This document shows positions 1 to 64,000 of a stretch of DNA of 64,000 nt, piece by piece. Each line of letters starts with the position of its first letter. The first letter of the stretch is position 1. The position numbers and the translations under genes are program-made. Source of the stretch: Onthophagus taurus (Eukaryota > Arthropoda > Insecta > Coleoptera > Scarabaeidae); assembly GCF_036711975.1 (NCBI RefSeq), contig NC_091968.1:3410001-3474000 (forward strand), written 5' to 3'. The notes beneath the pieces were generated by a model, which saw only the letters and a list, made by a program, of their open reading frames with translations, did no database searches and was not told where the DNA came from.

Positions 1-1160
1 CTCCCAGATGCATCAATGTGGAGAATTTTTCAAAAATATGAAAATTAGAAGAGTGTTAAAAGAAATCGGTATCGGGAGCATAATACAGAAAAGCTTTAAC
101 TACAAAAGTTGTAGCAAACTTTACCATTAACACAATGGTATGTAATATTTTTGCTTCCAGATGCATCAATGTGGAGAATTTTTCAAAAATATGATAATTA
201 GAAGAGTGTTAAATAAAATCGGAATTCGGAGCATAATACAGAAAAACTTTAACTACAAAAGTTGTAGCAAATTGTACCCTTAACACAATAGTCTGTAACA
301 TTTCTGCTCCCAGATGCAGCAATGTGGAGAATTTTTCAAAAATATGAAAATTAGAAGAGTGTTAAAAGAAATCGGTATCGGGAGCATAATACAGAAAAGC
401 TTTAACTACAAAAGTTGTAGCAAACTTTACCATTAACACAATGGTTTGTAACATTTTTGCTCCCAGATGCATCAATGTAGAGAATTTTTCAAAAATATGA
501 AAATTAGAAGAGTGTTAAAAGAAATCGGTATCGGGAGCATAATACAGAAAAGCTTTAACTACAAAAGTTGTAGCAAACTTTACCATTAATACAATGGTTT
601 GTAACATTTTTGCTCCTAGATGCATCAATGTAGAGAATTTTTCAAAGATATGAGAACTAGAAGAGTTAAAAAAAGTCGGTATCCGGAGCATAATACAGAA
701 AAACTTTAACTACAAAAGTTTTAGGAAATTGTACCCTCAACACAATAGTCTGTAACATTTCTGCACCCAGATGCATCAATGTGGAGAATTTTTCAAAAAT
801 ATGAAAATTAGAAGAGTGTTAAAAGAAATCGGTATCGGGAGCATAATACAGAAAAGCTTTAACTACAAAAGTTGTAGCAAACTTTACCATTAAAACAATG
901 GTTTGTAACATTTTTGCTCCCAGATGCATCAATGTAGAGAATTTTTCAAAAATATGAGAACTAGAAGAGTGTTAAAAAAAGTCATCGGTATCCGGAGCAT
1001 AATACAGAAAAACTTTAACTACAAAAGTTGTAGCAAATTGTACCCTAGCACAATAGTCTGTAATGAATTTTTCAAAAATATGAAAATTAGAAGAGTGTCA
1101 TTATACAGAAAAACTTTAACTACAAAAGTTGTAGCAAATTGTACTCTTAACGAATGATTC
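1..1160 (+). repeat. 153-bp tandem satellite, left arm
   Basis: About seven head-to-tail units of roughly 150-158 bp start near 1, 159, 308, 461, 612, 764 and 917. Each opens with the block CCAGATGCATCAATGTGGAG and contains an ACAAAAGTTGTAGCAAA box. The units differ from one another by substitutions and small indels far more than the two palindrome arms differ, so the array diversified before it was mirrored. There is no conserved coding content. Confidence 0.92.
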
Positions 1161-1486
1161 TAGTTCTAGGTATAGTGTTAGTTCTAGTTTTACACTTATA
1201 CTTTCACAGAACTAACATTAGACCTAGAATTAGAAATATTCGGGTTTAACCGTGCATCTCATAAAACGGCTAAAGCCGAATGATTCTAGTTCTAGGTCTT
1301 GTGTTAGTTCTAGTGATAGAGCTATTGCAAAACTAGATTCAACACTAGACCAAGAACTAGAATCATTCGGCTTTAGCCGTTTTATGAGATGCACGGTTAA
1401 ACCCGAATATTTCTAATTCTAGGTCTAATGTTAGTTCTGTGAAAGTATAAGTGTAAAACTAGAACTAACACTATACCTAGAACTAG
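1161..1486. repeat. hairpin-satellite block at palindrome centre
   Basis: Copies of the hairpin family found elsewhere in the window: a TTCTAGTTCTAGG-type arm, then an ATTCGGG(T/C)TTAACCG stem and its complement. The block is symmetric about 1323 apart from a spacer of roughly 60 bp. Confidence 0.85.
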
Positions 1487-2732
1487 AATCATTCGTTAAG
1501 AGTACAATTTGCTACAACTTTTGTAGTTAAAGTTTTTCTGTATAATGACACTCTTCTAATTTTCATATTTTTGAAAAATTCATTACAGACTATTGTGCTA
1601 GGGTACAATTTGCTACAACTTTTGTAGTTAAAGTTTTTCTGTATTATGCTCCGGATACCGATGACTTTTTTTAACACTCTTCTAGTTCTCATATTTTTGA
1701 AAAATTCTCTACATTGATGCATCTGGGAGCAAAAATGTTACAAACCATTGTTTTAATGGTAAAGTTTGCTACAACTTTTGTAGTTAAAGCTTTTCTGTAT
1801 TATGCTCCCGATACCGATTTCTTTTAACACTCTTCTAATTTTCATATTTTTGAAAAATTCTCCACATTGATGCATCTGGGTGCAGAAATGTTACAGACTA
1901 TTGTGTTGAGGGTACAATTTCCTAAAACTTTTGTAGTTAAAGTTTTTCTGTATTATGCTCCGGATACCGACTTTTTTTAACTCTTCTAGTTCTCATATCT
2001 TTGAAAAATTCTCTACATTGATGCATCTAGGAGCAAAAATGTTACAAACCATTGTATTAATGGTAAAGTTTGCTACAACTTTTGTAGTTAAAGCTTTTCT
2101 GTATTATGCTCCCGATACCGATTTCTTTTAACACTCTTCTAATTTTCATATTTTTGAAAAATTCTCTACATTGATGCATCTGGGAGCAAAAATGTTACAA
2201 ACCATTGTGGTAATGGTAAAGTTTGCTACAACTTTTGTAGTTAAAGCTTTTCTGTATTATGCTCCCGATACCGATTTCTTTTAACACTCTTCTAATTTTC
2301 ATATTTTTGAAAAATTCTCCACATTGCTGCATCTGGGAGCAGAAATGTTACAGACTATTGTGTTAAGGGTACAATTTGCTACAACTTTTGTAGTTAAAGT
2401 TTTTCTGTATTATGCTCCGAATTCCGATTTTATTTAACACTCTTCTAATTATCATATTTTTGAAAAATTCTCCACATTGATGCATCTGGAAGCAAAAATA
2501 TTACATACCATTGTGTTAATGGTAAAGTTTGCTACAACTTTTGTAGTTAAAGCTTTTCTGTATTATGCTCCCGATGCCGATTTCTTTTAACACTCTTCTA
2601 ATTTTCATATTTTTGAAAAATTCTCCACATTGATGCATCTGGGAGCAAAAATGTTACAGACCATTGTGTTAAGAGTACAATTTGCTACAACTTTTGTAGT
2701 TAAAGTTTTTCTGTATTATGCTCCGGATACCC
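1487..2732 (-). repeat. 153-bp tandem satellite, right arm
   Basis: Reverse-complement copy of the left-arm array, extended by about 85 bp of a further unit beyond the mirror image of base 1. It ends where hairpin repeats begin. Confidence 0.92.
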
Positions 2733-2739
2733 AGATTTA

Positions 2740-3590
2740 GCCGTCTTTACAGACGTGCGGCTAAACCCAAATGATTCTAGTTCTAGGAACTTCTAGGTAC
2801 AGTGTTAGTTTTACATACTAACAGTGCTAATGTAAAATTAGAACTAACACTAAACCTAAAACTAGAATGCAGCTAAATGTGTAGCTGTTACATATTTGTT
2901 TTGCGTGGTGCATAAGTATGTAATACTTGTATCAAAAGATAGCATTGAACTCCATTTAAACGAGAAAATTGTCAAACTTTTAGGGAATTCCCATAATATA
3001 CTTTTTAGAAACGAGTTTATGATAGTTATGGTTAAAGGTCAGTTTTCCAAATGTCGTGTGATTTGCTCATCATTAGACCTAGAATTAGAAATATTCGGGT
3101 TTAACCGTGCATCTCATAAAACGGCTAAAGCCGAATGATTCTAGTTCTTGGTCTAGTGTTGAATCTAGTTTTGCAATAGCTCTATCACTAGAACTAACAC
3201 AAGACCTAGAACTAGAATCATTCGGGTTTAGCCGTCTTGAGAGATGTGCGGCTAAACGCGATACTTTCAGTTCTAGGTCTAGTGTTAGTTCTAGTTTCAG
3301 TTCAATAAAAATATACAACATAGTGATATCTTATGCTAATTAGCACTACTTCTCACTGTCTCTAGAACTAACATTAGACCTAGAATTAGAAACATTCGGG
3401 TTTAACCGTGCATCTCATAAAACGGCCAAAGCCGAATGATTCTAGTATTAGTTCCATAAAAATATGCAATATAGTGATATTTTATGCTAACTACCTATCA
3501 CCTGCCAGCCGTCTTAAGAGAGGTACGGGTAAACAGAATGTTTCTAGTTCTAGGTCTAGTGTTAGTTCTAGTTTCATCGTTATTCAGTGT
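2740..3590. repeat. hairpin-satellite copies, interrupted
   Basis: Hairpin-family units occupy 2740-2875 and 3065-3590, separated by about 190 bp of unrecognised AT-rich sequence. The stretch 3070-3225 is an inverted copy of the palindrome centre (about 1275-1430), with the spacer in reverse orientation and without any mismatch that I could see over 59 bp. An AAGATATCACTATnTTGCATATTTTTATTG-like module is interspersed here and in the later arrays. Confidence 0.85.
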
Positions 3591-3793
3591 TAGATTGTTG
3601 TATATTTTTCATTAAACTGAAACTACCCGGTATAATTGAAAGTTTCTAATCTTGATATTTTTGATTTAAACTTTTATTATTTTTTTTTATTTTTGATTTT
3701 TACTACATTTATATCGTCTTAAAACTATCCAATATAAAGGACTACGCTTTTTATCTATTTCTTTAAAAAGATAATGTATAAACCCAATTATAA

Positions 3794-6700
3794 TCAATCT
3801 CCTCCTTCATCGCCAATTTTCTTATAATTCTCTTTAACCAATTTCAAATTTTCATGTTCCATCATCTGTTGTATAGACACAGGAATATCCGGGATACTAT
3901 AGGCTATAATACTTGTTATGGCAAGAACAACATGCTAAAAGTTTACGTATTTTATATCATTATATGTTTCTATTAATTTTGTTACCTCAAATATAATAAT
4001 AAAGGCCATAACCCATGTAATTTCGTGCCAAAAAGCGCCGCTAAGTATGTATTTATCCGGGTCATCTGGTGGATACCTCAAAGATGGGTATCTACACGTT
4101 TGAGGTTGGTTCGGAATGTTCTTGATGGAAGATGGGATTGATGATGGGTAGTCGCTCGTGTTGAATATAGAGAATCTATTTTCGTAATATGGGAGATGTG
4201 TGTCCGAGTGAGTGTAAATTGCTGTTGGAACAAATGTCATTGTCCATCCAATAACAATGGCCTTAAAATAAAATAAAAATATGTACATATTTTTATGAAT
4301 TTTATTTTTTTTAATACGTACGTTTGTAACTACTCCCAAATGAGTCATTGCCATAAAAACTTGCATCCAAGCGCCGATTCCGTTCACACAAATCGGAATT
4401 GGTCTTCTATAGTTTCTTAAAAGTTGCACTGCGTTGTTCCTAATCTCCACCAATGTATGCAAAAGGACAATTAATGGCGCTAAAGGTTGCGCAGATGAAA
4501 AGAACGTTATATATCCATATTGGATCGCTAAAAAACTTAATTTAATTCAATTTATATCCCAATTAACTATATTTACCAATTTCTTTGTATTCATTAATTA
4601 AAAAAAATCTTGACGTCTTCTTTAAGTAATATTCTTGTTCATACGGTGGTAATTCACCGTTATAATCATGAATCATTTTGTATTTTCTAACAATTACCCT
4701 GATATAGGTCACCAAAAAATTGACTAAATCTTTAAGTACACATTTTGTGAGTAAAACCACAAAAATATGAATGCAAAGGTGTTCCGCACATCCGGTGGGA
4801 TCGCAACGCCCCGAAGCATGATAATCTTCACTTTCATGGCCCGGATAATATGCATAACGATGCTTAACAAACGCAATGTAAACAGCGACACCGAAGCTGT
4901 TGACGAAAGTCAAAAAATAAATTTTTAAAATATATGAGTTATCGTATTCCTGTTCGGTTCTTGGATTTTCAAATCTAACCAACCAAACCGCTATGTATTT
5001 GTAAACCTGAAAAAAGGAAATTACTTTTTTGTCCATTCCGAAAAAAACTTTGATACTTTACAAAGTCAAAAATAATCATTAGTAGAACACTTAGGAGTGA
5101 CGATGTTGTTTTAGCTCCTATCACGTGATATTTATTTGAAGAATCAAATTGACTTTGGGCTAATGTTAACGAAACGACTGAGTCGTTAAATTTTATTGTT
5201 ACAATAACGATTCCTAAAATTGAAATCCCCCCCTAAAAGAAACATTAATGTTAATTTTAACGATAAAATTTTTATGTTAAAACTTTAAACCATTGCTGCC
5301 AGAGCCAAAATGCTTAAAAAAGAGTGGCAAATATGAACAGCTGTATCTTCATAAGGCTCCCATTCCCCTGTAATCGGCGATAATTTCCTTAAAGTTGCTG
5401 AAGTTTCGTATTGGGGCCTAAAATTTATTTTTAATCTCATTTAAAGTACAGTAAAACCTCGATAGACGCGCTCATAGATAGAATCTAAGTTGGGTTATTC
5501 CCCAAGTTGCTCTATTTCATGTTCATCGGGGTATTCCCCGAGCTGTTTATACGGTGTATAAATCAAGGATAGTACTAATTGTTGGGCTAAACCCGAATAT
5601 TTCTGGTTCTAGGTCTAGTCAAGGTAGATGAATATAAGGTATGTAAACTGCAATGCCAGAGGGAAGGATGACAGACACAAAACGAGGGATAGAAACTGTT
5701 GGGAATACCAGATAGCGGCGGAGTTAGCGAAGAGAAGTATTAATTATGAGGACATGAAGAGAGGGCAGAAAGGGAGGGAGCGGATAACCGACTGTGAGGG
5801 GGAGGTGAGGGCACTTTATCGAAAAACTAGATGGGGGAGGGGAGAATCCAGAGAAGAGCGAGGGCAGTTCTGGGAGTATTTGAAGGGATTTGAGTTGATT
5901 TGTATGGTGGAGACCTGGGTTGATGAAAGAGAGTGGGCAAAGATTGAGGGAAAGATACCAGAAGGGTATAGCTGGGATTGCGTGCTTGCAGAGAGGAGAA
6001 GTAAGATTAATTAAGAGTTTATTGTATACAATAATCTGTCTACAATTCTATAATGCTTTACATTATTAATGAGAGGAGAAGTAAGAGAGGAAGAGCGTAG
6101 CCGGGGGTATTACAAGGTGGGGCAGAATGCAGTCCCCAGTTTCAAAAAATTACTGTAGGACGCCCAGACGGAATAGAGGGGTGGGGCAGGTGCCGTTAGG
6201 TAGGGGGAACAATACCGTTATCAATATCCACCATGCCGAGATCAGGTGAGCAACGGGGCTTTGTTGTGGAGACGTTCTTTAAAAACGGGGAAAGTGTTGT
6301 GGCGATGCAGAGGGCTTAAAACCTAAAACCACTCGGAATTGGATCAATAATGTAAGGGCGACAGGATCTGCAGTTCCTAAAAAACCCGTTGGGCGATCTA
6401 AAAGTGTGCGAACACCCGAAAACATCACGGCACTAAGAGCCACAATTGAATCTTCAACCCGATTTGCGCGAAAACATGCTACTGCGCTTCAAATATCATC
6501 CAGATCTGTAAGGCGAATCTTACATTCAGACCTTCACCTGCACCACTACAAGATGATGTGTGCACAGGAATTGAGTGCACAAGACTTTGTGAAACGTAGA
6601 GACGCTTGCAATGCAATCCTAACTGCTGTACCCCCCGGTACTGTTGTGTGGACTGAATTTCGCAAGATATACTGGGAAGATTGGCCGAAAACTTCATTGA

Positions 6701-9700
6701 AGGACTTAATATGTGTATTGCTCGCCAAGGCCTTCACTTGGACGATATTATTTTTAAAACATCGTGAAAAAAAAACGGTATTATATGTACTTTCGAATAA
6801 TAAAACCTTTTTTATTTATCTCAAACCGTTGTCTTACAATTAACCCTTCAAAATCAGGGACTACATTGTGCCCCACCCTGTATAACAGGAATAGCGAGGG
6901 GAATTACGGAGGAGAGTAAGACGGAGGGGAGATGGAGGCAGAAAGGAATGGTAAAAAGGCAAATCAAGCTAGAGGGAGAGAAGATGCAGATAGTCACAGT
7001 ATATAGCAAGGCAATGAAAGAGACAATGGGATGATATGACAGAGGAGGAGAAGGAGGGATGTCTGATTATTGGAGGGGACTTTAATGCAAGAATAGAGGA
7101 AGAAGGGAGAAGAGGGGAGGTGGGGGATGAGGAAGAGGGGCGACGGTCCCAGGATAAGATTCTGAATGGAGAAGGAAGGGAGATGCTGAGGTGGGTAGAG
7201 GAGAGGAGATGGGAGATACTGAATGGGAATAGGGAGGAAGGAGATGAAGGGGAATATATACGGGTGCAAGAGGTGTGTCCGTGATAGATTATGTGGTAGT
7301 GAACCAATAAATGTGGGAGATGATAGAAACATTTAGGGTTGGGACGTTGGTAGAGTCGGATTACCAGCCTCTAGAAGTGTGAATAAAGGGATCGAGGGGA
7401 AGAAGGAACAGAAAGATAATGGAACATAGTGGAAAATACATTAGGGTAGATTGGTCGAAAGAGGGGATAGAACATTATAGGGGAAAGTTGGCAAGCTGGG
7501 GTTAAAGGGTGGAGGGGACTGACGGGCTGAATGAACTAATTGAGGTGGTTAGGGAGGCCACGTTGAAGAAAGAGAGTGGGCGACGGGAGGTTAGACTGGG
7601 AAGGAACTAATGGTGGGATAGGGAATGCAGAGAGGCCAAGAGAGAAGCTAGAAGGAAATTGAGACAGTGGTAGAGACGGGAGGTAGAGATAGATAGATAT
7701 ATAGAGGTCAGGAGAAAATACAAAGAAGAGGGAGCTGAAGCAAAGGGAGGCTGAGAAGATTAAGGAGTTGAAAGAGGAAAATGAGGTATAGAGATACTTA
7801 AAGAGGATGAGGAAGGGAAGAGAGGAAATCAACAGAGATATACAAATGACTGAATGGAGAACCTACTTCATGGGATTGTTGGGAGGGGCGGAAGAGAGAA
7901 GACTGGGGGAGGAAGAACGAGGGGTGCAAGGAGGAGAAGAGATAACACTGGAAGAAATGGAAGCAGTGTAGAGGGAACTGAAGAGTGGAAGGGTGCCAGG
8001 AGGGGATGAGATCCAGAATGAGGCATGGTTGGAGGCGACGGAGACAGTGAAGAAGAAGCTATGGAAGATAATAAACGACGTATGGATAGGGGAGAGGTTT
8101 CCGAACAGGTGGAGGATGGGGATAATATTCCCACTGTATAAAAGGGGGGATTAAAAGGGTGGTGAATTATAGAGGCATCACCCTGTTGGACACAACTTTC
8201 AAAATTTATGCAAAGATACTGCTGGGGAGGTTGGAAGACGAAATGGAGAGGGGGGAATTGTTGCCGGATGGGCAGGCGGGATTCAGGAAGGGAAGAGGGG
8301 CAATTGACAATATACACATACTGAAACAGCTAGTACATAAGGAGTTGAACAAGAAGGGAGAAAAGTTCTATGGATTGTTTATTGACCTAAAGGCTGCATT
8401 CGATAATGTGGATAGAGAAAAGTTGTGGGAGGAAATGAGGATGAGAGGTATCAGAGACCAACTGATAGAGAGTGTAAAGGAGATGTATAGGGAGATGATG
8501 GCCAAGGTTAAAATGGGGGAAGAGTTAAGCGAGGTATTCTTGACGACAAAGGGATTGAGACCGGGGTGCCCGCGTAATCCCACACTATTTGCAATATACA
8601 GTGTGTCCCAGGATAGATGTTACAAGAGGTATAATGATTTAAAAATTTTTGAATTTTATTTTAAGGCTGAGGAATTAAGCCCTGCTTAGTGTGGAGAGAA
8701 TTATAAGTATATTTTCATATTTTGTAAATCACCTCGGCCTTGATACTGAAGCGAAAACTATTTTGAGTTCTGGTAAAGTAAGCTTTTTGTTCATGATACG
8801 GCAAAATATCATTAAGAAAAGTTGTTTAGAATGAAAAATTATGCAACTATGCAAAATTTCAGAAAGATCTACCTACATTGATTAAACCACCATATTTTAG
8901 ATTAGATCAGAGTGAAGAAAAAAAAAAGCAATGAAAAATGCTATGAAAAAAAAATGACTTAAGTAGTCGCAAATATTCACAAATAAATTGTATTTTCCCT
9001 CAGTTTTAGTTCAAATTTCAAATATTATACAATATTTATGTTATTTAAACTAAAATGTGATGGTTCAACCAAAGTAGATAGATCCTTCTGAAATATTGTA
9101 TAAGACCATAATTTCTCATTTTGAACAACTTTTCTTAATAAAATTTTTCCGTATCATGATCAAAAAGATTACTTTACGTAAACTAAAAATAGTTTTCGAT
9201 TCATTGTCAAGGCCGCCTTTGTTTTCAAAATATGAAAATATTCTTAAAATTCTCTTCACACCAAGCAGGGCTTAATTCCTTAGCCTCAAAATAAATTTCA
9301 AAAATTTTTCAGTCATTATACCTCTTGTAACATCTATTCTGGGACACCTGTATACGGCAGACTTGGAAAGGAGACTTGTGAAGGGGCAAATGGGTAGAGT
9401 GGTGATAGGAGAAACAAAGGTGCACGCCTTGGCGTATGCAGACGATTTGGTGGTCGTGGCTAGAGAAGCGGTGGAGATGAAGGAGATGATGACGTCTCTG
9501 GAAAGATATTTTAAGGCGAAGGGGTTGGAGGTAAACGTTGAGAAAACAAAGATAATGAAGTTCTGCAAAGGGAGGAGAAGAAAGATGGAAGAATGGAGGT
9601 GACAGGAAAGAGAGATAGAGCAAGTGAAAGAGTACACGTACCTGGGATATTGGTTCGCGGAAAGTAATAAGGACGGGGCGCACGTGAGGGTGATGGGACA

Positions 9701-11923
9701 GGTTTGGGGATGGAGGGAAAGAACTTTTGGGAAGGACGTGGGAAAAAGAAAGGTTATGTTTGATAGCTTGGTAAGGAGCACAACGATGTACGGCACAGAA
9801 GTATGCGGATGGAGAGAACAAGGATTGCTGGAGGATATACAAACACGGTATTGGAGATGGCAAGGGTGACTCCAGATCGGGATCAATGTGGGGATTAAAA
9901 TATCGGGTTTAGCCGTGCGTCTGAAGAGTTTTACACCAGCTTTGTCGCTAAAACTAACACAAGATCTAGAACTAGAATCATTCGGGTTTAGCCGCACGTC
10001 TTTCAAGACGGCTAAACCCGAATGTTTCTAGTTCTCGATTTAATGTTAACTGTAGTTTTACACTGGCACTATCACTAGAACTAACACAAGACCTAGAACT
10101 AGAATCATTCGGGTTTAGCCGTCTTAAGAGACGTGCAGCTAAACCCGAATGTTTCTAGTTCTGGGTCTAATGTTAGTTGTAGTTGTATACTAGCACTATC
10201 ACTAGAACTAACACTAGACCTAGAACTAGAATCATTCCGGTTTAGCCGTCTTGAGAGATGTGCGGCTAAATCCGAATGTTTCTAGTTCTAGGTCTAGTGA
10301 TAGTTCTAGTTTTATAACAGCTCTATCACTAGAACTAACACAAGACCTAGAACTGGAATCATTCGGGTTTAACCGTCTTAAGAGACGTGTGGTTAAACCC
10401 GAATGTTTCTAGTTCTCGGTCTTATGTTAGTTCTAGTTTCGCACTATCACTAGAATTAACACAAGACCTACATCTAGAATCATTCGGGTTTAGCCGTCTT
10501 GAGAGACGTGCGGCTAAATCCGAATGTTTCTAGTTCTCGGTCTAATATTAGTTCAAATTTTACACTGGCACTATCACTAGAACTAGGACAAGACCTAGAA
10601 CTAGAATCATTCGGGTTTAACCGTCTTGAGAGACGTGTGGTTAAACCCGAATGTTTCTAGTTCTCGCTCTATTGTCTAATATTACTTCTATTGACAGTGG
10701 CCGTTATATCGAGATTTAACAGTTTCTTAATTTTGATTTTTCCAACCTTACGCTCGTATTAACGTGAGCCGAATAAACGTTCCATTGATAAGCCAAAGAA
10801 GATTGTTGCCTCTTCCACATTTCAAAAGAAACGGTACTCCAAATCGAAATCAAAATTCCATAAACAACCGTCGTTTGATTATCAATCATGTGATTAAAAT
10901 TTGCAACGTGACAAGAGTATTTTAAAGAAGTATAATTGCAAACATCATGAACGCAAGTCGGACACAAAACCATATCGCTATTGCAAACTTCCTCGCTAAA
11001 ATAAAAAATTGATTATTACATATTAAAAGAAATAAGATAATTTACGATTTGAAATTATTCGAGGTGTACATGCTAATAATTCCAAAAAGAAACGTTGCAA
11101 TTCCAAGGCAAGAGGCCGGAATTAACATTTTAGCAAAATGATTTAAATAGGCGAAATAAAATCCAACTTCAGCGCCGTAATAATTTTGAATTAAAAACGT
11201 GGGTTGTCCTGAAAAGATGTAACTCCACGATCCCCAAAACGTTTTTAAAAGGAAAATATCGGTGACTCCTTTCGCATCGAGAGTGTGATAACTTCGCTCG
11301 TGGGTTGGATATATTGTTTGAAGCGTTCCTTGACTTAATAAACGATTTATTCCAACATCATCATCGTCAAAACCATACTTTGCAAATTTTAATATTTGAT
11401 ACATAATTTGAATTTTTTCTGAAACCGTTATATCCCGATTTTTTATGTTCCCCATACTTCGACTAAAAAATAAAAAGAATAATTAATTAGAAATATTTTT
11501 TAAATAAATTTGCACTAACGAAACTTTAGCGTTTCCTAAATTTTTATGCGAGCTTGTCAAAACTTTTCTCATATAACCTTCTCTTTCATCGGTCTCTTGA
11601 AAAAACGGATTCTCACAATGTAAAGGTATACCCAAACTTGGGGCATATTTTCGTAGGACTTCTTGATCGCCGGTGATTTTAACAAAAACCAAACTTCGGT
11701 GAGTTAAAGATTGAACGCTATCGATTACTAAACCACTCTTTTGAAGACTCTCTAAGAAAAATTTGATTCGACTTCGTTTCAATGAGGCCATCATGTCGTG
11801 TTTTGTATACGCTAACATAAGCAACACTTCATCCGATTCGTAATCTTTTCCAGTTGGATCGCGTATTGGTAAATCGAACTGTTCATCTTCAGCGAGGGCA
11901 TTTTTCTTAGAAAACAAAACCAT
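3794..11923 (-). CDS. anoctamin (TMEM16) family protein, gene 1
   Basis: Predicted calcium-activated chloride channel or lipid scramblase. Exons on minus: 11923-11520, 11462-11046, 10995-10747, 5417-5291, 5232-5062, 5006-4577, 4527-4322, 4261-3986, 3934-3794. Joined they read 806 residues in phase to a TGA. The N-terminal third carries the anoctamin dimerisation domain, then FWGSWSYIFSGQP, the cysteine cluster LCPTCVHDVC, the long extracellular-loop signature ENPRTEQEYDNS, and VEIR on helix 8. Helix 7 keeps NEYKEIAIQYG, which matches the Ca-binding E702/E705 of TMEM16A. The second acid of helix 8 is Asn. Intron 3 is 5.3 kb and full of mobile DNA; the others are about 50-75 bp. Donors of exon 3 (GTTGGA) and exon 4 (GTTTAA) are weak but are fixed by phase and alignment to the paralogues. 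It is head-to-head with gene 2. Confidence 0.93.
6007..6070. mobile_element. 64-bp insertion with 16-bp flanking repeat
   Basis: The 16-bp word GAGAGGAGAAGTAAGA occurs at 5991-6006 and again at 6071-6086, on either side of a 64-bp AT-rich segment that contains the palindrome TATTGTATACAATA. Removing the insert and one repeat leaves continuous LINE sequence. It may be a tiny non-autonomous insertion or a repair scar. Confidence 0.55.
6113..6880 (+). mobile_element. mariner/IS630-like transposon relic
   Basis: Ends form an imperfect inverted repeat of about 27 bp (AAGGTGGGGCAGAATGCAGT against its complement near 6850-6880), with TA at both flanks (6111-6112 and 6881-6882). Inside, from an ATG at 6234, comes a transposase start (MPRSGEQRGFVVETFFKNGE), then at 6406-6700 the second helix-turn-helix block (SRSVRRILHSDLHLHHYK) and QELSAQDFVKRRDACNAIL. 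The catalytic DDE region is deleted and the frame is broken, so it cannot mobilise itself. Confidence 0.8.
8599..9350. mobile_element. 752-bp foldback MITE inserted in LINE RT
   Basis: The left end CAGTGTGTCCCAGGATAG is mirrored by the right end, and the inverted similarity runs inward for about 330 bp per arm. It lies between TA dinucleotides (8597-8598 and 9351-9352). The LINE frame reads PTLFAIY before it and TADLE after it, so excision would restore a plausible reverse transcriptase. No coding capacity is seen. Confidence 0.85.
9895..10690. repeat. 127-bp hairpin satellite array, about six copies
   Basis: The marker CATTCGGGTTTAGCCG recurs at 9979, 10106, 10233 (one change), 10360, 10481 and 10608, a spacing of 127 bp with one 121-bp interval. 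Each unit contains a hairpin of about 46 bp (GGGTTTAGCCGTCTTGAGAG with its complement) and a second inverted pair built from TTCTAGTTCTAGGTCTAGTG. The array abuts the 3' end of the LINE and stops about 60 bp before gene 1 exon 3. Confidence 0.92.
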
Positions 11924-12246
11924 GTTGTGTAAATTATTGAACTAAAATGGAGACAAAAATAACGAAGTTTCAATATTAAAGAAATTGATGTTAGCGTAAT
12001 GTCAAATTCTTTTATATACTGAAATTGTCTGATAAAAACCAATCGGATCTCTCTTTTTATTTAAAATCATATCTTAGATATGTAAGAAAATTCACCGAAA
12101 GTTGTCATTAATACTATTTTTTTTTTGACATAAAATCAACATCAAAACAACTTAAATTAAAGAAATCTGCACTAAAATTGACGCTTTTTCATGTTAATCA
12201 AATAACTATTTCAAATTATTAACTTTTATTATTTGTTATTTTGGAA
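11924..12246. promoter_or_regulatory. shared head-to-head promoter region of genes 1 and 2
   Basis: Only 323 bp separate the two start codons, and I see no mobile element in it. A TATA-like box for gene 1 lies on minus at 12009-12016. No clear TATA is visible for gene 2. It could be a bidirectional promoter; that is inference from spacing. Confidence 0.6.
12009..12016 (-). promoter_or_regulatory. TATA box candidate, gene 1
   Basis: TATAAAAG on the minus strand, 86-93 bp upstream of the gene 1 ATG. With a start site about 30 bp downstream it would leave a 5' leader of roughly 60 nt. Confidence 0.5.
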
Positions 12247-15200
12247 ATGGCAGAAAGAAAAAGCGTTTACTTTAGAGACGGTGTAAGTAGAGTTGATTTT
12301 GTCCTGGTTCAAAGCAAGATAAAATCGGAAGCTTTACGATTGCAAAATTATCGATTTATCGCCAATTTAAGAAAAATGGGATTGTTGGTTGAGCGAGAAA
12401 AAGGAGTTGTGAGTGTAACGCTTTAAGAAACGTTATGAAATTATTAATTTTGACTTTTTTTTAGAAATATGATGATTTTATTTTTATCAAATTGCATACA
12501 CCGGATTATGTTTTGAAACAAATCGCGGATATTCATGGTGTTGCTTTGACTTTTGAAAAGGATCGAACGGTTCCACATTATAATAATAATTGGTGGATTT
12601 TTAAAACTCCTGTTACAAGGAAGATTAACATGCAAGATCCTTTATTTAGTAGATGCTCGTAAGTATTAAAACAACATAATCCCATCATTAACCATCTCAT
12701 TTTGTTTCACCTTAATCTCCTCCATTTTAGTCATAAAGATTATACAGGGTGAGTTATTAGTATCCCTACGGTCAATAGTTACTAAACCGTTTGAAAAACA
12801 AAAAAATATTTTATACAAAAGTTGTTTGACTCACTACTTTTTATTAAGTAAAATTAGTACATAAATTTATTTAAACGGAACATCCTGTATATTTTATCAT
12901 ATTATGAATACAACTAAATTTGTTTATGTATAACCGTATATGTTACTATTTCACAGCGTTCATAGTTCCTGAGATATTCAATTGTTCTTCCAAAATGTGT
13001 CCATTACAAGATCTTTTTAAAAACGATATTTTATATTAAAACGAAATTAGATACAATATACAGTGTGTTTAAAAAGCTCAGTTACTTTTGATGTTTTACA
13101 AAGGGCTTTTTCTTAAGTTTTTTAAATGGAACAGCCTGTATATTGTGTGCTAGTTGAATTGCTCAACAAGTTCCCTTTATTTAATGATAAGTATGTCATA
13201 CATGTCTAACTTTAATAGTTTTCCTGATATTAAGAATTTAAAGAAAAATGTGTAATATAATGTCATTATTGTACTTAAAAAACTGACAGAATGTAAATAT
13301 ACTCTGTCCTTTTTTTGTTTTTTCTTTTTTGTTTGTCTGTCATTTGTAAATCAGTAATATTATATTAAAATACAATAAAAAAAAAAACTTTAATAAATAA
13401 ATAATCAAAACGTGATAAAAATACAATTAAATGGCAGAACAATAAATCCCTTTTTTAATTACTCAATTATTTGAATAAAACGCAGCAACAAACTATAAAC
13501 AATTACTAAACGTTGCTCAAGAAGTAGGTATTAATTTAATTAATACTTAGAAGTTGTTCAAAATGCCACCCATTTTCTCTTCTACAAGCATTAATGCGCT
13601 GTATATAAGATCTTGAGATATCTGTTAATATGTGCATCTTATTTTCTCTAAAGTCGTAAATTATATGGCAGAACAATTGCATATTTTATTACTTACATTT
13701 TTTTAAATATCATAAAGTATCAAGTCGCGTTAAAATCTGGTATGTCGGAGCAAAATTATTTTACATTATAAAATATTAATCAAATAATAAAAGGAAGAAC
13801 AAAAAAAACGAATATAACGTTAAGTACAATAACGCATATTTTATTACACATTATTCTTTAAATTCTAAATACCAGGAAAACTACTAAAGTTAGATATATG
13901 ACATACTTATCATTAATTAAAGGTAACTTGATGGGCAATTCAACCAGCACACAATATACAGGCTGTTCTGTTTATGAAAAAGCTATTTGGAAAACATCAA
14001 AAGTAACTAAGCTTTATGAACACCTGTATCTACTGGCTTTGACTATTATTTGACATAGTTTCAAAGCAAAACTGAAAAAAATGTCATTTTTACATCGCTT
14101 TTAAAAAGATGCTGCAATAGACACATTGTTGAAAAACAATTGAATATCTCAGGAACTATGAACGCTATGAGTTAGTAACATATACGATTGTATAAACAAA
14201 TTTAACGCTATTCATAATATGATAAAATGTATAGGGTGTCCCATTTAAAAAAATCTATATACTTTCCGTTACGCTTAAATGGAACATCCTGTATAAGTGA
14301 AAATAATTTTACGTAATAAAAAGTGGTGAGTCAAACAACTTTCGTTTAAAATATTTTTATCATTCTCAAACGGTTTAGCAACTGTAGTCCGCCGGGATAC
14401 TAATATCTCACCCTGTATAGTGAATTTCACTTAAGATGCAATATACAAAAATACACGCAAAAATGTTACAGGGCATTGTGTTAAGGGTACAATTTGCTAT
14501 AACTTTTGTTGTAAAAGTTATTCCAAAAATATATGTATTTCCCTAGAAACCAGGGCACCTATTTATTTTGTCCCACATAAAATGCAATATTGCAATCATG
14601 CACCAGTCACTCGTATTAATGAAGTGGGGAACATACGTTTAATTCTGGATACTGTCACTTATAGCGTTGTTTTCGATTATAGAACCCATTTTGGCCATGT
14701 TTTGAGTTGTCAGTTTGACTGGTTTGGCCAAGTTTGACATAGTAATATTTTTGATTGCATGTTTGTATTGTGTATAGAGGAAGAGTTGCTAGCGATTTGA
14801 AGAAAGAGCGATTTGTTATTGTTGCTTTATAATAAGTACTTCGATTGATGTTATAATCAGCCATGGGGAAGCAGCATTGGATAAATACAATAAAATTAAC
14901 CCTTCCTCTGTAAACCTGGGTATTTCCTGTCCGACCTACAACTGTTTAGGCAAATAATTTCCTCATTTCATATAAAAAATATGTATGCAAAAATTAATTT
15001 TTCGATAATTTTATGATTGATTTATCAAGTTGAAGGTTTCGAACATTATCATGAATTGTTTATAAAAATTTGTGAGTGCATTAACAGTATGAAAAAACGA
15101 CCGAACCCGAAAGACCCATCTTTACAGACGGAAGGGGCTAAAAAACCGTTTACAGACGAAGGGTTAAAAGGAAACGATGTGGTATAAATAATATTAAAAA

Positions 15201-18200
15201 AATTAAAGAATAAAGTCTTTGTTATTCATTTAAAGACTTTTTAATACACCCTGTACCAAATAACAACTTAATACCTAGTCATGTTTTTTCGATGTTTTCT
15301 TTTTTGGAAAACATTGTAAACGACAAAATTTAAATGTGTTTAAAATTTTGTACAGTTTGTAAAGTTTTGTCGCCGAGCAATGTTTTCGTAAAAAAAACAT
15401 CGACAAAACTTTCAAATAACAAATTTAATTTATATTTCCCGCCTGCCTATAATTTCAGCGCTGTAGGTGACAGTATCCAAAACTAATTGCGCATTTCAAT
15501 CAAACGTTTATAGTTGCCTATCTATATAACAAATATATTATATCTAATCTATGATTGCAATATAATTTGACATTACAGTAAAACCGCGATGTAACGGATC
15601 AATACGGGGAACGCAGTGTCCGTTATAGCTCAATAAAAATATACAACAATCTAAAATAACAAATAAAACGAGACTAGCACTAGAACTAACACTAGACATA
15701 GAACTAGAAACATTCCATTTAGCCGTGCGTCTCTTAAGACGGCTAAACCTGAATATTTCTAGTTCTAGGTCTAATGTTAGTTCTAGTGACAGTGGTAGGT
15801 AACGATAAGATATCACTATGTTACATATTTTTATTGCACTAAAACTAGAACTAACCCTAGACTTAGAACTAGAAAGTATCGTGCGTCTGAAGATGCACGG
15901 CTAAACTCGAATGTTTCTAGATCGAGGTGTAGTGTTAATTCTAGTTTTACACTAGCACTGTCAGTAGAACTAACACAAGACCTAGAACTAGAATCATTCG
16001 GGTTTAGCCGTCTTGAGAGACGTGCGGCTAAACCCGAATGTTTCTAGTTCTAGGTCTAGTGTTAGTTCTAGTAATAGTGGTAGGTAGCGGTAGTTAGCAT
16101 AAGATATCACTATATTGCTTGTTTTTATTCTACTATCACTAGAACTAACACAAGACCTAGAACTAGAATCATTCGGGTTTAGCCGTCTTGAGAGACGTGC
16201 GGCTAAATCCGAATGTTTCTAGTTCTAGGTTTAATGTTAGTTCTAGTGACAGCGATAGGTAGCGGTAGTTAGCATAAGATATCACTATATTGCATATTTT
16301 TATTGCACTATCACTAGAACTAACACCTAGAAATAGAATCATTCGGGTTTTTCCGTCTTGAGAGACGTGCGGCTAAATTCGAATGTTTCTATTTCTAGGT
16401 CTTGTGTTAGTTCTAGTTTTGCACTAGTACTGTCACTAAAACTAACATAAGTATTGCGAGTTATATGAAATTCCCGGTATAGGTACTTCACTCATTCACC
16501 TTAATTCTCATGTATGAAAACATTAATCTTAAAATGTAGTCCTTTGATTGCAGTATGTAGTGAGTATCTAGTTTTCGGTAGTAGTATCTAATCTTTTAAA
16601 AAAAAAGTAGCAAATTTAATTAAAAAAACTTAAAATAGTTTACTACATTATTTTAAATCTTAATTACAAAAATATCTTTTTAGCGAATCTGTAAGAGGCG
16701 AACAAAATAGTACATACACATCATCAGAAAGAATAATGTTAACATATTTCGTTTTGGTTCGAACTGAGTATGGATCACTTCCCGATGAATACGGTTTATT
16801 AAATTTACTTGCCCATAAAAATTTTGATGATGCTTATCCTTTACATGACGGTAAATGGCAATGGGATAATTACGGGCCCTTAAACGATCGACAAGTAATT
16901 TTTTTAATTATTTTTGGTACCGTATTATTTAAAAAATATTTTTGTTAACTAGATTTTGTGTAAATTTTGGGCAAACTGGCGTCACTTTTACAAAGACCAA
17001 CCAACCCATTTGATCTACAAGTACTATGGGCCGGAAATCGCTTTTCATTACGCTTGGTTAGGTTATTATACAATAATGTTACTTCCGGTTTCAATTCTGG
17101 GTTTGATTGTGTTTGTCGTGAGTCTTTTTAGAATGTTCATTGATGATATGGAAAGAATTAGAATGTAAGTTTTTATACAAAGAATATCAATAACTATTAT
17201 CACCTTTAATTTCAGTGAAGATATTTGTAATGACACTTTGGATTTATGCCCACCTTGTGTAAACGCAGCTTGTCTTCCACAAAAAATTTACAAATTTTGT
17301 AAAGAAGCCATGATAACTTATCTTACAGATAATGATTTGAGCATATTATTTGCTTTTATTATTGTTATTTGGGGTAAAACAATTTTGAGATAGATTATTA
17401 TTAAAAGAAATTTAGATTTTTTATTAATATTTTAGCATCAATTTTTTTGGAGTTATGGCAAAGAATCGAATACACATTACGTTATAGATGGAATTTACTT
17501 AATGTGAAACCCGACATCGATGAACGGTTTGGAAATTTCTTTGTTTTGTTATTAAATAATAGCTAATTTTTTTTTCAGCCCGGAATTTAAAGAACGAACG
17601 AAAAACTACGTTCGAATAAATCAATATACTGGTCTTAGCGAAACTTATTACCCTATCAAGTATCAATTAAGACAATATGCGATTTCAGCTGTATTCTGTT
17701 TAATATGTGTAAGAAATTTTTAATTTTAAATGAACATAATTTCGTAATTTGGAATATAATATTATTATCTTTCAGATTGCCTTTTTTATAGCAACAGTTA
17801 TGTGTATTCGAGCAACCGTTTATTTTTTTAGATACAGTGTGTATTTATCGGAATGGGAATTTGTAAGAGAATATGGTGATTTTGCTGTTAAAATGTATAG
17901 CGGCATGGCTACCGTTATTTTTATTAAACTCTATACTCCGGTAATTAACTTAATTATACTTTAAATTTAATGGTTGAATCCCAAATAATTGCATGTACTT
18001 TCTCTATGCATATTTAAAACGCTATCTTTTATCAAAAGCCGTTAATTCTCCACATCAAGAACTGTACTCAAGCAAACTTATCGAAACACTTGATTCTGTA
18101 TTATACAGGTGGTCCATTTAACGTGAGACAAGCGATTATCTCGAAAACGGTTCATTTTACATAAAAATGAACCAAATGAAAGTTGTTCTGTGCGAAGGGG

Positions 18201-21200
18201 GAAACCATATGACGATAACGTTTTTTGACCTTGACCTTATTTTCAAGGTTATATGAAGGTCACGGCTAATTTTCTAAATGGCACTCATGTTTTTGATTGC
18301 AAAATCTGAATCTATGCATAAAAGTAAAATAATTAAAAAAAAAAAAAAATTACCGTGTGGTTTTGTCAGTACGATTTCGAAACAAACTTTTGTAGATAAA
18401 ATCTAAATAATTTTGTTATTTAAATAGTGTTTGTTTATAAAAAATTGATTAAACTATACTATTAATCAACAAGTACAAAATTTATAATAAATGTTCAAAT
18501 ATAGAATATAGAAATATAGAAGTTGTATTACAACATGATATAAAAATTTTATGTGTAAGTGAACATTGGTTAAGAAAAGATAAACTTAATCTACTAGCAT
18601 TAAATAATTACTCTCTTGCAACTTGCAACATCGTTAGTAGATCCTTCTTTGTTTAGAACGTTTTAAAATATATTTTCTTGGATAATCTAATTACGTTTAA
18701 CGAAAAAAAAAAAAATATTGAAATAGTAGGAATCAAATTGACGAATTTACGAACTGTGACTTTAAATGTGTACAGATCACCGTCTGGTAATTTTAACAAT
18801 TTCATCTGTACATTGGAAAATGCTCTTACTGTTGTCATAAGAAACAAAAATAGATAGTATCATGTTATTTGGTGACTTTAATGTAAATTTTCGAGAAACT
18901 AAAAGATTGAGAGACTTATTGCAATCTTTTAACTTGAAACAAAAAGTTAATCAGCCGGCTCGTATAACGGCTATGTCACAAACATGTATTGACAATTTAT
19001 TTATGACGTCTAGTCATGAAAAGAAGTGGTCAACTTCAGTATTAAACCCTCATCTGTCAGATCATCATGCTATATTAGCAGCTCTTGAGGATAATAATTC
19101 TGCTGTACTGTCAATGTATAAGCGATGCTACAATACTTCCACTAAAATGAAGTTTGCCCAAAAAATAGAGAAAAATGATTGGAATTATTTAAGCACTATA
19201 GAGTCCGCACAAGAAGCTTTCTTCAATATCTACAGATATCATTTTAATGAATGCTTTACTTTAAAACAACAGGCGAACCCATCTAGGTCACTACCGTGGT
19301 TTAACAAAAGGCTACATTCTATGAAGGAAAAACTGGATAGACTTGATAAAATTATTGCTAATGCAACAAAAGCAACTGAATCATATGATATCTATAAAAA
19401 GTATAGAATGGAATACAGGTATGAATTAATGAAAACTAAACAAAAGTATAATGCAAACTACATTATGAATGCGAGAAATAAGTCTATAGCGGCCCGGCAG
19501 GTAATCAAGGGAAACATAAACTTATGTTCAAAACAAAAAATGAAATCTGATGTAAACGCTGAAGAATTGAGCATCTTTTTCACGCGTATACCGTTGGAAA
19601 TTGCATCATCATTGATGAGTGATGGTCCAAATAGCCCCAGTGATTACATGAACTGTGTAAAATCGAATGTTAATTCGTTTATACTGTTTTCTACGAATGA
19701 ATTAGAGATATTTAATACTATAATGCAACTCAATAATAGTCACTCAGAAGATTATTATGGTATGTCAACAAGCATTTTAAAATTTATTGCTTACATCATT
19801 GTTGAACCATTAAATATTATTATTAACAAATATTTTCAACAATTCATTTTCCTTAATGAGCTGAAAATTGCGAGAATATCTCCCATATACAAGAAAGGTG
19901 ATGTAAATGATCCTAACAATTTTCGGCCAATAGCTACCTTACCAATAATGTCAAAACTTTTTGGGCATCTGTTGGAATCGCGTCTTCTTGACTATTTGAT
20001 TATGAACAAGTCATTGATGGTTTTAATGAGTCAAAAAAAATTTCGGCAATAATGTTCTGCCTTACAAAGGCATTTGATTGTGTCAATCATAAGATACTGT
20101 TACAGAAACTGGAATATTATGGCATCAGACAACCCACGATAACAGTGTTTCAATCGTACTTAGAAAATCGAAGACAGGTGGCCAAGTTGGTAATTATAGA
20201 TCGAATATAAGAACGGTGGAAATCGGTATACCGCAGGGATCATCCATACATTATCGATAAGACGATAATGTATGCATATGACACAACATTGATAAATATA
20301 GTTGAAGAGCTACACGAAAATGAGGGTCTCAGTCAGAAGGTTGCATCAGATTGGTTTAAAACGAACAAATTTAAACTCAATGAAAATAAGACACACAAAA
20401 TTGATTTTGGTACTAAAACAAATAATAACATCTCCGCAGTTAAGTTACTGGGGCTGCAGTTTGAAAACTCTTTGAAATGGAATCTACAAGTGGATGTAAT
20501 AGGAACGAAACTTAGCTCAGTAGTTTACCAACTTAGAACACTTATAAGCCTAATAGATTTGCAAACAGTGATGGTGGTGTATTACTCGAATTTCCAGAGT
20601 GTGATGTCATATAGCATTCTGTTTCGGGGAAGTTCCAGGAGCCGAGGGTATACCTTTAAATCAGAAAAAAGCAGTAAGAATGCTATTCAAAGCTAATCAA
20701 CTAAAAAGTTGTAGGCCACTTTTTATAAAATCAAAAATAACGTCCGTTTACTTGTTGTACATTTATAAATGATTGATGTTCGTAAAAGAAAATCTAAATG
20801 GTATATTATGCCGAGAGGAGTTACAAACTACAGTACGAGAAATCAAAAATTGTTACAAATCCCTTACCATAGGCTTTCGACATGCCAACAATCTGTTTAC
20901 TACCAAGGAATAGGATTTTATAATAAATTGCGGGACGACATAAAATCCCTTTCACGAGAACAATTTAAATATGTCCTAAAATTACATTTTAGCAGCAACC
21001 ATACATGAATTCACGTACATTTCGTAATTGTCATTTATTAAAATTGTAAACATACTCTTGACGACCTGTAACTTTATGTTTTTTTGGGAATAAATTATTA
21101 TTATTATTCCCGATAAACATTATCCTTAAGGACGTTCCACAAAAAAAATCAAGAGGTGTTAAATCAGGTGATCTGGCAAGCCAGGAAATTGGAGCTCCCC

Positions 21201-24200
21201 TTCTAATCCATCGCCCATCATAATCACGATCTAAAGCTTCACGTGCAATATGTGAAAAATGTGCTGGACACCCATCATTTTGCAGTCACATATTTTGCGA
21301 GTTCTTTTTCTTGATTCCACATTTCCAGTGTTAGTGAAATCATTCATAACTCTGTAAAAGGTACTTCTCGAAGGCGTATTTCGATCAGGAAGACGTTCTC
21401 GATACAAAGCTATATTATCAGCAACTTTTCTGCCACTTTCTCCATAAATAAAAATGATTTCGACTTTTTCTGCCACACTTAGAGTATCCATGATTTAATG
21501 ACTTAGTTTAAACACTTTGCCTTAATGTAAAACGATGGAATGAATTCAGAGTTTGTTGCCAAGCAGTTTTTATGCAAATTTAGTTTTACCTGTTACATTT
21601 TAAAACAATTCAACCAATTAAGTCTCTGAAAGCGAAATTCTGTTATTCTATTATTCTATTATCAAATTGACAAAGGCGGAGAAATGTCGAAAAATCTTTT
21701 AGACCTCTTTCCAAAGGTATTTCCGACGAGCCAGATCACCCGATGTATCTCTTCTGGATTTTTTTTTATTGAGCATTATTAAATAGTATTCTAAGAATTA
21801 AGAACTAAAGACAATGTATCGAAGCGGGTAGGAAAATGTTTAAAAATGCATAAATCTTATATGTTCTTGCTAGATTATAAACGTTAGTTAATTGTTTTTG
21901 AAGAAGTTTCAATTTTTTTCAAAAGATGTTTTGCCGTTGTACTGGCAAAATCACACAGTAACATTTTTTTATTGAATTACTTTACTTTTATTCACAAATT
22001 AAGATTTTACAATAAAATATATAAGATGCCATTTAAAAAATTGGTGACCTTCATATAACCTTGAAAATAAGGTCAAGGTCAAAAATGTTATCGTCATAAT
22101 ATATGGTTTCCCCCTTCGCACAGAACAACTTTCATTTGGTTTATTTTTATGTAAAATGTGCAGTTTTCATGATAATCGCTTGTCTCACGGTAAATGGACC
22201 ACCCTGTATTTACCTGTAAACTTTGTTAGACAAGATCTGTTATCTTTTGGAATTATGTAAGACAGAAAGCAACGACCTCTCGATTTCCTAGCAAAATAAT
22301 GTGTAATAAGACCACCTACACTGACCCTGAAAAAATAGTTAATGCTTTTGCAGATCAATTCTCTAGAGCAGTGGTTCTCAAACTATGGTACGCGTACCAC
22401 TGATGGTACGCGAGAAGTTCTCAAGTGGTACGCAAAGCAGTTTATATTTGCATTATCATTATTGTTTTTTTTTGTTCAGTGGTACTATCTGATTTTTAAA
22501 ATAGCCTTAGTGGTACGCAAGGATATAAGTTTGAGAACCGCTGCTCTAGAGTATACACTGGTGTCTCTGCTTACAACATGGTTGATGTACACGTTACGTA
22601 TCCTTCAGTATTTGTTGCCGATTTCACTGAAAAACAGGTTTTTCATTTCCTAAAAAAGTTACCTAATAAATTTACTGTTGGTGATGATGATCTTCCTGCA
22701 TTTTTCATTCGTGATTACTGTGCAGTTTTTGCAGTCCAATTTCGTTGAAGTATTTAAACAGATTATTTATCCGCAGGTTCAGTCATTTGTGTCACCATAT
22801 CAACATGGGTTTATCAAGCGTTTACCAATCTCGCCGTGGTTACAGAGGTGATTTGTGAATCTTTGGATAGGGGCAGTCAGGTGGATGTGGTATACACTGA
22901 TTTTTCTAAGGCATTCGATATGATTCATCATGACGTCGTCTTGTATCAACTTAGTGCTTTTGCCTTATCTCCTAGGTTTATGAAACTATTTACCTCTTAC
23001 CTGTCGGGTCGTATAAATTATGTGATTACAACGGTTATGTGTCTATGGAGTTTACAGCTAGGTTTGGTGTTCCTCAGGGCTCAAATCTAGGCCCCCTACT
23101 ATTTGTTATCATCTTGAATGACCTTTTAGACAAATTCTATTCCGACCTATTTTTTCGGACCGTGATATTGTCAGTCTTCAGTCGGACTTGGACGTCTCGG
23201 TATAACCGTTTTCAGCTAACGATTAATGCCAATAAGTTCGGTGCCGTCAGTTTAACGCGCAAGCTGTCTCCTCTTCCATCTTCTTATTATATAGGAGGCG
23301 TTCTTCTTGAGAAACTATCTACAATCAAGCATCCGGGAGTTACTTTTGACCGCAAATTGTGTTTTGTACCGCACATTAAAGATGCAATATTTTCTACGAC
23401 GAGAAAGCTTGGTTTCGTTTTGCGCACCTCGCGTACCTGTTCTGACATCAGTGTGTACAAGTCTCTGTTTTTGACCTTTGTATTGTCCAAATTGGAATAT
23501 GGCTCTGTAATTTAGAAGGAGATTTCTGCAACGTCACAGCTTTTCTGCACTGGACGTGAGAAGAGATGACCAGTGTGTCAAGTTATTACAGAAGTTAGTG
23601 CAAGGTGAATTGGATTGTGGTTGTACCAATGAGTTTTATCTGAAAAATGACAGATCCAATATTTTAGCAAACTGCCCGGTGTAGAGGATGTGTAAACTAA
23701 CTAACAATAATAGTGTAGAAGTGATATTTGTTTTATAGCACGTGCTATTTCTTTTTTCTTGTAATATTGTCCTGTAGTTGATCTTTGTCGGGCAATAAAG
23801 TGAATCATTATCTTCAACAATCGTTCCTTTGTCTCATTATTATTTTATCATCTTTTAATTTGTGCTTAACGCATTTTCTTTTTATTATTCTTCGTTTTAT
23901 TAATCGTTGTTTCTTGAGGTTGTTATTAATAAGGCAATATCAGTATCAATGACCTGTAAAAATAAGAAAAGAATCAATTTCATTAACTAGATTATTATTA
24001 TTAATTGATAAATTTTTTTAGGTTGTTACAAAAATTTCTTTGTTCTTAACCGACAAAGAAGTTCATCGTACCAGAAACTCATATTTAAACTCCTTTATCC
24101 TAAAAAGTTTTGTAATGTCATTTTTTAATACTTACACGACGCTGTTTTATTACGCTTTTCTTAAGGTAAACTATAAAATAATTTGTTAAATAATTTTTTA

Positions 24201-25396
24201 ATAATTTTTATTTTTAGAATTTGAGATATACTCATCCTGGAGATCATCTTTCTTATGATAGCACATTTGGAATAGCAGCCGATGTTTGCCCACCAGCTCT
24301 CGGTTGCACAGCGAGTCTTTCAATACATATATTGTTTTTAATGTTGAAAAATTATGTGGTGATGTTAATTAAAAAGAGTGGAATAGTTCCGTAAGTTAAT
24401 AAAATAATAAATAATCAACGAATAATTTTTACTTTTTTAGTTTGTTATATAATTATTACAAACGAGTAAAAAATATCCGCGCTCTCAAGAAAAAAGAGCA
24501 AGATTGGTCGAAACAACACTTACCACAATGGGAAGTCGATTATGAATTAATAAAACCATGCCAAATGTTTTTCTTGGAAAGTTTCACATCATCAGGTTTA
24601 AAAAAAAACGAAACTAAATAACTAAAATTAACTATTTTTTTAAAATGTAGTTTTAGAATTTGGTGCTGTTACATTATTCGTAGCATCTTTACCTTTATTA
24701 CCCCTCCTAGCCTTAATTAACAACATAATCAATTTGAGATTATCATCGATGACCTTAACCAGAAGAATTCGAAGAAGTATCCCATCAAGAGTTAATGGTT
24801 TAGGTGCTTGGAATACAGTTTTGCTTGTCCTAACAAGAATTAGTTTTGTGATAAGTGTACGGAAATAAAATGTTTTAATTAATTTATAAATTAATTAAAT
24901 TTTTTAGGGTTGCATTATAGCTTTCACAACAATATTTGTTCATAGAGTTACTTATATCATTGAGAAAGGAAATTACACCGGTTTCGTATTCAATACACTT
25001 TCAGCATTTTTGATAGATGACTTCAATACGCAAATGCGTTCAAATATCATAAAACATTACCCGAATTTAACAGCGTGTTATTACCCGGGATTAAGAAAAC
25101 ATTACAACGAAACGCGGAAATATGAATTATCCGATAGATATTATCAAATATTATCGTTTGAATTGTTGTGTTTAGTCATTTTTGTGGTATTTCTTTAATA
25201 TCATCATGTATTCTTTTTAATTAACACATCTTTTCAGCATTTTGGTTTTTTCTGCACTAATCTACTCACTATTTTAATCCCAAAAGAACCAGAATTAATC
25301 AGGGAATCTATCCAATTTGAAGAACAGAAATGGAAAATGGAAAATATCAATAAAACTGAAGAATTCCTAGAAAACTATAGCGTGAATAGTTTCTAA
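12247..25396 (+). CDS. anoctamin (TMEM16) family protein, gene 2
   Basis: Fourteen exons: 12247-12408, 12465-12658, 16684-16894, 16953-17164, 17216-17373, 17436-17526, 17579-17708, 17776-17940, 24022-24165, 24218-24390, 24441-24595, 24651-24856, 24908-25183, 25238-25396. They join in phase to 811 residues ending TAA. The N-terminus has VDFVLVQSKI of the dimerisation domain. Family blocks follow: DDAYPLHDG, CKFWANWRHFYKDQP, LCPPCVNAAC, KEVHRTRNSYLNSF and LGAWNTVLLVLTRISF. Helix 7 reads LESFTSSVLEFG and helix 8 NNIINLRLSS, so all four acids matching TMEM16A E702, E705, E734 and D738 appear replaced. I infer loss or change of Ca gating. Introns 2 (4.0 kb) and 8 (6.1 kb) are filled with mobile DNA; the rest are 50-65 bp. 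An in-frame TTG two codons upstream is not the start. Confidence 0.93.
12745..14415. mobile_element. 1.67-kb foldback element in gene 2 intron 2
   Basis: CAGGGTGAGTTATTAGTATC at the left end is mirrored by GATACTAATATCTCACCCTG at the right, between TA dinucleotides (12743-12744 and 14416-14417). Inverted similarity continues inward through most of both arms about a centre near 13580, with more divergence inside. Nested copies of a GAACA(T/G)CCTGTATA motif mark internal inverted modules. No open frame of note; a non-autonomous Tc1/mariner-type element is likely. Confidence 0.82.
14455..14522 (-). repeat. isolated fragment of the 153-bp satellite
   Basis: About 65 bp matches the right-arm orientation of the satellite at 1-2732 (AATGTTACAG, then GTGTTAAGGGTACAATTTGC). 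It stands alone, with no tandem neighbours. Confidence 0.75.
14523..15570. other. intronic sequence without recognised content
   Basis: AT-rich part of gene 2 intron 2. I see no credible gene or complete element. Short motifs CTTTACAGACGGAAGGGG and TTTACAGACGAAGGG recur near 15120-15170. ACAGTAAAACCGCGATGTAA near 15576 resembles the pogo-like end seen at 5449. Confidence 0.5.
15655..16450. repeat. hairpin satellite array in gene 2 intron 2
   Basis: Four to five hairpin units, interleaved with a module reading GGTAGCGGTAGTTAGCATAA and a following GATATCACTATATTGC. The module appears near 15790, 16080 and 16250. The array ends about 230 bp before exon 3 of gene 2. Confidence 0.88.
18480..21105 (+). 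mobile_element. non-LTR retrotransposon, 5'-truncated and broken
   Basis: An open frame of 396 residues at 18862-20052 begins in the endonuclease (LFGDFNVNFRETKRL, SDHHAIL) and runs to the start of the reverse transcriptase (ISPIYKKGDVNDPNNFRPIA). The frame then shifts. 20268-20696 carries the region after the active site, where the expected YADD reads MYAYDTT, and 20769-21008 the C-terminal part. The 3' end is a simple ATT repeat at about 21090-21106. This resembles CR1/L2-group elements, which often end in such repeats. Confidence 0.82.
21130..21491 (-). pseudogene. mariner-like transposase relic, internally deleted
   Basis: The first about 70 residues read as a helix-turn-helix start (TLSVAEKVEIIFIYGESGRK). 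The sequence then jumps to the C-terminal part of a DDE domain: in a neighbouring frame the minus strand reads GRWIRRGAPISWLARSPDLT, a typical segment before the last catalytic acid. The middle is deleted, so no functional enzyme remains. It probably belonged to the host transposon at 18106-22206. Confidence 0.75.
22210..23795 (+). mobile_element. non-LTR retrotransposon RT fragment
   Basis: Reverse-transcriptase blocks in shifting frames: DVVYTDFSKAFDMIHHDVV near 22880, GVPQGSNLGPLLFVI near 23065, and the C-terminal YKSLFLTFVLSKLEYGSVI ending at 23515. The YADD core is deleted or unreadable. Upstream similarity at 22560-22740 is interrupted by a hAT MITE. It lies in gene 2 intron 8. Confidence 0.75.
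22369..22543. mobile_element. hAT-type MITE, 175 bp, 8-bp target duplication
   Basis: The ends CAGTGGTTCTCAAACT and AGTTTGAGAACCGCTG are 15-16-bp inverted repeats. The perfect 8-bp direct repeat CTCTAGAG flanks them at 22361-22368 and 22544-22551. An 8-bp duplication and CAGnG-type ends are hallmarks of hAT transposons. No coding capacity. Being intact inside a decayed LINE, it is younger than that LINE. Confidence 0.93.
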
Positions 25397-25443
25397 CACA
25401 ATGTGAATACACAAAAAATGTATTTTTATTTACACTTAACATA

Positions 25444-25449
25444 AATAAA
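25444..25449 (+). terminator. poly(A) signal, gene 2
   Basis: AATAAA 48 bp after the TAA stop of gene 2, in an A/T-rich trailer. Confidence 0.7.
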
Positions 25450-25559
25450 TAATACAAATGAAATGTAACATACCTTTTATGTAGCATTCTTCTTGTTTTA
25501 CTTGTTCGGGATTTAAGACGACAAATTCTTACTAAATATAATAGTTAAATAGGTAAGCA

Positions 25560-26890
25560 TTAATAATAAACACCTTTATTAGAAAATAAGCTTAATTATA
25601 CAAAAAAAAACATACAAAAGAAAATAGGCGAGTTCCAGCTTGTACTAGTTAGTACAGCTGCTCTAACTAACCTAAGAAATAAAAAAAGAAAAATATGACT
25701 CGGCCAAAAATTACAAAGCAACAGCTAGATACAACAACAAGATTGCAAAACATGTCAGATCAGCGTTTGCCCCCATGTAGACATTGTTCAAGAAAACAAG
25801 AATATTTCTGTGTAAATTTAAACCTTCGTAGTGAGAACCCTTGCAATTATCGTCCACCTCATTATATTTCGAAGTTATTTGAAATATGTATGATCTCTGA
25901 AACAAAGACAAACGATAGAAGGGTGGCGACAGTCTTCCGCGAAATCGCGTATTTATTCGGTGGACATCATTTCAGAAAGTTATCAGTTGGTAGAGATACT
26001 GTGGTTCCTTGCAGTTTATAATTTTATGGTATAGGCACAAACACTGCACTTTCCTACGATGATACATATTTAGCCATCCCGCATCCTTCAGTTTATAAGA
26101 TATTCTGTTATATTTTCTAATTCCATATATATACCGAAGACACGAATTTTGCACTCGTTGAATACGTGTTACATCGCTAACGTCAATGCACGGATGCACG
26201 GAATTGAGCCAAAACAGAGGCTTCGCAAAACACCTTTTTCAGATGAATACCAAGGTAGTGTCGATGAGGAAACAACATCCTCAGATGATAATAAGCTCTG
26301 GATATACAGTTGGAGACATGCTTCTTATAGCGAAAACTCACTAACCAAAGGAATGTTACAACCATCAATTTGCAAATCAATACTTTCCCGAAAACCATTA
26401 CATATAGCGGAATTTCCAAAAAGTATAGCATTGGATTTACTCGGATTAAGATGTAGACCGTATTCCCGAGCCACTTTATGAATGTAATCAAGGTCTTTTT
26501 GCATATTCGTAATACCCAACGCGAAGTCGCGTGGATCAAATGAAACATACATCTGCAAGTCATCCGCATACATATGGTACTCACAATGATTTAACCCCCT
26601 AACGATTTGAGATGTATATAAAGAAAATAGAATAGGCCCTAAAATAGTACCTTGTGGTACACCCTTGCTCAAACAGCGAAATTCAGACAAAGCATCACCG
26701 ATTCTAACCGACTGATGCCTATTACTTAAATAATTTTCAATTAAGTTTAAAGCGGATTCACTGAAGCCAATATACTTTAACAATTCCACAAGCAAGTCAT
26801 GACAAACACTATCAAAAGCTCTACTAAAATCCAACAAGACTACCAACGTACATAATCCTTTATCTCGAGCCTGTAAAATATCATTAGTTA
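25560..26890 (-). mobile_element. non-LTR retrotransposon 3' fragment
   Basis: On minus, 26846-26325 reads a reverse-transcriptase core: VLLDFSRAFDSVCHDLL, KGVPQGTILGPILFSLY and YHMYADDLQMYVSF, with an intact YADD. A C-terminal block (VTRIQRVQNSCLRYIYGIRK) at 26199-25972 follows after a frame break. It is 5'-truncated near 26890, typical of target-primed retrotransposition. It lies just beyond gene 2. Confidence 0.85.
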
Positions 26891-26959
26891 CCTTGAGAGA
26901 TGAAAGAAGAAAGATGTGAAGGCAAAGTGTATTGGAGCTAGATGCTAGTAAGTACTATT

Positions 26960-28370
26960 TGAGAGATATTTGTATTGTCATTAAGTGATGCACAGAAGAA
27001 GTTTAAAAATTTTATAGTATGAAATCAAAAACTAAGCAAAACATTTATCTGCAAGGGCTGTTACAAGCTACAACTGTAGCCAAAAGACGAAAACGCAAGG
27101 AAAATGGGATGAATAAGAATAGATCGTTTCTACATTTATTAATATCGAAGAAAAAAGAATAAACGATTGTTAAAGAGCATTTGCAACTATTCATTGTATT
27201 AGCTTGGAACGAATTAAAAGAATTAAGCGTTTATTTATGAATGATGAAGTTCCTTATGATAAACGGGGTACAAATATTAAAAGAAATGCCATTGAAGAAA
27301 GCGAAAGAGAACTTGTTAGTCAAGACTCATATCTTGTCATTTTCAGTTAAAGAATCTTATTATTCTGGTAAGGAGTTCAAGTATCTAGATGCACGGCTTA
27401 ATGTAAAAACAATGTACGAGTTATTTCTTAAAAAATTTCCATGCAGAAAAATTAAGTACGGTTACTACAGTATGTTCTTTCATGACAATTTTAATTTGCA
27501 TTTTGGCATGCAACAAGTGTGAGGAATTAATCCTCAAAATCAAGAGATAATGCTAAAAGAGCCGCTGTTGCAGAAAAGGTTATTCAAGAAAGACGAACGA
27601 AGAAATTCTACAATGTTTTAAAAACGATTGCAGAAGAATGTAAAAAACGACAAGATCTTGCAGCTATTGCATTTGATTACATGCAGAATCTAAAACTGCC
27701 AGAGTGCAGTCCCTGTACAAGATCTCTTTTACCTATCTCAATTAAATGTAAGTGTGTTCTGCATTCACGACTTAAAAACAAACAAATCCTTTTTTATATT
27801 TACCATGAGGGTGTAGCTGCAAAAGGTCCTAATGAAATCACTACATTCATAATGGAGTATATAGTAAAGTATGTTTCTTTTGATGTAAAAGAACTCCAAT
27901 TATTTTCTGATAATTGTCCAGGGCAAAACTGAATCACTGCATGGAATTAACTGAAAGTGGAAGGTTTTAAAAGGTGCAGTATTACCCCTTGCGAGGACAT
28001 TCTTTTCTGCCTTGTAACAGAAATTTTGGAGTTTTATGATGTCCATACATTCACTGAACTTATTATAACTTCTAGTGCCAAAAACGCTTTTACTATAAAG
28101 AAAGTTGCAACAGAAGATATCATAGATTATAAAAACTAGTGGCCAAAATACTACAAGGTTACATGTGCTTCTGATGAAACTGAAAAATATTCTAGAAATG
28201 AAAGAACCTTTAAGCTGACTCATCCCAAAAGAGGAAAGAATATCTAGATACAATTGCCGAAACACTGCTTCAATGGGTAGAAGACGATTATAAACAATTT
28301 TACGAAGAAATTCTTGAAAGTACCAAGATCAAGGACCCCAAACAGACCAAAACTAAGTAACTGTGTTTTA
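26960..28370 (+). pseudogene. transposase-like relic of an insect DNA element
   Basis: Three decayed blocks on plus: 27241-27522 (SFSVKESYYSGKEFKYLD, then FHDNFNLHFG), 27681-27932 (LFYIYHEGVAAKGPNEITTF, LQLFSDNCPGQN) and 27957-28139. A DNCxxQN motif near the end of a beta-rich block is what I would expect around an acidic catalytic residue. I recognise the type as a recurrent uncharacterised insect repeat protein but cannot name the superfamily. Stops and shifts break it. Confidence 0.55.
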
Positions 28371-28439
28371 TGTTAACGTAAACCTTTGTTCTTTCGTGTG
28401 AAATAAAATTTTGAATTTAATGTACGTATTTATTTGAGA

Positions 28440-28847
28440 AACAACTTAGGACTTTTCTTTGGCAAAGAATTTTGAGTTTATTAAAACAAATGGCATATCA
28501 TTATTTTGCTTGTATATTAACTAAAGTACAAACCTGGGTTTGTAAATTATTAAAATTTTCTAAAAAGTAACGGTTTTCATATGAAATGTTTTTTTTTCGT
28601 TTCCTGAAATGTTATAAAAAGTGTCTTAAGTTGTTTTAGTAATTAATAAGCGATTCACTTCAACTCTCATTAAACATGATCCTGAGGTTGCGCGCGCAAT
28701 CTGCCGCCCCTTACGTCACGAAACACTCCCGCTCTTGCCCCTCGCCCAAAAACTAAAATCAAAGTATTGCAGTATAGGAAAACAGACAACCTCTTATATA
28801 TAATTAGGTTGAAATTGAAGTTAATATCCATTATACCAGTATGTTTA
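28440..28847. other. intergenic, nothing recognised
   Basis: AT-rich except for a locally GC-rich patch near 28690-28750 (GTTGCGCGCGCAATCTGCCG). No gene or complete element found. Confidence 0.5.
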
Positions 28848-28905
28848 ACGTGATAGAAAAAATTTTCGAATTTTGTTGTACTTTTACTGGTTTATTTATA
28901 TTTTT

Positions 28906-28947
28906 GTTGTCTAACTAGTTTCGGCAAAAGCCATCATCAGAGACAAC
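28906..28947 (-). ncRNA. hammerhead ribozyme-like motif
   Basis: Minus strand, 42 nt: stem I strand GTTGTCT, core CTGATGA, stem II GGC-TTTT-GCC, core GAA, short palindromic stem III ACTAGT, unpaired T at position 17, then stem I strand AGACAAC. There is one extra T before stem II. All conserved core positions are present. Penelope-like elements are known to carry such minimal hammerheads. Cleavage is not shown. Confidence 0.72.
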
Positions 28948-29489
28948 TACAAGAATGAACAATTTTTAATCAATAAGTGAAATTTAAATATGTGAATTAA
29001 CAATAAAAAGTTTTTTAAAAAATACTTACAAGTCAATGTATTTTACAGGAAATTAACATCGAAAATATAAAGCGGTGAACAAATTAAAATTATTATTGTC
29101 ACAAAATCTACTTAAAATAAACGTAAAAATTCTTTTACAAAACTTTAAAGATTTAACTCCGCATGGACATCTTTTGTAGTAGATGTTACAAGATGGTCTG
29201 AGTTCAGGTTTTTCTTTTTTCTTCTTCGTAAGAGAACAATATATAATGCGCATGTACAAAATATTTGATGACAAATATTTGGAATTTGAAATGTGAACTT
29301 TAAAATATAAAAATAGGAAGAGGTGTATAAGGATTAGGGTTCGAGAAAGGAAAAGGGGGATTGGCCGTTGGGACCCCAAAAAGTGCGAAAAATGCACGCG
29401 GACCGGATGTATTAGTCCTCTGCATTTTGGGGGAAAGGAATGGTTAAATACTTGTAAAGTGGTATTTTTAAAGAAAGTACCTGATCATT

Positions 29490-29745
29490 AAGGCATTGTG
29501 TTGGCTAAATCTGTGTTGTTATTTTTAAATTTATCTATTTCATATTATTCTAATAAACTAAGTTTAAAACCTTTGTTCTGTTTATGTAGCAACGTAACAC
29601 CCTCTTGTATGTCAAGATCATGTCTAAACATTATCATATGTCTACCAAAATTGGAATTGTCATTATGTTGGTGTTCTTTAATTCTAGTTTTGATAGATCT
29701 ACCTGTTTCACCAATATAAACCCACTCCCCCCCTTTTCCTTTCTC
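29490..29745 (-). pseudogene. GIY-YIG endonuclease relic of Penelope-like element
   Basis: The minus strand reads WVYIGETGRSIKTRIKEHQH and continues NFGRHMIMFRHDLDIQEGV. It contains the YIG half, the Arg and the EH of the GIY-YIG active site. The N-terminal GIY half is missing. Confidence 0.75.
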
Positions 29746-30365
29746 GAACCCTAATCCTTATACACCTCTTCCTATTTTTATATTTTAAAGTTCCCATTTC
29801 AAATTCCATCCCACTATAACATGGACACACTTTCACATCCCTATTAACCCCACTATATTATTTCAAAACTTTGAAATATTATATAAAATCATAAAAAGAA
29901 TTTTTTTAAAAACATTTTAATTATATTTAATTACAAAAAAAATTTTTATTTTCATGTTAGTCCTCGATAGTTTGATTTAAATGAGTTTTCAAAATACTTT
30001 CTAGTTTGAATTTAGAATTAAAATACGTCACCAAATATTTTGTACATGCGCATTATATATTGTTCTCTTACGAAGAAGAAAAAAGAAAAACCTGAACTCA
30101 GACCATCTTGTAACATCTACCACAAAAGATGTCCATGCGGAGTTAAATCTTTAAAGTTTTGTAAAAGAATTTTTATGTTTATTTTAAGTAGATTTTGTGA
30201 CAATAATAATTTTAATTTGTTCACCGCTTTATATTTTCGATGTTAATTTCTTGTAAAATACATTGACTTGTAAGTATTTTTTAAAAAACTTTTTATAAAA
30301 AACTTTTTATTGTTAATTCACATATTTAAATTTCACTTATTGATTAAAAATTGTTAATTCTTGTA

Positions 30366-30407
30366 GTTGTCTCTGATGATGGCTTTTGCCGAAATTAGTT
30401 AGACAAC
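30366..30407 (+). ncRNA. hammerhead ribozyme-like motif, second arm
   Basis: Plus-strand counterpart of 28906-28947 with the same 42-nt layout: GTTGTCT, CTGATGA, GGC-TTTT-GCC, GAA, stem III ATTAGT with one wobble pair, T17, AGACAAC. One base differs from the other arm in stem III. Confidence 0.7.
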
Positions 30408-30624
30408 AAAAATGTAAATAAACCAGTAAAAGTACAACAAAATTCGAAAATTTTTTCTATCACGTCTTATATATAAACCTTGGTACAACACCCTAGGCAA
30501 GTTATTTTAAAAGATGGCATGTTTAGTCAAGATTCCAAAATGGTATAACACTTGACATTTTTCTTTTCCTACAAAATATTATTGCTTGTTTTTCTGCAAA
30601 AACTGCGTTATTTAAAAAATTTAT

Positions 30625-31690
30625 ACTAGACATAGAACTAGAAACATTCCGGTTAGCTGTATCTCTCTTAAGACGGCTGGTAGGTGATAGGAAGCGCTAG
30701 TTAGCATAAAATATCACTATGTTACATATTTTTATTGCACTAAAACTAGAACTAATACTACACCTAGAACTAGAAACATTCGATACTTTCTAAGTCTAGG
30801 GTTAGTACTAGTTTTACACTATCACTAGAACTAACACAAGACCTAGAACTAGAATCATTCGGGTTTAGCCGTCTTGAGAGACGTGCGGCTAAACTCGAAT
30901 GTTTCTAGGTCTCGGTCTTGTGATAGTTCTAGTTTTACATTATCCCTAGAACTAACACAAGACCCAGAACTAGAATCATTCGGGTTTAGCAGTCTTGATA
31001 GACGTGCGGCTAAATCCGAATGTTTCTAGTTTTAGGTCTAATGCTTGTTCTGGTGACAGTGATAGGTAGTGCTAGTTAGCATAAGATATCACTATGTTGC
31101 ATATTTCTGTTGCATTAAAACTAGAACTAACACTAGACCTAGAACTAGAAATATTCATGTAGCCGTGCGTCTTCAGATCGATACTTTCTAGTTATAGGTC
31201 TAGTGTTAGTTCTAGTTTTACATTAGCACTATCACTAGATCTAACACAAGACCTAGAAATAGAATCATTCGGGTTTAGCCGTCTTGAGAGACGTACGGTT
31301 GAATGCGAATGTTTCTAGTTCTAGGTATAATGTTTGTTCTGGTGACAGTGATAGGTAGTGCTAGTTAGCATAAGATATCACCATGTTGCATATTTTTATT
31401 GCCCTGAAACTAGAACTAACACTAGACCTAGAACTAGAAAGTATCGGGTTTCTAGTGCTAGGTCTAGTGTTAGTTCTAGTTTTACACTAGAACTAAAACA
31501 ATACCTAGAACTAGATTCATTCGGGTGTAGCCGTCTTGAGAGACGTACGGCTAAATCCGAATGTTTCCAGTTCTAGTATTAGTTCTAATTTTACACTAGC
31601 ATTATCACTAGAATTAACACAAGACCTAGAACTAGAATCATACGGGTTTAGTCGTCTTGACAGACGTGCGGCTAAACCCGAATGTTTCTA
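30625..31690. repeat. hairpin satellite array between genes 2 and 3
   Basis: About seven degenerate 127-bp hairpin units, interrupted by the module GTGCTAGTTAGCATAAGATA near 30690, 31075 and 31360. Open frames inside it are low-complexity Ser/Arg strings without meaning. Confidence 0.88.
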
Positions 31691-31699
31691 GGCGGCCTG

Positions 31700-32406
31700 C
31701 AACATCTCAAATTTTCCTAATGTAATTTTTGCTTAAAACTGACCAATTGCAATCCTTCTTTTTGGCGCTTCAATTTGAAAACACTCCTCCGAATTAAAAA
31801 AAAATACAGTATAATGCTGTGGGTATATGTGTGTCCACAATATAATAAGATAATATATTTTAATAATATTAATAATATTTTAATAAATGATAAAATGAAC
31901 CGTACACATTAAATGAATGATTATAATTTGAAGGACTAATCATATGAACGAGCGATTGATTATTATATTTGATTGATAATGGATTGATAATAATTTTATA
32001 AATAATAATAATTTTATATGGAAACGTGGTTTTGTTTGTACATGTCGTGTGCACAGCATGCTACAGCCACTTCCCCTCCTATAAAGATTAATAAAAAGAG
32101 GAATCCACCGTATTCCTCTTTTTATTAATTAATGAAAAAAAAAATTCATATTTAAAAATTGAAAGTAACTTTTTTTTGAATTTTTATATTATGAGAATTG
32201 ATTACCCCGCTGTGGTGACATGTTGAATTTTCTTTTAAAAGAAATGCTGGTTTAAGGTTGTTGATGTTAACAGCTACTTCCTTGTTATTTTTGAAAATTA
32301 CAAAATATTTCGAAAATGTTTTTATCATTTTAAATGGGCCTTCATATCTTGGTGTTAAAGAGGGTTGAATCCCATTAATTTTGACAAAAACAAATTTTGA
32401 AATGAA
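31700..32406 (-). mobile_element. probable 3' part of a Ty3/gypsy element
   Basis: The integrase frame ends just above this stretch and reading continues on minus without a recognised domain. A purine-rich run (CACAGCGGGG on minus, near 32205) could be a polypurine tract just before an LTR. I did not find a second LTR, so the boundary is uncertain. Confidence 0.4.
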
Positions 32407-33580
32407 TTAATCTTTATGAATAAATGGTTTTTGGTTAGAATGAAAAGCTGTGTTTACTGCTTTCAAACAAGACAATGTTTCTCGTAAACTTGATAGCAAT
32501 GGATCAGATTCCAAAGGGTGTTGAATATTAACAAAAATTTCTCCTGGAAGCCTAAGTGGTTGACCGTATACAAGTTCGGCAGATGAACAACCTAGGTCTT
32601 CCTGAAGAGATGATCTGAGGCCTAGGAAAACCAAGGGAAGATCATTGTTCCACCTCGTAGTGTTACCTCTGGCAGTTATGGTTGTTTTTAAAGAACGGTG
32701 AAACCTTTCTAAAATTCCGTTGCTTTGACGTGTTCCTAGAAGGGTGTGAAATTTTGAAAAGAGTTTTGATTCGAATTGTCGTTCCTGATCATAGGTTATA
32801 GTGCTAGGAATGACAAATCGGCTGAAATAATGCCGAAACAAAGTATCTAATAAAAGAAGTATAGCAATAGAAGAAGAACCAATATCTTTGAGAGGAAAAG
32901 CTTCTGGCCAACGCGTGAAACGATCTATTACGGTGAGCACATATGTGCAGCCAAGGGACGGAGTGGGAGGACCGACCAAATCAATGTGGATATGATCGAA
33001 TCTTAATTTTGGGTTCGGAATTTTACTAATAGGTGATTTTGTGTATCTTTGAACTTTTGTTTGTTGACATCGCAAATAGGTTTTTGTTCATAACTGAATG
33101 TGTTTTGTCATGTGAGGCCAAAAGAATCGTGTTTTGATGATGTGTGTAGTAGCGCGAATACCAGGATGTGTTAAGTTGTGAAATTTGTTGAAAATTGTTT
33201 TACGAAATTTTTGTGGTATGTATGTTCGAGGATTGTTTGTTGAAATGTCGCACCAAAGCTTTACATCTGAATGTGATGTTGTTTGTTGCGATAGGTTATA
33301 TTTAGTAGTTTGTGTCTTTGAGTATTGTTTGTTTAGTAAATGTGTTAATTCTGTATCATTAAATTGTCTGTGTGTCAGGGTACTGTGAATTTAGAGAATC
33401 AATATTTGTTCTGGACAACGTGTTCGTTACAATGTTTGATTCTCCTGTAATGTACCTGATATCTGATGTGAATTGTGTTATGTAACTAAGATATCGTGTC
33501 TGACGTGGAGTTTTTTCTGTGTTAGAAAAAATTGTGTTGATTAGAGGTTTGTGGTCAGTGTATACCACAAATTTACTTTA
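32407..33580 (-). mobile_element. Ty3/gypsy retrotransposon: RNase H tail and integrase
   Basis: Minus strand. 33568-33359 reads VYTDHKPLINTIFSN, then TRYLSYITQFTSDIRYITGE, the RNase H end of a Ty3/gypsy polyprotein. 33075-32407 reads an integrase core: RFDHIHIDLVGPP (first Asp), a second Asp in PSTITYDQERQF, and the Glu in NGILERFHRSLK, a DDE triad. About 280 bp between the two are decayed. The 5' gag and RT portions are absent. Confidence 0.85.
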
Positions 33581-33719
33581 ATTTATTACTACATGCTACA
33601 AGTACCTAAAGATACATTTTCAAAAATATGACTATTACCACTTAACTAAGAGACATGGAATGTTTTTCTTATTTTTACCAGAACTGGTATGGCTTTACGT
33701 TGAGTTTCGAGACACTCTG

Positions 33720-33727
33720 TATATAAG
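33720..33727 (+). promoter_or_regulatory. TATA box candidate, gene 3
   Basis: TATATAAG 70 bp before the gene 3 ATG. An initiator-like CCAGTT lies about 26 bp downstream, near 33744, giving a leader of about 50 nt. Confidence 0.55.
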
Positions 33728-33796
33728 GAAAATTGACTGATCTCCAGTTAATTAATCATTAATTTTGAAAGATGATGAATTTGTCAATTAAAAAAA

Positions 33797-36700
33797 ATGG
33801 TTGAAAATCTTACTTTCTCTCCGGAAGTGAAATCACCTGCCGATTTTATCCTAGTTCAAAGTAGAATTGTATCGGAAACTGCTGAAATTCAAAATACCAA
33901 GTTTATAAATAATTTGAAGAAAGCAGGATTAACGGTGGAACCTGTTGATGGTGTTAAATACCCGCAATATATATTTTTTAAACTTTACGCCTCCGATGAA
34001 GCCTTAGCACACCTCGCTGTGATTCACGGTTTATTTCCAACGTTTAAACATGACAAAACAATGCCGAATTATACGAATAATTGTAGATTTTTTAAAACGC
34101 CGATTAGTTTGAAGCCGAATTATTTGAATCCTTTATTTTCAAGATGCAGGTTTTGATTATTTATTTTTTTTTAATGTAATATTTTTTTATTATTTTTTTA
34201 GTAATTCAGTTAGGGGACAAGAAAACACAACATTTACCAGCGCCGAAAGAATAAGTTTGATCAATTGTGTTTTAACTAGAACGAAATTTGGGACATCCCC
34301 GGATGAATATGGACTCGGAAAGTTATTGGCCAACAATAATTTTGATGATGCTTTTCCTTTACATGATGGTCCAGATGAATGGAGTGAATCGGGTCCGTTG
34401 AATGATAGACAAGTATTAATTTCTTTTTGTATGGAACCGTTGAAATTGAATTATTAAAGATTTTAGCTAAATTCTGGGGAAATTGGAGGATGTTTTATAA
34501 ATTTCAACCAATTCATATCATTTATAAATATTATGGATCTGAAATTGCTTTTCATTATGCCTGGTTAGAATTTTACACGAAATGTTTGATTATTCCGGCT
34601 GTTTTGGGTATATTCGTATTTTTTGGAGGACATTATGATTTATATTTATCGGAGAATGGTGTTGAAAGAGTGTATTAAAAATGATTTACTATCATAGTTT
34701 AATTAATTAAAATAATTTTATTTTTAGCGACGAAATTTGCAATTCGAATATGAAAATGTGTCCAACTTGCACTCACCAACACTGCTATTATAAAGAATTA
34801 AAAGATTATTGTGAAACAGCTGTAATGGCGTATCATTTTGATAATATTTATACGTTTTCTTTTGGCGTTTTTATAATAGTTTGGGGTTTGTTGTTCTTTT
34901 CATTTAAATTTTAGGAGTAAAATTGATTTTTAATTTAAAGCTACTGTTTATATTGAATTATGGGACCGAGAAGAATGTATTTTACATTATACTTGGAATT
35001 TACATAGATCTACACAACAAATTGATGAATTGTAATAAAATTTATCATATTAAGTGATTTAATTATTTTATTAATTTGAATCATTTTAAGGGCTAATTAC
35101 CGGGAAAGAGTTAAAAAATATAAAGAATACAATAAATATACTAAGACCGAGGAATATTACACACCGTTTTTTATGAAAACTCGAAAGTATTTTTATTCAT
35201 TTCTTGTTCTTTTTAGTATTGTAAGTAAATCGTTTAATTCAAAAAAAAAATAATTTCTTTGCAATTTCCAGATTATATTTTTGTTACTTACGTTAACGAT
35301 AATTTTAATTTCAATTCATTTTATAAAATACTCAATCATTCGGTATCGTATTAAAGTCGCCGAGATTTACATGCGCCCAATATTGGAACTTTATTCTTCA
35401 TTCATGTCGATTTTTCTTATGAAGATGTACGCTCCGGTGAGTTTTTTTACCTAAACATTACTTCTTGTAACTTTTATTTTTATTTCTAGCATTTAAATAG
35501 GATTGCTAAAGCGTTAACCGACGACGAAATTCATCGAACCCAAGATGATTATCTTAACTCGTTCGTTTTTAAGAGTTACATCTTATCGTTTTTTAATAGT
35601 TATAGCATGCTATTCTATAAAGCTTTCTTTAAAGACTTTTGTTACACAAATCCGAGCGATCACAAGATTTATAATCAAATGTTTGGGATCGCCTCGGATC
35701 TTTGTGCCCCTGCGATTGGTTGTATAATTAATTTATCAATTACTGTAGGATTTACGGTGGGTAAAAATCATATTTTGGTGTTGGTTTACAAAAGTTATCT
35801 TATGGTGTAAGTAATTATTTTATTTTTAAACTGATGTGTTGATTTGGTTTTTTTTAGGTATTTAATTGATACTTTTAAATATATTATGGGAAAAATAAAG
35901 AAAATTCCGTCAGTAGCAATGTTGGATATTCCTCAATGGGAGCAAGAATTTTGTTTGCGACCGACATGTTCGATTTTTTTCGTTTCAAGTTTTAGTACAA
36001 TAGGTAATCATCATAACTGATATTATTTAACATTTCTTGGTCACGCTTCATAAAATGGGTAAACAATCCCGACCAATCTTAACGTTTCTTGGTTACGCTT
36101 ATTAAAATGGGTAAACAATCCCGACCTATCTTAACATTCATAATTTTTATTTGCTTTTAATATATTTTTGATCTCCTTGAAAATGTTGAAACCATGGACG
36201 AAATTTGTTGCTTTTGCAAGTACTTAATGGTAACAATCGGGAAACGGAGCATGTTATCAAAAAACTTTTATAACAAAAGTTGTAGCAAATTTTATTCTTA
36301 GCAATATTGCTTTGTTTCACTTTTGCTCTTACATGCGTCAATATCGAGAAAAATACGAAAATATGAAAATTTGATGAATTTGTTGCTTTTGCAAGTACTT
36401 AATGGTAACATTCGGGAAACCGAGTATGTTATAAAAAAACTTTTAGAACAAAGGTTATAGCAAATTTTATTCTTAGCAATATTGCTCTCTTGCACTTTTA
36501 CTATTATATGCGTCAATATCGAGAAAAATACGAAAATATGAAAATTTCGTTATTTTGCAAGGTAATGGTAACACTCGGAAAATGGAGAATGTTATAAAAA
36601 AACGTTTAGAGTAAAAGTTGTTGCAAATTTTATTCTTAACAATACTGCTATCTTTCACTTTTGCTCTTAGATGCTTCAATATCGAGAAAAATACCAAAAT

Positions 36701-39700
36701 ATGAAAATTTCATGAATTTGTTGCTTCTGCAAGTACTTAATGGTAACAATCTGGAAACGAAGCATGTTATAAAAAAACTTTTAAAACAAAAGTTGTAGCA
36801 AATTTTATTCTTAACAATATTGCTCTGTTGCACTTTTACTTTTAGATGCGTCAATATCGAGAAAAATACGAAAATATGAAAATTTCATGAATTTGTTGCT
36901 TTTGCAAGTACTTAATGGTAACAATCCGGAAACGGAGCATGTTATCAAAACACTTTTAGAACAAAAGTACTTACGACAACGAAAACAAAATCTTATCAAA
37001 AAATAGAATATCGGGACTGGCACGTAATAGAAAAGAATGGACATAAAATAGATAAAACCAGAGGTAGATCACTGGTACTAGCCAATCCGTCCGTAAAAAT
37101 TGTCAAAGACAACCCCCCGTCCCTCAATAATCCCGATAATGAATGCCTACATTCGAAATTTCCCTTCAAGAACGAACTCTTACACGTTTTCCTAGCATAT
37201 ATTTATCCCCATTCCGCCGTAGAAGAAAACATACTGACCAAAGCAGCTCAATTTAAATATTTAACAATAACTGGCGACTTCAATCTAACCCTCCCGATAA
37301 GCAAGCGTGTACATTTTCTCCTATCTAATTCGCATTTCATAGAACACCTTACAAAACCTACCTCCATCATGTCGGCTAACGACACGACGCGTCATTTACT
37401 ACCCTTATAGTATGTTTAAAAGTATTAGTTAAGATGTTGTCCCATTCGCCTAATAGCAACCCTGTGAAGTTCCAATAAATAATATAAATGGTATAATCAT
37501 TACCCTAGAATTTGATGTATACTTTGCAGAGAAATCATAAGTTAGTCACAATTCTTTCTTCTAAAATAAGATACAGATGATATTTAAATATAGATTTATT
37601 GTTAAGTAAAAAATAATGCTTCCTTTTTGTTAAACTACACCTAATAATGCTTACACTTATAATAGAAAGTTAATTAATATTTATTTTATCAGAAGCCAAT
37701 CAATGGCTTCTGAATCTAAATCTAACTTGCTTTTTTCTACAACATGTCTAATTGATGATATATAAGGATCATAGGTGTATAGTAACGTATTGAAAACATC
37801 TTGATTGCTGGCAATCCTTGAACATTTCCGAGCGTTATGTAACCAGTATTTTTTGTAATCTTTATTTTTAACTTTAATCTAAAATTAGAACTAACACTAG
37901 AAATTGTCGGGTATTGCCGTGCGTCTTTTAATAAAAGATTTGACGTTTCGGATGCCATGTTGCAACCTTCTTTAGAAACTGGTTCGAAGTGACGAGATCA
38001 AAAATCGGTAACTATATATAAGTCGGAAAAACTAATTAATAATCAGTTAACGCTAATTACAAGCTAATTAATAACTAATTGCGTCGCGTTCGGTGTGAGG
38101 CGGGAAGCGGTCTTCGTGTTCACCACCATCTTCCATGTTCTGCTAAGCTCCCAGCCATCCTCTCTGTTGACGTTATTTTTATGTCGGTGGATCTCTATGG
38201 CTTCTCTTGTCAGTCTTTGGTAGTATCTGTTGTCCCTAGCCAGCACCTTTGTTTGTTCGAAGTCTATTCGGTGCCCCTCTGCATGGCAATGTTCCGCAAC
38301 CACCGACTGCTGGGTCTTCTTCAGCCTTACATCCCTCTCATGCTCCTTGATGCGGCACTCGACGTTGCGTCCAGTTTGGTCAACATAAACCTTCCCACAA
38401 CTACACGATAGTCGATAGACTCCCGCTCCTTTTAATGGAGTTAGTTTGTCCTTGGCTATCGGGAGTGTGTTCCGAATTTTGCTGACCGTGCCGTACCGCA
38501 CCACGATGTCGTTCTTCTTGAGGTGCCTAGCAATTCGTTCCGTTACACCTGAAATATAGCGAAGACAGATAAATCCAAGTGGTTTTCTACTTACCGTGTC
38601 CTCTTTCTGCTTTCACTGCTTGATGGCCTGGTTGATGTCCCTCGAAGTGTATCCATTCTTCTGCAGCACGCCTCATAGAAAGTGTTGCTCCTTCTTCAAG
38701 TTCTCTCCTTCACATAGTCTCGCTGCTCGCTGAAATAATGTACGGATCACGGACCTCTTCTGTTGGGGATGATGATGTGAACATGCCTGTAAATACCTGT
38801 TGGTATGAATCTTCTTTCGGTATACACCAAGTTCTATATCTCCATTTATCGTCCTGGTGACCAACACATCTAGGAAAGGTAGTTTTTTGGCAGTTTCTGT
38901 TTCCATGGTGAACTTAATCATAGGATGTTGAGAGTTCAAGTGATCCAAGAACTCTTGGAGCCGTTTTTAACCATGTTGCCATATCACAAACGTGTCATCC
39001 ACATATCGGAGCCATAGTTTTGGTTTCCACTGGCTCTTCTTCACAGCGTCCTCTTCGAATAATTCCATGTAGAAATTAGCTATAACTGGCGATAGTGGAG
39101 ATCCCATGGCTGCCCCTTCCAACTGCTCGTAAAATTCTTCTTTCCAGCTGAAATACGTCAACGATAAGCAATACTCCACCAGATCTGGCACGTATTCTGG
39201 TAAACCCTCCGGAATGAGTTTTCGGCGAAGACCCTCTACAGCATCCTTAACTGGTACCCTAGTAAAAAGGGATTCCACATCGAAACTTACCAACATATCC
39301 CCAGCCTCCAGCTTTACACCTTTTACCGATTCCACAAATGTGTAGAATCCCTGACATACGATTCCGTGTTACCTGTAAAGGGAGACAGAATCTTTGCAAG
39401 ATGTTTGGCCAGCTGGTATGTTGGGGAGTTGATGGCGCTGACGATAGGGCGGAGGGGGACGTCTGGTTTGTGAATCTTCGGTAGTCCGTAGATTCTTGGT
39501 GGTACCGGCTTTCTGCTGTTCTGCTGGAATTCCTGTGGATTTTATTATTTCCTTCATTTTTCTTACGATTTTGTCTGCGGGGTCCTTCTTTATCTTCCTG
39601 TAGGTGGCTGGGTCCAGTAGGTTCATCATTTTGTCGTCGTATTCTTTCCTGTTCATAACAACGGTGGCATTCCCCTTGTCTGCTAATAACACGACGATTT

Positions 39701-42700
39701 CTGACTTTTCTTTTATAGATCGGAGTGCGTTCTTTTCACCAACCGTCAAGTTGGATTTTGGTGGTTTTGCTGACTTCAATACTCTCGCAACTTCTTGTCG
39801 GATCTCTTCGGCTTTCAGTGCAGGCATCCCTCGAACAGCTGCTTCCACTTCGCTGATGATTTCCTCCTTTGGGACCTTCTTCTGAGCGATTGCGTAGTTC
39901 AATCTTTTGGCGAGCACAGAGGTTATTATTAGTTATTAATTAGCTTGTAATTAGCGTTAACTGATTATTAATTAGTTTTTCCGACTTATATATAGTTACT
40001 AATTTTTGATCTCGTCACTTCGAACCAGTTTCTGAAGAAGATTGCAACATGGCATCCGAAACGTCAAACCTTTTATTAAAAGACGCACGGCAAAACCCGA
40101 AAGTTTCTAGTGTTAGTTCTAGTTTTAGTTCTAATTTTAGTTTAATTCACACCGGCCGTGAAAGCCTTCGTATTTATTTTATTTTTAGCTTCTTGTGCAT
40201 CTTCTGAAAATTGTTCTACTGGTAATACAGCATATTGTATGATGCTTTCACCGTGTATAAGTATTTTGTGTACTGAAGCAGGCATGTAGTACCATTTATA
40301 CTATAACTTTACATAAAGTTCTACTGTTTTATATGCGTATTCCTCAAACTTTTTGGCATCTGCGGCTCTTTCACTGGCTAATGTTTGAAGAATTATGGAA
40401 AACCTTTTAATTAAGTCCTCATCTACTCCTGTAATATTTGCTGTGTACGAAAGATTAGAAAAGAATCTTCTAGGAGTGTTACCATCGTTGTAGTTTTCAG
40501 TACCCTTGTCCAGGCTTATCAATAATTACACCTACTTCATCTCTAAATTGGTCTTGTACTTGTTTTTTTAAAATTTTTTAAATGAAATTTTGTACGACAT
40601 ATGAAGAACCAACTCCATAAATCTGATCCAAATGTGTAAAGATAAGAAACCAAATTTATATGTATCTACCCGAGATGGTCTTGCTGTTACCTTCTCCAGA
40701 TAATTCATTTCCGTTGGTTTGGCAAGGCATACCATACAAGTAGATGTAGAAGGAGTGTCTGTTTATGTGCATACTTTTCCATAGATCATTGTAAAAAATA
40801 ATTGGTAGTTTACACTAAATTGCTTAACACCTACCATTATAAGTGTTGACGCTAACTTATCAATTTGGGATTCTATATTTGAAGCTAGAGACATCTGGCT
40901 TCTCTCCGCAGTTTCTTTTGCAAACCCTATAAATATCGGTCTACAGAATCGAGTTGAAAAAGGAGTTGGGTTATCCCATAATATTGTTGTTGTACGCAAA
41001 GAAACTAATGATGAAATAAACAAATGAGAATCGGTTATTTGATCTGTTTCACCTGGCAGAATTTGTTTATATTGGCTTGACCCATCACATCCCCACTTAC
41101 ACATTAATATGAGATCAGTTACCGTAAGATATTTTAACACTTCCTCTGATTATGTTTTAACAAGTCTCTTGGTGGTGTGGTCAAGTAAACTTTGTAATGT
41201 TATACTGGCACTTGGTGATGTTACAGTTATCGATAGAGGATCTGGGTAACAATCTTTCTTTGCGCTCTAAACTTGGTAATAACTAGATAATAATTTACAT
41301 CCTTGTGGTGCAGCTTATGATCGTAATATATTATACTGATACCTAGATAGTCCTATATCTGCTATCAGAGCCAACGAATTATCTTTACTCAATGGACTTT
41401 CCATACCTTCATTTTGGAATAATACACGATAAACCAAATCTTGCCGTTCCATTGATATATTTTTTATACTTTAATATTTACGTTCGTAATTTGCCCTTCT
41501 GCTTGTAGTCCTTGCAAAATGTATGACATAATTGGTCCAAACCTTCAGCCTGCAGCAAGCGAGTTGAATTTCTTCTCTTTGTCCTTTTACTGGAATCATC
41601 AAATGTTTTACACGGACGGCCTATTTTTGAGATTACTGCAGACGTAGATGGTAGATTTTCCTCTTTTAGATTCACAACGAAATCGTTGTCTAACCATTCA
41701 CAATTTTGCTCTAAAAAACGTTCTTTCGTTCTATGAAATGCAGACTATTTAATTTTGAATGACGATAGCAGACGTTGGTGAATATTTTGAACAACACAAT
41801 TGAGATCTTCTTCAAATAAATTAAAACGTCCTGCGATATAATTACGAGCAGAAGAAATGTGTTTCGCATGTTCAATAAATTCGAGGCATAATTCACGAGG
41901 CACACTCTTCAATAGTAACATATAACCATTTCATTTACAAACTGTCCAAAGATATATCGAATCTAATACCATGCTAAAAAGACGACATACAGACAATATA
42001 AGAAGACGAAGGACATAAATTTAAAGACAGAATCAACCGTCTCAATAAGCAAATACATAAAGAAGTAAAAGTATACCAAACTAACCAATGGTTACAAATT
42101 TGTTCAGAAATCGTGGAATACAAAGGGCCCTAATACTGGAACAAGATTAAGAAAATCACTAAATACAAGAGATCCTGTTCGATCCCAACACTAATGTATA
42201 ACAAAACCGAGTGGGTATCTGACATACAGATATGCAACGCTATGGCAGAATATTTTCTAGACGCATTCACACCGAGAGAAAACACGATTCGACAAAGACC
42301 ACCAGAATTTTATCGATAACTGGTTCGCAAGGTATCTGACAATACTAATACAAAATAAGTGTATCACAGATATTAGCGAAGGCGAATACATTATACATAC
42401 ATATTCATAAAGGAAAAAACACCGCACCACGGCATGACCTGATAACAAAACTTACTTTAAGAAAACTAGATCCAGAGGTTCAGAACTAATGGTGGGTAAA
42501 CACCCGGTAAATATTTTTTTGTAAACAGCCTAGGAATACACCCGGGGTCTTCGGTATCGGTGGCAAAGACAACATCACTATCCTCTGTGCAAGACAATTG
42601 TTGTGCCCTTCACCAGGAAGCGAAAGTTGGATGGACTAATCCGCCCAACTATCCAAGGTGAAGAAATTCCTTTCTCAAAGGAAGTCAAATATCTAGGAGT

Positions 42701-45685
42701 AATCCTAGACAAAACCCTGTCATGGAATGGACATTTGTGGGGAGTTTTGCACAAAGCTAGACTATCCTTGTGGACTTGTCGCAGTCTTTGTGGAAAAAAA
42801 TTGGGGTCTTACCCCTGAAAGACTGTACTAGCTCTATGTAACTGTGGTTAGACCTATGATCACATACGGAGCAGCAGCCTGGTATAGGAAAGTCCGACAG
42901 ACTTAGTTATCAGTCACGAATTCAACGAATAGCTGGATTGGCAATCTCTGGTACGATAGGCACAACGCCAACTCTAGCAATGGAGGTTCTGCTTGGCCTA
43001 TCTCCTCTGCATTTGCATATAGAGAAAGTGGCTAGAACAACCATTTACAGATTTAAGCAATATGCTCAAAACTGTTCCGACATGTCCTACCAATGGGCTG
43101 CGGAAGACATTATAAGCACTGATATTGTGCTATTAATGCCGTCAGATTTGGCGGTATTACTATCAGTGATTAATGCTCGATACCAGATTGAGAGTCTCTC
43201 TGATCTGGGTCCCGGGTCACTCTGGGGTTGCTGGCAATGAAGCCTCAGATAAGCTACCACGAGTTGGCAGCGTTGAAGCGTTTGTGGGGCGGGAACCAGC
43301 AGTTGGTGTATCATTTGCGATGGCCAAATATAGGATTGGACTGCGGGCTGAAGAGAGACTTCGCCTGTAGACCAGTTCTCCTGGAATGAGACATGCTAAG
43401 GTGTTTATTAACATCGCCACTGTCCAACCAGGGAATATTTTAGGACTTGCCCGTAGTAGTATAAAAGTTCTAATGGGTGTTTTTACTGGGCACTGCCGAT
43501 TAAAAGCACACCTCAACTTGTTGGGTTTAGCCGACGATGTTGAATGCCGACTATGTGTGGAGGAAGCAGAGACGGTTGAGCATGTTTTATGCCACTGCCC
43601 TGCCGTTAACCGTATCAGATTCTCGATTTTTGGGTCGCAGTTTATCTCCTCAAAGAATCTGAATGACCTTTCGCCGAGCAAGGTATTAATGTTCGTTAAG
43701 AGCATTGGACTGCACGGTGAAATTTGATAACGATATCTATCGGGGTACAATAGATCCTTAGGGTCGCGGTGCAAGGTTGGTTGGTCCGCCTACCCGATAT
43801 GTATTCTATGTAATGTAATCCTCTGTGCTTCCTTCGATGGATTCGTTTGTAGTTGCCTTTGTTTGTTCCCCCGTTTCTTTCTGTTACTTCAGAATTAGTT
43901 AATTTCCAATTATGGGAAATAAAAGTAATTTTTCCAGCCCTCTCTGTTTCCAGCCTATTCCTTTTCTTGCTATGTATCCACGAAAATGTGTTAAATGTCC
44001 GTTCTGTGTCCACGGACGACACTGGGGCTGATAAAATCCTAACAGCAACCTTACTCAGATTGGAGCTGCTACACAGGCCCTTCCACCATGCAAATGGATT
44101 CATGTTTACTACACTGGTCCACATGAATCTTTTTGCCCACACTCCATCATTTGATTTATAATTTACCAAATCTGCTATTACATCCAAGTGCATTAACTGG
44201 GATAGGTTGTGTATAAATTTCTTTGCGTCTATTTCCTCTGACGTCAACAAACTGCTTCCTTTAGAACAAGGATTCAGTAGTGCAGCGGCAAGATGAATAG
44301 GACTTATAGCAAATATAGGACTTGTAGCATCCTCTTCTTCAGATGTGCAAATATTTGAAATGCTACGTATAATTTTTAGTTCTATTTCAGAGAGTCCGCC
44401 GTGCACTTTGTGGATCATTGGGGTGTTTGATATCCCACAAGGAACTTTGCGGCGCCAAATTTATCAACAATCTTCTTTATTTCACTCTTAACATATTCTG
44501 CTGTGTGTTTGCTAAACCCATTCGGGTTTTGATATTACAAAATTTGCTATACCCTCATTTCGTAAATTACTCCATCCATCACATTGCAAATGAAGAATTT
44601 CAGCCTGTTTCAGTTGCTGATCAATTATACTTTTCATATCTGCATATTCTATATCCAAAAAAGCTGTGGATTTTCTTTCTGGTTGGCAAGGTATATGACG
44701 GTCTAAGCATTTTAAAAAATTTCTCCCAAAGTGAGTATCCACCCATAGATAAAGGGGAACCAGTTGCATATATGGCAAGAGAAATTGATATTGCTGCAAA
44801 TTACACTTTGGGATACACTACACAACATTCAAAATTAAAAGCTATACGAATAGTCGAATAAAGACGAACCAAATAAATTATGTTTTTAATTAAATTTATT
44901 TTTTAGTTGTGGAATATGGATTATTAACATTTTTCGGCGCAGCAGCCCCATTTCTTCCCTTAATAGCATTAATTAACAACATCGTTGAAATGCGAGCAAC
45001 GGCCATGAAGTTAGTTAAAAAATCAAGAAGAAACGTTCCGAAACGAGTGCTTGGATTAGGATCATGGAAATGGGTTTTAGTCGTTATAACTCGGTTTTCC
45101 TTTTTTATAAGTGTAGTTCTGAGGTGTTACTTAAAAAATATGTGTATTATAGTTACAATTTTAGGGCGCAATTGTTTCTTTTACATCATCTTTCGTTCAT
45201 AGAACCGTTTATTACTTTGAACACGGTGATTTGAAGGGATTCGTAAACGATACTGTTTCTGGTGAATATTTAAATTATTAATTTTTTTATTCAAATTAAT
45301 TTAACGATTTTTTTTTAGTGTTTTTAATCGAAGATTATAGAGATGATATGGAGGATAGACTGAAAGAAAAATTTTCTGATACTCACACTTGTTATTATCC
45401 TGGACATAAAAATAGTTTTAATCATACCCATCCATACCAAGCATCTGATAGATTTTACGAACTTCTCGCTATAAGATTACTCACCGTCGTTGTCTATATC
45501 GTAAGATATTTTAGATTAATTTATTTAAAATTATTTTTTTTTTATTTTAGCATCTAATTTATTTTGTTAGTAGTATTTTATCGTTTTGGATTTCAAAGGA
45601 ACCTGCATCAATTAGAGAACATTTAGCGTACGATGAAATGGTTAAAAGAACGAAAGAAGTAGAAGCAATAACGGGAAATGTTTAA
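33797..45685 (+). CDS. anoctamin (TMEM16) family protein, gene 3
   Basis: Thirteen exons: 33797-34149, 34202-34412, 34460-34671, 34728-34885, 34941-35031, 35091-35220, 35272-35436, 35490-35806, 35858-36003, 44907-45112, 45165-45261, 45319-45500, 45551-45685. They join to 800 residues ending TAA. The dimerisation domain opens [11 protein letters not shown]; then come [48 protein letters not shown] and [12 protein letters not shown]. Helix 7 (SFSTIVVEYG) lacks both acids matching E702/E705. Helix 8 keeps the first Glu but has Thr where D738 is expected. The N-terminus is closest by eye to gene 4. Intron 9 is 8.9 kb and carries a satellite, a Penelope element and Transib, LINE and hAT relics. 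A small extra intron (45262-45318) splits an exon that is whole in genes 2 and 4. Confidence 0.93.
36130..36970 (+). repeat. 165-178-bp tandem repeats, relative of the 153-bp satellite
   Basis: Five units are marked by ATGCGTCAATATCGAGAAAA at about 36330, 36508, 36672 and 36846. Shared boxes with the 1-2732 array include AAAATATGAAAATT, GGAGCAT and ACAAAAGTTGTAGCAAA. The two are diverged branches of one family. Array in gene 3 intron 9. Confidence 0.85.
36975..37410 (+). mobile_element. LINE endonuclease fragment
   Basis: Plus-strand frame reads [20 protein letters not shown], then [13 protein letters not shown], an exo-endonuclease core with the GDFN block, and [16 protein letters not shown]. 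It is truncated at both ends, and its left end is fused to the satellite. A continuation of the same type of LINE appears at 41940-42520. Confidence 0.72.
37411..37865. other. intronic sequence, nothing recognised
   Basis: AT-rich part of gene 3 intron 9 with no supported feature. Confidence 0.5.
37938..37979 (-). ncRNA. hammerhead-like motif, left terminus, core mutated
   Basis: Minus strand, 42 nt, same layout as the right terminus, but the core reads CTAAAGA instead of CTGAAGA and stem I is weaker (AAAT facing GTTT). The conserved G5 is lost, so it should be inactive. Confidence 0.6.
40028..40069 (+). ncRNA. hammerhead ribozyme-like motif, right terminus
   Basis: Plus strand, 42 nt: GTTT, CTGAAGA, a stem-loop GATTGC-AACATG-GCATCC with mismatches, GAA, self-complementary stem III ACGT, C17, AAAC. 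The strands GTTT and AAAC form stem I. All core positions are kept. The 2-bp palindromic stem III suggests action as a dimer, as reported for Penelope hammerheads. Confidence 0.72.
40180..41930 (-). pseudogene. Transib/RAG1-like transposase relic
   Basis: Minus strand, in broken order of frames: N-terminal [17 protein letters not shown] near 41700, [18 protein letters not shown] (41675-41478), the first catalytic block [14 protein letters not shown] and [17 protein letters not shown] (41140-40763), [14 protein letters not shown] with the helix that follows (40522-40301), and a tail [17 protein letters not shown] with [11 protein letters not shown] near 40200. CDG and the Glu of EDAQEA match the expected acidic residues of Transib/RAG1 enzymes. 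Stops, shifts and a gap make it dead. Confidence 0.72.
41940..42520 (+). mobile_element. LINE fragment, linker before RT
   Basis: Decayed plus-strand reading with fragments such as [20 protein letters not shown] and [13 protein letters not shown], typical of the linker between endonuclease and reverse transcriptase. It may continue the piece at 36975-37410, the two being split by the Penelope and Transib insertions. Confidence 0.55.
42560..43740 (+). mobile_element. non-LTR retrotransposon 3' end with RNase H
   Basis: 42603-42818 reads [20 protein letters not shown], the post-active-site block. 42938-43130 holds [19 protein letters not shown]. 43170-43280 has the RNase H tail [20 protein letters not shown]. 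43386-43727 ends with a zinc knuckle ([19 protein letters not shown]). An RNase H after RT points to the I, R1 or Loa group. 5'-truncated, several stops. Confidence 0.82.
43790..44860 (-). pseudogene. hAT transposase relic
   Basis: Minus strand. 44799-44512 reads a core segment ([19 protein letters not shown] and [16 protein letters not shown]). 44418-43860 reads the C-terminal dimerisation region ([20 protein letters not shown], then [20 protein letters not shown]), the signature of hAT enzymes. A frame break separates them and no intact ends were found. It lies directly upstream of gene 3 exon 10. Confidence 0.83.
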
Positions 45686-45703
45686 TTAAATTTTAAAAAA
45701 AAT

Positions 45704-45709
45704 AATAAA
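45704..45709 (+). terminator. poly(A) signal, gene 3
   Basis: AATAAA 19 bp after the TAA stop of gene 3. Confidence 0.65.
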
Positions 45710-45719
45710 TTTTTTATTT

Positions 45720-45884
45720 GTCTATAATTTGCAGTTATAACTTGCAATGTAGAATGTTGCTATACTTTGCAGTGTGCAGTTTGCAGCTATGACGCAGGTT
45801 ATAATTTATAGCTATCGATTGTAGGTATAATTGTCTATAGCTGCTATCTGCAGTCTTTCGTGAGTAACCATGATGTAATCAGTA
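45720..45884. repeat. degenerate GCAGT/TATAG-rich stretch
   Basis: Irregular repetition of TTTGCAGT, GTTTGCAGC and TATAGCT-like words between the gene 3 poly(A) signal and the satellite. No function visible. Confidence 0.4.
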
Positions 45885-46298
45885 GCTAAAGTTTTTTAAG
45901 ACTTAATCGGCAAAATTAGAAATAATTGTCGATCATTTCAAAAATTTATTTCTCAAAAACTAAAAGCGATTTTTCAAAACGGCTTGTTGTATCCAAAAGA
46001 GGATACTTTAAATAATAATTGGTGGTATTTCTACAAGGATCCTTCAAGAAATGAATTTTATAGCGAATTATGAAGGTTATCGATTAAAATTGCAACATCG
46101 AAAATTTTACCAAAACTTCAAATATTTTTTTCTCAAAAACTAAAAGTTATTTTTCAAAATGTGTTGGTTCATTAGAAAGAGGACACTTTTATTAACACTT
46201 TGGGAAATTTTCATACTCATATTCCAAGAAATGGATTTTATACGAATTTTTAAAACTTAATCGGCAAAAACTGCAAAATGCGAAAAAATTGTTGATCA

Positions 46299-46494
46299 TA
46301 TAAGTACGAAGGCTTTCACGGCCGGTGTGAATTAAACTAAAATTAGAACTGAAACTGGTTCGAAGTGATTTTTTCACAGTTTCTGAAGAAGGTTGCAACA
46401 TGGCATCCGAAACGTCAAACCTTTTATTAAAAGACGCACGGCAAAACCCGAAAGTTTCTAGTGTTAGTTCTAGTTTTAGTTCTAATTTTAGTTT
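46299..46494 (+). mobile_element. solo Penelope-like terminus with 13-bp target duplication
   Basis: 196 bp begins near CGAAGGCTTTCACGGCCGGT and ends TTCTAATTTTAGTTT, matching the termini of the element at 37866-40175. The 13-bp word AATTGTTGATCAT, satellite sequence, is present at 46286-46298 and 46495-46507, so insertion was into a satellite unit. It carries an intact hammerhead-like core. Confidence 0.88.
46379..46420 (+). ncRNA. hammerhead ribozyme-like motif in solo terminus
   Basis: 42 nt on plus: GTTT, CTGAAGA, stem II GGTTGC-AACATG-GCATCC with one T-T mismatch, GAA, ACGT, C17, AAAC. It has the best stem II pairing of the three related copies and every conserved core base. Confidence 0.75.
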
Positions 46495-49400
46495 AATTGT
46501 TGATCATTTTAAAAATTTATTTCTCAAGAACTGAAAGTGATTTTTCAAAACGGCTTGTTGCATTAAAAAGAGGGCACTTTAATTATTGGTGATATTTCTA
46601 CAAGGATCCTGCAAGAAATTAATTTTATAGCGAATTTTGAAAATTATCGATGAAAATTTCAACATCGAAAATTTTATCAAAATTTCAAATATTGTTTTCT
46701 CAAAAAGTAAAAGTTATTTTTCAAAATGTGTTGGTTCATTGGAAAGAGGATAATTTTATTAACATTTTAGGAAATTTTCATACTCATATTCCAAGAAATG
46801 GATTTTATACTAATTTTTAAAACTTAATCGGCGAAAACTGCAAAATGCGAAAAAACTGTTGATCATTTCAAAAATTTTTTTCTCAAGAACTGAAAGTGTT
46901 TTTTCAAAACGGCTTTTTGCATTAAAAAGAGGATACTTTAATTAGTAATTTTTGATATTTCCACAAGGATCCTTTAAGAAATGAATTTTATAGCGAATTT
47001 TGAATGTTATCGATTAAAATTGCAACATCAAAAATTTTATCAAAACTTCAAATTTTGTTTTCTCAAAAGCTAAAAGTTATTTTTCAAAATGTGTTGGTTC
47101 CTTGGAAAGAGGACACTTTTATTAATATTTTGGGAAATTTTCGTACTCATATTCCAAGAAATCGATTTTATACAAATTTTTAAACCTTAATCAGCGAAAA
47201 TGGCAAAATTCGAAAAAATTGTCGATCACTTCAAAAATTTATTTCTCAAGAACTGAAAGTGATTTTGCAAAACGGCTTTTTGCATTAAAAAGAGGATACT
47301 TTAATTAGTAATTTTTGATATTTCCACAAGGATCCTTTAAGAAATGAATTTTATAGCGAATTTTGAAAGTTATCGATTAAAATTGCAACATCGAAAATTT
47401 TCTCAAAACTTCAAATTTTGTTTTCTCAAAAGCTAAAAGTTATTTTTCAAAATGTGTTGGTTCCTTGGAAAGAGGACACTTTTATTAATATTTTGGGAAA
47501 TTTTCGTACTCATATTCCAGGAAATCGATTTTATACAAATTTTTAAACCTTAATCAGCGAAAATGGCAAAATTCGAAAAAATTGTCGATCACTTCAAAAA
47601 TTTATTTCTCAAGAACTGAAAGTGATTTTGCAAAACGGCTTTTTGCATTAAAAAGAGGATACTTTAATTAGTAATTTTTGATATTTCCACAAGGATCCTT
47701 TAAGAAATGAATTTTATAGCGAATTTTGAAAGTTATCGATTAAAATTGCAACATCGAAAATTTTATCAAAACTTCAAATTTTGTTTTCTCAAAAGCTAAA
47801 AGTTATTTTTCAAAATGTGTTGGTTCCTTGGAAAGAGGACACTTTTATTAATATTTTGGGAAATTTTCGTACTCATATTCCAGGAAATCGATTTTATACA
47901 AATTTTTAAACCTTAATCAGCGAAAATGGCAAAATTCGAAAAAATTGTCGATCACTTCAAAAATTTATTTCTCAAGAACTGAAGGTGATTTTGCAAAACG
48001 GCTTTTTGCATTAAAAAGAGGATACTTTAATTAGTAATTTTTGATATTTCCACAAGGATCCTTTAAGAAATGAATTTTATAACGAATTTTGAAAGTTATC
48101 GATTAAAATTGCAACATCGAAAATTTTATCAAAACTTCAAATATTGTTTTCTCAAAAGCTAAAAGTTATTTTTCAAAATGTGTTGGTTCCTTGGAAAGAG
48201 GACACTTTTATTAATATTTTGGGAAATCTTCGTACTCATATTCCAAGAAATCGATTTTATACGAATTTTTAAACCTTAATCGGCGAAAATGGCAAAATTC
48301 GAAAAAATTGTCGATCATTTCAAAAATTTATTTCTCAAGAACTGAAAGTGATTTGTCAAAACGGCTTGTTGCATTAAAAATAGGATGTTTAATTAATAAT
48401 TGATGATATTTCCACAAGGATCCTTCAAGAAATTAATTTTATAGCGAATTTTAAAAATTATCGATGAAAATTGCAACATCGAAAATTTTATCAAAACTTC
48501 AAATATTGTTTTCTCAAAAGCTAAAAGTTATTTTTCAAAATGTGTTGGTTCATTGGAAAGAGGATACTTTTATTAACATTTTGGGAAATTTTCATACTCA
48601 TATTCCAAGAAATCGATTTTATACGAATTTTTAAAACTTAATCGGCGAAAATTGCAAAATTCGAAAAAATTGTAGATAATTTCAAAAATTTATTTCTTAA
48701 GAACTGAAAGTGATTTTTCAAAACGGCCTTTTGCATTAAAAAGAGGATACTTTAATTAATAGTTGGTGATATTTCCGCAAGGATCCTTCAAGAAATTAAT
48801 TTTATAGCGAATTTTGCAACTTATCGATCAAAATTGCAACATCGAAAATTTTATCAAAATTTCAAATATTGTTTTCTCAAAAACTAAAAGCTATTTTTCA
48901 AAACAGGTTGGTTTATTGGAAAGAAGACACTTTTATTAACACTTTGGGAAATTTTCATATTCATATTCCATGAAATCGATTTTATACCAATTTTTAAAGC
49001 TTTATCGGCGAAAATTGAAAAATTCAAAAAAATTGTCGATCACTTCAAAAATTTATTTTTCAAGAACTGAAAGTGATTTTTCAAAACGGCCTGTTGCATT
49101 AAAAAGAGGATACTTTAATTAATAATTTTTGATATTTCCACAAGGATCCTTCAAGAAATTAATTTTATAGCGAATTTTGAAAGTTATCGATGAAAATTGC
49201 AACATCAAAAATTTTTTCAAAACTTCAAATATTGTTTTCTCAAAAGCTAAAAGTTATTTTTCAAAATATGTTGGTTCCTTGGAAAGAGGGCACTTTTATT
49301 AATATTTTGGGAAATTTTCATACTCATATTCCAAGAAATGGATTTTCTACGAATTTTTAAAACTTAATCGGCGAAAATTGCAAAATTCGAAAAAATTGTC

Positions 49401-51049
49401 GATCATTTCAAAAATTAATTTCTCAAAAACTAAACGCAATTTTTCAAAACGTTTTGTTGCATTAAAAAGAGGATACTTTAATTAATAATTGGTGATATTT
49501 CCACAAGGATCTTTCAAGAAATGAATTTTATAGCGAATTTTGAAAATTATCGATGAAAATTGTAACATCGAAAATTTTATCAAAACTTCAAATATTGTTT
49601 TCTCAAAAACTAAAAGTTATTTTTCAAAATGTGTTGGTTCATTGGAAAGAGGGCACTTTTATTAACATTTTGGGAAATTTTCGTACTCATATTCCAAGAA
49701 ATCGATTTTATACGAATTTTTAAAACTTAGTCGACGAAAATTGCAACATCGAAAATTTTATCAAAACTTCAAATATTGTTTTCTCAAAAACTAAAAGCTA
49801 TTTTTCAAAACAGGTTGCTTTATTGGAAAGAAGACACTTTTATTAACACTTTGGGAAATTTTCATATTCATATTCCATGAAATCGATTTTATACGAATTT
49901 TTAAAACTTTATCGGCGAAAATTGAAAAATTCAAATAAATTGTCGATCACTTCAAAAATTTATTTTTCAAGAACTGAAAGTGATTTTTCAAAACGGCCTG
50001 TTGCATTAAAAAGAGGATACTTTAATTAATAATTGGTGATATTTCTACAAGGATCCTTCAAGAAATGAATTTTATAGCGAATTTTGTAAGTTATCGATGA
50101 AAATTGCAACATCAAAAATTTTTTCAAAACTTCAAATATTGTTTTCTCAAAAGCTAAAAGTTATTTTTCAAAATATGTTGGTTCCTTGGAAAGAGGGCAC
50201 TTTTATTGATATTTTGGGAAATTTTCATACTCATATTCCAAGAAATGGATTTTCTACGAATTTTTAAAACTTAATCGGCGAAAATTGCAAAATTCGAAGA
50301 AATTGTCGATCATTTCAAAAATTAATTTCTCAAAAACTAAACGCAATTTTTCAAAACGTTTTGTTGCATTAAAAAGAGGATACTTTAATTAATAATTGGT
50401 GATATTTCCACAAGGATCTTTCAAGAAATGAATTTTATAGCGAATTTTGAAAATTATCGATGAAAATTGTAACATCGAAAATTTTATCAAAACTTCAAAT
50501 ATTGTTTTCTCAAAAACTAAAAGCTATTTTTCAAAACAGGTTGGTTTATTGGAAAGAGGACAGTTTTATTAACATTATGGGAAATTTTCATACTTATATT
50601 CCAAGAAATCGATTTTATACGAATTTTTAAACCTTAATCGGCGAAAATTGCAAAATTCGCATTAAAAAGAGGATACTTTAATTAATGATTTGTGATATTT
50701 CCACAAGGATCCTTCAAAAAATGAATTTTATAGCGAATTTTGTAAGTTATCGATGAAAATTACAACATCGAAAATTTGATCAAAACTTCAAATTTTGTTT
50801 TCTCAAAAACTAAAAGTTATTTTTCAAAATGTGTTGGTTCATTGGAAAGAAGGCACTTTTATTAACATTTTGGGAAATTTTCATACTCATATTCCAAGAA
50901 ATCAATTTTATACGAATTTTTAAAACTTAATCGGCGAAAATTGCAAAATTCGAAAAAATTATCGATCATTTCAAAAATTTATTTCTCAAGAACTGAAAGT
51001 GATTTTTCAAAACGGCTTGTTGCATTAAAAAGAGAATACTTTAATTAAT

Positions 51050-51310
51050 AATCGAAAGTGATAATAGCGACAGTTCTGTTAGTAATGAATGTGATGATGA
51101 ATTACAATCGAAGAGAAGAAAACTAGACGAAACTGCAACAAGAGATTTTATATATCGTATTGGGATTGTTACAATGACAAACTTGATGTAAATAAAGTTG
51201 TATTCAATGAAAAAAGTTTTATTGGGGTTGAACTTGATTATTATCTGCAGTGTCCAATACCTAAAAGAGATACTAATTCCTATGAATGGTGGAGTACTAA
51301 GTAATAGGTT
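51050..51310 (+). pseudogene. possible hAT transposase fragment
   Basis: Plus-strand reading in mixed frames: SNECDDELQSKRRKLDETAT, then LDYYLQCPIPKRDTN and YEWWST. The YEWW-type block resembles the start of the hAT dimerisation domain. Short and weak. Confidence 0.4.
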
Positions 51311-51635
51311 TTTAATATCCGGCCAAAGCCGGAAATTTGGTAACTATCAAAATGGTCGGATAGGCCGGATACCGGATAGTTGTTGGATATTCGTTCCGTC
51401 ACTAATTTACACTATATATTTATGGATATACAATTTACATAGTTGCAGCTTTCAGACTTCAATCTGTAACTATGGTTTTTTTTCCAAACAGCGACTGTAT
51501 TTTATGATAGATAATCTTGTCAGTATGGTCTTTAATTAGCTATGATGTTTACATTAAAATGACAATTTATGTCAACCATAAACGTCATAAACATAAAATA
51601 ATACGTCAAAGAAAGGGATCAAAAAGAATCTTTTA
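51311..51635. other. upstream region of gene 4
   Basis: A CCGGCCAAAGCCGG palindrome near 51320 and GGCCGGATACCGGATAG after it suggest the end of a decayed repeat. No TATA box with good spacing to the gene 4 ATG was seen. Confidence 0.4.
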
Positions 51636-54600
51636 ATGGCCAAAAAGCAATTCGGTTTGATTTTTGAACCTGAAGTGAAAGCGCCAGCAGATTTTATTTT
51701 AGTCCAAAAAAAGATAATACCAGAAGAAAAGCAGGTTCAAATCAACAAGTTTTTAATGAATCTAAAAAAAGCTGGGTTAGCCGTTGAAATCGTTGATGGC
51801 GTAAAATACACCGATTATTATTTCGTTAAACTTAAAGCTTCCGAAGAATCTTTAAAACACCTCTCATCCGTTCACGGCTTATTTCCAACTTACCAACATG
51901 ACAAAACCATGCCGCATTATACAACGAAATTTAAATGTTTTAAAACCCAGATTTTGTTAAAACCGAATCTTCAAGACCCGATGTTTCAAAGATGCAGGTT
52001 AATTTATATATACATATCTCTTTTCCTTTAAATTTTATAATTTGTTTTGTTTAGTAATTCAGTTCGAGGTGATAAAAACGTAACGTTTACAAGTGCCGAA
52101 AGAATTTTGTTGATTAACGCTGTTTTGTCAAGAACAACTTATGGATTATTAAAAGATGAATTTGGTTTAGGAAATTTATTGGCTAGTAAACATTTTGAGG
52201 ACGCTTATCCTTTACATGACGGTTCAGAAATATGGACTAAAACTGGCCCATTAAATGATAGACAAGTTAATTATTTTCTATCTGTTCTAACATGATTAAT
52301 ACGATTAATTCTTTTCAGTTCTTAGCTAGATTTTGGGGTAATTGGCGAATGTTTTATAAATTACAACCCATTCATATCATTTATAAGTATTATGGATCTG
52401 AAATTGCTTTTCATTTCGCTTGGATGGAATTTTATACGAAATGTTTGGTTATTCCTGCATTATTTGGAGTGATTGTTTTTTTAGTTGGAAATTTTGATTT
52501 ATTTTTATCTGGTAGAGTTATTAATCGAGTGTAAGTAGTCACGGTTGATCACTTTTTTTTTTATATTATGCATATCACAGTTGTATAACATCTAGTAAAT
52601 ACATAGTAATTATTTTTAACGCCAAATTAAACTAGATAATGTTTTGCAGCTTTTCCTAGTGGTCCAGTCTGCTTTACCCATAATATAGACAAATACTTTC
52701 AAGTCGCGATGGAGGTCGGTGTTTGTTATATACCAGGGTGCTTTCACTATGCACCTTAGTACTTTGTTCTGCAATCTTTGAATCAGACTTGCATTTGTCT
52801 TGCAGGTACAATCCCACAGTTGGATTCCGCATGTTCCTTTTGGTTTTAATACTTGCTTGTATAGCAACTTGTTGCTTAGTGGTAGCGTTGATTTTCTGCC
52901 AATAAGCCAATATAGGTGTCTAAATTTGATATCAAGTTCCTCACGTTCTTTTTTTGACGTGAGCTTTCCATTTGAGTTTGGCATCCAGCGTCATAACAAG
53001 ATATTTTGCGGTGTCAGCGTAAGGGACTGCATTGCCATTTATGTGTCCTGGGACATAGTTTACTTTCTTATAAGTAAAGTTTATGTAATCGAGAGAGAGA
53101 GAAAACAAATTTTATTTTTGGATGTGCAAAAAATACAAATAAATTAAAAAAAAAGGAGTATATAAGTACAAAAAAAGTTATAAATTAAAACTCAGCCAAA
53201 AATAGGGCTATCGACCGGATTCTTTCTGCCCATGCAGAAATGCGTGGTGCAAGTTCTAGTTATCATCAACAGTTTTTGAAGGAGTGGTGGGCGGTCAGAT
53301 GGGTGGTTTACTCTAGGGATAATGAGCATATGGTGGAAAAGATTGATAGGGAAATTTATGGTAGTTTTAAGAGATAAAGATTGTAGATGGAAGTTAATGG
53401 GAGGGATATTAGTGGATTATAAAGGAGATCATTGCTAGGGTTGAAAAGAGGATTTTGGGGATTCCTTATTCGTATTATGGACCTCAATGCCGATCTTTCT
53501 GCGACTTCTAAATGGTGTCTTGATGTGCTAGGCGAGTCATTTAGAAGTATTGATCCATATTCTATAATTGGTCTGCATATGGATTTGTAAATGTGCGAGG
53601 CACATTTTATGGAAATTCCGCGACTTCCGCAAGATTTCACTTTTCACTTTGATGGCGTGGGCAGAGAATTTTAGGGTTCTGTCGGGTGTTATGCCTAGGT
53701 ATTTGCAGGTTGGTGAGACTGATAGGGGAGTAGATTGGATTGTGATTGTAGCAGAAGGGGCGTGGACTTGGAGGAAAGGGATGAAGAATTGCGATTTTGA
53801 GGAGTTTATTTGAATGCTCCATTTTCGGCACCAGCTCTTTGTTTCATCGATAAGCACCTGTAGGTTTCGGACCGGAGAGGCAACGCCCTGTCGTGAGGAA
53901 ATCAGTGTTGTGTCATCGGCGTAGAGTAGAGTGTGTGTATGTATGTAGTTTCACGTGGGGGTGACTTACTCACAGCACTTAGGCCCCAGCGGACTCTTTG
54001 TACGTCCCCACAATTTACTGTTCATTCAAGGGTCAGAAAACCAGCCCAATCTTTTCATGAACGTTAATATAGAACAGAGAGGTATGTTCCTTATATCCGA
54101 AATTTAGAGCCATGGTACTCCGAAAATAGATTCCCTTAAGTACGCGAGGTTTGGACAGTCACAAACAATATGACTTACCGTCTCGTCTTCCATTTCACAC
54201 CCTCTACAGAGGGGTGTATTTGCCAGCTTCATGTAAAACATGTGCTTACGTAACCTGCAATGTCCGGTCAGGAAGTGGGTGAGAAGCCTCAAGTCACTTT
54301 TCGATTTTCCCAGAAACTGAGTACATGTCTTCCGGTCAGGGTAGAGCAGAGTTTTCTTAGCAAAGGCACCTACTGCTGTCCCATCCCATCTGTCGCAAAA
54401 AGTTCGGTGGGAGATGGAGTTTATCAGTTTTGATGCTGTATTAACAGCAGAGTAGAGTGTATTTATTCACATCAAAGGCGCCTGAATTGTTGTCATAAAT
54501 ATCGTAGCAGAAGACGTTGTATAGAGAAGGGGAGATGGGAGATCCCTATGGGAGGCCTTGTTAGATGGTGAAACTGCGGGAGTGATGGTTTTTCAGCTTC

Positions 54601-57600
54601 ACAGAACAAGAGCGATCTGAAAGGAATTGCCTTATCAAGTTTAGGAGGTAATATGGAACATTTAACTTATCCAGTTTGAATAGTAGGCCGTTGTGCCAGA
54701 CTGAGTCGAAAGCCTTTCGGACATCCAGAAACACAGCAGCGGATTTACGTTTTTGATAGCGTGCCGCTTGAAAGTTGGAAATCAATACCGTAAGTGGCTG
54801 GAATGTGGATTTGCCGGGTTAGAATCCAAATTGGTAGGGTGGGATGTTCTTTGAGACGACAGCCAGGAGATTGTTCTTGAGATGTGTCTCGAAAAGCTTT
54901 CCTATCACCGGCAGCAGTGAGATGGGGTGGTAGTTTGCTGGGTCGGAAAGTGTGGAATCCTTCTTGTGGGACGCATATTATGATAGAGGTCCTCCAGTCT
55001 CGTGGGAAATGTTGAGTCATGAGGCAGAAGTTAATTATTTGCCTGATGTAGGAGTGAATATCAAGATCCAAGCTTCTCAGCACCTTCCTCGAGATGTTAT
55101 CATAACCAGGAGCCGTGTTCTTTCCATGGCCTAGAAGAGTGAAATACTCGTCCTCCAGCATAATAGCAACCTCAGGTGTATCAGAGGGATTTATAAAAGC
55201 AAGTTGATACTAGTTGTCTATTGTGCTTCTATTCTGGGAACAAAATGAGGCATCCTCACCAAACGAAAATATTTCCTCCAGGTAGTCAACATGGATGTTA
55301 ACAATCTCTTCAGGGTTTGAATGCGAAGTTCTATGAGTGGGATCGGTGAGCTCTTTTGTTTCAGAAAACTTTTAGTATCTAGACAGTTTACGAACTTCCT
55401 GCCAATAATTTTTCCTCTTACATGAATTGATTTTGTCGCAGGCTTCCATATATTTCTCCGTTGTACTAGTTTTTGTTGAGCTCGTTAAACTTTTTTTTCA
55501 GTTCAGGGATCCCGCATGCTCTAAAGTCTCGGTACAGCCCTCTCTTATCTTTGATTAGGCGAATGATGAATGGTGGTAACGGAAAGGTGTAATATTTACA
55601 AATTCTAAATGGGCTCTGTTCGTCTACCGATTTCTTAAGTTTTTCATTAAACTTTGATATCAACTCCGGTGTAATCACAGGATCTGCTCTTATGAAGCCT
55701 TTTATTGCTAAGTTGACTCTCTCCCTCTTGCAAAGTTTGTAATTTTTAGTTACAGTTGGAGCAGGTTTAGATAACTTTGATGTTGTGTTGATGTGAACAA
55801 GAATAGCCAGGTGGTCGGACCACAGATCAGGAACGACCTCTACCAGGGGGATTCGATGCCTCATATTTCTTGTGCAGAAAAGCAGGTCTGAAGTAGAGTT
55901 CGGATTGTTCTCCATAACGTATGTGCGAGGTGTCTTGATTTGTACAAAATTTGACAAAAACAGGAATTGACTGATGTGTCTTTTCTTAGCTGGATTCGGG
56001 TTAAAGTCTCCGATTATTAAGCAATTATTGAACAGAGAGGCCATGTTAAATATTGACTCTTCAATTTGGCTGAACGGATGGATGTAAATCAGGAATATGT
56101 GTAGCCTGTTCGCGCCAAGCATAACGGTGAAGTGGAGAGCATTATTCAATGGCGAGTTGATACTTGGAGAATTTGACTTTTCTAACTGTAGGATTTGGTG
56201 GCCCATAACCGCTGCTCCGCCTCTGACGCCCCTATTAACAATATTATCCTGTTTTTGAATTGTCGTCCAATCTTTAAAATTAATATAAGATTTTGATTTT
56301 GTCTCCACGAACATCGAACAATGTATGTGATTTGCCATAATGTAATATCCAATTAGTTGTGCTTTCGGATGGTAACTATTGATGTTTGCATATAATAATT
56401 TTATGCTAGACATTGTTGGTCTTGTAAAATCGAGGATTGAGTACCGTAGATTAGTTCGGTTGGGGAAAGCTTAGAAGTGTCTTCAAGATCAATCATGATG
56501 ATATACATATAGTTTCCAGAGAATGAGACAATCATGTCTACTTAATGATGTTTTATGAATTTGCGCTTGAGGGAATTTATGAGCTTTTGGCGATCCCGTG
56601 GTTTAGGATTGATTTTTGATACATAGGTATCAATTATGTGATCATGTATAGTGATTGGCTTGTGTATACGTGTTCCTTTAGTAATTCCGGGCATTATTGC
56701 ATTCGTTTTTTTGTTTGCTGATTTTATTCTGATGTTAGAGACGCCTTGTATAAGAGCTTTGGGACGGTTCTTACACTTGAGTGACCAAGCACTTTTCTAG
56801 TCATCACGGTTTTTGAGTTATAAACACAACTCAAATACTGAATACTCAACTTCTAAAATACTTAACTCTTTATAACTCAAAAACAAAAAATTCTACGTGC
56901 ACCATTCGATTCTACGTGAAAAAATCTATTAGAACCTGTTTTTACGTTTCCGGATAGCCGAGATACAGGAGGTGTCTGAAAATCGTAAATTTTGAAATTT
57001 GGTTTGCGCCATTGTAAGTTTCACAAAAAAGTAGCTCACGTTCGCGAAAGCCGCAACTTTCTATCTTTCATAATAACTGAGATTCCCTGTAAACCCATCG
57101 AAATTTGGACACCCTGTACACACTATGTAATCGATTTATTTGTATTTAGTTTTATTAGCCATCGCTTGGTCCAGTTTTCTATTAAATTTAAGGCCAATTG
57201 TAACTTATTTACTGCAACAGCCAAGATCGCTGTGTCATCTGCGAATGTAGCTGTTAAAGTTTCTGGTATTGTCTTTGATGTTGTCGAAGACCATTGGTAT
57301 TCTACAGCATTATTTTTAGTTGCTGCTTTTTAGACGTTTTGATTTCTTTTTGAATCGCTGGTTTAAATTGCTTTCAATAAAATCTTGACGTGCATATAAT
57401 GTTTTTATTGTTTCATCTTGTTGCAGTATTTTTTCTAGCATTAGATCTAATCTACTGTCAGCCTTCTTATCGCTGCAGTTTCTGTTTCGGCATACGAGAC
57501 GCCTAGCTTTATTTTATTTGAATTTACTGTTTTCTTCTTCCTGATGGCTTGTAGTTGCTTAATCACAATGCATCCTCGGTAGTTCGCTGGATGATTTTCT

Positions 57601-60600
57601 CCACAGTTGAAACATATAGCCGGTATTTCTTTGGCTTTAGTGCATTCGCTGGTCCAGTGTTCACCAGCACATTTAACACATCTCAGATTTTTGTGGCAGT
57701 AAGCTTTGGTGTGGGACCTTGACACCTTTTGCACTGGGGCATTTGTTTTGGCTTTCTGTACTCTTCGATTTTGACACGCACCTAATATGTTTGTTATTTC
57801 ATGGATTCTTTTTACATCCTCTGACGGTGCAAAATCCAAGATGTATAAAAGAAGAGGCTCTTTTGTTTTGTACTTTAACATTTGGGTTACTTCACAAATG
57901 TTACACTTGCGCTCCAATAGATCATCTTTGATATCATTAACATCACAGCTTTTATGCATCTTTTTGGCGACCACTTTCTGATTTCTGGTTTGCTTATTTT
58001 CATAAGTTGACCAGGACAAATTCTTTTAAGTAAGCTTCTCTGTACTTTTCTTCCGAATTAACATTCAGTTTTACTGTGTCGTTATTTAGCGCATGTGTTA
58101 AAAATCCATCTTTAATTAATCTTCTATCGGTATCTTATATCCTTGCTTGAAACTTTCTAGTTCTAGTTCTAGTGCTAGTGCTAGCTCTATTTTTAGTTGT
58201 TTCTTATTAACCCATTATATCGAGATTTTACTGTATCTATTTTCTAATATTAATCATATCAGAAACCTTTTAAATATGGATATCTCCTTAATTTATAAAT
58301 GTCATCATATTGTTTGACATTATAAATTAATATTGGTGGGGGTAGTAATACCTTTGTTTTGTTATTTACGCCAAATTGTACGGATTGCTTTTCCGGTTTG
58401 CTTTCACTTTCCGAAGACAGTTTAGATGGCGAGGTTTCAGTTTTACGTTTTTTGTTTCTTTTAGCTTGTTTTATTATCCAGTCAGTCTCCAAAGCTAACT
58501 CATCTTCGTCTGTTGTGTACACCACTTTATTGGTTATCTTATATATATTGGTTATATGTATATATATATATATCTTATATCCCCTCAGGTCATCTATTTG
58601 TTTCTGAAGAGTAGCTTCATCTTTAGTGCGTTGCTCCTTTATTTGTTCGATTTCTTTTTTAAGTTCGGCGGAATGTGTTCTTTCTTTTTTTAGAGAATTT
58701 AACAGGGAGAATTCCATATCCGTTTTTGAAGTAAACTTTTCCATGTTATTGACCAACTTAATTGTTTGTTTTTATTTCACACTCATTATTGCGCATTCCG
58801 ATTTACTTACTTCGTTATAACAGCAATTACGAATTTCTGAATTGTTATTTATTGTTATAAATCGCGTGTATGATTTATATTATCAATATCAAAAATATTG
58901 TACTGTTCACACTATTTTACATTATCTATATCATCTATAAACGATTTATAAAGCGTCAAATAAAACACTTGACGCACGATCGCAAAACACATCCGCTTAA
59001 TCAAAATGCACAAATCGAACTGATTATCAACTTAACTTCCATAGTTAGTTCTTTGTCAGCAGTATCTACTCTACTATCAGCTATGTAGTGTTCTGCAGTA
59101 GTATATAGTCTTCTGCAAGTAGTATCTTTTCTTCTCCTAGAAGTATCTAGTGTTCTAGTAGCATCTTATATCCTTGCTTGAAACTTTCTAGTTCTACTTC
59201 TAGTGCTAGCTCTACTTTTAGTTGTTTCGTATTAACCCATTATATCGAGATTTTACTGTACCTATTTTCTAATATTAATCATATCAGAAACCTTTTAAAT
59301 AAATAAAATAGCTCCTTATTAAACTAATTTAATTTTTTAGAAGAGAAGTTTGTTATTCAAAAATGAAAATATGCCCACCTTGTACATTTAGGCATTGTCG
59401 TTACAAAGAATTCGACGAATTTTGCGATATTGCCAAAACCTCTTTTCTTCTAGACAATAATTACACGATTTCTTTCTCTATTTTTATAACAATTTGGGGC
59501 ATGTATCAATTTAGTTTGTTACTTAATTATGACGAATTAATTTTGTCTTATTTTTTAGCAACATTTTTATTGGAATTCTGGGCTCGCCAAGAAAACATTT
59601 TAACATATCAGTGGAATTTGCATAAATCAACACCGCAAGTTGATGAATTGTAAGAAATAATTAAGTATGTTTTTATAAATGTTTTTTTTTGGTTGATTTA
59701 AGGCCGAATTATAAAGAACGAGTTAGTAAATATAAAAAGTATAATAAATACACTCACACTGAGGAATATTACACGCCCTTTTGTTTGAAGTTTTGGAGGA
59801 ATTTTCTGTCGTTTATCGTAGTTTTTGTTTTAGTAAATTAATTGGTCTTTTTTTTTTGGGGTAATAATTATGTTTAATTTAAAGGTTTTGCTTATTACCG
59901 CCACAGCCCTTGCGATTATGATTTCGGAACATTTCATAGAATACAATGTTCATAAACATCGCATAGGAATTTTGATCGAGTGGATGTCGATGATTATGAA
60001 ACTTTATAGTGCTTTGGTAACGATTGTGATAATGAAATTATACGCCCCTGTAATTAATTTATTAATTTTTCTTCTTTATATAAATAAATTTTATTTTTTG
60101 TTGTTTTAGGGCTTAGATAAAACATCAGAAAAGCTTACAAACAACGAAATTCATCGTACTCAAGACAGTTACATGACGTCGTATATCTTTAAAAGCTACA
60201 TCCTCAACTTCTTTAACACTTACTTAATGTTAATTTACGTGGCGTTTTTTAAAGATCTTTGTTACACCAATCCGTCAGATCACGGGATTTATAATAAATT
60301 TTTTGGGGTTGCTTCAAACCTTTGCCCCCCAGCTGTTGGTTGCATCGATAGTTTATCAACACTCATCTCGTTTACTATCTTAAGGGATTACATTTTGATC
60401 TTGCTGTTTAATAGTTATCGTCTTATGTAAGGATTTTAACTTTTTTATTTATTTACTCTTTAATTTTAATTTTAAGAAACCTGTATGGATGGATTAAAAA
60501 GTGTTGCTCAAAAGTAAAAAAAGCACCCCTTGAATTGACGGATCTCCCTCAATGGGAAGTCGAGTTTTCTTTAATCCCATCAAGCGAATTATTTTTTGCT

Positions 60601-61352
60601 GAAAGTTTGATGGTGGTAATACTTGAATATGGGTTATTAACATTTTTCGTCGGGGTTGTTCCCCTTGTGCCTCTTCTCGCGTTAATTAATAACATCGTTG
60701 AATTGAGAGTAACAGCTTATACGCTTGTTAAAAAAACGAGAAGAAACGTTTCGAAGCGAGTGCTTGGGTTGGGTGCTTGGAAGACTGTTTTACTCGTTGT
60801 TACACGAATTTCTTATCTTGTCAGTGTAAATAAATTTATTTATTAAAAAAATGAACTTAAATAAGTTAAATTAAAATTTTTAGGGTTGCATTATTTGTTT
60901 TACATCAACTTTCGTTCATCGCACCGTTTATTACAACGAACGCAAAACTATGGTTGGATTTGTAAATGATACTTTATCAGTGTTCTTAGTAGATCATTTC
61001 AGAGATGACATGGAAAGTAATATACGAGAGAAATATCCGGATGTAAAAATTTGTTTTTATCCTGGCAATAAAAACAGCTACAACCATACAAAGCCGTATC
61101 AACTTTCCGACAGACATTTTGAGCTTGTTTCCATAAAATTCCTTGCGATCGTCGCTTACATCGTAAATATTGATTTAATTTTATTTAATTAATTTAATTT
61201 ATTTATTTTAGCACATAGTTTATTTCATTAATGCAATTTTATCATATTTGATCCCAAAAATGCCCGCTTTTATCGAAGAAAGCTTATTCGAGGACGACAA
61301 AGCGAAGCGAATGAAGGAACTTGATAAAATAAGTAAAAAAGAAAAAAAATAA
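51636..61352 (+). CDS. anoctamin (TMEM16) family protein, gene 4
   Basis: Eleven exons: 51636-51997, 52055-52265, 52319-52530, 59341-59498, 59559-59649, 59703-59832, 59885-60049, 60110-60426, 60477-60825, 60884-61162, 61212-61352. They join to 804 residues ending TAA. Blocks: [72 protein letters not shown] and KRVLGLGAWKTVLLVVTRIS. Helix 7 (AESLMVVILEYG) lacks the pair matching E702/E705 by my alignment; helix 8 keeps Glu but has Thr for D738. The intron after exon 4 appears to use a GC donor (59499-59500). The intron that separates exons 9 and 10 in gene 3 is absent here. Intron 3 is 6.8 kb of LINE sequence. Satellite arrays lie on both sides of the gene. Confidence 0.93.
52616..53090 (-). 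mobile_element. jockey-like LINE 3' fragment
   Basis: Minus strand reads FRHLYWLIGRKSTLPLSNKL, then GTCGIQLWDCTCKTNASLIQ and a VLRCIVKAPWYITN block, the conserved C-terminal end of jockey-group reverse transcriptases. Truncated upstream. In gene 4 intron 3. Confidence 0.83.
53150..53945 (-). mobile_element. second LINE RT fragment
   Basis: Minus strand opens with TLLYADDTTLISS (YADD) near 53940, continues at 53857-53537 (KSWCRKWSIQINSSKSQF, CKYLGITPDRTLKF) and at 53640-53356 (ASHIYKSICRPIIEYGSILL). Frame shifts occur. An A-rich tail lies near 53140. Confidence 0.8.
54060..58756 (-). mobile_element. near-full-length two-ORF LINE, decayed
   Basis: Minus strand. ORF1 starts at 58756 with a coiled-coil-like EKFTSKTDMEFSLLNSLKKE and ends at 57447 with two zinc knuckles (CVKCAGEHWTSEC, CFNCGENHPANYRGC). 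The ORF2 endonuclease is open at 56413-55466 (LLYANINSYHP, CLIIGDFNPNPAKK, WSDHLAIL). RT blocks follow at 55161-54561 (GYDNISRKVL, AAVFLDVRKAFDSVWHNGLL). A C-terminal knuckle (CRGCEMEDETVSHIVCDCP) lies at 54292-54104. The YADD segment is deleted and ORF1 is interrupted near 58135-58275. It lies in gene 4 intron 3. Confidence 0.85.
58135..58278 (+). repeat. 140-bp direct repeat, copy A, inside LINE ORF1
   Basis: Runs from TATCCTTGCTTGAAACTTTC through TTCTAGTTCTAGTG words and TTATATCGAGATTTTACTGT to TCAGAAACCTTTTAAAT. The same sequence recurs at 59163-59305. It interrupts ORF1 of the LINE. The TATCGAGATTTTACTG part resembles the pogo-like end at 10700. Confidence 0.85.
59163..59305 (+). repeat. 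140-bp direct repeat, copy B, next to gene 4 exon 4
   Basis: Near-identical to 58135-58278 with small indels. It ends about 35 bp before the exon 4 acceptor and so supplies much of the 3' end of the intron, probably including the branch region. Confidence 0.85.
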
Positions 61353-61370
61353 ATATTCGAACGTTTTATT

Positions 61371-61376
61371 AATAAA
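61371..61376 (+). terminator. poly(A) signal, gene 4
   Basis: AATAAA 19 bp after the TAA stop; a second AATAAA lies at 61383-61388. Confidence 0.65.
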
Positions 61377-61509
61377 TTTCTTAATAAATAATACTATTAG
61401 TATGATTTAAAAATATTTCAATCAGATTAAGTTAACATATTATTGACAATTTAATTTTAATTTTGTCTTTTTTATCAGTCATTTTATCACATTAAAAATG
61501 AAAACTAAA

Positions 61510-64000
61510 AAGGCAATCGATAGAGATGAAACGATTTTTCTACCATTAATTTCTCAACAACTGAAAGTGATTTTAAAACGGCTTTTTGCATTAAAAAGAG
61601 GATACTTTAATTAATAATTGGTGTTATTTCCACAAGGATCCTTCAAGAAATTAATTTTATAGCGAATTTTGCAAGTTATCGATGAAAATTGCAGCAGTGA
61701 AAATTTTATTAAAACTTCAAATATTGTTTTCTCAAAAACTAAAAGTTATTTTTCAAAACCTGTTGGTTTATTGGAAAGAGGGCACTTTTATTAACATTTT
61801 GGGAAATTTTCATACTCGTATACCAAGAAATCCATTTTAGACGAATTTTTAAAACTTAATCGGCGAAAATTGCAAAATTCGAAAAAATTGTCTATAATTT
61901 CAAAAATTTATTTCTCAAAAACTAAAACCGATTTTTCAAAACGGCTTGTTGCATTAAAAAGAGGATACTGTAATTAATAATTGGTGATATTTCCACAAGG
62001 ATCCTTCAAGAAATTAATTTTATAGCGAATATTGCAAGTTATCGATGAAAATTGCAACATCGAAAATTTTATCAAAACTTCAAATATTGTTTTCTCAAAA
62101 ACTAAATGTTATTTTTCAAAACGTGTTGGTTCATTGGAAAGAGAACACTTTTATTAGCACTTTGGGAAGTTTTCATACTCATATTCCAAGAAATCGATTT
62201 TATACGAATTTTTAAAACTTAATCGGCGAAAATTGCAAAATTCGAAAAAATTGTCCATCATTCCAAAAATTTATTTCTTAAGAACTGAAAGTCATTTTTC
62301 AAAACGGCTTGTTGCATTAAAAAGAGGATACTTTAATTAATAATTGGTGGTATTTCCACAACGATCCTTCATGAAATGAATTTTATAGCGAATTTTGAAA
62401 GTTATCAATGAAAATTGTAACATCGAAAATTTTCTCAAAACTTCAAATATTGTTTTCTCAAAAACTAAAAGTTATTTTTCAAAACGTGTTGGTTCATTAA
62501 ATAGAGGACACTTTTATTAGCACTTTGGGAAGTTTTCATACTCATATTCCAAGAAATCGATTTTATATAAATTTTTAAACCTTAATCGGTGAAAATTACA
62601 AAATTCGAAAAAATTGTTGATCATTTCAAAAATTTATTTCTCAAAAACTAAAACCGATTTTTCAAAACGGCTTTTTGTATTAAAAAGAGGATACTTTAAT
62701 TAATAATTGGTGATATTTCCACAAGGATCCTTTAAGAAATTAATTTTATAGCGAATATTGCAAGTTATCGATGAAAATTGCAACATCGAAAATGTTATCA
62801 AAACTTCGAATATTGTTTTCTCAAAAACTAAAAGTTATTTTTCAAAACGTGTTGGTTCATTGGAAAGAGGACACTTTTATTAACATTTTGGGAAATTTTC
62901 CTACTCATATTCCAAGAAATCGATTTTATACGAATTTTTAAAACTTAATCGGCGAAAATTACAAAATTCGAAAAACTTGTCGATAATTTCAAAAATTTAT
63001 TTCTCAAAAACTAAAACAGATTTTTCAAAACGGCTTTTTGCATTGAAAAGAGGATACTTTAATTAATAATTGGTGATATTTCCACAAGGATCCTTCATGA
63101 AATGAATTTTATAGCGAATTTTGAAAGTTATCGATGAAAAATGTAACATCGAAAATTTTCTCAAAACTTCAAATATTGTTTTCTCAAAAACTAAAAGTTA
63201 TTTTTCAAAACGTGTTGGTTCATTGGAAAGAGGACACTTTTATTAGCACTTTGGGAAGTTTTCATACTCATATTCCAAGAAATCGATTTTATACGAATTT
63301 TTAAAACTTAATCGGCGAAAATTGCAAAATTCGAAAAAATTATCCATCATTCCAAAAATTTATTTCTCCAGAACTGAAAGTCATTTTTCAAAACGGCTTT
63401 TTGAATTAAAAAGAGGATACTTTAATTAATAATTGGTGATATTTCCACAAGGATCCTTCAAGAAATGAATTTTCAACATAGAAAATTTTATCAAAACTTC
63501 AAATATTGTTTTCTTAAAAACTTAATGTTATTTTTCAAAACGAGTTGGTTCATTGGAAAGAGGATACTTTTATTAGCACTTTGGGAAGTGTTCATACTCA
63601 TATTCCAAGAAATCGATTTTATATACATTTTTAAAACTTAATCGGCGAAAATTACAAAATTCGAAAAAATTGTTGATCATTTCAAAAATTTATTTCTCAA
63701 AAACTAAAACCGATTTTTCAAAACGGCTTCTTGTATTAAAAAGAGGATACTTTAATTGATAATTGGTGATATTTCCACAAGGATCCTTCAAGAAATTAAT
63801 TTTATAGCGAATATTGCAAGTTATAGATGAAAATTGCAACATCGAAAATGTTATCAAAACTTCGAATATTGTTTTCTCAAAAACTAAATGTTATTTTTCA
63901 AAACGAGTTTGCTCATTAGAAAGACGATACTTTTATTAACATTTTCGGATATTTTCACACTCATATTCCAAGAACTGGATTTTATACGAATTTTTAAAAC
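61510..64000 (+). repeat. 362-bp satellite array 2, about 7 copies
   Basis: Same family and orientation as array 1, with the same dimeric unit and the ACAAGGATCCTTCAAGAAAT marker. Array 2 units carry shared variants such as TTTCAAAACGTGTTGGTTCA and TTGGGAAGTTTTCATACT, so the two arrays have homogenised separately. It runs off the window end. Confidence 0.93.

Follow-up and report, generated by a model that had tools for sequence, protein, structure and literature searches.

Palindromic hammerhead-like motifs in two families of Penelope-like elements of Onthophagus taurus, predicted to act as dimers

Elements and motifs at the locus

The window, i.e., the whole stretch of DNA that was analyzed, covers 64,000 nt of Onthophagus taurus NC_091968.1 (3,410,001 to 3,474,000 of the forward strand). 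It contains Penelope-like elements (PLEs) of two families, designated Elements A, B and C, and five 42-nt segments with the layout of hammerhead ribozymes. The features are as follows, with their evidence in parentheses (R1 is the covariance model described below).

28803-30464, no single strand: Element A, two 5'-truncated copies of the family 1 PLE arranged head-to-head (inverted arms 97-99% complementary)
28803-29728, minus strand: arm of the Element A head-to-head pair, long tail
28906-28947, minus strand: hammerhead motif, family 1 (letter check, descriptor, R1 E 0.0064)
29422-29721, minus strand: Element A, remains of a decayed GIY-YIG endonuclease (Pfam match to GIY-YIG at E 0.00061, under the curated cut-off)
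29729-30464, plus strand: arm of the Element A head-to-head pair, short tail
30366-30407, plus strand: hammerhead motif, family 1 (letter check, descriptor, R1 E 0.14)
37871-40177, no single strand: Element B, two copies of the family 2 PLE arranged head-to-head (inverted arms 94%; outer limits approximate)
37938-37979, minus strand: hammerhead motif, family 2, broken core (letter check, R1 E 0.0026)
38080-39927, minus strand: fragment of a PLE ORF with reverse transcriptase and GIY-YIG domains, interrupted by several stops (Pfam)
40028-40069, plus strand: hammerhead motif, family 2, intact core (letter check, R1 E 1.4e-4)
46300-46494, no single strand: Element C, family 2 PLE, 195-bp head-to-head pair in a satellite array (13-bp TSD)
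46379-46420, plus strand: hammerhead motif, family 2, intact core (letter check, descriptor, best R1 match, E 4.4e-5)

Re-reading of the letters bore out the sites, strands, order of parts and two families given for the five segments in an earlier note. In family 1, the motif at 28906-28947 consists of GTTGTCT, CTGATGA, T, GGC-TTTT-GCC, GAA, ACTAGT, T17 and AGACAAC, and the one at 30366-30407 has ATTAGT with one G.U as stem III. In family 2, the motif at 46379-46420 reads GTTT, CTGAAGA, A, GGTTGC-AACATG-GCATCC (one T.T), GAA, ACGT, C17 and AAAC, and 40028-40069 carries an A.C mismatch at the second stem II pair. The description of these copies as core-intact holds for four out of five; it fails for 37938-37979, because G5 is lost (CTAAAGA, G5 to A), and the stem I of this copy, GTTT/AAAT, ends in G.U. 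A descriptor composed once the motifs were known (CTGANGA, no more than two free nt between A9 and a stem II of 2 bp or longer, GAA, a stem III of 4 or 6 nt without a loop, H17 and a 4-bp stem I) matched three of the five motifs and no other place in the window, for a background of 0.0033 per dinucleotide-shuffled window (1 match in 300 shuffles). It missed 40028-40069, owing to the stem II A.C, and 37938-37979, owing to the loss of G5 and the stem I G.U.

The proposed link to Penelope-like elements was supported at the protein level by matches to RVT_1 (E 5.1e-10) and GIY-YIG (E 0.0033) in the 38080-39927 fragment and by the GIY-YIG remnant of Element A, which begins VYIGETGRSIKTRIKEH and meets its first stop after 58 aa. 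The motifs are thereby located in the pseudo-LTRs (pLTRs) of elements with a reverse transcriptase and a GIY-YIG endonuclease, both GIY-YIG matches being below the Pfam cut-off. Element A is flanked by the target-site duplication (TSD) TCTTATATATA at 28792-28802 and 30465-30475. In Element B, the minus-strand arm, with a short tail and the broken RT/GIY-YIG ORF, extends to 39927 and the long-tailed plus-strand arm starts at 39928; its candidate TSD, TTTATTTTTA at 37861-37870 and 40178-40187, is an AT-rich word with five occurrences between 28000 and 47000. Element C combines a long-tailed minus-strand arm (46300-46368), whose hammerhead is lost, with a short-tailed plus-strand arm, and the 13-bp duplication AATTGTTGATCAT at 46287-46299 and 46495-46507 flanks both arms. 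The motif at 46379-46420 is therefore not the solo terminus it had been taken for. The target stretch of Element C is uninterrupted in other satellite units of the window, e.g., at 62611 and 63667. All the window copies are truncated insertions with broken ORFs.

Conservation of the probable hammerhead fold

The Rfam covariance search that had been called for returned no hammerhead match to the window motifs, either at the gathering threshold (0 matches in the window) or in permissive E-value mode. Ten loci carrying other motif types of the same genome were likewise without an Rfam hammerhead match, so that the Rfam library seems not to cover this minimal hammerhead type. In canonical hammerheads, stem II follows A9 without a gap and stem III is closed. 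Compared with the canonical Rfam hammerheads, the motifs described here have free nucleotides after A9 (one in 12 of 13 representatives and two in one type) and a stem III without a loop. Rfam miRNA and snoRNA rows were all below gathering, several of them in TTCTAG-rich palindromic repeats.

The training set of model R1 consisted of seven further motif types from this genome, with the two families of the window left out. Among its 21 window matches, it ranked the five motifs 1, 2, 3, 4 and 6, the weakest at E 0.14. The match which scores above this weakest motif, 24549-24603, is an unrelated stretch lacking the CGAAACGTC block and was taken as chance.

Covariation of stem I, claimed from the two families of the window, is weak on these alone and was found in most, not all, of the further types. 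By type, the strands read GTCT/AGAC, ACTC/GAGT, GTTT/AAAC, AAAC/GTTT, TAAC/GTTA, GTAC/GTAC, AATC/GATT, GTTT/AAAT and TCGG/CCGA. At least four consecutive stem I pairs are present in 11 of 13 hand-picked representatives, a count reached by none of 20,000 re-dealt sets, and in 27 of 39 places found with a wider pattern (40 loci, L152 having no upstream flank). The other 12 of these 39 places are without a 4-bp stem I and belong mainly to types AAAC/GGAG and AAGC/GACT. When the seven types were aligned, 87.2% of cells were paired, against 70.0% after shuffling, and covariation was 0.537, against 0.248 when shuffled and at most 0.177 when slid. Stem II types GGGAA-TAG-TTCCC and GGGA-ATAG-TCCC both keep the hairpin in different reading frames. 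Stems I and II thus covary across types, two of the 13 representatives lacking stem I. Collectively, covariation over further types, model R1 and linkage to PLE proteins support the hammerhead reading, and the motifs are very probably small self-cutting RNAs, with cleavage predicted from their sequence.

A palindromic stem III and predicted action as dimers

In the whole genome, the family 2 pattern occurs at 1463 places with up to three mismatches and the family 1 hairpin at 119 places as an exact match, reversed-pattern controls giving 0 in both cases. Pattern CTGANGANGGNNNNCCGAAAC was found at two places only, neither with stem I. From 100 listed places and overlaps, with partial motif contexts dropped, 98 distinct contexts of family 1-type copies were obtained, all picked by a search pattern in which core and stem II had to be intact. 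In 86 of these 98 copies the stem III palindrome is perfect (48 ACCGGT, 37 ACTAGT and 1 ACATGT), and in the other 12 it is damaged; 68 of the 86 also keep H17 and at least four stem I pairs. In family 2 stem III is ACGT, and in other types it was fixed by the search pattern. Since the palindrome changes as a unit, it points to pairing between two ribozymes.

A loopless stem III of 4 or 6 nt would not be closed by one copy alone, being a palindrome, so two copies would pair it mutually, forming a double hammerhead which would cut each RNA after H17, i.e., T17 in family 1 and C17 in family 2. In single-copy folding, none of the five window motifs formed a hammerhead. In self-cofolding, the double hammerhead was the minimum-energy structure of 28906, with an extra A14-U17 pair, and not of the other four; stem III is hence diminished and palindromic, as fits dimers, with a cofolded dimer for one window copy in five. 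We consider it highly likely that these motifs are minimal type I hammerheads near the 3' ends (pseudo-LTRs) of two PLE families, predicted to act as dimers. In family 2, the motif spans the start of the PLE reading frame.

The window copies themselves, with their truncations, their broken ORFs and the missing G5 of 37938, would also suit a genome in which these families survive as dead fossils, their hammerheads being inactive in any living copy, and the 12 damaged palindromes agree with this. We regard such a state as rather unlikely, as the 68 well-kept motifs among 98 copies, although pre-selected for the core, fit spread from sources with intact motifs.

Insertion structure and a possible role of pairing

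Among the 100 of 119 family 1-type places listed, neighbours have their 3' ends outward in 18 of 18 cases within 2 kb and in 18 of 21 within 5 kb; among the 100 of 1463 family 2 places listed, this holds for three of four neighbours within 2 kb. All 18 family 1-type head-to-head pairs examined combine one long and one short 3' tail (11 TTTT pairs labelled by script and seven other pairs by eye), and the script count with letter-identical pairs merged is 16 of 16. A script search for TSDs covered the 11 TTTT pairs and detected them in 10, and the target duplication of L091, AATAGTTATT, was seen by eye. Within a TTTT-type pair, each arm resembles its partner more than it resembles the arms of other pairs (0 of 20,000 permutations); for the GTAA type, the comparison shows a weaker likeness (1206 of 20,000), short arms having been left untrimmed in the script.

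We infer from this structure that the window copies, which are dead, 5'-truncated insertions, would have been made head-to-head by reverse transcription from both target strands. The start point would lie downstream of the cleavage site; each inserted RNA would thus have been uncut, or re-joined, at that ribozyme. The ribozyme would serve to release units from tandem transcripts. In the window, the motif pairs are inverted, not tandem; in two of 20 loci (L042 and L047), a sense motif stands upstream of the ORF, preceded by sequence resembling the 3' region of other copies. When elements ending exactly at the family 2 cleavage site were looked for, four candidate places came up, compared with one and none at two shifted control positions. 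Only L157 is a possible true 5' end; L160 looks like a repeat-mediated deletion, and L158 and L159 like internal motif losses. A clear trace of cleavage in the genome was hence not seen at the family 2 site.

Such a motif might also owe its conservation more to pairing than to cutting, the hammerhead core being partly vestigial or regulatory. The palindromic stem III would then join two PLE RNAs, or units, in a dimeric protein complex, where each RNA templates one of two nicked target strands, leading to head-to-head pairs. The outward orientation within 2 kb, the long and short tails of each pair and the likeness of TTTT arms are all in line with this, as is the published account of PAc (Poseidon, Anolis carolinensis), which cuts and extends both target strands, is a predicted dimer and inserts hammerhead-dead RNA in vitro (PMC11167929). 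We nevertheless hold it to be unlikely, since many types conserve the letters of the catalytic core, for which pairing by itself has no use. In addition, the GTAA type shows the arm likeness less strongly, the likeness could arise if both arms were copied from a single template or through gene conversion within a pair, and family 2 neighbours, among the places listed, are not uniformly outward. A further proposal, to which we give a still smaller chance, is that the palindromic hammerhead would serve primarily as a template-dimerization device: stem III-paired RNAs would load the dimeric PLE protein, each nicked strand would prime one RNA, with the two start sites divided between the strands, hence the head-to-head long/short pairs, and cutting would afterwards free or retire templates. 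If true, this would unite the ribozyme and the mirror-image PLE structure in one mechanism.

Conservation for protein coding is very improbable. The letters would then encode the N-terminus of the PLE ORF (MAxxETS); in line with this, family 2 has an open frame, MASETSN..., which starts at the loop II ATG (L047), and the family 1 TTTT type would give MAFAETS before a stop. However, in GTAA, TTAA and ATAA loops ATGGCN is immediately followed by a stop, the GGGA-ATAG-TCCC type is out of frame with its sister type, CTGANGA and the stem I 5' strand lie upstream of the ATG, and stem I complementarity is not predicted by coding. A C/D box snoRNA, suggested by the likeness of TGATGA and CTGA to boxes C and D and by weak Rfam matches over 28906-28947 (SNORD33 16.5 bits and SNORD50 14.5), is hardly credible, with scores far under gathering (44 and 42, respectively) and the covarying stems left unexplained.

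Relation to known systems and significance

The predicted dimeric hammerheads agree with those of PLEs, which are reported to be minimal type I hammerheads in the pseudo-LTR with a diminished stem III (Cervera and de la Pena, 2014; Lunse, Weinberg and Breaker, 2017). PLE hammerheads have been described in thousands of copies in metazoan genomes, with cleavage as dimers proposed or shown, and a palindromic stem III and tandem arrangement are named as requirements for cleavage (PMC7761336, PMC6466107 and PMC6155905). Their likeness to the present motifs was judged from these descriptions.

The satellite hammerheads of newt and axolotl have a longer stem I with loop contacts. They share a short stem III and efficiency only as dimers, and they reside in small non-autonomous repeats (retrozymes), whereas the present motifs are in autonomous-type PLEs (PMC7229834). 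PAc also has the ribozyme at the pLTR-ORF junction and starts reverse transcription from two sites, both downstream of the cleavage site, that define the "tail"; its ORF starts at stem II, while that of family 2 starts in loop II and family 1 motifs meet a stop, and its start sites show no strand difference in vitro, in contrast to one of each in the 18 pairs (PMC11167929). Endonuclease-containing Penelope elements of Adineta vaga have head-to-head inverted pLTRs and TSDs of 8-10 bp as well, with a tail that is optional on one inverted pLTR; here copies are many more and the long/short rule is without exception in 18 pairs (PMC3846280). The word "hammerhead" occurs 0 times in that paper.

The hammerhead kind is thus already described, and the strict long/short tail rule is the least familiar part of these data. 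The role of PLE hammerheads has been called unknown (PMC7761336), and in the PAc study cleavage proved dispensable for insertion in vitro (PMC11167929). Judged by its sequence, this genome of 290.8 Mb contains many variants of a described PLE hammerhead kind whose paired letters change together, with patterns of the two window families matching at more than 1,500 places and about a dozen motif types by our own grouping. With its clean target duplications, it is a ready data set for studying dimer action through palindrome covariation, which could also tie dimer action to the insertion mode of PLEs.

Minimal hammerhead motifs in two Penelope-like families

The window contains five 42-nt motifs which are very probably minimal hammerheads of the kind known from Penelope-like elements (PLEs), with putative self-cutting activity. 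Read back from the DNA, the coordinates and strands assigned to them in the earlier note are correct:

28906-28947, minus strand, family 1 motif: GTTGTCT, CTGATGA, T, GGC-TTTT-GCC, GAA, ACTAGT, T17, AGACAAC
30366-30407, plus strand, family 1 motif: layout as in 28906, but with stem III ATTAGT
37938-37979, minus strand, family 2 motif: G5 lost (CTAAAGA), AAAT in place of AAAC
40028-40069, plus strand, family 2 motif: family 2 layout
46379-46420, plus strand, family 2 motif: family 2 layout

The family 2 layout consists of GTTT, CTGAAGA, A, a hairpin around AACATG, GAA, ACGT, C17 and AAAC. The description of all copies as core-intact fails for copy 37938, in which G5 is gone. An architecture descriptor, composed only after the motifs had been seen, recovered three of the five vs 0.0033 per shuffled window.

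The Rfam covariance check proposed in the earlier note was negative: cmscan gave no hammerhead in the whole window at the gathering score, and none under permissive settings in 28000-47000 and the surroundings of two motifs. Ten loci of the same genome with other motif types gave no Rfam hammerhead either, which suggests that the miss stems from how the library covers this minimal type and not from the window copies. With a covariance model trained on seven types that do not occur in the window, the five motifs rank 1, 2, 3, 4 and 6 among 21 window hits (E values 4.4e-5, 1.4e-4, 0.0026, 0.0064 and 0.14), rank 5 being an unrelated stretch.

In the 290.8-Mb assembly (33 contigs), the family 2 core occurs at 1463 places with at most three mismatches and the family 1 hairpin at 119 exact places, the reversed pattern giving 0 in both cases. 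A wider pattern matched 181 places (reversed control, 1), comprising several further types, a few being family 2 variants.

Among the carrier elements, RVT_1 is hit by an ORF fragment of family 2 (E 5.1e-10), which also shows weak similarity to GIY-YIG; a GIY-YIG remnant, again weak in its match, is left in family 1. At one genomic locus (L047), the ATG of loop II starts a frame which continues stop-free to join the PLE ORF; L042, the one further copy observed, has a broken frame here. In PAc, the Poseidon PLE protein of Anolis carolinensis, the ORF is described as starting at stem II (PMC11167929), whereas the L047 frame starts in loop II.

Covariation of stems I and II

Stem I was assessed in 98 distinct family 1-type contexts and in 39 wider-pattern places with both flanks, from 100 listed. 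Among these matches, at least four consecutive pairs form in 75 of the 98 and 27 of the 39, the wider-pattern failures being chiefly two types (AAAC/GGAG and AAGC/GACT). The variants include GTCT/AGAC, ACTC/GAGT, TAAC/GTTA, AAAC/GTTT, AATC/GATT, GTAC/GTAC and GTTT/AAAT, and family 2 has GTTT/AAAC. In a hand-picked set of 13 representatives, 11 have four or more stem I pairs, against a mean of 2.4 after re-dealing of the 3' strands; the figure of 11 is attained in 0 of 20,000 re-dealings, a test which is not fully independent because some representatives are sister types. In the alignment of the seven types used for the covariance model, 87.2% of the cells are paired, with a covariation of 0.537 vs 0.248 shuffled and at most 0.177 slid.

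A single free nucleotide, usually T, separates A9 from stem II in 12 of the 13 representatives, and two do so in the remaining one; where it is T, A9-T-G spells ATG. De la Pena and Flores reportedly described in 2001, by the title of their paper, a viroid hammerhead core with an extra nucleotide, which is said to lie at this same place.

The flanks of locus L003 hold a further type, head-to-head at about 890-970 (minus) and 1315-1380 (plus), with stem I TCGG/CCGA, stem II GGCTA..TAGCC, stem III ACCGGT and A17. Another frequent type, CTGATGATAGTTTCACGAAAACGAAACGTC (L117, L118, L119, L120, L155 and L156), has the core and palindrome, lacks stem I and carries two free nucleotides after A9; it is perhaps a lost or altered ribozyme.

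Stem III palindrome and dimer folding

Of the 98 family 1-type copies, 86 have a stem III that forms a perfect palindrome without a loop (48 ACCGGT, 37 ACTAGT and one ACATGT, the last with a stem I of twelve pairs). Each of the three inner dinucleotides (CG, TA, AT) is self-complementary, which two mutually pairing ribozymes would predict; the ACGT of the wider pattern is uninformative, since the search itself demanded it. In single-copy folding, none of the five window motifs adopts a hammerhead. Two copies of 28906 are predicted to cofold, at -28.6 kcal/mol against -12.6 for the monomer, into a double hammerhead in which A14 and U17 are also paired; self-cofolds of the other four window copies gave no double hammerhead. 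Dimer action and a requirement for a palindromic stem III have already been published for PLE hammerheads (PMC7761336, PMC6466107).

Head-to-head insertions and their tails

The motifs lie in three head-to-head pairs with 3' ends outward:

28803-30464, element A, head-to-head pair
about 37871-40177, element B, head-to-head pair
46300-46494, element C, 195-bp head-to-head pair

The same orientation was found for family 1-type neighbours in 18/18 cases within 2 kb and 18/21 within 5 kb (100 of 119 places listed), and for family 2 in 3/4 and 5/7 (100 of 1463 places listed). Among the matches listed, all 18 family 1-type pairs (L013, L018, L025, L030, L037, L063, L067, L069, L071, L084, L091, L094, L096, L101, L102, L104, L108 and element A) combine a long 3' tail on one arm with a short one on the other, as do 16 of 16 after merging letter-identical pairs; among 96 single ends, 36 are long. 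Judged by eye, elements B and C obey the same rule. In 10 of 11 pairs with loop II TTTT, a script detected a target duplication, 9-14 nt in length.

Two satellite-like arrays of 363-bp period (45905-50952 and 61545-64000) are present, one of them hosting element C. Other units of this host satellite contain the uninterrupted site; thus 46379-46420, previously read as a solo terminus, forms half of a pair whose partner arm has lost the motif. PLE arms lacking the hammerhead with flanks kept were seen at 46300-46368, L158 and L159; in the latter two, the loss extends 3' as far as the cleavage site, a condition set by the search pattern.

Among other repeats, TTCTAG-rich palindromic ones (9927-10675, 15956-16417 and 30787-31691) yield weak Rfam miRNA rows, and the family 2 PLE tail TTCTAGTTTTAG is similar to them. 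Stretches at 3935-5036 (minus) and 44900-45690 (plus) resemble exons of membrane-channel (anoctamin-like) genes.

Possible role of the ribozymes

Head-to-head pairing has been described before, as has the presence of a tail on one inverted pseudo-LTR, with self-priming on an antisense template proposed there (PMC3846280). Two start sites are likewise known from PAc, which showed no strand difference between them in vitro (PMC11167929), whereas here each of the 18 pairs has one tail of each class. Since both of these sites are downstream of the cleavage site, the templates of the insertions seen here were uncut there or re-joined, in agreement with PAc, where dead ribozymes did not reduce insertion (PMC11167929). 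When element 5' ends were sought exactly at the family 2 cleavage site, 4 places emerged vs 1 and 0 at two shifted control positions, one of the four being a possible true 5' end. A bold alternative is a pairing role for the stem III palindrome. Cutting by dimers would release units from tandem transcripts, and this would be the likeliest use of these motifs.
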